Shown here piece by piece: positions 1 to 42,201 of a stretch of 42,201 nt of DNA. Every line of letters starts with the position of its first letter. The first letter of the stretch is position 1. The notes below the pieces were generated by a model. It did not search any database, was not told where the DNA came from, and saw only the letters and a list, made by a program, of their open reading frames with translations. A program made the position numbers and the translations under genes. This DNA is from Clostridia bacterium. GTDB taxonomy: Bacteria > Bacillota > Clostridia > Oscillospirales > Acutalibacteraceae. The stretch is taken from positions 1-42,201 of the forward strand of contig JAFQBE010000006.1 in NCBI GenBank assembly GCA_017416765.1, in the 5' to 3' direction.

Positions 1-114
1 AAAGATTGGTTCGGGTAGGCTGCTCAGAGGAGAGCTCGCAAATAAGACCTTCCGTTGACTCGCACCATCCGTCAACTCTCTGAAGCAGGTACAAACCGCT
101 TATTCCTCGTCATA
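1..114 (-). ncRNA. T-box leader, downstream unit (cut by window edge)
   Basis: This is a second T-box 5' half on the minus strand. It has a TATGACGAGG entry motif (near 105-114), AGAGAG (76-81), and a 6-bp stem GTTGAC/GTCAAC (54-59 with 71-76) capped by a GGATGGTG loop, then a CCTCTGAGC segment. The stem differs from that of the upstream unit at several base pairs, and each change is compensated on the other strand. Antiterminator, terminator and the controlled gene lie beyond position 1. Confidence 0.82.
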
Positions 115-139
115 GCTTTTATGGTAGTTACACTACAAA

Positions 140-311
140 AAACACGACTAACATCGCTCCCCGCTATAACGGTCGGGCTCCGTCTGCCTTACTCAAAAAC
201 TCTTTCAGGCTCGCCGCTCTGAGGTGATTTAGCCTTGATAAATCCTTCCGCCGATTCACACCAACCATCGGCTCTCTGATGCGGGATTAATCTGCCGCTC
301 CTCGTCATTGC
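140..311 (-). ncRNA. T-box leader, upstream unit of a tandem pair
   Basis: Read on the minus strand, this segment has the T-box order of elements. It starts with an AATGACGAGG entry motif (near 300-310), then the AGAGAG bulge (272-277), a 6-bp stem GCCGAT/ATCGGC capped by a GGTTGGTG-type loop (250-272), a CCTCAGAGC segment, and a GACGG...CCGTTA element that resembles the T-box stem III region. T-boxes bind uncharged tRNA to control amino-acid genes, here a gene left of the window. I do not see the canonical antiterminator sequence UGGNACCGCG in this unit; a weak GCGAT/GTCGT hairpin followed by six T may stand in as terminator. Aligning both units puts GCU here and GCG in the other at the likely specifier position, both alanine; that reading is tentative. 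Confidence 0.82.
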
Positions 312-337
312 GTTTGCTGAATTATTAAATTGCTGTC

Positions 338-366
338 ATTATAGCACCGTGAAAAACTGCCGTCAA
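338..366 (-). promoter_or_regulatory. Sigma-A promoter of the T-box leader
   Basis: On the minus strand there is a -35 TTGACG (361-366), a 17-base spacer and a perfect -10 TATAAT (338-343). Transcription would start near 331 and run leftwards through both T-box leaders and out of the window. The position directly upstream of the first T-box supports a genuine promoter. Confidence 0.8.
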
Positions 367-496
367 CCGCAAAATTTCACAAAAAACAACCCACTTTAGC
401 GCTTTAAAGTTTTGCACTTTTAACAAAGTAGCACGGTGCATTATTTTATATATTTTTATTGTTTGTAAAATCACAGTAACATCATTGAAATTAATA

Positions 497-526
497 TTGA
501 AAATTAACTTTCCGACGATATATAAT
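497..526 (+). promoter_or_regulatory. Sigma-A promoter of the esterase gene
   Basis: TTGAAA (497-502) and TATAAT (521-526) are separated by 18 bases. The start would fall near 533, giving a 5' UTR of about 30 bases that contains the ribosome-binding site at 548-553. Confidence 0.65.
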
Positions 527-562
527 TTATGTTAAGCTGTATTGAAGAAAGGGACTAAATTA

Positions 563-1642
563 ATGAAAAGAATAATTTGTTTAATTATTTGTATTCTTAT
601 CGTCAGTATGCCGTTTAATGTTAAAGCAGACAGCGCGTTGAATTCGTCGTCGGAGGATTTTTCTATGAACATATGGAATGTTAAAACTGAAGAAATAAAT
701 CCGGAAATACGTTTTGTCGGCAATCTTATTCGTATCATACTTCCTTCAATGAACGAAAGTTTTTTCAAGCTTGCAAATGCTTTTATGGATAATATCGGTT
801 TGCCCGATTTAACACGTAACATAACCCGTGAGGAAGTTTTTGTTGAGCGTGAGGATGGCTCAAAATTGCGTTTATGCGTATATACTCCGAAAGAAAAGAA
901 GGATAACGTACCGGGTTTACTGTGGATTCACGGCGGTGGGTACGGGCTTGGCTGTCCGGAGCAGGATTTCAGTTTTATCCAGAGTTTTATTGATACAACA
1001 GGCTGCGTCATTGTAGCACCTGACTATACAAACTCCACAACTGCGCCGTATCCGGCAGCTTTTGACGATTGCTATGCTGCACTTTTGTGGCTGCGTAATA
1101 ACGGTGAAAAATACGGCATGGATGAAAACCGTATATTTGTCGGCGGTAACAGTGCCGGTGGCGGACTTTGCGCTGCTGTTACATTAAAGGCGAGAGATAC
1201 GGGGGAAGTCAATATTGCTTTTCAGATGCCTCTCTATCCCATGCTCGATGACAGAATGACAACCGAATCCATGCGGGGAAACGATGCACCAATCTGGAAT
1301 GAAAAGTCCAATGTGAATGCTTGGAAGCTCTATCTTGGTGCTGATTATGAAACGGATAACGTTTCAAAATACGCAGCACCTGCCAGAGAAACGGATTATT
1401 CTTCTCTGCCGCCTACACTTACGTATATCGGTACGGTTGATCCGTTTTATGATGAAACCGTGATTTATGTTGAAAACCTTAAAAATGCCGGTGTAGAGGT
1501 CAGCTTTAAGACATTGGACGGTTGCTTCCACGGCTTTGATTTGCTGAGTTATTCCACTCCTGCAAAGCAGGCACGCGAGTTCCTTGTTGAAGGCTTTGTT
1601 TATGCAGCCGAAAACTGTACAGCACCGCAACCGGCTAAATAA
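563..1642 (+). CDS. Secreted alpha/beta-hydrolase, HSL-type esterase
   Basis: A 359-residue carboxylic-ester hydrolase with the usual signatures of the hormone-sensitive-lipase (GDXG) family. The oxyanion HGGG motif lies near residue 123, and the nucleophile elbow GGNSAGGG has Ser197. Asp293 (GTVDPFYDE) and His323 (FHGFD) complete the triad. An N-terminal hydrophobic signal peptide (about residues 1-22) predicts export. I chose ATG 563 because AAAGGG at 548-553 is correctly spaced; the in-frame TTG at 542 has no such site. It has its own promoter and no co-directional upstream partner. The substrate cannot be read from the sequence; short-chain esters or deacetylation of glycans are typical. 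Family call firm, substrate open. Confidence 0.88.
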   Translation: MKRIICLIICILIVSMPFNVKADSALNSSSEDFSMNIWNVKTEEINPEIRFVGNLIRIILPSMNESFFKLANAFMDNIGLPDLTRNITREEVFVEREDGSKLRLCVYTPKEKKDNVPGLLWIHGGGYGLGCPEQDFSFIQSFIDTTGCVIVAPDYTNSTTAPYPAAFDDCYAALLWLRNNGEKYGMDENRIFVGGNSAGGGLCAAVTLKARDTGEVNIAFQMPLYPMLDDRMTTESMRGNDAPIWNEKSNVNAWKLYLGADYETDNVSKYAAPARETDYSSLPPTLTYIGTVDPFYDETVIYVENLKNAGVEVSFKTLDGCFHGFDLLSYSTPAKQAREFLVEGFVYAAENCTAPQPAK

Positions 1643-1713
1643 ACTTGAAATAGATTATAAGTTTTGTTAAATACAAGAATAGAATCCGACCGTATGAGCT
1701 CTGATTAATGATA

Positions 1714-2060
1714 TAGTCCCCTTAGAGTAGACACTCGAAAAAGCAAAAATTTTCGAGACTACACTAAGGGGATTGTTTTATGGGAAGAAAAGGATATAAG
1801 TACAAGAAATATTCAGCGGAACTGAAAACAACAGCGGTACAAGAATATCTCAACGGAGGTGGAAGTCACAGATACATATGCAAAAAATATGAAATATCCA
1901 GTACATCGGTTTTTCGAAAATGGATAAAGTGGTATAATGGTCATAAAGAATTCAAAGAGCGAAACTCTACCAAGGGAGAAATCTATATGACCAAAGGAAT
2001 AAAAACCACACTGGAAGAAAGAGCAAACATAGTAACGAGGAGTAACCCATGTCAAAGTTA
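1714..2060 (+). mobile_element. Remnant of an IS3-type insertion sequence, left part
   Basis: The segment begins with a hairpin (1718-1771), followed by the first part of an orfA gene. The orfB/integrase part and a recognisable right end are missing, and the sequence runs into an unrelated truncated gene. The right boundary (about 2040-2150) cannot be fixed by eye. I take it as a decayed copy left by insertion plus deletion. Confidence 0.6.
1718..1771 (+). promoter_or_regulatory. Long hairpin burying the orfA ribosome-binding site
   Basis: Arms CCCCTTAG...CTCGAAAA (1718-1741) and TTTTCGAG...CTAAGGGG (1750-1771) pair nearly perfectly over about 22 positions with a short loop. The AGGGG that would serve as Shine-Dalgarno for ATG 1780 forms the base of the right arm, so the folded transcript would hide it. 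Confidence 0.7.
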
Positions 2061-2076
2061 TATACTTAGAGAGTGA
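1780..2076 (+). pseudogene. Truncated IS3-family orfA (helix-turn-helix) fragment
   Basis: A 98-residue product beginning MGRKGYKYKKYSAELKTTAV, typical of IS3-family OrfA proteins. It has one helix-turn-helix (about residues 10-50: QEYLNGGGSHRYICKKYEIS) and the beginning of a second (KGIKTTLEERANIVT). Full-length proteins of this type are considerably longer and continue through the second HTH into a leucine-zipper-like region and orfB. Here the reading changes to unrelated residues after position 86 and stops. It is therefore a broken copy with no transposition function of its own. Its intact N-terminus could still bind DNA, but nothing indicates that it is used. Confidence 0.72.
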
Positions 2077-2098
2077 TGAGGGGATGTAATAAAGAAGA

Positions 2099-3115
2099 AT
2101 GTGGGTATGTGGTATAATTAATTTACAAATAAGAAATTGTGAAGGTTGTTTAGGCTCGCTGGAAGATATGTTAAACGATTATAAGACCGAAGATTTTTCG
2201 TGGACTGTAAATTATCAGAGCATAACATTCTATTTCAGCCCGTATGATATAGCATCATTTGCAGCCGGGCTTATAACGGCTACGATTTATTTTGATGATT
2301 ACCCTGAGCTGTTTAATGAGAAATATACCGAAGCTCCGGCTTCTTATGCTATTGCTCTTCCTGCCAATAATGATATTTCAGTTGACCTGAACGGAAAAGA
2401 CGGTAAAAAAGATGTTTTGTCTTATAAAGCTAATTTTGAAAGCGAAGACCAGATAATATCATCAATTACTGTGAATCTGAACGGTAAACAGTTTGATTTT
2501 GACGGTCTTGAAGCGTTTGAAGATTCAGTTTATCTTGTTTTTATTCAAGGTCATTATTATATCTATTATAACATCTACGGATTTAATGATTATTCTGAAA
2601 TTCTTGTGTTGGAATTAACTGAGAACAATATTAAAGAATCGGATGTTTTCTTTAACGGTAAATTCGATTATTTTTATATCTACGTTGAAGGCGAAAATGA
2701 AGTTTATACTGCAAAGCTGATGTTCAACAATCCTGCTGAATTTACGCTTACAAGCCGTTGTGATTTGCTCGGAACTTACATGGGCAGAAAAACATATTTG
2801 TCAGATCCGGAAACAGGTATGCCTGAATCGGCTGAAAAAAGCTATAAAGTCGAGTTTTACACCGAGTTTACTCTGGTCTCAAAAATTCCGCTTTCAGTAA
2901 AAATGCTGCCAGGCGAAAGGGAAGAAACCTTGCCTGCAGGCACCGGCTTTGAGATTATCGGAACAGACGGCAAAAACTATGTTGATACCCGCCTTGCAGA
3001 CGGCAGAGAATGCCGCATTTACGCAAGTCGAAATAATATTGAATATGATTATGATGTTTATATCAACGGTGTTTCGGAATATGATGTATTTGAAGAAATA
3101 ATGTACGCAGGATAA
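2099..3115 (+). pseudogene. 5'-truncated RsiV/DUF3298-like secreted protein
   Basis: The open frame has 338 codons, but only the part from about residue 20 looks like real protein. Residues 20-110 (SLEDMLNDY..., ITFYFSPYDIASFAAG, YPELFNEKY) resemble the DUF3298/RsiV C-terminal domain found in Clostridial exported proteins. The following 200 residues include an acidic beta-rich region and a C-terminal segment with MLPGEREETLPAG. There is no signal peptide. The first 18 residues are encoded by sequence continuous with the IS remnant, and no clear ribosome-binding site precedes ATG 2099 or the in-frame ATG 2168. The natural 5' half was probably removed when the IS arrived. A TATAAT-like box near 2113 might give some expression. 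It lies 16 bases upstream of the next gene, so the two were probably co-transcribed. Confidence 0.6.
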
Positions 3116-3131
3116 AAGGAGATTATTTAAA

Positions 3132-3944
3132 ATGATTAAAAAAGTAACGGCAATCATGCTCGCTCTCATTACTGTTTTTACAATGATGAGCATTTCAATG
3201 ACTTCGGCATCAGCCGCAACAAAGGTTATTGAAATCAGCAAGTTCCCTTCAATCTATTACGGAGAAACCCTCGAAAATTCAAACCTTACCCCTTGCTTCC
3301 CATCGCTTGACTACAATCAGTCGCCTTATTATTCGGAAATCATGTCAACACAGGTTCCAAATTGCGGCGGCGAGGAAGCTGACCCCAAAAAGGAATATTA
3401 TGTGCTCACAACATTCTATATCGGCGGCTATGAGCTTCCCGCAGCTGATGAATTCAAGGTTGTATATGACGGCAAAGAAATTCCCTATTATAATTTCAAT
3501 TCATATCTGCCCAGCGACAGTGCATATTTTCTTTATAAACATGGCAGTAACGGCAAAGCAATGTGCATTATAAGAATCAAACTCGGTGATTCTGCAACTC
3601 TCGGCACTGGTGTTACTGTTAAAAACGGCAAGGCTTCTGCTTCAAGTGCTGTTGCAGGCGATGCTGTAACAATCACTGCAGATCAGATTGACGGTAAGAT
3701 TTTTTATTGCTGGAACATCACAGGCGCAACTCCTGAAGATTATTATGATTCCGAAACAACATTCACAATGGGTGCTTTCAATGTTATTGCAGAAGCGGTT
3801 TACAAAGATTGTGAATGCAATTGCCATAAAGGCGGAATTGAAGGATTCTTCTTTAAATTCGTCCTCTTCTTCCAGAAGATTTTTGGTATGAATACGGTTT
3901 GCGGCTGCCAAATGAATCACAATGTTTTCGGCGATCTCTGGTAA
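3132..3944 (+). CDS. Secreted protein with Cys/aromatic C-terminal tail, unknown function
   Basis: A 270-residue protein that I cannot place in a named family. Residues 1-29 form a clear signal peptide ending SASAA. The middle is beta-rich (residues about 30-175), followed by a small repeat-like Ig segment (about 155-225; GTGVTVKNGKASASSAVAGD). The C-terminus holds CECNCHK, a phenylalanine-rich stretch (FFFKFVLFFQKIFG) and a second Cys pair (VCGC). A comparable tail ends the 5'-nucleotidase at 27260-29989. An AAAAGGAG Shine-Dalgarno precedes ATG 3132. It sits 16 bases after the truncated gene and is followed by a strong terminator. The tail suggests retention at the cell surface; the rest has no assignable role. 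Confidence 0.75.
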   Translation: MIKKVTAIMLALITVFTMMSISMTSASAATKVIEISKFPSIYYGETLENSNLTPCFPSLDYNQSPYYSEIMSTQVPNCGGEEADPKKEYYVLTTFYIGGYELPAADEFKVVYDGKEIPYYNFNSYLPSDSAYFLYKHGSNGKAMCIIRIKLGDSATLGTGVTVKNGKASASSAVAGDAVTITADQIDGKIFYCWNITGATPEDYYDSETTFTMGAFNVIAEAVYKDCECNCHKGGIEGFFFKFVLFFQKIFGMNTVCGCQMNHNVFGDLW

Positions 3945-3967
3945 GATTTAAAATCTCATAAAAAAAA

Positions 3968-3993
3968 CGGCGGAGAAATCCGCCGTTTTTTTT
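3968..3993 (+). terminator. Intrinsic terminator after the 3132 gene
   Basis: CGGCGGA (3968-3974) pairs perfectly with TCCGCCG (3979-3985) across a GAAA loop and is followed by eight T. An A-run precedes the stem, so it may work in both directions. Confidence 0.92.
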
Positions 3994-4036
3994 AAAAATA
4001 TGCACTAAAGTACGATGAAAAATAAAATAACTATGA

Positions 4037-4042
4037 TATAAT
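4037..4042 (+). promoter_or_regulatory. Probable -10 element of the helicase gene
   Basis: A perfect TATAAT lies 37 bases upstream of ATG 4079 and downstream of the preceding terminator. The -35 position (about 4014-4019) is poor, so I am confident only of the -10. Confidence 0.45.
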
Positions 4043-4078
4043 GGTATTTGTAAAAATCCGGCAAATGGGTGTGATGTT

Positions 4079-6703
4079 ATGAAAGATTTCAGCAAAGTAA
4101 AATTCAAATGGACCTTCCGTGATTATCAGCAGGCAGTGCTGGATAATTCGCAAAAGCATCTTAAAGACAAGAGAATTCATATCGTTGCCGCACCGGGCAG
4201 CGGTAAAACCATTCTCGGTCTTGAGCTTGTCCGCAGGCGGAATTCACCTGCGCTCGTTATGTCGCCGTCTGTTACAATCCGTCAGCAGTGGGGCGAAAGA
4301 TTTATTGAAGCATATCTGCCCGAAACGGAGATTCCTGATGAATATATTTCTTATTCGCTTACAAATCCGAAGCTGATAACCTCAATAACATATCAGGCAT
4401 TACACGCAGCTTTCACAAAATCCGTTATGGAAGCAGAAGCGGATGAAGATGAATTTGAAGCAGAGGAAGCACAGGATTTCACGGGCTTTGATATTTTTGC
4501 CGAAATTAAAAATGCAGGTATTAAAACAATCTGCCTTGATGAAGCGCACCACCTCAAAAGCGAATGGCAGAAGGCTCTCGAAAAGTTTGTTGAAATGCTC
4601 GGTAAGGATGTAACAATCATCGCTCTTACAGCAACTCCGCCTTATGACAGTGCACCTGCCGAATGGAACAGATACCAGACCCTTTGCGGCGATATTGATG
4701 AAGAAATTTTTGTTCCGCAGCTTGTTATGCAGAAAACTCTCTGCCCCCATCAGGATTATATATATTTCAGCTATCCCACCGCAGAAGAATCGCAGATTCT
4801 TGCAAATTACAAAGCAAAAGCATCGGCTGTTACCGATGAAATAATCAGAAGCGGTCTGCTTTCAAAGGCTTTGCAGGCCTCAAATGCCGCCAATAATGAA
4901 GAGCTTCTTTACGATAACCTTGCAGGCTTCAAATCGCTTGTCTGTGTTGCGAAAAAAGGCGGCGCAAACATTTCAAATAGCCTTGAGGAAAAGGTTTTTG
5001 AGGGCAGAAAGCCGACCGTTTATTCAATTGCTGAAGCCGAAAAAGCGTTTCAGTTTATCGTTGATAAGCCTGATATATTCACCGAAGAAATAAGCGAAGA
5101 ATTAAAAGAAATTCTTTCAAAAGAAGCTCTTATTGAAAAGAGAAAGGTCAGACTTGCTTCAAGCGATAAAATAAATAAAATGCTTGTTTCTTCAACGGGT
5201 AAGCTTGCAAGCATTAACAGAATTGTTGCAAGTGAGAATGTAAATCTCGGTGACTCTCTGCGTATGCTCATTCTCACCGACTACATCAAAAAGGATATGC
5301 TCAAGCTCGTCGGTACGGATGAAGAAATCCACGCTCTCGGTACGGTTCCCGTATTTGAATCAATCCGAAGAACTAACCCCGATGCAAAGGTTGCCGTGCT
5401 TTCGGGTACGCTTGTGATTCTGCCCGATTCAGCCGTTGAAACTGCGCAGGAAATCGCATATAACGAGGGTGTGCCTTGCAGAATAAAGAAGCTTGAAAAT
5501 ACAAACCATACCGAAATCATTTTCAGCGGCTCAAACAAAAATAAGGTTAGCATTATAACAAAAGCATTTCAGCTTGGTGTTATTAATGTGCTTATCGGTA
5601 CAAAATCTCTGCTTGGTGAAGGCTGGGATTCGCCTAATATTAATTCCCTTATTCTTGCAAGCTTTGTGGGCAGCTTTATGCTTTCAAACCAGATGCGTGG
5701 CAGGGCAATAAGAATTGATAAAAAGAATCCTGAAAAGGTGTCTAATATCTGGCATCTTGTGACCGTTGAGCCTGATTCAAAGGACGAAATCATCAGCGAT
5801 GATTTTGAAACAATGAAGCGCCGTTTTGCCTGCTTCCAGGCTCCTGCATATAACAGCGATGTTATTGAAAGCGGCACGGACAGAATTGATATTCTCAAAG
5901 CACCCTATGATACAAACGGACTTGAAAATATTAATAATCAGATGTTGTCACTTGCCGCCGAAAGAAACGTTATGTCAGGCAGATGGAACGCTGCCGTAAA
6001 GGGCAAAGCAAGACCCGAAATTGCTGATGTCAGCGAGATTCCGGCTGAAGTACAGCCTGCAAAAGCTGTTCATAAAAACAAGATTTATGCAATTATTCTT
6101 GCTGTTGTGGTTGTTCTTGCAATAATTATAATAGCAACATCCGGATTTTTCGGCGGTCTGCTCGGATTCATCATTGCGGCAGTTGCAGCTGTTTTCCTTA
6201 TTAAGTGTGCAAGTGTTGTTATGAAGAATTCCTCACCCGAAAAAACAGTTTCAAACATTTCGGGGGCAGTTCTCCGCACGCTCAAAGAAATCGGTGAAAT
6301 CGAGAGCAGGGGAGCAACGGTTTGTGTTAAAAAGTCCGAAAAACACAATACAATAAATTGTTCGCTTGAAAAAGCAACGGTACGGGAAAAGAATGTTTTT
6401 GCAAAGGCAATATCCGAGCTTCTTTCTCCGATTGATGACCCGAGATATGTTTTAATCGGCACAAAGGGTATCTCAAAGCTCCAAACAACAAATTACGTTC
6501 AGAGCTATGCCTGCCCGTCAATTATAGGAGTTAATAAAGAAACAGCTCAAATCCTTGCAAAGAATCTAAAATCCGCAGGCGGTAAGTTTGACCTTGTCTT
6601 CACAAGAAGTGAACAGGGGAGAAAAGAGCTTTTTAAATGCCGTAAGTTTTCATATATCAACGCAAACAGTAAGCTTGTAAAAACCAAGAAAATTGTAAAA
6701 TAG
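4079..6703 (+). CDS. Superfamily 2 DEAH helicase with transmembrane hairpin
   Basis: An 874-residue nucleic-acid-dependent ATPase. Motif I is APGSGKT (Lys43), motif II DEAH (154-157), motif III TATPP (about 182), and motif VI QMRGRAIR (about 540). Together these give a complete two-lobed SF2 core of about 600 residues. Unusually, residues about 664-715 contain two strongly hydrophobic segments separated by a glycine-rich turn (ATSGFFGGLLGF), followed by a 160-residue lysine-rich C-terminal domain of unknown type. This predicts a membrane-tethered helicase with both large domains in the cytoplasm. It stands alone between a terminator and a hairpin. The ATG 4079 start has only a GGTGTGATG-like ribosome site. 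No nuclease, methylase or other defence gene adjoins it, so I do not assign a defence role. Confidence 0.85.
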   Translation: MKDFSKVKFKWTFRDYQQAVLDNSQKHLKDKRIHIVAAPGSGKTILGLELVRRRNSPALVMSPSVTIRQQWGERFIEAYLPETEIPDEYISYSLTNPKLITSITYQALHAAFTKSVMEAEADEDEFEAEEAQDFTGFDIFAEIKNAGIKTICLDEAHHLKSEWQKALEKFVEMLGKDVTIIALTATPPYDSAPAEWNRYQTLCGDIDEEIFVPQLVMQKTLCPHQDYIYFSYPTAEESQILANYKAKASAVTDEIIRSGLLSKALQASNAANNEELLYDNLAGFKSLVCVAKKGGANISNSLEEKVFEGRKPTVYSIAEAEKAFQFIVDKPDIFTEEISEELKEILSKEALIEKRKVRLASSDKINKMLVSSTGKLASINRIVASENVNLGDSLRMLILTDYIKKDMLKLVGTDEEIHALGTVPVFESIRRTNPDAKVAVLSGTLVILPDSAVETAQEIAYNEGVPCRIKKLENTNHTEIIFSGSNKNKVSIITKAFQLGVINVLIGTKSLLGEGWDSPNINSLILASFVGSFMLSNQMRGRAIRIDKKNPEKVSNIWHLVTVEPDSKDEIISDDFETMKRRFACFQAPAYNSDVIESGTDRIDILKAPYDTNGLENINNQMLSLAAERNVMSGRWNAAVKGKARPEIADVSEIPAEVQPAKAVHKNKIYAIILAVVVVLAIIIIATSGFFGGLLGFIIAAVAAVFLIKCASVVMKNSSPEKTVSNISGAVLRTLKEIGEIESRGATVCVKKSEKHNTINCSLEKATVREKNVFAKAISELLSPIDDPRYVLIGTKGISKLQTTNYVQSYACPSIIGVNKETAQILAKNLKSAGGKFDLVFTRSEQGRKELFKCRKFSYINANSKLVKTKKIVK

Positions 6704-6713
6704 CTTTATCAGA

Positions 6714-6750
6714 AACGAAGCACCAAGGTTTACAGCCTTGGTGCTTCGTT
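6714..6750 (+). terminator. Strong hairpin after the helicase gene
   Basis: A perfect 15-bp stem (6714-6728 with 6736-6750) with a 7-base loop starts 10 bases after the helicase stop. The following bases are ATATAT rather than a T-run, so termination efficiency is uncertain. Confidence 0.7.
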
Positions 6751-6919
6751 ATATATCGTTGGCTATGTCTTTTTATTCTGAGTATACTTATGTTCTGACA
6801 AAATAATTTAAAAAAACCATAAAAACAAGAAAAGTTTGCACTAAAGTAAAAACAGAGATTATATAAAACTGGTCAGCTTATATAATTCCAAAATTAAACC
6901 TGTGTTAGGTGAGGAGAAG

Positions 6920-7471
6920 ATGAAAACTCTCAGTAAAAAGAGGATTGAGCTTTTCCTTGATTCAATATCGGAAAATTATTGCGAAACTGTGCTGAAGGAC
7001 TGTTATGTTCTCCTGAAAAAGATGTATACCTATTACTCTAAACCCAACGGACCGGAATTCAATATAATGAATAAGGTTAAATGTTCTCAATCACAAAAGG
7101 AAAAGAAAGAGAAAAGGGGGTACACGCCTGAAGAACTCAAAAGAATTTTCGCTGTTGCAGACAGCATTAACCCTGAAACAAACAGACCGAAATATATGTA
7201 CGGTAACGCAGTTAAGCTTCTGTTGCATACAGAAATAACTCTGCTCATAAATGCGTTTAGACGATATGAGTTTGATTTAACCGCTGCCAAGTCAGAAATT
7301 ACTGTTATTGAGTTTGCTGCTGCCGATGAAAAATGGCTTGATTTTATATGTAATAACCGTAGTGGTAAACCTACAGGTGATTATGATACTCAGATACTTT
7401 TGAATACACAGATTCGAGCAACAAGTTCATTGAAAATTAATTGGTTATTGTATATTCTATTGAATTGTTAA
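6920..7471 (+). pseudogene. Degenerate tyrosine recombinase (integrase) fragment
   Basis: A 183-codon frame whose first ~115 residues resemble the core-binding domain and the start of the catalytic domain of phage/ICE integrases (KRGYTPEELKRIF, YMYGNAVKLLLHT). The conserved catalytic block TGMRxGE expected next reads TEITLLINAF, so the first catalytic Arg is lost. The R-K-H-R-H-Y set is otherwise absent. The frame continues with unrelated residues and overlaps the last 35 bases of the convergent sigma-factor gene. ATG 6920 follows a GGTGAGGAG ribosome site; GTG 6902 is an alternative. It is best read as the scar of a former integrated element. Confidence 0.62.
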
Positions 7472-9203
7472 TCGCAAATTTATGGGCAGTCGAACCTTCT
7501 GAACAGATAATTGTCAGTGAATCACAACCACTGAATGCATCATCTGCGATATTTGTTACCGAAGGGGGGATGGTTATTGTTTTAAGTGCGGTGCAATTTG
7601 CAAACGCTTCATCGCTGATTGTTGTTACTGAATCAGGAACGTTTATCGAACTGAGGTTTGAACAGCCGTAGAATGCACCAATACCGATTTGTTTAAGTGA
7701 AGAAGGAAGCGAAATTGTAGAAAGAGATGTACAGTCCGCAAAAGCCTCTTGGCCTATCTGTGTAACAGTATCAGGCAGTGAAACGGATGATATATTTGTG
7801 TTGCCCTGAAATGCACCTACACCTATTGCGGTAACGGTATTACCGCCGATTGTGGACGGAATGCTGACGCTTTTGTTGCTGCCATTATACTCTGTTATTA
7901 CTCCCGAAGCACTTGAATAATTATTTTCAGGGTTTGTTGTAGGCGGTTGTGTGGTGAGTTGTGTTATGCTTTGAGTTGTGGCTTCCGTTGCAAGTTGTGT
8001 TGTACTTTGAGTTTGGGGTTGTGTTACAACGGTGGTTGGTGCTTGAGTAGTAGGGTATGATGTGGTTTCCGGCGGTTTCTGAGTTGTTGTAGCTGTAGTT
8101 TGCTTTGCTTGTGATTCTGTAAAGGCTGTTGTTAGATTACTGTTCGAGGAAGCTATTTGTGTGACGACTTGTGAAGTTGGATGTATGCTTGATGTACTTT
8201 GCACGGTGCTGCTTTCGGTATTTGATTCTTCTGAAAGACTTTCTGCGCTGTAGCTTTGGGTTGTTGCGCCTGTTACTACTTCCTCGCTTTCAACTGAATA
8301 CTCGATTGTCTGTTCGCTTTGCTTTTCAATTTGCTTTTTGATTACCGCCGTACCACCGACAGCTAAAGAACCTGCGACTATAACAGCAGCTGCCTTTGCA
8401 ACAATTGCTGTGGTAGTTGTTGCTGTGGCTGCGGCGGCAGAAATTGTTGTTCCTGTGGTTGCAGCAGCTGTGGCGGCTGTTGCACCGGCAGTTGTTGAAG
8501 CGGTTGCACCGATCGCTGATCCTGCCGTTATTGCGGCTGCTGATGACATAGCCGCAGGCAAAGTAATGTTTTGTGCCTGATTTGTGAGAACAGAAAGTAA
8601 AACCGGAATTGCGCCGATGCTGTAAAGCGTAGGGTCTTTTTTTCGGAGTTTTTCAAACTGCTTTTCAATTTTCTTTCTGCCGTTGTGCAGTCTGCTTTTT
8701 ACTGTGCCGACGGGTATGTTCAGTATTTCGGAAATTTCGTTCAGGCTCTTGTCTTCATAGTGAAAAAGCACTATACACGCACGTGTTTCAGGTGAAAGGG
8801 TGTTGAGAATTTCTGTTACACTGTTTCGGAGGTCTTCACGTTCCATAATCTCTTGCGGAACGGGTTCAGCGATTTCTTTTGAAGTTTCTTCTGCTTTTCT
8901 GTTCAGTAAAACGATTGGTGCGATAAGTCGTTTTTCTTTTCTTATATAGTTCTTACATTCGTTTTCTACAATTGATTTTAACCAACTTTCAAAGCTCTCG
9001 GGTTTTTTTAGCTCCGAGAGCTTTTCTGCTGCTTTGATGTAAGCGTTTTGAAGAACATCATCTGCATCACTTGGATTTGAAAGTATTAGATTTGCCGTGC
9101 GGTAGGCGATTTTGGCGGTTGCACGGTATAGCTCTTCAAATGCAGCGTTGTCTCCGTTTACCGCTTGCATTACAAGCTCTGCGTAGTTTTTGGTTTCTTT
9201 CAT
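7437..9203 (-). CDS. ECF sigma factor fused to a membrane-anchored LRR domain
   Basis: A 588-residue chimera. Residues about 14-90 are sigma-70 region 2 (ILSNPSDADDVLQNAYIKA) and about 125-185 region 4 (IPVGTVKSRLHNGRKKIEKQ), a complete ECF sigma factor. Residues about 190-285 are Ala/Thr/Gly-rich and end in a hydrophobic segment (AAAVIVAGSLAVGG) followed by lysines. Residues 290-425 form a Thr/Ser/Gln/Pro-rich stalk, and residues about 430-585 carry BspA-type leucine-rich repeats (IGVGAFQGNTNISSVSLP style). The likely topology is sigma inside and LRR outside, making a single-protein envelope sensor. The start is firm: CGGAG lies 8 bases before the ATG at 9203. No separate anti-sigma gene adjoins. 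It is transcribed away from the structured RNA and the cohesin operon, whose promoter looks ECF-dependent. Confidence 0.86.
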   Translation of the reverse strand: MKETKNYAELVMQAVNGDNAAFEELYRATAKIAYRTANLILSNPSDADDVLQNAYIKAAEKLSELKKPESFESWLKSIVENECKNYIRKEKRLIAPIVLLNRKAEETSKEIAEPVPQEIMEREDLRNSVTEILNTLSPETRACIVLFHYEDKSLNEISEILNIPVGTVKSRLHNGRKKIEKQFEKLRKKDPTLYSIGAIPVLLSVLTNQAQNITLPAAMSSAAAITAGSAIGATASTTAGATAATAAATTGTTISAAAATATTTTAIVAKAAAVIVAGSLAVGGTAVIKKQIEKQSEQTIEYSVESEEVVTGATTQSYSAESLSEESNTESSTVQSTSSIHPTSQVVTQIASSNSNLTTAFTESQAKQTTATTTQKPPETTSYPTTQAPTTVVTQPQTQSTTQLATEATTQSITQLTTQPPTTNPENNYSSASGVITEYNGSNKSVSIPSTIGGNTVTAIGVGAFQGNTNISSVSLPDTVTQIGQEAFADCTSLSTISLPSSLKQIGIGAFYGCSNLSSINVPDSVTTISDEAFANCTALKTITIPPSVTNIADDAFSGCDSLTIICSEGSTAHKFAINNSIEYTITN

Positions 9204-9284
9204 TTTATGCTCCGAGAAATTTCAATTGGGAATTAAAGAGTGAAAAACAGGTGCCGAAGTTAGCGAAAAAATTGACATCCGCTA

Positions 9285-9313
9285 TTGATAACTTGCAAAA
9301 ACTGTGGTAAAGT
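9285..9313 (+). promoter_or_regulatory. Promoter of the structured RNA
   Basis: TTGATA (9285-9290), 17 bases, TAAAGT (9308-9313). The predicted start (about 9318-9320) coincides with the first base of the long stem described next. Confidence 0.55.
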
Positions 9314-9318
9314 AATAA

Positions 9319-9480
9319 TGCCAAACAAACTTAATATACTATTGTAGGTATGTATTTTTAAAATTCGGAAAAAATGCATGCTCGTTTTCTTCATATCTGT
9401 AATAGTATGTTGAAGTTTGTTTGGCGACATTCGAGCTAATGCATTTTTCGTGCGTCAGCTTCGGCTGGCGCATTTTTTAT
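9319..9480 (+). ncRNA. Structured RNA with 33-bp stem and pseudoknot, unknown class
   Basis: GCCAAACAAACTT (9320-9332) pairs perfectly with 9413-9425. After a one-base bulge, 9333-9352 pairs with 9392-9411/9412 over 20 positions, including four G-U pairs. The 39-base loop contains AAAAATGCAT (9370-9379), which is complementary to ATGCATTTTT (9439-9448), and GCTCG (9380-9384), complementary to CGAGC (9432-9436); this forms a 15-bp pseudoknot with a two-base bulge. A UUCG-capped terminator follows. Promoter, stem and terminator frame a discrete transcript of about 160 nt without a convincing ORF. G-U pairs within an otherwise perfect stem point to function as RNA. I do not recognise a known family; 6S RNA was considered and not supported. 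It lies between the divergent sigma gene and the cohesin operon. Confidence 0.75.
9451..9478 (+). terminator. UUCG-capped intrinsic terminator of the RNA
   Basis: TGCGTCAGC (9451-9459), loop TTCG, GCTGGCGCA (9464-9472), then six T (9473-9478). One G-U pair; otherwise perfect. Confidence 0.92.
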
Positions 9481-9615
9481 TTTGTTTAAAAATACATGTC
9501 GGCTTTTTTACTTCGCTTTTACGGTATCACTCCGGCTAATACAATATAACATAATCGTTCAAATCTAACAATAATTAAACAAAAATATATTTTGAAAAAA
9601 TTTCAGTGAAAATGT

Positions 9616-9643
9616 GAACCTTTTCAGAAAAAGCGGTGTCTAA
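9616..9643 (+). promoter_or_regulatory. ECF-type promoter of the cohesin operon
   Basis: GAACC (9616-9620) followed by TTTT, a 17-base spacer, then GTCTAA (9638-9643). This is the AAC ... GTC architecture known for ECF sigma factors and does not resemble a sigma-A promoter. The predicted start gives a 5' UTR of about 45 bases before ATG 9697. The divergent sigma gene at 7437-9203 is the obvious candidate to read it; that link is inference. Confidence 0.65.
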
Positions 9644-9696
9644 CATATTAGATTAAGCATTAAGTTAATTTTTTTAAAGAACGGAGATACGAAAAC

Positions 9697-10392
9697 ATGA
9701 AAAAAACATTATCAATCATTTTAACTGTTACCTTTTTATTCCTGTCTGTTTGCTGTGCCGCTGCACAGAGCAGCGAAAACCGTGTTTCTGCCGAAAACAT
9801 AAATACTGCTCCAGGCGATTATGTTACTGTGCCTATATATATTGAACATAATACCGGATTTATGGGTTTTAGCATTACCATTACGTACCCGCAGGAAGAG
9901 CTTATGCCGGTTTCGGTTGAAAAGGGAAGTGCTTTGTCCGGCATATTTAATGACAGTATTTCTACATCTTCTGATAACAGTTTTAAGGTACTGTATACCG
10001 GAACAGGAGATATTACTGAGGACTGTTGTTTGTTCAGTGTAACATTCAAGGTAGCTGAAAATGCTGCTGACAGACAGAATAGGATAGTGTTGAGCTATTC
10101 ACAGCCTGATACCTTCCGTGAAGGTTGGAAGGATGTTGAACTTTCGTGTACGGATTTTTACATAAACGTTGTAAATGAGCAATCTACTTGTGTAACCGAT
10201 ACTACTTCACCTGACGATGATACTGAAAGCACAACATCTCCGGAAAACAATCCTTCTGAGCAGCCCGGTTCAGATGTTTCTAAGCTTTCTGTTCGTATGA
10301 GAAATTGGGTAAACTCTCTTGCTTTCCCGTTAAATATTTTGGTAGGTATTTTTGTAATTCCCGTTTCTTATGTAATTTCGATATTCGAATAA
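9697..10392 (+). CDS. Single-cohesin surface protein
   Basis: A 231-residue exported protein. The signal peptide (about residues 1-24) is followed by one cohesin-like domain (about 28-165): RVSAENINTAPGDYVTVPI, GFMGFSITITYP, LYTGTGD, LFSVTFKV, SQPDTFREGWKDV. Cohesins are the receptors for dockerin modules. A Thr/Ser/Asp/Pro linker (166-200) leads to a hydrophobic C-terminus (about 205-231, FPLNILVGIFVIPVSYVI) that probably anchors it in the membrane. ACGGAGA precedes ATG 9697. It is the first gene of the operon behind the ECF-type promoter and is followed directly by a second cohesin gene and a dockerin protein, its likely partner. No sortase motif is present. Confidence 0.84.
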   Translation: MKKTLSIILTVTFLFLSVCCAAAQSSENRVSAENINTAPGDYVTVPIYIEHNTGFMGFSITITYPQEELMPVSVEKGSALSGIFNDSISTSSDNSFKVLYTGTGDITEDCCLFSVTFKVAENAADRQNRIVLSYSQPDTFREGWKDVELSCTDFYINVVNEQSTCVTDTTSPDDDTESTTSPENNPSEQPGSDVSKLSVRMRNWVNSLAFPLNILVGIFVIPVSYVISIFE

Positions 10393-10393
10393 G

Positions 10394-11539
10394 GTGGTGG
10401 TCGAGATAAAAAAACATAGAATTATAGTTTTGCTGCTTTTTTGCTTTTTTTGGTGTTTGATATTAGCAATGAATGTTTGTGCTGTTAAAGTTTCGGCAGA
10501 TACAATTACTGCTAAATCAGGTGAAAACATTATTATTCCTGTTGAAATTTACGGCAACAGCGGAATAATGGGATTTAAAATTAATGTAAAATATGACGCT
10601 TCGGTTTTGAGTTCCCCTTTGGTTCATAGAGGTAAAATAACCAACCAGGGTTTGCTTAACGACAGTATAGGTGTGAGCGACGAAGGAAGCTTTGATGTTT
10701 TGTGGAGCAATACCGAGAATGTTTTGGTTGACGGAACGCTTTTTTTGCTCAGCTTTAAAATTAATGAAACAAAAGCCGCCAAAACTGTTATAAAGCTTAG
10801 CTGCAGTCAGCCCGATACCTTCAATGAGGCTTGGGAGGATGTAACGCTCGATTTAAAAGAAATTGAAGTAAATATTGTTTCTGAGCCGTTATCTGAAAAA
10901 TCTTCTGAAGGATATAAAGAGGATGCAGGCGTTGACACTGAAGATATAAAATCAGCTGTAGAAATTGCGCTTGGAGAATTAGAAAAAAATAATACTAATG
11001 GTATGAACGATAGTGAAAAAACACAGCTTGTTGACCGCACGAACGAAATAATATTTCAGCTAAGCGGAAGTAAGAATGCTTTCAGTGATTTTGAGTCGTT
11101 GAATAGTGCATACCGTGATTCTGTGAAGCAGGAATATGTGAATGAAATTTTGTCGGCAGTTGACAGTGATAAAATTGATTCTGCAATTAACAGTGCTCTT
11201 GATCGTTTCGGTAAAGAAACAATTGAAGAACTTGAGCCTGATGAAAAAGGAGAGTTTGCAAAGCTTGTAGGAAATGAACTTAAGTTGATAGCAGGGGATG
11301 TGGATGCGGTTTACGATAAGCTGTCTGACTATGAGGCCGCTGAAGCAATAAAGCAGCTGCAGGAAGAAAACAGCGAAGCGGCAACACAGGGAATAAAGCT
11401 TCCTGAAGCAAAGCAAAATGTCAATACGGTAAAGATGATTATATTTGCGTCTACTACGGCGGTTGTGATTATAATTGTTGCTACCGTTTTATATAAACGA
11501 AAAAAATACGGAGGTAAAACCAATGAAAACAATATTTAA
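10394..11539 (+). CDS. Membrane-anchored single-cohesin protein with helical stalk
   Basis: An exported protein of about 381 residues. After an N-terminal hydrophobic signal come one cohesin-like domain (about residues 32-168: VKVSADTITAKSGENIIIPV, GIMGFKINVKYD, SQPDTFNEAWEDV) and a helical, highly charged region (about 180-335). A transmembrane helix (about 346-366) follows, with a lysine-rich cytoplasmic tail (YKRKKYGG). The topology displays the cohesin outside the cell. The start is unclear. GTG 10394 follows the upstream TAA (10390-10392) after one base and lacks its own Shine-Dalgarno; AAGGTGG at 10391-10397 is instead spaced for an ATA at 10406. Termination-reinitiation coupling is the simplest reading. 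The 3' end overlaps the next gene by 17 bases. Confidence 0.84.
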   Translation: MVVEIKKHRIIVLLLFCFFWCLILAMNVCAVKVSADTITAKSGENIIIPVEIYGNSGIMGFKINVKYDASVLSSPLVHRGKITNQGLLNDSIGVSDEGSFDVLWSNTENVLVDGTLFLLSFKINETKAAKTVIKLSCSQPDTFNEAWEDVTLDLKEIEVNIVSEPLSEKSSEGYKEDAGVDTEDIKSAVEIALGELEKNNTNGMNDSEKTQLVDRTNEIIFQLSGSKNAFSDFESLNSAYRDSVKQEYVNEILSAVDSDKIDSAINSALDRFGKETIEELEPDEKGEFAKLVGNELKLIAGDVDAVYDKLSDYEAAEAIKQLQEENSEAATQGIKLPEAKQNVNTVKMIIFASTTAVVIIIVATVLYKRKKYGGKTNENNI

Positions 11540-14500
11540 GCGTATATTTGCAGCGGTGCTTGTGGCATTTATGCTCTTTGGCTCAGCGCCCGGTGAAGCA
11601 TTCACAGGTATATCCTCGCTGTTCAGTATTGAAGCAGAAGCGGCGGATCTTGCTGATCCTGTCTTTCCAGTTGCTAATACATCTAATCTTTATGTAATTA
11701 CATACGGCGGCGAATCGTGGTATTATTCACAAGGACGAGAAGATTTTACGGGTGGTCATTATGGTACAGATTATCGTGCTGTTGATATAAGCGGAACCGG
11801 TGCAACACGAGGAACAGCGGTTCGTGCAATAGATGACGGTGTCGTTGTACGTGTCAGAGGTACAGATGGCTCAGTTTATATCAGACATACACGAACATTA
11901 AAATTGTATGATAATAGCCATGCGTATTCAGAATGGTATACTATAAGTGCGCATATGCAGAACATTTCCGTAAAAACCGGTGACAGAGTATCAAGAGGTC
12001 AGAAAATTGGTGAAGTAGGAAACACTGGAACCAGTGCAATACATTTGCATTTTTCTATAACAACAAAGCTTTATAATGGAAATGACGGCTTCCACTATGG
12101 CTTCAATTATCCCGGTGCAAAAAATGAACAAACATTGAAACAGTATTCTAATTATACGATTTCCCCTATGTGGATTAACGATACTTATCGTTCTGTATAT
12201 TATCGTGCGTATACCAATAACAGTGCTCATGCTTCTGCTCTGAGAAGAATAACAGGAGGTACTGAAAATGCACCTGCAAGTACAGCAGAAATAGTTACAA
12301 AACCTGCTGCCCCTTCAATATCTGCCGACAAGACGGGTAATATTCCGTTGAACAGCAAGATCACATATAAGTGGAACGCTGTTTCAAACGCTACCGGATA
12401 CAAGGTTTATCTTGACGGTGAGTTGATTGAAAACATAGGGAATAAAACTTCTTATGTAATGGATGCTGTTTATCACGGTACATATAATTTTTCCGTTAAG
12501 GCTTACAATTCTAAATATGAAAGTAATTTTTCAAACACTGTTACTTCCCAAACCCGTGTGCCGAGCAAGGTAACCTTTGTCGATTGGGACGGTACGGTTA
12601 TCGATAGCCCCAGATATGTTGAATTCGGCAGCAATGCAATAGCTCCCGATATTCCTGAACGTGAGGGTTACACCTTTGCAGGATGGGATAAGTCATTAAA
12701 CAAAATTACTGAAGATACCGTAATTACAGCAACATATAAAATCAATAAATATAAAATTAAATTCCTTGATTATGAAGGAAATGTTGTTTCTACACAGACG
12801 GTTGAATATATGAAAGATGCTGTTGCACCGTCAAGCCCTGCAACGCCTACAGGTTACGAGTTCTTCGGTTGGGACAGCGAAAAATATTTATCCGTTAAAG
12901 AAGACGCTACAATCAGGGGCATTTATGCATGGGGTAATGACGAGCTTCCGATTGTTGCCGAAATAACTACAGCCAAACGTCAGGAAGACGGATATTATGT
13001 TTACTTTGATTTGACTAATTATCCCGATTCAACAACAAGAGGACGCGCAATAGTTTCTCTCAAAACTGCGGAAGGCAAGCTTGTTGATACCACCGAATCG
13101 GCGGCATTCAGTATTCCTGCCAGCGGTGAAAAAACGGGTATGGAAGTGTTTATTCCGTGCGAGTATTCTGCATCAACTGTTGAACTTATAATTGTTGACA
13201 GCTTTTCCTCAGGTGTTCCGATTTCAAAATCAGTAAGCATTGAGGTTGATCAGGCACTCGAGTGGAGCGACTGGTCTGATGAAGCACCTGAAGAGGGTAC
13301 ATATACCGATTTGGAAACACGCACTGTTTATAGATACAGGGATAAGGAATTTACTACAGCAAATACCTCCTCACTTTCCGGTTGGTCTCGAACCAACGAT
13401 ACACCTACATGGAAATGGAGCAGTTACGGTAATTGGAGCAGTTGGTCTAAAACAAAAGTTACATCAAGTGATTACAGAAAGGTTGAAACCAAAACCGTAA
13501 CCGATCAAGCCGGTTATACACAGTATCGTTATTGGAGATACATAAACAGTACTAATGGTAATTTAGGCAGTTATACTTTTGGTACATATGGCTGGGCAGG
13601 CGTTTGTTATAATTATCAGGAAATCTATTTAAACTATGCGTTGAGTTTAAAAGATTCTGCAAACGGTTTGTATGGTGAGGCGTTATACAACGGCGGTTTC
13701 CGAGCAGCAAGAAACGGTTGGTTTTTCGGTGAATCAACGTGGATTCCTGCCGTAACTCATACAGAGTACAGATACGCCGACAGAACTAAAATTTACACAT
13801 ACTATTTCTACAGATGGCTTGACTGGTCTGATTGGAGCGCTTCTGCTGTTGAGGCGACAGATAACCGTCAGGTTGAAAGCAAAACTCAGTACAGATTCCG
13901 CAACGAGTTTGGCGATGCGGGTATTGAAGACAACAGTGGTTCACTGATTAATGTTGATTACACTGTTGATTCATCACTTGGCGGTAAGCAGGCAACTGTA
14001 TTCGTTCACAAGTATAATGAGGCTTCAGACTGGACATGTGAACATGTTAAGCAGTTTGAAATACCTGCAGACGGCGATATCAGCTTTAGTTTCAAGCCTC
14101 GAGAAGAACTTTCTGCTGTAACAGGAGATTATACTGTATCTTTAGGTATTGAAGGCAATACAAACACAATAATTATAAAGACAATTGAAGCGCCAAAGCC
14201 CGAATATACCGTAACATTCCGTGATTGGGACGGTACTATTATCGACACACAGACTGTTGAACAGGGCAAAACAGCAGCGTATCCCGAAAATAGCCCCGAA
14301 AGAGAAGGATACGATTTCGTAGGCTGGAGTTCAACACTTACAAACATTAACGCAGATGTTGAAATCGAAGCACGCTATGTTATAAAAACTTATGATGTCA
14401 TTTTTGTTGATTGGACAGCTAAAAGTATTGTAACAAAAACCTTTGAGCATGGCGAGTTCCTTACTCCGCCTGAAGCAACAACGGTTGAAGGTTACAATTT

Positions 14501-16769
14501 TGTCGGCTGGAGTGGTGTGACAGAGGGCGAAACAGTTGTAACAGAAGATATGATTGTTACGGCAGATTATGATGCTGAAATATATGAAGTCAACATCTAT
14601 GACTTTGATATGAATGTTATCGGTACACAGACGGTTGAACATGGAAGTTTTGTTGACCTTCCTGATGAAATTGAGAAATCAAAGTATATTTTCCTTGGTT
14701 GGAAATCCGCAAATGATAACAGCACAGTCAGCGCAGTAACCGGTGATATGGATGTGTACCCGGTATACATTTTCACTGAAACTACGGAAAGTCCCACAGC
14801 TTCACTTGATTCAGGTGTATATAAAGAAAATCAGACACTTGAGCTCAGCTGTCCTACAGAGTCGTCTGTTATTCACTACACAACTGATGGCACAAATCCT
14901 CTTGATTCTTTGACCGCAAAGCTTTATGAAGAGCCGATTGTGCTTGATAGAAGCATGGAAATAAAGTTTGTAGCAAGCACGTTTGAAATGAATGACAGTG
15001 ATGTTGTAACTCGAGTTTATGCAATTAACAGCGGCGAAGGCACGAGCGACTGGATGCAGTTGAACGATGTGCCGGATTATGTGCTTGGAAATATGGCTGA
15101 TTATTCTGTACAACAGGATACAGGCTACCGTTACAAGGATGTGATTGTTACTTCGTCAACTTCCGAAATTGCTGCTCTTGAAGCAAGCGGATGGAGTAAT
15201 GAGGGCTATGAATACGGCAATCAAAGCGAGTGGGTGCTTGAAAAGCCTGTGCTTGAAGATGTCGAATATGAAATTATTGAACAGAAACCGCCTCAGGTTG
15301 AAGAAACACATTATCAATATACTCATTATAAGTATTACGATGATGCTTCGGGCAAATATATCTTTAGCGCTACCGAGGTTGATGGTGCAGAAGGTGAGTG
15401 GGAAACATACACCTCTCCTGTTCGTCTTACGGTAAGCGGCTTTGTTAGCGGAACAACAACAGCATATTATTTGTATAACGGTGAGGAATGGTATAACCAA
15501 AAGCCTGTTACTGTAATGGTTGACCCTGGTTATATGATGTACAGCTACAAGGTTAAAAATTATACCCTGACAAAATGGACAGCGTGGACTGTTGAAGCAC
15601 CCGCTGCTGATGAAGCACGAGAAATTCAGACTGATACTGTTTATTGCTACACAGCACCGGATATGTGCCTTGTAGAAATTGTTTCCGATTTTTATTCTTC
15701 AACTCAGCTTGGTATTGTGGGTAAAACGCTTGATGTTGATACAACACTTTTCACAATGGAAGGCTTTATCTTTGACGGATTCTACAAGGATGCTGAGTTT
15801 ACTGAAAAGTGGGATGTTGAAAATGATGTTTTAACTGGAAATGTTAAGCTTTATGCAAAAAATTCGCTTAAGTCTTATACTGTAAAATTCTGTGATGATA
15901 AAGGTAATGTTCTTGACACACAGACTGTCGAGCACGGCAGTGCTGCAACAGCTCCTGATGTTAAAATTGAAGACGGATATGTTCTTATAGGCTGGGATAC
16001 CGATGAATATCTGCGAGTTGAAAGAGATGTTACTGTTACAGCGGTTATTAAGGCTGAATCTGAAATAACTCAGGTAAAGCTTAACAGAAGTAAGTTTACC
16101 ACCACCGTGGGTTCGGCATTTTATCTCAATGCTACGGTTACACCCATTACTCTTGAAGACAAAGCTGTTACTTGGTCTTCAAGTGATTATTCAGTAGCAG
16201 AAGTTAACGATGAGGGTGTTGTTCTTGCTGTTTCTTTAGGTATAGCTACTATTACAGCAACAGCATTCGACGGAACAACTGCTTGCTGCTTTGTAACAGT
16301 AACAGGTAGTACAGACAGCGAGCTTTCACTTTCACTTTCAACAAGCCTTACAGTCGATGATTCCGGTTATTTGAGGAATATTCCGATAATTACTGATGAA
16401 ATTCTTGACACACATATTGCGGCAACAGCCGGTGAAATAAAAGCTCAGTTCATCAATACTGATATTGCTGTTGTTGACATTAACGGTAATGCTGTTTCTG
16501 ATAACGCACCGATAGGTACAGGCAGCAGGGTTATACTTATGGATGGTGAAAGCGTTGTTGACTCAATAACTGTTGTTATCACAGGCGATTATAACGGAGA
16601 CGGTTATATAAACAATCGTGATGCTTCAATGATAACTCGTTATCTTGTTGATAAGGAAAAAGCAGAACTTTATCAGATGCTTGCTATTGATGTTAATGGC
16701 GACGGCTATGTAAATAACCGTGATGCTTCAATGGTATCAAGATATCTTGTAGGCAAAGAAAAACTGTAA
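11523..16769 (+). CDS. Giant M23 peptidase with InlB-type repeats and C-terminal dockerin
   Basis: A 1748-residue exported protein. A signal peptide (about 1-40) precedes an M23/LytM zinc endopeptidase domain (about 60-190) with all key residues: HYGTD (His79, Asp83), His144 and HLH (His174, His176). M23 enzymes cut peptidoglycan cross-bridges. Then come a fibronectin-III-like domain (260-345), two InlB-type beta-grasp repeats (349-472), W-x-x-W-rich modules (578-793 and 1172-1379), three more InlB repeats (892-1089), a chitobiase-C-like domain (1089-1169), further InlB repeats (1379-1513) and a Big2-type Ig domain (1513-1596). The final 60 residues are a dockerin with two calcium loops (DYNGDGYINNRD, DVNGDGYVNNRD). 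ATG 11523 has the strong site ACGGAGGT and overlaps the preceding cohesin gene, so the two are translated together. Confidence 0.9.
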   Translation: MKTIFKRIFAAVLVAFMLFGSAPGEAFTGISSLFSIEAEAADLADPVFPVANTSNLYVITYGGESWYYSQGREDFTGGHYGTDYRAVDISGTGATRGTAVRAIDDGVVVRVRGTDGSVYIRHTRTLKLYDNSHAYSEWYTISAHMQNISVKTGDRVSRGQKIGEVGNTGTSAIHLHFSITTKLYNGNDGFHYGFNYPGAKNEQTLKQYSNYTISPMWINDTYRSVYYRAYTNNSAHASALRRITGGTENAPASTAEIVTKPAAPSISADKTGNIPLNSKITYKWNAVSNATGYKVYLDGELIENIGNKTSYVMDAVYHGTYNFSVKAYNSKYESNFSNTVTSQTRVPSKVTFVDWDGTVIDSPRYVEFGSNAIAPDIPEREGYTFAGWDKSLNKITEDTVITATYKINKYKIKFLDYEGNVVSTQTVEYMKDAVAPSSPATPTGYEFFGWDSEKYLSVKEDATIRGIYAWGNDELPIVAEITTAKRQEDGYYVYFDLTNYPDSTTRGRAIVSLKTAEGKLVDTTESAAFSIPASGEKTGMEVFIPCEYSASTVELIIVDSFSSGVPISKSVSIEVDQALEWSDWSDEAPEEGTYTDLETRTVYRYRDKEFTTANTSSLSGWSRTNDTPTWKWSSYGNWSSWSKTKVTSSDYRKVETKTVTDQAGYTQYRYWRYINSTNGNLGSYTFGTYGWAGVCYNYQEIYLNYALSLKDSANGLYGEALYNGGFRAARNGWFFGESTWIPAVTHTEYRYADRTKIYTYYFYRWLDWSDWSASAVEATDNRQVESKTQYRFRNEFGDAGIEDNSGSLINVDYTVDSSLGGKQATVFVHKYNEASDWTCEHVKQFEIPADGDISFSFKPREELSAVTGDYTVSLGIEGNTNTIIIKTIEAPKPEYTVTFRDWDGTIIDTQTVEQGKTAAYPENSPEREGYDFVGWSSTLTNINADVEIEARYVIKTYDVIFVDWTAKSIVTKTFEHGEFLTPPEATTVEGYNFVGWSGVTEGETVVTEDMIVTADYDAEIYEVNIYDFDMNVIGTQTVEHGSFVDLPDEIEKSKYIFLGWKSANDNSTVSAVTGDMDVYPVYIFTETTESPTASLDSGVYKENQTLELSCPTESSVIHYTTDGTNPLDSLTAKLYEEPIVLDRSMEIKFVASTFEMNDSDVVTRVYAINSGEGTSDWMQLNDVPDYVLGNMADYSVQQDTGYRYKDVIVTSSTSEIAALEASGWSNEGYEYGNQSEWVLEKPVLEDVEYEIIEQKPPQVEETHYQYTHYKYYDDASGKYIFSATEVDGAEGEWETYTSPVRLTVSGFVSGTTTAYYLYNGEEWYNQKPVTVMVDPGYMMYSYKVKNYTLTKWTAWTVEAPAADEAREIQTDTVYCYTAPDMCLVEIVSDFYSSTQLGIVGKTLDVDTTLFTMEGFIFDGFYKDAEFTEKWDVENDVLTGNVKLYAKNSLKSYTVKFCDDKGNVLDTQTVEHGSAATAPDVKIEDGYVLIGWDTDEYLRVERDVTVTAVIKAESEITQVKLNRSKFTTTVGSAFYLNATVTPITLEDKAVTWSSSDYSVAEVNDEGVVLAVSLGIATITATAFDGTTACCFVTVTGSTDSELSLSLSTSLTVDDSGYLRNIPIITDEILDTHIAATAGEIKAQFINTDIAVVDINGNAVSDNAPIGTGSRVILMDGESVVDSITVVITGDYNGDGYINNRDASMITRYLVDKEKAELYQMLAIDVNGDGYVNNRDASMVSRYLVGKEKL

Positions 16770-16777
16770 AATCAAAG

Positions 16778-16805
16778 TATCCGACGGGCTTTTGCCCGTC
16801 GGATA
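16778..16805 (+). terminator. Perfect hairpin between the dockerin and tri-cohesin genes
   Basis: TATCCGACGGGC (16778-16789), TTTT loop, GCCCGTCGGATA (16794-16805). There is no T-run after it, so it may attenuate or stabilise the upstream mRNA end rather than fully terminate. No separate promoter is visible before the next gene. Confidence 0.65.
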
Positions 16806-16831
16806 TGGATTTAGATTAGGTTGTGATGTAA

Positions 16832-18712
16832 TTGTTAAACAAGTTTAAGAAAATAATTGCATTGATTTTATCTGTGGTTATTGTTTTTACGGCTACAGTT
16901 ATTGCCAGTGCAAAAGCAACCCCCACTTTTTATATTGAACAGTGTGCAGCTGTTGCAGGCGAAACAATAGTTGTACCGGTTTGCATATCCAATAATCCGG
17001 GAATAATGGGCTTTTCTGTTGTTGTTGAATATGATTCTGATATTTTTACGCCCATTCAAACCATTGCTTTTGATATACTTTCAGCCGGAACACTTAATGA
17101 CAACATAGGAACTGGTAAGAAAAATATAGTAAAGACTGTTTTTACTGCTTCTGAAAATATATGTGGCGATGGTATCTTGTTCTTTATAGAGTTCAGCATA
17201 AGCGAATCTGCGCAAGGCAACTATGATTTTAAAATTTCATATTTACAGAGCGATACATTTAATGAAGATTGGGAAGATGTTATATTTGAGTGTATAAGCT
17301 CCACTACGAATATTATTAAAAGTGATGTAGAAAGCCCTGCTGTTTTTTCTGTCGAATCAGTTACAGGATATTGCGGCGATAAAGTGAGAGTAGCAATTAA
17401 CGCTGAAAATGCTCTTGGGGCAATGGATTTTACGCTTAAAATTGGTTTTGATAAATCAGTATTGGATTTAACTAAGGTTGAGGTGACTGATTCAACGGAT
17501 TCCGCAAACGGCACACACATTACAGACTATGCTTCGAATTATATTTCTTTTTCGTATTCTGGTGTAATCAGTGAAGAAGGACCGATTTATTATTTGAATT
17601 TTGACATACAGGGCTATGATGCGGGTGTGCAGGATATTACAATTTCGTGTGAAAAAATCAGTTTTATTGAAACTTTTGAAAAAGATGTTGTCTGTAAAAA
17701 CGGTATGGTTGAAATTGTAAATCCGTTTGAGAATGAATACTGTTATGCATATACGGTTGATGAGGTTGTTCTTAAAGAAAAGCAAATTGAAGTTCCAGTA
17801 AAGTTAATCAATAACAACGGCATAATGGGCTTTGGAATGAACATATATTTTGATAATTCCCTCGTAAAAGTTGTTGATGTGGTAAAGACAAAATCTCTTA
17901 ATAAAGGTAATTTCGATTACAGTGTATCGGTAATTTCTGATGGTGAAGAGTCTGCAGGAATGATAAATGTAGTATGGAATCACAGCGAAAATATGCTTGA
18001 TGACGGTGAAATCTTTTCAATAGTGTTTGAGCTTACCGGTGATGAAATACCTGATGAAATTCCTGTTGCTTTTGAAGTGCGTCAGGAAGATTCATACAAT
18101 GAAAACTGGGAAGATGTTTCAGTCGTATTTGATCCTCAGTTTTATATGATTTCTCTTTCATACATTCGTCTGAATGCATTTAAAACTCAGTTACATATAG
18201 GTGAAAAAACTTCTGTGTCCGGTGTTTGCAGATCGGGCGGTGAGGACATTGATGCTATGTTGTTTTCAACTAATCCTGCTGTAGCAAAGGTTGAAAGCGA
18301 CGGCACTATAATTGCAGTGGGCAGCGGAAGTGCAACTATAATTGGTCAGTCACTTGACGGAAAGCTGAGCGACAGCATTAAAATTAATGTCAGTGCTTCT
18401 CAACCTAATTTGAAAATATACAGCTTTAGTGATTCTTTTGATTTTAAGGTTAACCTGTTAAAAAAATATTCGTCTGCTACTATGAATTTAGGCTATAAAG
18501 TTCAAAATTGCGAAAAAGCTGTTAGCTTTAAGTGGTCATCTTCAAATAAAAAAGTAAAAATTGACCAAAATGGCAAGATTACCAATACAGGAAATTTTGC
18601 ACGATCTTCAACGATAACGCTTACGGCTTATGATGCACAGGGTAACGTCGTAGCAAAATCAAGTGTAAAAGTAAGATTTTTTAAATTAAAATGGCAGCTT
18701 AATAAGTCTTGA
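16832..18712 (+). CDS. Three-cohesin scaffold-like surface protein
   Basis: A 626-residue exported protein that starts at TTG 16832 behind an AGGTTGTGATG ribosome site. The signal peptide covers about residues 1-28. Cohesin-like domain 1 (28-160) and domain 3 (303-440) carry the local signature D-T/S-F/Y-N-E-x-W-E-D-V. Domain 2 (167-292) lacks it and is more diverged. A Big2-type Ig domain (443-523) and a second Ig-like domain (526-626, ending FFKLKWQL) complete the protein. There is no transmembrane segment and no dockerin, so attachment to the cell must be indirect or through the C-terminal domain. With three receptor modules it resembles a small scaffoldin able to gather several dockerin proteins, of which only one is in the window. 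Confidence 0.83.
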   Translation: MLNKFKKIIALILSVVIVFTATVIASAKATPTFYIEQCAAVAGETIVVPVCISNNPGIMGFSVVVEYDSDIFTPIQTIAFDILSAGTLNDNIGTGKKNIVKTVFTASENICGDGILFFIEFSISESAQGNYDFKISYLQSDTFNEDWEDVIFECISSTTNIIKSDVESPAVFSVESVTGYCGDKVRVAINAENALGAMDFTLKIGFDKSVLDLTKVEVTDSTDSANGTHITDYASNYISFSYSGVISEEGPIYYLNFDIQGYDAGVQDITISCEKISFIETFEKDVVCKNGMVEIVNPFENEYCYAYTVDEVVLKEKQIEVPVKLINNNGIMGFGMNIYFDNSLVKVVDVVKTKSLNKGNFDYSVSVISDGEESAGMINVVWNHSENMLDDGEIFSIVFELTGDEIPDEIPVAFEVRQEDSYNENWEDVSVVFDPQFYMISLSYIRLNAFKTQLHIGEKTSVSGVCRSGGEDIDAMLFSTNPAVAKVESDGTIIAVGSGSATIIGQSLDGKLSDSIKINVSASQPNLKIYSFSDSFDFKVNLLKKYSSATMNLGYKVQNCEKAVSFKWSSSNKKVKIDQNGKITNTGNFARSSTITLTAYDAQGNVVAKSSVKVRFFKLKWQLNKS

Positions 18713-18737
18713 TTTACTCGATTTCGGTATAAAAATA

Positions 18738-18766
18738 TTGTAATATTCCAATTAATATGATATATT
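18738..18766 (+). promoter_or_regulatory. Sigma-A-like promoter of the LRR surface gene
   Basis: TTGTAA (18738-18743), 17 bases, TATATT (18761-18766), in the gap before TTG 18796. It suggests the LRR gene can be transcribed independently of the cohesin operon. Confidence 0.5.
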
Positions 18767-18795
18767 TTTAATAACCGATTGCGAGGTGTTATATT

Positions 18796-21700
18796 TTGAA
18801 AAAATTAATTTTTCTGCTTCTTGCAGCTGTAATACTTTCGGGTCAGATAATTTTTTCTGAACCCGATTTTGCCTTTGTTTCTTCAGCTGCGGATAACAAA
18901 TGCGGCGACAATATTACCTGGTATGTTGATACACAGTCCGGTGTGCTGACACTTGAGGGGACAGGCAAAACTTACGATTATGCAGTCGGCAGCGCACCTT
19001 GGGACAAGTATTACAGCTACATAACAAGTGTTACAGTAGGCGAGGGCATAACCTACCTTATGGAGGGTACGCTTGACAAGCTTTATAATGTTCAGACATT
19101 AACACTTCCGTCAACTATCGAAGAAATACATACTCACGCTGAAATGTTTTCGCTTGAAAATATTATTTTCCCCGAGAAAACAGAGCTGCGGTATGTCTAT
19201 TATCAATTCGCTGACGAAAGTCCGTGGTATTTGAATCAACCTGACGGTTCGCTTATTTATTTCGGTTCTTTTTTGTTTGACATCAAGGGTGATTTGCCTG
19301 ATGATGTGACTTCACTTGAAATACGGGACGGTACTACCGCTATCGGCTGCCGTGCATTGAGTTATGAAACAAATCTTATCAATATATCATTTCCCGACAG
19401 CCTGAAATATCTTGGTGAGCACGCAGTTTATAAAACCGGTTGGTATGAGTCGCAGCCTGACGGTTGGGTTTATGCCGGTAAGGTTCTGCTTGGTTACAAG
19501 GGTGATATTCCCGATGTGAACTGTGTGTTGCGTGAGGATACTAAAGCTATAGCTGATTACGCTTTCTATAGTGATGATTATTTGGAAAGTATAGTTATAC
19601 CTGCTTCTCTTGAGGAGATTGGAAAAAGTGCTTTTAACAGCTGTCAGGAGCTTACAGAGGTTGTTTTTGAAGAAGATTCTTCATTGAGGGTTATTCACAG
19701 CAGCGCTTTTAATTATACAAGCCTCAGAGAATTTGATATTCCTGAAAGCGTTGTTAAAATCGGCAGTGACGCTTTTTCGGCAACGGATATAAGGTACATA
19801 TTAATTCCTGCTAACGTTCTAAGCTGTGACGGTGCGTTTACCGATATGGAAAACGCACGCAGTATTGATGTTTCTCCCGATAATCCAAACTATTGGTCAA
19901 ACAACAGCGGTATAGTTTTCAGTAAGGATAAATCCGTTTTGCACTTCTTTCCGGGTGACAGCTCAATGACCGAATATACCGTACCTGCAGGTACAAAGCA
20001 TATAGCTTACGCTGCTTTTTCAGGCACAAATCTGAAAAAAATTACTCTAAACGATGACCTTGAAACGGCAGGTGAGTATATTTTTTCGGGCAGCTATAAT
20101 CTATATAATATTAATTTAGGCTCAGGCTTGTCGGTAATTAATTCAAATATGCTGCGTGGGTCAAGCCTTAATTACAAGGAATTGGTTATTCCCGAAAACA
20201 TCAAGACGATAGAAAAAATGGCTTTTTCTGTAAGCTCGCTTAAGGATATATATTTCCTCACAAAGGATGCAACCTTTGCTCGTCAGAGCGTATACCATAC
20301 CGATAAGGTTGTTATTCATTGCTATGAGGGTTCAACGGCACAGCAATATGCTGAAGAATACGGCATACAGTATATACTTTTTGAAGACGAACCCTTTACG
20401 AGGATGCTGGAGGAGCTTATTTTTAAGGCAGAAGGGGTTTATCGTCCGAACTATTCTGAAAAAAGTCTTGCCGAGCTTGATGCGGCTGTTAATGCTGTTG
20501 ATTTGGATAAAGAGAATTTGACTCAACAGCAGGTTGATGAATGGTATAAAGCAATATCGGCTGCTCTTGACGGGCTTAGTGTCGGTGCGGCTGACTGTAC
20601 AGAGCTTGATAAAGCAATTAAAAAATCAGCTTCAGTCGATCGCAGTCTTTATACCGCCGAAAGCCTCGCAAGGCTTGATGCTGCACTTGCTGCGGTTAAT
20701 GGCGACCCGACCAAAGCAGAGCAAAGTCAGGTTGACGCTTGGGCACAGGCAATAGAAAAAGCACTTGCTTCTCTTGAGTATCTGCCTGCGGATTATTCTT
20801 CGGTTGAAGAAGCAGTACGTACTGCTTCTTCAATTGACAGGCGTTATTACTCAGATTACACACTTACCTTGCTTGATAATGCTGTGAAGGCTGTAATATA
20901 CGGACTTGATATTACGCAGCAGAATATTGTTGACGGGTATGCACAGGCAATAATGCTTGCGATTGGCAGATTGGAATACGCCGCCGTTGTTTTAAGGCAT
21001 GATGTATGCGGTGTTATAGTTTCTGCTACAACAAAAGAAATAAAACCCGATACATCGTTGTCTGTTGAAACGGTTGATCCCTCAAACTATGAGGGGACTA
21101 ATTTTGCCGTAGGCGGTTCAATACGAAGCTTGCATTTTTACGATATTAACTTAATTTATCAGAATAGTACCGTTCAGCCCGACGGAACGGTTAGCGTAAA
21201 AATTAAGTTGGCGGACGGTGTTGATCCTGCAAAATGCAAGGTATATCATGTTACGGACGATATAGTAAATCCTTTAGTGCGTTTTACCAGCACAATTGAC
21301 GGCAACTATATAACCTTTGAAACCGACCATTTCAGCGAATTTGCGGTTATTGAGGTTGAGCCGGTAGTAACGTCTATAGAAATTAAATCATTGCCTGCTA
21401 TAACTGAATATAATATAGGCGATTCGCTTGACCTGTCCGGTCTTAGTGTTGTGGCTTATTACAGCGATTCCTCTGTTAAGCAGATTGACGATTACAATGT
21501 CAGTATGACTGATATGTCATCTTTAGGCGTTAAAAAAGTTACGGTTTATTATACTTTTTCCGGTGTTACAAAAACAGCGGAATTTGAAATAACTGTTACC
21601 GATTCCGAGTGCTCGGCAGACATTTTGTTTGAATCAGTTTCCGTAGAACGGGTCAACAAAAAGATTGGCATTTTTCAGCTTTACACAAAGGCTTTCGTTA

Positions 21701-21969
21701 ATCTTGAATGTGTTACCAATAACATAGGGGAAAGCACAGTGCATTGGCGGTCTGATAATCCAAAGGTTAAGGTTGATTCAAACGGCAGGATAACCTGCAG
21801 TGGATTGTTCGGTGCAAAGTCCGCAAATATAACTGTTGAAATTTTGGATTCGGAAGGTAATATAGTAGCAACTGATACCGTTCAGGTTGTGTTTTATAAG
21901 CTGTCTTTTCAACTGTCCAAATTTGCGTCGCAGCTTTTCGGCAGAATTATGAATGCAATGATATTTTAA
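18796..21969 (+). CDS. Large LRR surface protein with FIVAR-like and Ig-like domains
   Basis: A 1057-residue exported protein with a TTG start preceded by GAGGTG at good spacing. The signal peptide (about 1-31) is followed by BspA-type leucine-rich repeats (36-526), usually involved in adhesion. Three helical FIVAR-like repeats follow (532-732; for example SVDRSLYTAESLARLDAALA). After these come a beta domain (735-855, ending HFSEFAVIEVE), a Big_3-like Ig domain (856-937, YNIGDSLDLSGLSVVAYYSD) and a C-terminal Ig-like domain (939-1057). The last domain closely resembles that of the tri-cohesin protein: both contain W-x-S-x-N-x-K-V-K and end F-x-K-L-x-x-Q-L. It has no dockerin, so membership in the cohesin complex is unproven; shared location and shared C-terminal domain suggest a common surface fate. 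Confidence 0.85.
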   Translation: MKKLIFLLLAAVILSGQIIFSEPDFAFVSSAADNKCGDNITWYVDTQSGVLTLEGTGKTYDYAVGSAPWDKYYSYITSVTVGEGITYLMEGTLDKLYNVQTLTLPSTIEEIHTHAEMFSLENIIFPEKTELRYVYYQFADESPWYLNQPDGSLIYFGSFLFDIKGDLPDDVTSLEIRDGTTAIGCRALSYETNLINISFPDSLKYLGEHAVYKTGWYESQPDGWVYAGKVLLGYKGDIPDVNCVLREDTKAIADYAFYSDDYLESIVIPASLEEIGKSAFNSCQELTEVVFEEDSSLRVIHSSAFNYTSLREFDIPESVVKIGSDAFSATDIRYILIPANVLSCDGAFTDMENARSIDVSPDNPNYWSNNSGIVFSKDKSVLHFFPGDSSMTEYTVPAGTKHIAYAAFSGTNLKKITLNDDLETAGEYIFSGSYNLYNINLGSGLSVINSNMLRGSSLNYKELVIPENIKTIEKMAFSVSSLKDIYFLTKDATFARQSVYHTDKVVIHCYEGSTAQQYAEEYGIQYILFEDEPFTRMLEELIFKAEGVYRPNYSEKSLAELDAAVNAVDLDKENLTQQQVDEWYKAISAALDGLSVGAADCTELDKAIKKSASVDRSLYTAESLARLDAALAAVNGDPTKAEQSQVDAWAQAIEKALASLEYLPADYSSVEEAVRTASSIDRRYYSDYTLTLLDNAVKAVIYGLDITQQNIVDGYAQAIMLAIGRLEYAAVVLRHDVCGVIVSATTKEIKPDTSLSVETVDPSNYEGTNFAVGGSIRSLHFYDINLIYQNSTVQPDGTVSVKIKLADGVDPAKCKVYHVTDDIVNPLVRFTSTIDGNYITFETDHFSEFAVIEVEPVVTSIEIKSLPAITEYNIGDSLDLSGLSVVAYYSDSSVKQIDDYNVSMTDMSSLGVKKVTVYYTFSGVTKTAEFEITVTDSECSADILFESVSVERVNKKIGIFQLYTKAFVNLECVTNNIGESTVHWRSDNPKVKVDSNGRITCSGLFGAKSANITVEILDSEGNIVATDTVQVVFYKLSFQLSKFASQLFGRIMNAMIF

Positions 21970-21984
21970 TAAACTGTAAATATA

Positions 21985-22022
21985 AAAACTTCAGTCTGTC
22001 AATACGTATGGGCTGAAGTTTT
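21985..22022 (+). terminator. Terminator-like hairpin after the LRR gene
   Basis: AAAACTTCAG (21985-21994) pairs with CTGAAGTTTT (22013-22022), starting 15 bases after the stop. The loop is long (18 bases); the T-rich right arm may serve as the U-tract, and the A-rich left arm allows use in both directions. Confidence 0.6.
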
Positions 22023-22390
22023 GGTCTTTGTATTGTGGCTTATAAATGAGATTGTAAGAGGGAAGAAGAAGTTCTGTACGGTGAATAAATACTAATATAT
22101 TTATTATTTATCAATAGCAAACTTGTTGACTATTATGCGAAAATATTCTCAATTTAAAGTTTTAGAAAAATAATTGTGATGGTGTATAAAATGAATAACT
22201 ATTTCGTTGAAAATTAAGAAATTAAACGGATTATTCATTTTAATTCAAACCTCGTATCAAAAGCATATATTTCGAGAGTAATTAGAGAATACATAAAAGA
22301 TGGGTGTGGGTTATATGATAATCTCAAATGGTTACTTCTTATGAATATTCTTATAAATTAACATTTAAACACTTTTTAATTTATACAACA
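22023..22390 (+). other. AT-rich intergenic stretch without recognisable gene
   Basis: About 370 bases between convergent transcription units. I see no ORF with a ribosome site, no clear RNA fold and no repeat. Scattered TTGACT- and TATAAT-like words occur, as expected in AT-rich DNA. Decayed coding sequence is possible but not demonstrable by eye. Confidence 0.5.
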
Positions 22391-22427
22391 AACCGCTTCA
22401 TAGAGCTTTATGCATAATGAAGCGGTT
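22391..22427 (-). terminator. Terminator of the sulfatase operon
   Basis: AACCGCTTCAT (22391-22401) pairs perfectly with ATGAAGCGGTT (22417-22427) across a 15-base loop, 6 bases beyond the minus-strand sulfatase stop. On the minus strand it is followed by a TTGTTGTATAAATT stretch, not an ideal U-run. Confidence 0.7.
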
Positions 22428-22433
22428 CCTTAA

Positions 22434-24053
22434 TTAATTTTTCTTGTTATAAAACCCGTTTGTGTCAATTTTAAAAAGCTTTATTGCTTTATTAATAAGT
22501 GATGAAAAATCGTTGCGTGTCAGTTTCATAACACCTTTGATAAGCGGTGACACTCTGAATCCTGCCATAGCATTGACCGTTCCGAGATAGAAGTCATCTG
22601 GGAAGCGGGCGTCCTTATCCTTTGGCACACTATCGCAGGTTTCAAGGAACCATCTGAGCAATTCTGAGCGCATTTCATTGATGATTTCCGCATATTCGGA
22701 ATTATCAATCTCGTTTCTTTCTTCACCTTTTGACAAATCGTAGAATTCATCTGTTTCATAAAGGCGCATAATATATTTGTAATCCTTCGAGCGAATCATA
22801 ACCGCTTTTGTGTGCTGACCGTCATTCTTTTGCTGAATACCTATTCTCGGTGCATATTCGTCCGCAACAACACCGAAATAGTTTTCAACCTCTTCTGTGC
22901 AATGTTCTTCACCTTGAAGTCTACCGCCTTCAGAGCATACAAAATCACGGACAGCAACATTTTTGTCGGCAATTGTACTTTTGAGAGAGCGTCCGAAATG
23001 TGTGTGACCAGCTTCTGTTTCCGTTATGTCAAGAACAGTCGCAAAAAAGTCTATTAGCTCAACGGGATTAGAATTAATTCCGCTGTCACTCTGCATCGAT
23101 TTCGGCAGTTTTACAATAAGAGGTACTTTCACGAGGCAGTCGTCAAAAAGATTTTGTGCCTTTTCGGGGATTCCGTAGTCTGCCGTAAAATCTCCGTGAT
23201 CGGCAAAGAAGAATATTGCCGCATTGTCATATCTACCCGTATCTTTCAAAGCCTGAATGATTCTTCCCGTGAAGTCATCAACCCTTGCACATTGAGCAAG
23301 GTAAGTTTTTCTTAAAGCAAGCTTATTTTCATCATCCCAATCACCGATGCCGAGAGCTTCGCAGAGTTCATATTGCATTGATGGTTTCTTATCTTCGGGT
23401 TGCGACGGTGCTTTGGGTGGTGCGATACGGCTTTCGTCAATAAGGTCAAGATATTTTTTTTCTGCATGATACGGCGGATGCGGATTGTTTAGACCGAGAA
23501 ACGCAAAAATAGGTTCATCTGCTTTTGCCTTTCTGATTAATTTCTCGCAGCCCTTTGTCCATACATAGTCATTATCGTGGCAGATGCCGTCATCCTGAGT
23601 GTTAGTGATTTCGCCTCTATAAAAGCTCAGGTATCTTTTTTCGCCTTTTTCGCCTCTGCCTTCATCTTTTGCATTCTTACCGCATTTGTTATATATTTCA
23701 TTTGTGCATTCTTTCAGCCATTTTGTGTCCTGACCTGCAAGGCAGTCGCCTCTGCCGCTTGTCCATACAAAGTAGCCGTTATTTTTTAGAATACGGTAAA
23801 GATTATCCTCATCCTGACGAAGAAGATAACTCATTGTTCTGTGCCCGTTAGTGTGAGGATATTTGCCTGTCATAAACGAGCATCTTGAGGGGACACATAC
23901 GGGATTCTGACAGAAAGCATTGCTGAAGCTGACGCCTTCATCTGCCAATGAATCAAGGTTAGGTGTATGAGAAGCAAGGTTTCCGAGATGATGCAAAGAA
24001 TCTGACCTCATCTGGTCGGGGTTTATAACGATAATATCAGGTTTTAGGTTCAT
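22434..24053 (-). CDS. Type I sulfatase (Cys-type), cytoplasmic
   Basis: A 539-residue sulfate-ester hydrolase of the alkaline-phosphatase superfamily. The N-terminal metal-site motif NPDQMRSDS lies at residues 11-19, and the catalytic signature C-V-P-S-R starts at Cys53, within PVCVPSRCSFMTG. Cys53 would be converted to formylglycine; in anaerobes this needs the radical-SAM enzyme anSME, which is not in the window. Further family features are FFADHGDFTADYG (about 285-297) and the HTxFGRSL segment. No signal peptide is present, so the substrate must first be imported. Its start codon overlaps the stop of the upstream transporter gene (ATGA, 24050-24053), so translation is coupled. Arylsulfatase, glycan-6-sulfatase or choline-sulfatase activity cannot be separated from sequence alone. 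Confidence 0.88.
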   Translation of the reverse strand: MNLKPDIIVINPDQMRSDSLHHLGNLASHTPNLDSLADEGVSFSNAFCQNPVCVPSRCSFMTGKYPHTNGHRTMSYLLRQDEDNLYRILKNNGYFVWTSGRGDCLAGQDTKWLKECTNEIYNKCGKNAKDEGRGEKGEKRYLSFYRGEITNTQDDGICHDNDYVWTKGCEKLIRKAKADEPIFAFLGLNNPHPPYHAEKKYLDLIDESRIAPPKAPSQPEDKKPSMQYELCEALGIGDWDDENKLALRKTYLAQCARVDDFTGRIIQALKDTGRYDNAAIFFFADHGDFTADYGIPEKAQNLFDDCLVKVPLIVKLPKSMQSDSGINSNPVELIDFFATVLDITETEAGHTHFGRSLKSTIADKNVAVRDFVCSEGGRLQGEEHCTEEVENYFGVVADEYAPRIGIQQKNDGQHTKAVMIRSKDYKYIMRLYETDEFYDLSKGEERNEIDNSEYAEIINEMRSELLRWFLETCDSVPKDKDARFPDDFYLGTVNAMAGFRVSPLIKGVMKLTRNDFSSLINKAIKLFKIDTNGFYNKKN

Positions 24054-25777
24054 ATTTTCACTCCCTTTTTCTTTGCCTGTTCTTCCATTTTGAGTGTATA
24101 GTCTGCTTCGTCGCGCAACTCTTTTTCGGACTTTATTCTTGCTTTTTCTTTCTGCGCATTAAACTTCTTCATATATTTTTCGAACTCTGCTTCGTAATTG
24201 AGCTTAGCATTTTTACTGCACTTTTCTTTTAATTCTGCTTTAAAAGATTCAATGGCTTTTTTATCAAGCTCATCCTGAATGAGTTTTGCTTTTTCTGAAG
24301 GCTCAACCCACTCTTCACCGTTTGCCTTGCATTGATCAATCTGTCTCTGACGGATTGCTTTCTGTATAAAGGGCAATTTCAGTTCAACATCAAGGAAACG
24401 AAGAAGTATTGCAAGACCGAGATGTATAAAGATGTTTATGCCTACAAAAGCCCACACGATAGCAGACAAAACACTGTCCGGCTGTGTTGTGATACAGTTG
24501 CCTGATGCATCAAATTCAGGTTGATTATATCCTCTGATAAGTAGATTGAAAATACCGATGCTCAGTCCTACGGCAATTGTATTCATCGAGTTGATAACAC
24601 TTGTTGCAACACCGTCACAGCGGAAGCCGTGCTTGTACTCGATTTCATCAAACACACCTGCCATAAGTGCAGGGAATACATAAGCCGCAGGCACAATACC
24701 CATATTCATTATAAACTGACCGATAAGCACAACTACGAGATTATCGGGTGCAACAAAGGTAATAATATCACCGACCACGCAGAGAATGAATCCGGTTGCA
24801 GTAACGGTCTTTTTACCGAATTTCTTCGAGAGAGGCCAGACAAGGAATATGCCGATACCCATTGGCAGACCGCCGATAACATTGAGCAGAGTCTGTGTTA
24901 TACCGTCTGCATAGGTGCTGCCGAGTACCCAGTTGGCATAGTAGGTTATTGCGTTTGAACGGGTAAGCTGTCCAACCCAATAGAAAAGCCAGAATGCAAC
25001 AAGAATCCACCAGTTTTTGTTTGACATACACGCTTTGATTTTTTCTTTGAAAGCGTGGTTATCTTCCTCTGCTTTTTCAGGATTTTCAAGAGTAACTCTT
25101 TCCTTTGTAAAGTAGTATTCAAAAAGCATAACAGGCAGCATAATTATTGCCGCAACTGTCATAAAGGTTACCCACGCATCAATATCTCCCTTAATTTTCG
25201 GAAGAACAAGCATCGGGAACAAAAGAGCCACAAGTATTCCGGTGATTGCAATATTTGCAACATTATTGAACACCGCAAGCTGACTTCTCTGCATATCGTT
25301 TCTTGTTGAAAGTGGCACCATCATCATGTGCGTGATGTTGTACATCGTAAATGCAAAGCAGTAGTAAAGATTGTATGTGAAGATTATGTAAATTGCCTTT
25401 ACAGTTGTTGATGCGTGTGTCGGAACAAAGTAAAGCAGTATTCCGCATATTACAACTAGAGGAACCGACAGCAGAAGCCAAGGTCTGGCTTTGCCCTGAA
25501 CGGTTTTTGTTCTGTCAATAATCGCACCCATAACAAGGTTTGTTATTGCATCAAGAATCTTTGAGAGAACAGGGAATATGACAAGAAACATTCCGCCCCA
25601 TACTCCGCTCATTCCGAGTTCATCGGTGTAGAAAACGTTGAGAAATCCCTGGGCAAGAAGTGCATTTACAAGAAGTGCTCCTGCTGGACCGATAAGATAA
25701 CCGAGAAACTTTTCTTTTGGTGTTGTGTTGTAGCTTTGAATACGAGACTCAAATAATTTTGAAGATAAAACTTTCAA
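24050..25777 (-). CDS. GPH-family (MFS) cation symporter
   Basis: A membrane transporter of about 575 residues with some twelve hydrophobic segments and the layout of glycoside-pentoside-hexuronide:cation symporters. It includes the early GYLIGPAGALL segment and a RAIVDRTKT-like cytoplasmic loop (MGAIIDRTKTVQGKARPW). The last ~90 residues are a charged, probably cytoplasmic helical tail (EFEKYMKKFNAQKEKARIKS), longer than usual. I place the start at TTG 25777 because GGAGG lies 8 bases upstream. The frame extends to another TTG at 25798, but that would put the GGAGG inside the coding sequence. Coupled to the sulfatase, it probably imports the sulfated substrate or a related sugar. It is regulated through the operator and the divergent TetR gene. 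Confidence 0.85.
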   Translation of the reverse strand: MKVLSSKLFESRIQSYNTTPKEKFLGYLIGPAGALLVNALLAQGFLNVFYTDELGMSGVWGGMFLVIFPVLSKILDAITNLVMGAIIDRTKTVQGKARPWLLLSVPLVVICGILLYFVPTHASTTVKAIYIIFTYNLYYCFAFTMYNITHMMMVPLSTRNDMQRSQLAVFNNVANIAITGILVALLFPMLVLPKIKGDIDAWVTFMTVAAIIMLPVMLFEYYFTKERVTLENPEKAEEDNHAFKEKIKACMSNKNWWILVAFWLFYWVGQLTRSNAITYYANWVLGSTYADGITQTLLNVIGGLPMGIGIFLVWPLSKKFGKKTVTATGFILCVVGDIITFVAPDNLVVVLIGQFIMNMGIVPAAYVFPALMAGVFDEIEYKHGFRCDGVATSVINSMNTIAVGLSIGIFNLLIRGYNQPEFDASGNCITTQPDSVLSAIVWAFVGINIFIHLGLAILLRFLDVELKLPFIQKAIRQRQIDQCKANGEEWVEPSEKAKLIQDELDKKAIESFKAELKEKCSKNAKLNYEAEFEKYMKKFNAQKEKARIKSEKELRDEADYTLKMEEQAKKKGVKI

Positions 25778-25812
25778 ACCTTCCGCCTCCGTTGACAATT
25801 TTCTTTTATTAA

Positions 25813-25841
25813 ATTATACTATTTAAATAGAAGATAATCAA
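25813..25841 (-). promoter_or_regulatory. Promoter of the transporter-sulfatase operon
   Basis: On the minus strand TTGATT (25836-25841), 17 bases, TATAAT (25813-25818). The operator arm at 25846-25856 begins four bases upstream of the -35. Confidence 0.75.
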
Positions 25842-25845
25842 CAGA

Positions 25846-25878
25846 CTGTTCGATAAGTAACTGTTTGTTATCGAACAG
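25846..25878. promoter_or_regulatory. Perfect inverted-repeat operator between divergent genes
   Basis: CTGTTCGATAA (25846-25856) and TTATCGAACAG (25868-25878) form perfect 11-bp arms around an 11-bp centre. It lies between the transporter promoter and the TetR start at 25902, the normal place for a TetR-family binding site controlling both directions. Confidence 0.8.
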
Positions 25879-25901
25879 AAGCGAAGGGAAGTGTTCGTTA
25901 A

Positions 25902-26447
25902 ATGGATATAAGAATCAAAAGAACCCAAAAAATGCTTGAAGACGCACTTTTTGAACTTATGAAAGAAAAAGTTGTTGAAAAGATAACCCCAACGGAACTT
26001 TGCAGAAAAGCCACAGTAAACAGAAACACGTTTTATTCCCATTATTCAAGCGTTTCTCAGCTTTATGAAAGCATTGAAAACAGGCTGATAGACTCCGTTG
26101 ACGAATCGCTCAACGAAAGCAAAACGACAGTTGAAGCTATTACGGTTGTTTGTCGTATGCTCAAAGCGAATCAAACACTTTCAAACATTATTTTTTCAAA
26201 ACACCTGAGTTCAAAAATAATGAACCGTGTTTTTGTTATGACAAACAGATTTAATATGAACAAAATGAAATCTGAGGGTAACCATCTCTCAGATAACTAC
26301 AAGCAGATGGTTTCGGCTTATACGATTATGGGCAGCGCCGCTGCACTTGAATGCTGGGTCAGAAACGGTATGCAGGAGCCACCGGAAGAAATAGCGGAAT
26401 TCATCCGGAATATAGCCAAAAACGGTTCGTCTTTTGTGACGAAGTAA
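25902..26447 (+). CDS. TetR-family regulator of the sulfatase operon
   Basis: A 181-residue one-component regulator. Residues 1-55 form the TetR DNA-binding domain (RIKRTQKMLEDALFELM, then ITPTELCRKATVNRNTFYSHY with the helix-turn-helix). The C-terminal 120 residues are a helical ligand/dimer domain of the type seen in Firmicute TetR proteins without assigned ligand. ATG 25902 follows AAGGGA at 25885-25889, rather widely spaced. It is divergent from the transporter-sulfatase pair, with a perfect palindrome between them, so local control of that operon is the simplest role. It is unrelated in sequence to the two near-identical TetR genes further downstream beyond the general fold. Confidence 0.83.
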   Translation: MDIRIKRTQKMLEDALFELMKEKVVEKITPTELCRKATVNRNTFYSHYSSVSQLYESIENRLIDSVDESLNESKTTVEAITVVCRMLKANQTLSNIIFSKHLSSKIMNRVFVMTNRFNMNKMKSEGNHLSDNYKQMVSAYTIMGSAAALECWVRNGMQEPPEEIAEFIRNIAKNGSSFVTK

Positions 26448-26485
26448 ATCAAAAGATAGAGTATTTATTTTTTTTAAAAAATATA

Positions 26486-26536
26486 TTGACATTTATTCGC
26501 ACTCGTGCTAAATTATGTATAGTACGAGTGCGAATA
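26486..26536 (+). promoter_or_regulatory. Promoter with embedded palindromic operator, copy 1
   Basis: TTGACA (26486-26491), 17 bases, TAAATT (26509-26514). Perfect 13-bp inverted arms TATTCGCACTCGT (26494-26506) and ACGAGTGCGAATA (26524-26536) flank the -10, so a bound repressor would cover the core promoter. It directly precedes a TetR gene; autorepression is inferred. Confidence 0.82.
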
Positions 26537-26556
26537 TTGCTTTTGGAGGAAGTACT

Positions 26557-27219
26557 ATGGCTAAAAAAGAATCAACAAAAGATAAAATAATCCGAGTTTC
26601 AACCCGAATGTTTCTTGATTACGGATATTCGGCATCAAGCGTAAAAATGGTTTGCGATGAACTTGGAATAAGCAAGGGCAACTACACGTTTTATTTTCAC
26701 TCAAAAGATGACATTCTTGCGGTGCTCACTGATTTACTGTGTAAATATCAGTGGAAGATGATTAAGGAAGAAGCGGATGACGGAATCAGTTCATTGCTTG
26801 CTCTTTGTTTTGAGCTTATGACAATGGCGGCGGCTTGCGAAGAAAGCGAGGTTGCAAAAGACTTTTTTATTTCGACTTATCAGAGTCCGAAATGCCTTGA
26901 AATTATCCACAACAATGACACCGCCCGTGCAAAAGAGGTTTTTGCTCAATACTGTCCCGATTGGACAGACGAGCAGTTCAGAGAAGCGGAAATTCTTGTT
27001 GCAGGCATTGAACACGCAACTCTTAATGCTATTGATAAAACCGTACCGCTTGAAACACGCATTTCGGGAGCGTTGAATACTATTATGTCAATTTACAATG
27101 TACCCGAAGAAATCCGCAGAATAAAAATTGAAAAAGTTCTTGCAATGGATTACCGTTCAATCGGCAAACGCATTTTCAACGAGTTTAAAGAATATGTTGA
27201 AAAAGAAAATGCATTTTAA
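26557..27219 (+). CDS. TetR-family regulator, copy 1
   Basis: A 220-residue regulator. The N-terminal TetR domain (about 8-55) contains MVCDELGISKGNYTFYFHSK, with its helix-turn-helix; the remainder is a helical ligand-binding/dimerisation domain with a cysteine-containing middle (AAACEESEVAKDFF). I place the start at ATG 26557, with GGAGG a few bases upstream; the frame extends to 26515, but those residues would be encoded by the operator itself. It differs from the copy at 35087-35749 at seven residues by my count. It sits 40 bases before the 5'-nucleotidase gene and probably represses itself and that operon through the embedded palindrome. Confidence 0.86.
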   Translation: MAKKESTKDKIIRVSTRMFLDYGYSASSVKMVCDELGISKGNYTFYFHSKDDILAVLTDLLCKYQWKMIKEEADDGISSLLALCFELMTMAAACEESEVAKDFFISTYQSPKCLEIIHNNDTARAKEVFAQYCPDWTDEQFREAEILVAGIEHATLNAIDKTVPLETRISGALNTIMSIYNVPEEIRRIKIEKVLAMDYRSIGKRIFNEFKEYVEKENAF

Positions 27220-27259
27220 TTTCGTAAAAATTTATATTCAGATATAAGGAGGAATCCAT

Positions 27260-29989
27260 ATGAAAAAAACAAATAAACTCATAAGCATTTTTATTGCTGT
27301 TGCGATGCTTTTGTCAATGGCGCCGATTTCGGCGTTTGCTGCAGAGCAGAATACAGTTATTCTTTACACAAACGATGTTCACTGTGCAATTGATGATTAT
27401 GCTGTGCTTGCCGCATATAAGGCTCAGCTTGAAGCGGAAGGCAATACGGTTATTACTGTTGATGCGGGCGATGCAATTCAGGGCGAGGTTATCGGTTCAA
27501 CAACCGAAGGCGAAGCTATAGTTGATATTATGAACGCTGTTGGCTATGACTACGCCGTTCCCGGTAACCATGAATTTGACTACGGCATGGAGGTATTCCT
27601 TGACCTTGCACAGAACAAGGCGGAATATGATTATATCTGCTCCAATTTTTATGATCTTACATCTAATACACCTGTGCTTAAACCCTATGCTATTGAAGAT
27701 TTCGGGGCATATCAGATTGCATTTGTAGGAATTTCAACTCCGGATACGGTCACTTCAACAACTCCCGAATATTTCAAGGATGAAAACGGTAATTTTATTT
27801 ACGGATTTCCTTCTTATCCCGGGGGATTGACAAATGAAGACCTTTATAACAGCATTCAGGAAAGCGTTGACGAAGCGATAAAAGACGGTGCGGATTATGT
27901 TGTTGCGGTAGGCCATGCGGGAATTATCGGTTCAAATGACGGTTGGAAATCGAGCGATATCATTGCGAATACCGATGGTATAGATTGTTTTATTGATGCT
28001 CATTCCCATGAAATAACGGAAAAAGCAGTATATAAAAATAAAAATAACGAAGATGTTTTCCTTACATCAACGGGTGCGAAGTTTGCAAACTTCGGTGTGC
28101 TCACAATCGGCGGTGATAACAAAAGTTTTGAACTTATAAACCCCGATAATGTTGATATTGAAACGATGTCGGCAGACGCAAAATCGGCTTATACTGCCGT
28201 CAAGGAAAAGATTGACGGTTACAACGAAGATATAGCATATCTTTTTGAAGAAATAGGCAAATCCGAAGCAAATCTTATTATCTATGATTCCGATTCGAGC
28301 AGAGCTGTAAGAAAGAGAGAAACCAATGCAGGAGATTTTGTTGCCGATGCTTACCGTGCGGTAACAGGCTCTGATGTCGCAATAGCCAATGGCGGCGGTA
28401 TCCGTGCAGAGATTGAGGCCGGAAGCGTAACAAGAAAGAGCCTTATGGATGTGAATGCATTCAACAACAATATGTGCGTTCTTGAGGTTACGGGTCAGCA
28501 GATTATTGACATACTTGAGCACGGTGCACGCAAGTGCCCCGAAGAACTCGGCAGCTTTTTCCAGGTTTCGGGTATGTCATTTGAAATCCACACATACAGA
28601 AAAACTCCTGTTATTACCGATCAGCTTGGTAATTTTATCGGAGTTGATGAAACTATGGAACGTCGTGTTCAGAATGTCTGCGTCGGCGACGAACCTATTG
28701 TTCTTAACAAGAATTATACACTTACAGGCAGCACTTATGTGCTTCTTCAGGGTGGCGACGGACTTACAATGCTTGACGGTGCAAGAGTTCTTCAGCAAGA
28801 AGGACTGCCTTGCGATTCCGAAATGCTTATTGAATATTTCGTCGAAACCCTTGAAGGAAAAATAACTGCCGAAAAATACGGCAACCCTGACGGTGAAGGC
28901 AGAATCACAATTATTGATGATAATCTCAATGCCCCCGACTGTGATTATGAAATCGAATTTGGCGATACATTGACAATTACAGCAGAATCCTCTGACGGTG
29001 TTTTTGTTAAGTTTGTACCCGAAAAATCAGGTAAATATATTTTCAGAACCGAATCCGACGGAGTTGACACCGGAGCTTACCTTTTTGATGCCAACGGTGA
29101 AGAGCTTTTCGGCGAATATCAGGATGATACAGAAGAAGGTTTTGATTTTAGGCTTGAATATGAGTTTGAAGCAGGCAAAGTGTATTATCTCAATATAATT
29201 ACATATTCCGAAGGTGCAGAAACCTTTGAGCTTATTATTGAATGCGGTCATAAATTTGAGGAAGGCAGCTGCGTTATCTGCGGTGAGACCTGTGACCATA
29301 CGGAAATCGGTTTTCTCGGTTACTGTTTCTGCGGTGAGAACTTCCTTGGAAAAGATATAAGTATCGGCAATGAATATTCGCTTGAAAACGAAGCTGCCTA
29401 TGAAACTTTCTGGTTCAGATTTACTCCTGAGGTAGGCGGATATTATTCCTTTAAATCCGCATCGGAAAACGCTGACCCTGATTGTTCTCTTTATTATGCA
29501 GACGGCGAATGGCTTGCCGACAGCTTTGATGTCAACGGCTTAGATTTTGACCTTGTGTACTACTTTGAAGCAGGCGAAACTTATTATTTCGATACACATA
29601 ACTGCTACACCGCAGGTATTTTCACTGTTAATCTCAACCGCATAATTCATACCGCTGACAACGACAGCGAGCATGACATCGAGTTTGTTGAGGGCGTATA
29701 TTCGAATTGTACGGAGCACGGATATACCGACGGACTTTACTGTAACGATTGTGAAGAATTCATTTACGGTCACGAAGAATTGCCGCTCGATGAAGGTTAT
29801 CATATTGATGATGACTATGACGAAATCTGCGACCTTTGCGGTAAAGAAAATATCTATGACGAAGAAATGTGCTCACACATATGCCACAGTGACCATTGGT
29901 TCTGGAGGTTTATCTGGACAATAGGCAACTTTATTCACAGCCTTCTCGGTGTCAGTCCCGTTTGCGAATGCGGCGAGGCACATTATTGA
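27260..29989 (+). CDS. Secreted 5'-nucleotidase / UshA-type phosphoesterase
   Basis: A 909-residue exported enzyme. After the signal peptide (1-27), the metallophosphoesterase domain (about 31-300) shows YTNDVH (Asp39, His41), DAGDAIQG, PGNHEFDYG, VGHAG and DAHSHE, the full dinuclear metal set. The 5'-nucleotidase C-terminal substrate domain (about 345-545) shows NAGDFVADAYRAVTG and ANGGGIRAE. Two pre-peptidase-C-like beta domains follow (about 555-665 and 695-800), separated by a Cys/His-rich linker. The last 40 residues form a tail with CSHICH, aromatic residues and a VCECG end. Such enzymes release nucleosides and phosphate from extracellular nucleotides or cyclic nucleotides. GGAGG precedes ATG 27260. 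The first 28 codons belong to the duplicated cassette. It is the first gene of a likely operon with cstA and the alkylsulfatase gene. Confidence 0.9.
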   Translation: MKKTNKLISIFIAVAMLLSMAPISAFAAEQNTVILYTNDVHCAIDDYAVLAAYKAQLEAEGNTVITVDAGDAIQGEVIGSTTEGEAIVDIMNAVGYDYAVPGNHEFDYGMEVFLDLAQNKAEYDYICSNFYDLTSNTPVLKPYAIEDFGAYQIAFVGISTPDTVTSTTPEYFKDENGNFIYGFPSYPGGLTNEDLYNSIQESVDEAIKDGADYVVAVGHAGIIGSNDGWKSSDIIANTDGIDCFIDAHSHEITEKAVYKNKNNEDVFLTSTGAKFANFGVLTIGGDNKSFELINPDNVDIETMSADAKSAYTAVKEKIDGYNEDIAYLFEEIGKSEANLIIYDSDSSRAVRKRETNAGDFVADAYRAVTGSDVAIANGGGIRAEIEAGSVTRKSLMDVNAFNNNMCVLEVTGQQIIDILEHGARKCPEELGSFFQVSGMSFEIHTYRKTPVITDQLGNFIGVDETMERRVQNVCVGDEPIVLNKNYTLTGSTYVLLQGGDGLTMLDGARVLQQEGLPCDSEMLIEYFVETLEGKITAEKYGNPDGEGRITIIDDNLNAPDCDYEIEFGDTLTITAESSDGVFVKFVPEKSGKYIFRTESDGVDTGAYLFDANGEELFGEYQDDTEEGFDFRLEYEFEAGKVYYLNIITYSEGAETFELIIECGHKFEEGSCVICGETCDHTEIGFLGYCFCGENFLGKDISIGNEYSLENEAAYETFWFRFTPEVGGYYSFKSASENADPDCSLYYADGEWLADSFDVNGLDFDLVYYFEAGETYYFDTHNCYTAGIFTVNLNRIIHTADNDSEHDIEFVEGVYSNCTEHGYTDGLYCNDCEEFIYGHEELPLDEGYHIDDDYDEICDLCGKENIYDEEMCSHICHSDHWFWRFIWTIGNFIHSLLGVSPVCECGEAHY

Positions 29990-30024
29990 TTTAAGCTGAA
30001 TTGCATTTTAAAATGGAGGTTTTT

Positions 30025-31737
30025 ATGAACGGCATTACCATTATGATAATCTCTCTTGCCGTTTTGCTCCTTGCATATATTTTATACGGCAGGTGGATTG
30101 CAAAAAAATGGGGAGTAGACCCCAGAAGAAAAACTCCCGCTTATGAACAGCGTGACGGCGTGGACTATGAGCCTGCGCCCAAGAGCGTTGTTTTCGGTCA
30201 TCAGTTCGCTTCAATTGCAGGAGCAGGTCCGATAAACGGTCCGATTCAGGCGGCGATATTCGGATGGGTACCCGTGCTATTATGGGTACTTATCGGCGGC
30301 ATATTTTTCGGAGCAGTTCAGGACTTTGCAGCCATGTATGCTTCTGTCAGAAACAAAGGCAGAAGTATCGGCTACATAATTGAAAAATATATCGGCAAAA
30401 CAGGAAAAAAGATGTTCCTGCTTTTCTGCTGGCTTTTCTGTATCCTTGTTGTTGCTGCATTTGCCGATATAGTGGCAGGCACTTTTATGGGCTTTACCGT
30501 AACCGACGGTATGCAGAGTGCAAACATAACGGCAAACGGTTCCGTAGCAACCACATCGGTGATGTTTATCGTGTTTGCGGTTGTTCTCGGTCTTATCCTC
30601 AAATATGCCAAATTGCCGACAGCCGTAAATACCGCCATCGCAATTGTAATGCTTGTTGCATCTATAATTATCGGTCTGGAATTTCCTATGTTTCTTTCTC
30701 TTGATGTATGGCACATTTTTGTTTTTGTTTATATTTTTATTGCATCCGTTGTGCCTGTATGGATTCTTTTGCAGCCGAGAGATTATCTCAACAGCTATCT
30801 GCTTGTTGTAATGATAGTTGCGGCAGTTATTGGCGTGTTTGTTGCAAATCCTCAGATTAATCTGCCTGCATTTGTGGGATTTGAGGTTGACGGCAGCTAT
30901 CTTTTCCCCATCCTTTTTGTTACTATCGCCTGTGGTGCTGTTTCGGGTTTTCATTCATTGGTTTCTTCGGGTACAGCATCAAAGCAGATTAAGAATGAAA
31001 AAGATATGCTTCCCGTATCTTTCGGCTCAATGCTTCTTGAAAGCATGCTTGCCGTAATCGCTCTCATTGCGGTTGCTTCTTTTGCAAGCGGTGAAGCGGC
31101 TGCACAGGGCTGGAATACTCCCGCACAGGTTTTTGCAGGTGCAGTTTCGGGTTTCCTTACAACTCTCGGTTTACCCTCTGATATAGTTTATACTCTTATC
31201 ACTCTTTCAATTTCAGCCTTTGCGCTGACTTCCCTTGACTCTGTTGCCCGTGTAGGCAGACTGTCTTTCCAGGAGCTTTTTCTTGACGATTCCATAACCG
31301 ATGAAAACATGGGTAAGGTCAGAAAGGTGCTTACAAATAAGTATTTTGCGACAATTATTACCCTTGTGCTTGCATACGCTCTTACTCTTGTGGGCTATAA
31401 AAATATCTGGGCACTTTTTGGCGCATCAAATCAGCTTTTGTCTGTATTTGCGTTCCTTGCATGTGCGGTGTTCCTCAAGAGAAGCAAAAAGGTAAGATGG
31501 TTTATGTATATTCCTCTCGGTGCAATGCTTGCTGTAACCTTCACAGCTTTGGGCATGACGGTTTACAATAAGGCAACGGCACTGCTTATGTCTTCAAGCA
31601 CAGACATTTTCGGCGATGTACTTCAGCTTGTGTTTGCAACACTGATTATAATTCTTGGTGTCTGTGTTGTGATTGAAGGTTTCAGAAAGCTTTTCAAAAA
31701 AGACGACAGAGGAATAAAAAGTGAGGTAAATGTATGA
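30025..31737 (+). CDS. cstA: CstA-family transporter
   Basis: A 570-residue integral membrane protein with the CstA hallmarks: a WGVDPRRKTPAYEQRDGVDY loop after the first helix, then SIAGAGPINGPIQAA, FGAVQDFAAMYASVRNKGRS and a C-terminal CstA segment. It has about 14 to 16 hydrophobic segments. CstA proteins import peptides, pyruvate or related small nutrients, particularly under starvation. I use ATG 30025 because GGAGG lies at 30015-30019; an upstream in-frame TTG at 30001 has no site. It overlaps the following alkylsulfatase gene by an ATGA. Its place after a secreted nucleotidase suggests a general scavenging operon; the exact substrate is not evident. Confidence 0.9.
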   Translation: MNGITIMIISLAVLLLAYILYGRWIAKKWGVDPRRKTPAYEQRDGVDYEPAPKSVVFGHQFASIAGAGPINGPIQAAIFGWVPVLLWVLIGGIFFGAVQDFAAMYASVRNKGRSIGYIIEKYIGKTGKKMFLLFCWLFCILVVAAFADIVAGTFMGFTVTDGMQSANITANGSVATTSVMFIVFAVVLGLILKYAKLPTAVNTAIAIVMLVASIIIGLEFPMFLSLDVWHIFVFVYIFIASVVPVWILLQPRDYLNSYLLVVMIVAAVIGVFVANPQINLPAFVGFEVDGSYLFPILFVTIACGAVSGFHSLVSSGTASKQIKNEKDMLPVSFGSMLLESMLAVIALIAVASFASGEAAAQGWNTPAQVFAGAVSGFLTTLGLPSDIVYTLITLSISAFALTSLDSVARVGRLSFQELFLDDSITDENMGKVRKVLTNKYFATIITLVLAYALTLVGYKNIWALFGASNQLLSVFAFLACAVFLKRSKKVRWFMYIPLGAMLAVTFTALGMTVYNKATALLMSSSTDIFGDVLQLVFATLIIILGVCVVIEGFRKLFKKDDRGIKSEVNV

Positions 31738-33770
31738 AAAAAGCGTTATCATTTATTCTCGCAGCGGCAATGCTGCTTGCTTTTGCCTCCTGTGACACAA
31801 AAGATGCCGATATGGTTGCCGAGCTTGGTTTGAATGCAGACACAAAAGCGGCAACGGAGCAGACGGTAAAGGTTAATTCTGCAATTTATTCCGTGCTTGA
31901 TTTTGAAGATAAAACTGAATATGAATTTGCTGCAAAAGGACTTATAGATGCGCCCGAAGAACTTGAACTCAAGGATGCTGACGGAAAAGTTATCTGGAGC
32001 CAGAAAGCATACAGCTTTGTGGACAATTATGAAAAATGTCCCGATACTGTAAATCCAAGTCTCTGGGAGAACACTAAAAACAACCACGCTTACGGTCTTT
32101 TTAAGGTTTGTGAAAAAATATATCAGGTCAGAGGCTATGATATGGCAAACCTTACTCTTATCAAAGGCGATACAGGATGGATAATTTTTGACCCTTTGAT
32201 GAGCGTTGAATGCACTCAGGCGGCAATGCAGCTTGTTGAAAAGAATCTCGGTAAACTTCCCGTTAAAGCTGTTATTGTTTCTCATCCCCATGTTGACCAT
32301 TATGGAGGAATCAAAGGTGTAATTAATGATGAACAGGTTGCCGACAGCAATCTTACTCTCGAAGAACAGCTTGCAAGCGGCTTTATCCCGGTTATTGTTC
32401 CCGAGCATTTTACTGAACACGCAGTGAGCGAAAATCTCTATGCAGGTAAAGGTATGGGAAGAAGAGCATCTTATCAGTACGGTGTTTTTCTTGAACAGTC
32501 GGAAACCGGTAAAATGGCAATGGGTATCGGAATGGGTCAGTCAACGGGAACAGTCGGCTTTATCAGACCGACATACGAAATCAGAAACACTGGTGAAGTT
32601 TACACAATTGATGGCGTCACAATGGAATTTCAAATGACTCCCGGAACTGAAGCTCCCGCAGAAATGAATATCTGGTTTCCAGAAATGAAAGCGCTTTGGG
32701 TTGCCGAAAACTGCACAGCAACTCTTCATAATCTTTATACATTAAGAGGCGCGCAGATTCGTGACGGAAATGCATGGGCTAAATATATAACCGAAGCAAT
32801 TGCTCTTTACGGCAATGATGTGCAGCTTACCTTTCAATCCCATAACTGGCCGCATTGGGGCAATGAATTCGTCAATGATTACCTTGCGGATACAGCAGCT
32901 GTTTACAAATTTATAAACGACATGACTCTCACTTACATAAATCAGGGCTATACCTCTGATGAAATTTCAAATATGATTCAATTGCCCGATGAACTTGCAA
33001 AGAATTGGTATACCCGTCAGTATTACGGCACGGTTGCCCACAATTCAAAAGCGGTTTACCAGAAATATATGGGCTGGTATGACGCAAACCCTGTCAATCT
33101 TAATCCTCTGAAGCCTTCTGAAAGTGCAAAGAAATGGGTAGAATATCTTGGAGATACGAATGAGGTTCTCCGTAAAGCAAAGGCTGATTTTGACAAGGGA
33201 GAATACCAATGGGTTGCGGAGGTTACGAACGTCCTTGTTTTTGCCGACCCCGAAAACAAAGCGGCAAGACTTCTATGTGCCGATGCACTCGAACAACTCG
33301 GATACCAAGCTGAATCAGGAGCATGGAGAAATGCTTATCTTTCCGCTGCACTTGAACTACGAAGCGGAAATGCCGCACAAAAGGGTGCAAATACAAAAAC
33401 AGACGGTAGTCTTATCAGAAACATGACTGCGGAAATGATATTTGACTACGCCGCCATTCTGTTGGATAAAGAAGCAATTTCAAAAGAAAACTTTAAAATA
33501 AACATCGTTCTTTCGGATACGCAGGAAAGAATTATGCTTCATTTCAACAACGGAGCATTGTTGCAGTACTCAAACACAAATTCGGATGACGCAGAGCTTA
33601 CCGTAACCTGTCCACAGAAGGCAGTTGCGCTTATCCTACAGAAAGATATGAATAAAATCAAAGCTTCTATGAAGCTGGAGGGCGATGCTTCAAAGCTTGA
33701 GCTCATCGTTAACAACCTCAATCAGTTTGATTCGGCAGGCAATGCCGAATTCAATATAGTTGAGCCTTAA
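31734..33770 (+). CDS. SdsA1/BDS1-type alkylsulfatase-like lipoprotein
   Basis: A 678-residue metallo-beta-lactamase-fold hydrolase. HPHVDH at residues 184-189 is the zinc motif. Further family marks are VPEHFTEHAVSENLYAGKGM followed by GRRASYQYG, the PGTEAPAEMNIWFP block, VAENCTATLHN and SHNWPHWG. These correspond to the SdsA1/BDS1/YjcS alkylsulfatase core. An alpha-helical dimerisation region follows (about 450-550), then an SCP2-like domain (about 555-678). The N-terminus MKKALSFILAAAMLLAFASC looks like a lipoprotein signal with Cys20 at the membrane, so the enzyme would be displayed outside. The start overlaps the cstA stop, giving coupled translation. Known relatives cleave primary or secondary alkyl sulfates; the natural substrate in this setting is unknown. 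Confidence 0.9.
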   Translation: MKKALSFILAAAMLLAFASCDTKDADMVAELGLNADTKAATEQTVKVNSAIYSVLDFEDKTEYEFAAKGLIDAPEELELKDADGKVIWSQKAYSFVDNYEKCPDTVNPSLWENTKNNHAYGLFKVCEKIYQVRGYDMANLTLIKGDTGWIIFDPLMSVECTQAAMQLVEKNLGKLPVKAVIVSHPHVDHYGGIKGVINDEQVADSNLTLEEQLASGFIPVIVPEHFTEHAVSENLYAGKGMGRRASYQYGVFLEQSETGKMAMGIGMGQSTGTVGFIRPTYEIRNTGEVYTIDGVTMEFQMTPGTEAPAEMNIWFPEMKALWVAENCTATLHNLYTLRGAQIRDGNAWAKYITEAIALYGNDVQLTFQSHNWPHWGNEFVNDYLADTAAVYKFINDMTLTYINQGYTSDEISNMIQLPDELAKNWYTRQYYGTVAHNSKAVYQKYMGWYDANPVNLNPLKPSESAKKWVEYLGDTNEVLRKAKADFDKGEYQWVAEVTNVLVFADPENKAARLLCADALEQLGYQAESGAWRNAYLSAALELRSGNAAQKGANTKTDGSLIRNMTAEMIFDYAAILLDKEAISKENFKINIVLSDTQERIMLHFNNGALLQYSNTNSDDAELTVTCPQKAVALILQKDMNKIKASMKLEGDASKLELIVNNLNQFDSAGNAEFNIVEP

Positions 33771-33900
33771 TTTAGTTTCTTTAATTTTACCACAGAGATT
33801 TTTTCATTGTTCTTTTTTAAAGGATCTATTCATTAATTCATGGCTTTTTATGTAATATACGTTCCGAACAAATAAGAATTTCTAAGAAGGGTGACAAACT

Positions 33901-34962
33901 GTGTTCAAAAAAAGTATAGTTTTTTTACTTGTTTTAACTATGTTGCTTGGCTTGCCGTCAGTCGCATATGCCGAAGAATGTGTTCCCGAAAAGGAAGGTT
34001 ATGTGCTTGATTTCAGCACCGAATTTAATGATGGTAATTTAAATACAGAGTATTGGTTACCGCAGTATCTACCTCATTGTACTTCTAATATAGCTGGGTC
34101 CGCTGCAAGGTATAAAGTAGAGAACGGTTATCTGAATCTGTATATTACAAAAGATTCTCCTGATTATTTCGGCGGTCGGCCCGGTTCGGCAGATCCCGAT
34201 AATCTTTTATGGATAGCCAACGGTATTCAGACATGGGAAAAGAATCATCTGCATCCAGGTGGTAGTCAGCAGGTAGAAGTTGAGCCTTATGAAGGATACG
34301 CAACACAGTATGGCTATTTTGAAATACGGATGAAAATGCCTGATACCGGTGGTGGCGGATACGCTTCATGGTGGCTTATAGGCACTCAGGATGATGCAGC
34401 TCCTGACGGAACAGGTTCTGCTCAGAATGCCGAAATAGATGTCTTTGAAACCTTTTTTAAATCCCCGGGAGTGTTTGAACCTAAAGTCCATGCTTGGGAT
34501 GATCCAAATCTTGACGAATGGGCAAGCAGGGTCGAATTGGATGGCGACCCAAGTGACTATGTTAATGAATTTCACACTTATGCTATGGACTGGAGACCCG
34601 AAGGAATAACATTTTATGTTGACGGAAAAGAAGTGGCGCAGACGAGGGAATCACCGCAATACAGAATGTGCATGATTTTGTCTATGTATATAAACTCTGA
34701 TTTCAGCGGTTGGGATGAGCCCGAAAATAATTATCCCATAGAATGGCTGATTGATTATGTACGTGTCTATAAAGATAAAAACGGTTATGATGAGAGCAAC
34801 CGCCTTACTGAGTTTGAGCGTTTTATAAAAGATATGTACGACTCACTGACTGTATTCGGACAGCGTATTTTATCATTTTTTCAACACCTCTGTATGAAGT
34901 GTCGTCAGTTCATTGAGCATTTATTCAGTATTATTCCTGTTTTGTATACAGAACAACAATAA
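33901..34962 (+). CDS. Secreted GH16 endo-glycanase
   Basis: A 353-residue exported enzyme starting at GTG 33901 behind AAGGGTGA. The signal peptide covers about residues 1-23. The glycoside hydrolase family 16 domain (about 30-300) carries the E-I-D-V-F-E catalytic motif with nucleophile Glu178, Asp180 and acid/base Glu183. Other family marks are GYFEIRMKMPD, ASWWLIG, HTYAMDWRPEGITFYVDG and WLIDYVRVYKD. GH16 enzymes cut beta-glucans or sulfated and neutral galactans; the subfamily is not clear from reading. The final 50 residues form an amphipathic, cysteine-containing helix (IKDMYDSLTVFGQRIL onward) that may hold it at the surface. It lies close to sulfatases, which would suit a sulfated polysaccharide, but that link is conjecture. 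Confidence 0.9.
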   Translation: MFKKSIVFLLVLTMLLGLPSVAYAEECVPEKEGYVLDFSTEFNDGNLNTEYWLPQYLPHCTSNIAGSAARYKVENGYLNLYITKDSPDYFGGRPGSADPDNLLWIANGIQTWEKNHLHPGGSQQVEVEPYEGYATQYGYFEIRMKMPDTGGGGYASWWLIGTQDDAAPDGTGSAQNAEIDVFETFFKSPGVFEPKVHAWDDPNLDEWASRVELDGDPSDYVNEFHTYAMDWRPEGITFYVDGKEVAQTRESPQYRMCMILSMYINSDFSGWDEPENNYPIEWLIDYVRVYKDKNGYDESNRLTEFERFIKDMYDSLTVFGQRILSFFQHLCMKCRQFIEHLFSIIPVLYTEQQ

Positions 34963-35015
34963 ATATCTGTGGAACATCAATCGTCAATGTAGCGAAGAAT
35001 TTTTTAAAAAACATA

Positions 35016-35066
35016 TTGACATTTATTTGCACTCGTGCTAAATTATGTATAGTACGAGTGCGAATA
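35016..35066 (+). promoter_or_regulatory. Promoter with embedded palindromic operator, copy 2
   Basis: Same layout as copy 1: TTGACA (35016-35021) and arms 35024-35036 and 35054-35066. The left arm reads TATTTGCACTCGT, so one C of the perfect palindrome has become T; the right arm is unchanged. Confidence 0.82.
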
Positions 35067-35086
35067 TTGCTTTTGGAGGAGGTACT

Positions 35087-35749
35087 ATGGCTAAGAAAGA
35101 ATCAACAAAAGATAAAATAATCCGAGTTTCAACCCGAATGTTTCTTGATTACGGATATTCGGCATCAAGCGTAAAAATGGTCTGCGATGAACTTGGAATA
35201 AGCAAGGGCAACTACACGTTTTATTTTCATTCAAAGGACGATGTTCTTGCGGTGCTTACAGATTTGCTGTGCAAATATCAGTGGAAGATGATAAAGGAAG
35301 AAGCAGATGACGGAATAAGTTCGCTGCTTGCTCTTTGTTTTGAACTGATGACAATGGCGGCAGCTTGCGAAGAAAGCGAGGTTGCGAAGGACTTTTTTAT
35401 TTCGACCTATCAAAGCCCGAAATGCCTTGAGATTATCCACAACAATGACACCGCCCGTGCAAAAGAGGTTTTTGCGGAGTATTGTCCCGATTGGACAGAC
35501 GAGCAGTTCAGAGAAGCGGAAATTCTTGTTGCAGGCATTGAACACGCAACTCTGAATGCCATTGATAAAACCGTGCCGCTTGAAACACGTATTTCGGGAG
35601 CATTGAATACTATTATGTCAATTTACAATGTACCCGAAGAAATCCGAAATATAAAAATTGATAAGGTTCTTGCAATGGATTACCGTTCAATCGGCAAACA
35701 CATTTTCAACGAGTTTAAGGAATATGTTGAAAAAGCGAATACATTTTAA
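35087..35749 (+). CDS. TetR-family regulator, copy 2
   Basis: A 220-residue near-twin of the regulator at 26557-27219. The DNA-binding helix-turn-helix is identical. The seven replacements I count are spread over the rest of the protein, with four or five in the last 35 residues. GGAGG precedes ATG 35087. It stands 42 bases before a giant surface-protein gene. Identical recognition helices and nearly identical operators imply that each copy can act at both promoters, so the two transcription units would respond together. Retention of an open frame and mostly conservative changes suggest that both copies are functional. Confidence 0.86.
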   Translation: MAKKESTKDKIIRVSTRMFLDYGYSASSVKMVCDELGISKGNYTFYFHSKDDVLAVLTDLLCKYQWKMIKEEADDGISSLLALCFELMTMAAACEESEVAKDFFISTYQSPKCLEIIHNNDTARAKEVFAEYCPDWTDEQFREAEILVAGIEHATLNAIDKTVPLETRISGALNTIMSIYNVPEEIRNIKIDKVLAMDYRSIGKHIFNEFKEYVEKANTF

Positions 35750-35791
35750 TTACATTTATAATTTGTATTCACATACAAAGGAGGAAACCCT

Positions 35792-38700
35792 ATGAAAAAA
35801 ATAAACAAACTCATAAGCATTTTAATCGCTGTTGCAATGCTTTTGTCAATGACGCCGATTTCGGCGTTTGCGGCATCAGTAGTAGCAAGCGGTAAATTCG
35901 GCGCAAGCGGCAGCAATCTCACCTGGTCGCTTGACAGTGACGGTGTGCTTACCGTAAGCGGCAGCGGTGCAATGGAAGATTTTGCCAACGGCGCAAGTAT
36001 GCCATGGTACAGCAAAAGGGCTAATATTAAAACGGTTGTTATTGAATCCGGTGTTACAAACATTGGCAAGAATGCTTTTACCGGTTTTACCGCTATTTCT
36101 ACTGCAACGATTTCGGACACAGTAACAAGTATTGGAGATAAAGCATTCTCTAACTCCTCTCTTGCAAACTTTGAGTTTTCCGATGGCGGCAATCTTAAAA
36201 CAATCGGAACCTCGGCGTTCAACAGTACAAGAATTAAAAGCATGGTTATTCCCGACGGCGTTACAACGCTTGGTTCATATATTTTCGGCTACGGTCCTAT
36301 TAAAAGCGTTACAATTCCTGCAAGTGTAACATCTGTCGGAAACTATGTCTTCGAGGAAACTTCCAGTTTGAGCGAAGTTATTTTTCTCGGCAATAAAGAG
36401 CCTGAAACTATAGGCAATACAGTATTTCTGGGTTGTTCCTCGTTAGCTTATGTATCTGTTCCCGCAGATTATGAAGGCGATGATTTCAGTAATCTGAAGG
36501 TAGCAAAGGCTGTATCCTCTGTAGCAGAGGTGAACGGTCAGGGCTTCGCAACTCTGGCAGATGCGATTTCAGCTGCACAGAGCATCAACGGCGCCGAGCT
36601 CAAGCTTCTGTCTCATATTTCCATTGACTCAGGTATCACGATTGAAAGCGGCAATTTTACCATTGACCTTAACGGTAAAGAACTGTTCTCAAACGGTTAT
36701 TTTCTTTTACGCATTGACGGTGCGGATGTAATTATCGTTGATAGTGCAGGTGGCGGTATTTTTAACGCAACTAACGATCAGGGCAACATAGTGCTTGAGG
36801 TGTTGAGCGGAAGTGCAAACATTTCAGGCGGTACGTTTAATTCCGCCAGCTATCCCGCAACCGTTAGAGGCGGCACACTAAAGTTGACAGGTAAAGACTT
36901 TGTTTTGAACGGCAACTGGCGTATCGGTTGGTATGGCGGAAACATTGACCTTTCAGCTTGCACAGCTGATGAGGTTCTTATTCAGGCTTGTGCTGACGGA
37001 TTACAGGCAAGTGCAATCACATTGCCCGACGGATGGGGTTTGTTCAAAAACAACGGAACACCCTGCACCGATTTTGTAAAAAACGATATTTACGTAGCCA
37101 AGGCAGGCTTTAAAGTAACAGCTTCTGTCAACCCCGCTGAAGGCGGAACGGTAGAAGGAGCAGGCACATATAGCTCTGGTGCAACAGTTAATCTCTCTGC
37201 AACGGCAGCCAACGGTTACAGGTTTATTAATTGGATAGAAAACGGTGAGGAAGTAAGCACAAGTGCAGTCTATACTTTCACAGCTTCTAAAAATCGTGAG
37301 CTTACTGCAAACTTTGAAATTGTTCCTCACACCCACTCATTCACATACTCTGCAGGGGGTGGCAGAATAGTTGCAACCTGTGTTGCAGGTGACTGTCCGC
37401 TTGAAAACGGCATTGGCGGCATGCTCACAATCTCCGCACCCGCTGACCTTTATGTTGACGGCGAAACAGCCAAGGAAGCAGTTATTGACAATCAGCTTGT
37501 TGAAGCGGTTGATTACACCGTTACATATTCAACCGCAGACGGCACTGCACCCAAAACCGCAGGCACTTACACCGCAAGCGTAACTCTTGGCGGTGCAACG
37601 GCAACGGTTGAGTTCACTCTGCTCAACTATGCCGCAAAGGTAACTGATAAAGACGGCAACGAGCTTGAAGGCTCACCCTATAAGACTTTTGCAGCTGCAG
37701 TTAGAGCGGCAGAGAAAAGCGAAGGCAGCACAGTAACTCTGCTTGATGATATTGCACTTTCGTCAACGCAGTATGTTTATTCCAGCACGTTCACTCTTGA
37801 CCTTAACGGCAAAACTCTTCTTAATGAAACTGCAGCAGCTATAAGCATTGAATCTGATGCGGACGTAACAATCAAGGACAGCGATGAAGGCGGCATAATA
37901 GAATCCAAAACGCAGAGTTCTGAAACTATCTATAATTACGGAACTCTAACCGTCGAATCCGGTATCATCAAGGGCGACGGCGGTATTGATAACCGCGGTA
38001 CACTTAATTTCAAAAACGGCAAAATTGAAGCCGACAAGTCTCATGCGATTATAAATTTCGGCACAGCCTATATTTATAACGGTATTCTTGAATCTTCGGG
38101 TAATAATGCAATAAGAAGCAATCCAGATGCAACCATCTATGTTTACGGCGGAGAGTTCAGCGGTTCTGCCGGCATAGTCAACCACGGCACAGCCTTTATT
38201 GAAGGCGGCGAATTCACGGGTAAGTCCTATGCAGCACTTAATCTGCTCGGCGGTACGGTTGAGGTAACCGGCGGCAGCTTCACGGGAACAGACTTTGCAA
38301 GCGGTTATTACAGCGGCACACCCTACGGAGAATATACCGTTTATTGTAACGAAGGTGCAACCCTCACCCTTAAGAGCGGCGAATTCCCGAACGGCTTTGT
38401 TGTTGCTAACACATCCGCAAACGCAATCCTCGCAGAGGATTATTACTACAAAGATGTCGACGGTAAGCTTATTGATGTTGCAGATGATGCAAATATCATT
38501 AACGGCTATGTAAAGGTAAGCAAGGGCGCTGACCTCTCAGATGCGGTTATCACCGTTGACAAAACAGAATTTGTTTATAACGGTCAACATCAAGCACCTG
38601 CCGTTACCGTAACAATCGGCGGAAAGACACTCAAAGAAAATGTGGATTATGCTGTAAATGCTCGAAGATGGGAAAACGGTGTTCCAGTTCAGTGGTTCTA

Positions 38701-41700
38701 TTACGTAGATGCAGGTGTTTATACTTCAGTTATTGACGGTTTGGGCGATTACACAGGTAAGGTTGAAAAAGAATTTGTAATCAAGCCCGCAACTGTTGAC
38801 ATCATCTGGGAAGGCGACGAATTCTATTACACAGGCAACCCCCACAAAGTAGCCGCAAAATATATTGACATTGACGGCAACGAAAGTAATGAATTTGAAC
38901 TTATAAACTACGTTAACACAAATGTTGGTGTTTACACCGCAACGGCGATTTTTGCCGACAACAACTACTCTGCAACCGAAGCAGCGATTAACCACACCTA
39001 TGAAATTAAGTGGTATGACGGCGCACCCGATGCAGAAATCGGTGGAATAAAGGGCGAAAACGGCTGGTATATAAGACCTGTTATCGTAACCGCACCGGAC
39101 GGATATGTGATAGACACACTCGTTGACGGCACCTACGGTAACACAATAACCTTTGTTGAAAATGAAGAAAATGCTGTTTTCTATATGAAGGAAATCGCTA
39201 CAGGCTACATCGCAAAGGTTGAACTTGGCGAAATCAAGGTTGATCTTAACGACCCGACAGCAGAAATTACCGTAGGCGAGAACAAGTGGAATTCTTTCCT
39301 CAACACTATTACCTTCGGCAAATTCTTCAAGCAAACACAGTCGGTCACAATTGCCGCATCAGACCAAACAAGCGGTGTTGCAAAGATTGAGTACTTTATA
39401 GCAACCGAAGAAATCACCGATTTTGAAAACATTGAATGGATTGAATACACCGGAAAATTCGACATTGAGCCAAACTCAAAGAACATAATCTATGCAAAGG
39501 CAACCGATCAAGCAGGCAGAACAATTATTATAAATTCCGACGGTATCGTTGTTTACAGCGTTTCACAGGTAACTACAGCCGATACTCTGATATATACTCT
39601 TACAACTATTGAAGATGTTGAGTATTCCGTTGATTTCAAGGGCAACACCGTTGATTATGTCAGGATCAATAACGATGAACTCAGTACTGATGAATACGAA
39701 GCAACTGAAAAAAGCGTAATAATCAAAGGTGAATACATTGAAAACCTTGCAGCCGATGCTGTTTATGAAATCGTAATAGGTATCGATCCTATGGGCGAGA
39801 ACTTTGCCGTTGGCGATGCTCCTGCCGAAATGAAGGCATATCTTGCAGTAGAAAAGATTACGGGCAGCGTAATGATCACAAACGATATCAGCAAGGTTTA
39901 TGATGGCACTCCTGTCGAAGCTCCGCAGTATGAAACAATCGGTACAGGCGAAGTAACAATAAAATATACAAGTGCAATCGGCGAACCTCAGTATACGGAT
40001 GTTGTTCCTACACAGGCCGGAACATATTTTGTTTTGGTTGAAATTGCAGAAACAAACAAATCAACTTATGATTTCGGTGTTGCCGAATTCACAATTGCAA
40101 AGGCAGATTCTGCAATTACTGCCGCGCCTACACCTAACACTCTCACATATAACGGCGAAGCACATAATCTTATTTCCGCAGGCGAAGCGATGTACGGAAC
40201 AATGGTTTACAGCCTTGACGGTACAAAATATTCCGAAACAATTCCCCAAGGCACGGATGCAGGCGATTACACCGTGTATTATAAAGTCGCCGGTGATTCA
40301 AATCATAATGACACTGTGGCTGAAACTGTTACAGTAACAATCGACAAAAAGCTCGTTTCAGTTTCCGCAACAGTTCCCGACAGAATCTACGGTGAACATT
40401 ACGAAGTTGATACATCAAAGGTTGTTGTTACTTTTGACGGAATTGTTGAAGGTGATGATGTAGGCTATGTTGTAACCGATGCAACTTATTATATGCATAC
40501 TGTTACAGATAATGCTCCCGTTCAAGTCGTTTACAATGTGAACGGGGCAGATGCAGGCAATTATCAGTTCCCCGAATTCGGTGACCGGATTGCTCCCAAC
40601 TTCGGTGTTGAGGCAACGGGCAGAGTTCTTCCGAGAGATATTGCAAACGCAGAAATTACTCTCGGCGATGCTCTTGTTTACAATGGTACAGAGCAGACAC
40701 AGACAGTTGCAGCCGTAACCGTTGGCGGTCTTGAAGTAACATATACCGTAAGCGGCAACAAAGCAACAAACGTCGGTGTTTACGAACTCACAATCACAGG
40801 TAACGGCAACTTTGCAGGCGAAACAACCGCTCTTTATGAAATTGCTCCCGATACAACAGGCGTTGATGTTCTCAATGTTGATAACGTCAAATCAAGCGAT
40901 AAAGAAGCAATCGAAGCAGTTGCACAGCAGATTGAAAATGCGGTAACAGACCTTGCAGACGATGAAAAGAAAGCCGAATACAAGGCAATCACCGATAAGT
41001 GCGATGAACTTCTTTCAAAAATCAATGATACCGTAAATGAAATCGAAAGAATTGATGAAGCTGTAAACGGCTACGATAAGGAAACAGTAACATCAGCTGA
41101 TATTCCCGAACTCGGCAAGCTTATTGACGACATTAAGGCTCTCACCGACGGCGATAATCTTACCGAAGATGAAAGAGCGACTCTTGAAGAAGCAGACAAG
41201 GCAATAGACGAGCTCCTTGAAAAACTCGCAGAGGTTGCAGAGGAAATCAAGAAGGTTGATGAAGCCGTTAAGTCCTATGACGAAGAAACAGTCAAGTCAA
41301 CCGACAGTGAAGACCTTGCACAGCTCAAAGACGATGTTCAGGCTCTTATCGACAGCGGTAACACAACCGAAAACGAAAAGACCGCTCTTGGTGAAATAAT
41401 TGAAAAGGTTGAAGGTCTTGAAGATAAGATTGAAGAAATCGAAACACAGCTTGAAAGAATCGCAGGTATCGAAAACGTCTACAACCCCGAAACCGTAACA
41501 AGCGATGATAAGGCAGCTATCAAAGAAGCTATTACTGAAATCGAAGCTGTAAATCCCGATAATCTCACCGACGAGCAGAAGGAAGAATATAAAGAAATCA
41601 AGATAGGCTTAGAAGCTCTCCTTGACAAAATTTCAGCGGCTACGCTTCAGGTTGATGCAGTAGGCGAGGTGCTCGCAGCATTTGATGCTGACCGTGTAAC

Positions 41701-41959
41701 AATCTTCTGGGAAGACGATATTGAAGCTGTAAAAGCAAGAATTGACGAACTCCTTGCAGACGAGAACATGGGCGAAGCAGAAAAAGCAAAACTCGAAGAA
41801 TACAAGGCAGAATGTGATAAGCTCATCGAGATTATACACACACCTGTTGAGTATTTCTCACTCCGTCTGTTCTATCTTATCTGGGATCTCATTCTTTGGA
41901 TATGGAACAGCGTGGTTAACGCCTTTTCCGGTCTCTTCGGCATCCGGGCAATCGCATAA
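35792..41959 (+). CDS. Giant multidomain surface protein (LRR, beta-helix, MBG, helical repeats)
   Basis: A 2055-residue exported protein of unknown specific role, probably an adhesin. In order: signal peptide (1-28, from the duplicated cassette); BspA-type leucine-rich repeats (30-236); a beta-helix-like region (247-433); a divergent InlB B-repeat (437-510, PAEGGTVEGAGTYSSGATV); an MBG-like domain (513-613); a second beta-helix-like region (617-907) with many 'GG-E-F/GTA-I' turns; several MBG/Ig-like domains (917-1690, with the VYDGTP and LTYNGEAHN motifs typical of MBG domains). Then come four or five acidic helical repeats of roughly 70-80 residues (1690-2020; for example IKKVDEAVKSYDEETVKSTD). 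The C-terminus is a strongly hydrophobic helix (about 2023-2050, LRLFYLIWDLILWIWNSVV). GGAGG precedes ATG 35792. The final helix probably anchors it in the membrane. Confidence 0.85.
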   Translation: MKKINKLISILIAVAMLLSMTPISAFAASVVASGKFGASGSNLTWSLDSDGVLTVSGSGAMEDFANGASMPWYSKRANIKTVVIESGVTNIGKNAFTGFTAISTATISDTVTSIGDKAFSNSSLANFEFSDGGNLKTIGTSAFNSTRIKSMVIPDGVTTLGSYIFGYGPIKSVTIPASVTSVGNYVFEETSSLSEVIFLGNKEPETIGNTVFLGCSSLAYVSVPADYEGDDFSNLKVAKAVSSVAEVNGQGFATLADAISAAQSINGAELKLLSHISIDSGITIESGNFTIDLNGKELFSNGYFLLRIDGADVIIVDSAGGGIFNATNDQGNIVLEVLSGSANISGGTFNSASYPATVRGGTLKLTGKDFVLNGNWRIGWYGGNIDLSACTADEVLIQACADGLQASAITLPDGWGLFKNNGTPCTDFVKNDIYVAKAGFKVTASVNPAEGGTVEGAGTYSSGATVNLSATAANGYRFINWIENGEEVSTSAVYTFTASKNRELTANFEIVPHTHSFTYSAGGGRIVATCVAGDCPLENGIGGMLTISAPADLYVDGETAKEAVIDNQLVEAVDYTVTYSTADGTAPKTAGTYTASVTLGGATATVEFTLLNYAAKVTDKDGNELEGSPYKTFAAAVRAAEKSEGSTVTLLDDIALSSTQYVYSSTFTLDLNGKTLLNETAAAISIESDADVTIKDSDEGGIIESKTQSSETIYNYGTLTVESGIIKGDGGIDNRGTLNFKNGKIEADKSHAIINFGTAYIYNGILESSGNNAIRSNPDATIYVYGGEFSGSAGIVNHGTAFIEGGEFTGKSYAALNLLGGTVEVTGGSFTGTDFASGYYSGTPYGEYTVYCNEGATLTLKSGEFPNGFVVANTSANAILAEDYYYKDVDGKLIDVADDANIINGYVKVSKGADLSDAVITVDKTEFVYNGQHQAPAVTVTIGGKTLKENVDYAVNARRWENGVPVQWFYYVDAGVYTSVIDGLGDYTGKVEKEFVIKPATVDIIWEGDEFYYTGNPHKVAAKYIDIDGNESNEFELINYVNTNVGVYTATAIFADNNYSATEAAINHTYEIKWYDGAPDAEIGGIKGENGWYIRPVIVTAPDGYVIDTLVDGTYGNTITFVENEENAVFYMKEIATGYIAKVELGEIKVDLNDPTAEITVGENKWNSFLNTITFGKFFKQTQSVTIAASDQTSGVAKIEYFIATEEITDFENIEWIEYTGKFDIEPNSKNIIYAKATDQAGRTIIINSDGIVVYSVSQVTTADTLIYTLTTIEDVEYSVDFKGNTVDYVRINNDELSTDEYEATEKSVIIKGEYIENLAADAVYEIVIGIDPMGENFAVGDAPAEMKAYLAVEKITGSVMITNDISKVYDGTPVEAPQYETIGTGEVTIKYTSAIGEPQYTDVVPTQAGTYFVLVEIAETNKSTYDFGVAEFTIAKADSAITAAPTPNTLTYNGEAHNLISAGEAMYGTMVYSLDGTKYSETIPQGTDAGDYTVYYKVAGDSNHNDTVAETVTVTIDKKLVSVSATVPDRIYGEHYEVDTSKVVVTFDGIVEGDDVGYVVTDATYYMHTVTDNAPVQVVYNVNGADAGNYQFPEFGDRIAPNFGVEATGRVLPRDIANAEITLGDALVYNGTEQTQTVAAVTVGGLEVTYTVSGNKATNVGVYELTITGNGNFAGETTALYEIAPDTTGVDVLNVDNVKSSDKEAIEAVAQQIENAVTDLADDEKKAEYKAITDKCDELLSKINDTVNEIERIDEAVNGYDKETVTSADIPELGKLIDDIKALTDGDNLTEDERATLEEADKAIDELLEKLAEVAEEIKKVDEAVKSYDEETVKSTDSEDLAQLKDDVQALIDSGNTTENEKTALGEIIEKVEGLEDKIEEIETQLERIAGIENVYNPETVTSDDKAAIKEAITEIEAVNPDNLTDEQKEEYKEIKIGLEALLDKISAATLQVDAVGEVLAAFDADRVTIFWEDDIEAVKARIDELLADENMGEAEKAKLEEYKAECDKLIEIIHTPVEYFSLRLFYLIWDLILWIWNSVVNAFSGLFGIRAIA

Positions 41960-42099
41960 ATCCTCATCTTGCCGGTGGTTTAAAATAGTATTTGCAATCG
42001 ATTCTTATTTTCTTATTAGTTATTAAATATCGCATAAAAAACAATACCCGACCCGAGCGTATGCACAGGACCGTAAAAAACGTACAATGAAAAAAACAC

Positions 42100-42136
42100 C
42101 CTCCTATGGTAGAATTAAGATAACTATCATAGGAGG
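42100..42136 (+). promoter_or_regulatory. Hairpin burying the ribosome-binding site of an IS orfA
   Basis: CCTCCTATGGTAG (42100-42112) pairs with CTATCATAGGAGG (42124-42136) at 12 of 13 positions. The AGGAGG that serves ATG 42144 is fully inside the right arm. Confidence 0.75.
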
Positions 42137-42143
42137 AATTTTT

Positions 42144-42201
42144 ATGCCCGGAAAATACAGACACATCAAGCAATATGAAAAAGAAATAAAAGAATTAAGA
42201 G
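42144..42201 (+). CDS. IS3-type orfA, start only (cut by window edge)
   Basis: Nineteen codons are visible, beginning MPGKYRHIKQYEKEIKEL. This matches the beginning of helix-turn-helix OrfA proteins of IS3-like elements, and the preceding SD-burying hairpin has the same arrangement as in the IS remnant at 1718-2060. The protein sequence differs from that remnant, so it is another element type. Whether the element is complete cannot be judged here. Confidence 0.55.
   Translation, partial: MPGKYRHIKQYEKEIKELR

Follow-up and report, generated by a model that had tools for sequence, protein, structure and literature searches.

A cohesin-dockerin gene module that may display exchangeable peptidoglycan hydrolases in a family of Clostridia

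Genes and protein domains of the locus

The window analysed here, a stretch of 42,201 nucleotides from a Clostridia bacterium of the family Acutalibacteraceae, carries on its plus strand four consecutive genes (9697 to 18712) which the initial annotation had read as two encoding cohesins, one encoding a giant M23 peptidase with a dockerin and one encoding a three-cohesin protein. Pfam confirmed this gene set, with matches for all four open reading frames (ORFs) over the curated cut-offs, and the coordinates agreed with those of the ORFs. The first gene, cohA (9697 to 10392), encodes a signal peptide, one cohesin (residues ~28-161; Pfam Cohesin, 8.4e-11), an acidic, threonine-rich linker and a hydrophobic C-terminus; its product is 42% identical to that of a paralogue on another contig of the same genome (C10), and a sequence search of the PDB gave no relative at 0.01. 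The second, cohB (10394 to 11539), encodes a signal peptide, one cohesin (1.3e-9), a helical region of about 150 residues, a transmembrane helix and a lysine/arginine-rich tail, and a modest-confidence model of it resembled PDB cohesins (best 5lxv, E 4.9e-9). Both products are presumed to be membrane-anchored sockets, and the earlier description of them as such was borne out as far as hydrophobic C-termini are concerned, since in a simple hydropathy count (threshold 1.6) that of CohB reached 1.96, while that of CohA, beginning at residue 203, lay barely over the threshold at 1.62.

The third gene encodes the giant stalk-dockerin protein (family alignment A2). Its start is most likely the ATG at 11523, which is preceded by GGAGGT, rather than the TTG at 11475 with which the ORF opens, and this gives a product of 1748 amino acids (11523 to 16769). 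The overlap with cohB, previously taken to suggest that the two are made together, does exist, but starting at the ATG shortens it to 17 bp; at the paralogous C10 locus the overlap in the corresponding spot is 4 bp. Pfam matches to the whole ORF (11475-16769) were to Peptidase_M23 (2.9e-15), Flg_new (7 stretches), CHB_HEX_C_1, Big_2 and Dockerin_1 (2.8e-13). The M23 head (PF01551; 11799 to 12065, residues 93-181 from the ATG), which is the part exchanged in relatives, scored 59.3 bits, and 59.8 bits at the same place in a second scan. That its active site is complete, as had been stated, was verified, all of the residues of HxxxD, H and HxH being found (in HYGTD, AHM and HLHF) and aligning with lysostaphin/LytM-type PDB entries; a structure model of the head made without an alignment had a pLDDT of 36. 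The stalk (12303 to 16541) consists of Flg_new (InlB B-repeat type) repeats, a tryptophan/tyrosine-rich region, CHB_HEX_C_1/Fn3_assoc and Big_2, and is followed by a type-I dockerin (16584 to 16748; PF00404, 57.8 bits) with two NNRD-containing calcium loops, DYNGDGYINNRD and DVNGDGYVNNRD.

Between this gene and the fourth lies a 12-bp hairpin (16778 to 16805) with a weak T run on the plus strand, listed by the scan as terminator-like on the minus strand, which is possibly an attenuator or an RNA-stabilising stem. The fourth gene (16832 to 18712) encodes a scaffoldin with three cohesin stretches (6.3e-18; 16946-17236, 17345-17695 and 17780-18052) and a C-terminal Ig-like part; in this protein the hydropathy count found no hydrophobic segment besides the signal peptide. 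Its middle cohesin is divergent, scoring 24.5 bits against a Pfam cut-off of 24.1, and 15.5 bits on a cohesin profile of the system's own, compared to 95 and 77 for the flanking ones. A BspA-type LRR_5/Big_3 surface protein is encoded 83 bp downstream (18796 to 21969, plus strand), possibly on the same transcript.

Dockerins and cohesins in the genome

Cohesin-dockerin pairs are known mainly as joints of polysaccharide-degrading complexes, and the locus could be read as ordinary components of a cellulosome or mucinolysome. The multi-cohesin scaffoldin (three cohesins in 16832-18712), the 14 dockerin matches in the genome, that of the window giant being the best, and the frequency of cohesins in its kin (61 of 97 relatives) all speak for such a reading. 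Against it, a Pfam scan of 13 of the 14 dockerin proteins found no carbohydrate-active-enzyme domain, though large parts of several are unassigned (the fourteenth is a 105-residue dockerin-only protein), and we have set the reading aside for this reason. A dockerin-rich cellulosome elsewhere in the genome, named initially as the finding which would speak against a non-cellulosomal use, did not emerge from the 14 matches, and that part of the first interpretation has gained support.

The two giants, from the window and C10, also carry a dockerin type of their own. On the family dockerin profile (trained on six rows, both giants among them) they scored 134 and 130 bits (133.9 for the window's), compared to 19.5-29.7 for the other 12 dockerins; similarly, the cohesins of the window and C10 loci scored 77-198 bits on the system cohesin profile, with the one exception at 15.5, and non-system cohesins at most 60. 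As only the two giants bear this dockerin, the cohesins of the window locus may have just two clients, and the expectation of more dockerin clients elsewhere was not upheld.

Recurrence of the gene set and variation of the head

Besides the paralogous set on C10, searches of relatives brought the number of intact sets to 15 in 13 genomes, every one in the family of the window. A membrane-anchored cohB-type gene, with its C-terminal domain, adjoined the stalk-dockerin gene or lay one gene off at all 15, and a protein with two or more cohesins lay beside the giant at 14, the remaining locus being cut by the contig end; this constancy at homologous loci suggests more than chance. The locus profiles were trained on six loci, the other nine being outside the training, and so the scores of those six are partly circular. 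Pfam returned a cohesin for two of the eight cohB proteins submitted, the assignment of the others following from family similarity and, for that of C10, also from the genome search. Whole-protein identity to the window giant was 29-43% at five other loci. The distribution is accessory: in whole-genome searches within the order, with two candidates per genome scored in 200 members of the family, the full-length giant turned up in 5, and the cohB domain was strong in 7 of 398 genomes and, across the order, in 4 of 394, all four from the same family; among the seven same-genus genomes listed it was G000 only.

At the intact loci conservation extends to signal peptide, stalk and dockerin, and the N-terminal head varies, the kinds found on this chassis being M23, NlpC/P60-type, phage lysozyme with M23, CHAP and Amidase_6. 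Cell-wall-hydrolase families were recognised in 8 of the 15 heads over the Pfam cut-off (G772 included) and in 3 more by similarity only, and four heads (G195, G030, G385 and G769b) had no family assignment. The G030 head matched C39_2 under the cut-off (E 0.025), Pfam recognised no enzyme in that of G385, and CHAP and M23 profiles, in a narrower set of tests, gave no match to that of G769b. At E <= 1 the CHAP profile did not match the heads of G768 and G769a, making their assignment indirect, and a profile of these two gave a weak NlpC-like match in the PDB (E 0.41). The head of the C10 paralogue had no M23 profile match and, by eye, has an arginine in place of the expected first zinc-binding histidine; searched against the PDB, the heads of C10, G195 and G030 gave no catalytic relative, G195 showing a weak SH3 match.

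In one pair of loci, G043 and MT837133.1 (a single unverified metagenomic contig ending 724 bp downstream of the head), the DNA is 97.6% identical over 6,484 bp upstream of the head and 98.2% identical over those 724 bp downstream, and the stretch between is unrelated (485 bp and 428 bp respectively), with matches per 60 bases falling to 15-30 in the eight blocks of its interior, against 52 and 40 in the blocks at its two edges and 56-60 outside. G043 carries an ELLD/NlpC-type head and MT837133.1 an Amidase_6. Both MT837133.1 and MT839337.1, listed in a ‘phages’ collection, are records of the bacterial G043 locus. Similarly, the same-genus loci G120 and G303 share 71% identity in the stalk and 23% in the heads, which are lysozyme plus M23 and CHAP plus SH3 respectively. 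This swap of the catalytic head on a conserved chassis is the main point to arise from the relatives, and it is invisible from the window sequence.

Possible function and relation to known systems

Judging from sequence, we consider it rather probable that the locus is a non-cellulosomal cohesin-dockerin module, dedicated to displaying an exchangeable peptidoglycan hydrolase on the producing cell, mainly against other bacteria, and spread horizontally. The giant would be secreted, its C-terminal dockerin would plug into the cohesins of the membrane-anchored CohA and CohB and also into the multi-cohesin protein, gathering several copies, and the stalk of ~1,400 residues would carry the N-terminal cutter outward. 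The cutter would be a cassette, signal peptide, stalk and dockerin staying while heads of M23 endopeptidase, NlpC/P60-type, CHAP or Amidase_6 and phage lysozyme chemistry replace one another. It would act mainly on the walls of other bacteria, either antagonising them on contact or lysing them for food, and this is more likely than self-remodelling. The first interpretation, in which a cell-wall hydrolase is docked on the surface, is supported as a design and, taken as a whole, in part.

It is unlikely, though less so than the other alternatives, that the docked hydrolase is a self-directed autolysin, serving to trim or separate the wall of its own producer and confined by its cohesin tether. 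Many M23, NlpC and CHAP enzymes are autolysins, the cohesins are predicted to be membrane-anchored, and there was no other gene-sized difference between MT837133.1 and G043 in the 7.2 kb compared, so that no immunity gene was seen travelling with the head, which counts against a weapon. The four further strong M23 frames in the genome, all without a dockerin, cut both ways: they make an M23 enzyme in itself ordinary, which also tells against display, but they are available for housekeeping. An own-wall function fits poorly with the accessory distribution of the giant and with near-identical loci whose head is swapped while the wall presumably stays unchanged, and a ~1,400-residue stalk would be hard to explain for such an enzyme. 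We regard as more doubtful still a variable surface antigen or adhesin, in which stalk and cohesins would serve as a scaffold for adhesion or biofilm formation and pressure from phages or host immunity would make the head vary, its enzyme activity being secondary or in some cases lost. The InlB-type repeats, the nearby BspA-type LRR protein, the G385 and (with fewer tests) G769b heads and the replaced histidine of the C10 head would fit this, but most heads belong to types of cell-wall hydrolase, with several unrelated folds among them, and the window M23 site is complete.

A helper of conjugation, borne by integrative elements and opening walls for mating, is highly improbable. Relaxases adjoin two loci (G195 and G030), serine recombinases adjoin two (G030 among them), and at G030 there are also ParA and, upstream, element-like genes (identities by eye); however, no homologue of these relaxases was found in the flanking sequence retrieved for the other loci and the window held no obvious mobile element. 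For the module favoured here, the sporadic distribution, these relaxases and recombinases and a GC content 6-8.5 points under that of the flanks at 4 of the 12 loci measured count in support, but the GC content of the window block is nearly that of the DNA on either side (38.9% vs 39.9 and 41.4%) and that of C10 is higher (40.4 vs 36.7%), and GC gave no sign of recent import of the window block. Phage and plasmid origins were rejected, as alignment A2 and three giants had no relative in a viral contigs collection, and among plasmids the window giant gave 7 records with partial matches below 60% identity and the G195 giant none at 1e-20. A Ser/Thr kinase and a ~145-residue protein, neither an obvious immunity gene, are conserved neighbours at four intact loci and one broken locus. 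Least probable of all is the cellulosome or mucinolysome reading discussed above.

For the antibacterial display module favoured here, a bolder form, which we hold to be just short of probable, is that of a polymorphic system with cohesin-dockerin docking as its delivery platform: long-armed lysins worn on the surface, their tips renewed by recombination that swaps the whole head lying between two conserved stretches, the signal peptide and a linker, and the platform spread by mobile elements among gut Clostridia. Lysostaphin-type bacteriolysins are freely secreted and endolysins are phage-borne; they share catalytic head families and SH3 domains with these giants, but are not known to have a dockerin, stalk or cohesin partner. 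Polymorphic toxin systems, in the cited account, likewise recombine a variable toxin domain on a constant chassis (PMC3482391), but their variable part is C-terminal where ours is N-terminal, and no immunity gene changed with the effector over the flanks compared in our one pair (6,484 bp on the upstream side, 724 bp on the downstream side).

Surface-docked dockerin-NlpC/P60 proteins and the idea of a ‘lyticome’ are already in print. RflaF_05439 of Ruminococcus flavefaciens FD-1 joins an NlpC/P60-like tandem to an X-dockerin which interacts, according to results given as unpublished, with the surface cohesin ScaE (PMC3573020, PMC5301203). This resembles our giants in placing a C-terminal dockerin on a cell-wall-hydrolase fold with a surface cohesin, and a role outside carbohydrate breakdown was proposed, but it sits within a large cellulosome system and ScaE is sortase-linked, not transmembrane; a long repeat stalk, a dedicated cohesin operon and head exchange are not described in the cited passages (PMC3573020, PMC5301203). 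The lyticome, of cell-wall hydrolases with dockerins, has been raised as a possible concept going beyond the cellulosome, in a text that also mentions lysozyme activity of the R. champanellensis cellulosome, citing Morais 2016 and Bensoussan 2017 (PMC6403190); here the genes form a stand-alone module in a genome with no dockerin-borne carbohydrate-active enzyme found, in which the idea is directly testable. The Limousia mucinolysome, as described, is a cohesin-dockerin complex resembling a cellulosome, and some of its dockerin proteins are peptidases, but it is built on mucin-degrading glycoside hydrolases (PMC12997984); no such enzyme was found on the dockerin proteins scanned here. That a whole module, with a dockerin type and a cohesin type of its own, seems dedicated to peptidoglycan hydrolase display is a caution against reading fibre degradation into every genome that encodes such domains. 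The head exchange points to an arms race in evolution, and it provides ready-made natural fusions in which one arm is joined to various lysin folds.

A divergent gene upstream of cohA (7437 to 9203, minus strand) encodes, by Pfam and hydropathy, a sigma-70-family (ECF-like) factor joined to a hydrophobic segment (residue 263), a Ser/Thr-rich linker and LRR_5, and its product is a candidate regulator of the locus.

Gene block of the window and its paralogue

Four genes in one direction occupy 9697-18712 and encode two single-cohesin proteins presumed to be membrane-anchored (cohA and cohB), a giant protein of 1,748 amino acids with an M23 head, a long repeat stalk and a C-terminal dockerin, and a three-cohesin protein; each domain that the initial annotation had named in this block was confirmed by Pfam. 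cohA and cohB lie 1 bp apart, cohB overlaps the giant gene (start codon most likely ATG 11523) by 17 bp, and 62 bp, with a hairpin of 12 bp, separate the giant from the three-cohesin gene. The HxxxD / H / HxH set of the M23 head is complete in alignment with PDB lysostaphin and relatives. Both cohA and cohB end in a hydrophobic stretch, and a single-sequence model of cohB, of modest confidence (mean pLDDT 52), shows helices and a transmembrane helix behind a cohesin, with cohesins as its top PDB matches (5lxv, E 4.9e-9).

A second contig of the same genome (C10, locus L019) carries a paralogous set in the same order, with cohA' (42% identity), cohB' (41%), a giant and a larger scaffoldin. The two giants share 43% identity across 1,514 columns, a similarity that spans signal peptide, stalk and dockerin and excludes the head. 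The divergent C10 head matches PHROG endolysin 9066 (2.4e-11) and is not matched by the Pfam M23 profile; by eye it has GNHIHMEI and an Arg in the position of the first His. Four more strong M23 frames in the window genome are without a dockerin. The C10 set is adjoined by a LytTR response regulator and, by eye, a presumed kinase.

Distribution of the set and its dockerin and cohesin types

A search of 200 family (Acutalibacteraceae) genomes with the giant, scoring two candidates per genome, gave some match at 1e-10 in 59, mainly to short or repeat stretches, and a full-length giant in 5, in one of these as two pieces. The C-terminal domain of cohB was a more specific query, matching 17 of 398 family genomes at 1e-5, strongly (at least 75 bits) in 7, with the other 10 matches (25-29 bits) covering just the terminal portion that holds the transmembrane helix; among the seven same-genus genomes listed in this search, the domain was found in G000 only. 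Across the order, 19 of 394 sampled genomes were matched, four strongly (G195, G030, G000 and G719), all from the window's own family. Genus-wide searches around four matches added G768, G772, G769 (two sets), G832 and G859, and fragments in G760, G851 and G840.

Intact giants numbered 15, from 13 genomes. In all of them a gene of the cohB type was the direct neighbour or one gene removed, and 14 had a neighbour with at least two cohesins, the exception being G303, where the contig ends at that point. Because gene order varies (cohB-giant-scaffoldin, scaffoldin-giant-cohB or giant-scaffoldin-cohB), this co-occurrence is not merely that of one inherited array. Pfam Cohesin was returned for two of eight cohB proteins scanned (window and G120) and the C10 cohB cohesin was above cut-off in a genome-wide profile search; the remaining cohB assignments are based on alignment with these three and on a cohB family profile, which nine members outside its training match at E 2e-34 to 1e-55.

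Sequence comparison suggests that plug and socket of these sets are private dockerin and cohesin types. On a giant-dockerin profile the two giants of the genome scored 134 and 130 bits and the other 12 dockerins 19.5 to 29.7, a gap that is partly built in as the profile's six training rows included both giants; the sequences are nonetheless plainly distinct (NNRD in giants, DGEDA and others elsewhere in the genome). On a family cohesin profile, whose training included the two cohB cohesins and none of the other window or C10 cohesins, those of the two sets scored 77-198, except the middle scaffoldin cohesin (15.5), while 29 cohesin loci of relatives reached at most 60, save G043's own set, and a cohesin on contig C3 of the window genome scored 24.5. 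Among domains scoring >8 bits, the motif DTF[NDKR]E/DTYNE was limited to the window, C10 and G043 sets; cohesins in general are widespread among kin (61 of 97 relatives).

The initial annotation had proposed a non-cellulosomal use of the pairing and had named a dockerin-rich cellulosome elsewhere in the genome as the finding against it; none was found among 13 of the 14 dockerin proteins of this genome (2.77 Mb, 98% complete, 10 cohesin matches). All 14 were extracted, and the 13 scanned with Pfam comprise the two giants, an S8 subtilase, LRR_5 proteins, a metallophosphoesterase-domain protein, Glug and Flg_new proteins, a 320-aa and a weak cohesin-dockerin protein, the C10 scaffoldin and one nearly without assignment, with no glycoside hydrolase, lyase, esterase or carbohydrate-binding domain in any. 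A GH16 gene inside the window (33901-34962) has no dockerin. The 14th, outside the Pfam scan, is a secreted 105-aa protein with a dockerin only (L022:3599-3916, minus strand), which by eye sits upstream of secE/nusG-like genes. The 320-aa protein on C3 (L021:4119-5081, minus strand) has a single cohesin and a dockerin; the cohesin search of relatives gave cohesin frames of 310-324 aa in 6 of the 10 further genomes of this genus, and this type is probably a different, second cohesin-dockerin system of the genus.

Heads of the giants and their exchange

Eight of the 15 heads are above a Pfam cut-off, as M23 (window, G772), ELLD/Amidase_5/NlpC_P60 (G043), Phage_lysozyme2 with M23 (G120) or CHAP (G303, G719, G832, G859). 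Three are placed by similarity only: that of C10 with the PHROG endolysin, and those of G768 and G769a (one of the two G769 giants), which neither the CHAP nor the M23 profile matches, at 34-35% to a G030 protein with CHAP above cut-off at its N-terminus. The other four are without family assignment: G195 and G030 (C39_2 at E 0.025, below cut-off), G385 (Fn3-like matches only) and G769b, for which the CHAP and M23 profiles and comparison with other heads gave none. In C10, G195, G303 and G719 an SH3_3 domain comes after the head, and the signal peptide (first ~33 residues) is similar across most heads. A single protein on contig C22 of G030 (L151:8097-14105, minus strand) unites a CHAP-type head and repeats with both a cohesin and a dockerin; the adjacent cohesin-dockerin protein has an almost identical dockerin end, and nearby are a relaxase homolog and, by eye, an integrase-like gene.

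MT837133.1, from human faeces and filed as an unverified phage, corresponds to the G043 locus, with 97.6% identity across 6,484 bp upstream, a stretch that takes in the signal peptide and all of the scaffoldin gene, and 98.2% across 724 bp of stalk. Between these flanks, 428 bp in MT837133.1 and 485 bp in G043 are unrelated, and the replacement head, which keeps the frame open, is Amidase_6 (26.8 bits; cut-off 23.2). The junction may be a chimeric assembly, but a chimera would need to have kept the frame on either side and to have brought in another head of cell-wall-amidase type. An independent case is that of G120 and G303, two members of one genus with 71% of the stalk in common and unrelated heads. 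Heads also persist, as G719 and G832 are alike in both stalk (85%) and head (79%). MT839337.1 (4,365 bp, 97.9%) contains the end of the stalk, the dockerin and cohB from the G043 lineage and is perhaps from another strain of it; both records (L127, L128) are filed as 'Bacteriophage sp.' and match the G043 bacterial locus at full length, the exchanged head excepted.

Possible role and neighbouring genes

The giant would be exported from the producing cell, its dockerin would bind cohA/cohB at the membrane and the multi-cohesin protein, and the long stalk, which from its domain count may reach past the cell wall, would keep the head facing outward. An accessory weapon most likely fits better than a housekeeping function, since head chemistry is exchanged on a constant arm, the distribution is patchy, 4 of the 12 loci with GC values have a lower GC than their flanks, and relaxases or recombinases adjoin G030, G195 and G043. 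Against the weapon reading, however, no immunity gene was seen travelling with a head, no enzyme was recognised in some heads, and GC is not low in the window or C10; the set may instead serve self-remodelling, antigenic variation or conjugation.

Among the nearest systems in print is an NlpC/P60-dockerin protein of R. flavefaciens, reported to interact with the surface protein ScaE (PMC3573020, PMC5301203), a dockerin-borne hydrolase-fold protein meeting a surface cohesin as is predicted here for the giant. Dockerin-borne peptidases also appear in PMC2930009, and the other nearest precedent is a 'lyticome' remark in PMC6403190. The surface-docked NlpC/P60 protein and the 'lyticome' idea are known; for the module itself, searches of an open-access library gave no paper describing it by title or abstract.

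Divergent from cohA and beside it, a gene at 7437-9203 (minus strand) encodes a fusion of a sigma-70-family factor, a hydrophobic segment, a Ser/Thr-rich linker and LRR_5, possibly a sigma factor tethered to the membrane, with a sensor outside the cell. Next to the ResIII/DEAD helicase gene at 4079-6703, a frame at 6902-7471 (plus strand) gave a weak DUF3990 match below cut-off. The neighbours of cohB in G768 and in one of the two G769 sets are a protein with zinc-ribbon, hydrophobic and Ser/Thr-rich parts and an LRR-like end (by eye), and a Ser/Thr kinase that G772, G859 and the broken locus of G851 carry as well. This kinase, small and of Hanks type, is conserved together with a ~145-aa protein at these four intact loci and the broken one (L142:2225-4096, L145:680-2578, L143:89-1239, L148:14321-15495 and L149:7534-10374), with the zinc-ribbon/hydrophobic/LRR-like protein additionally present at L142 and L145.
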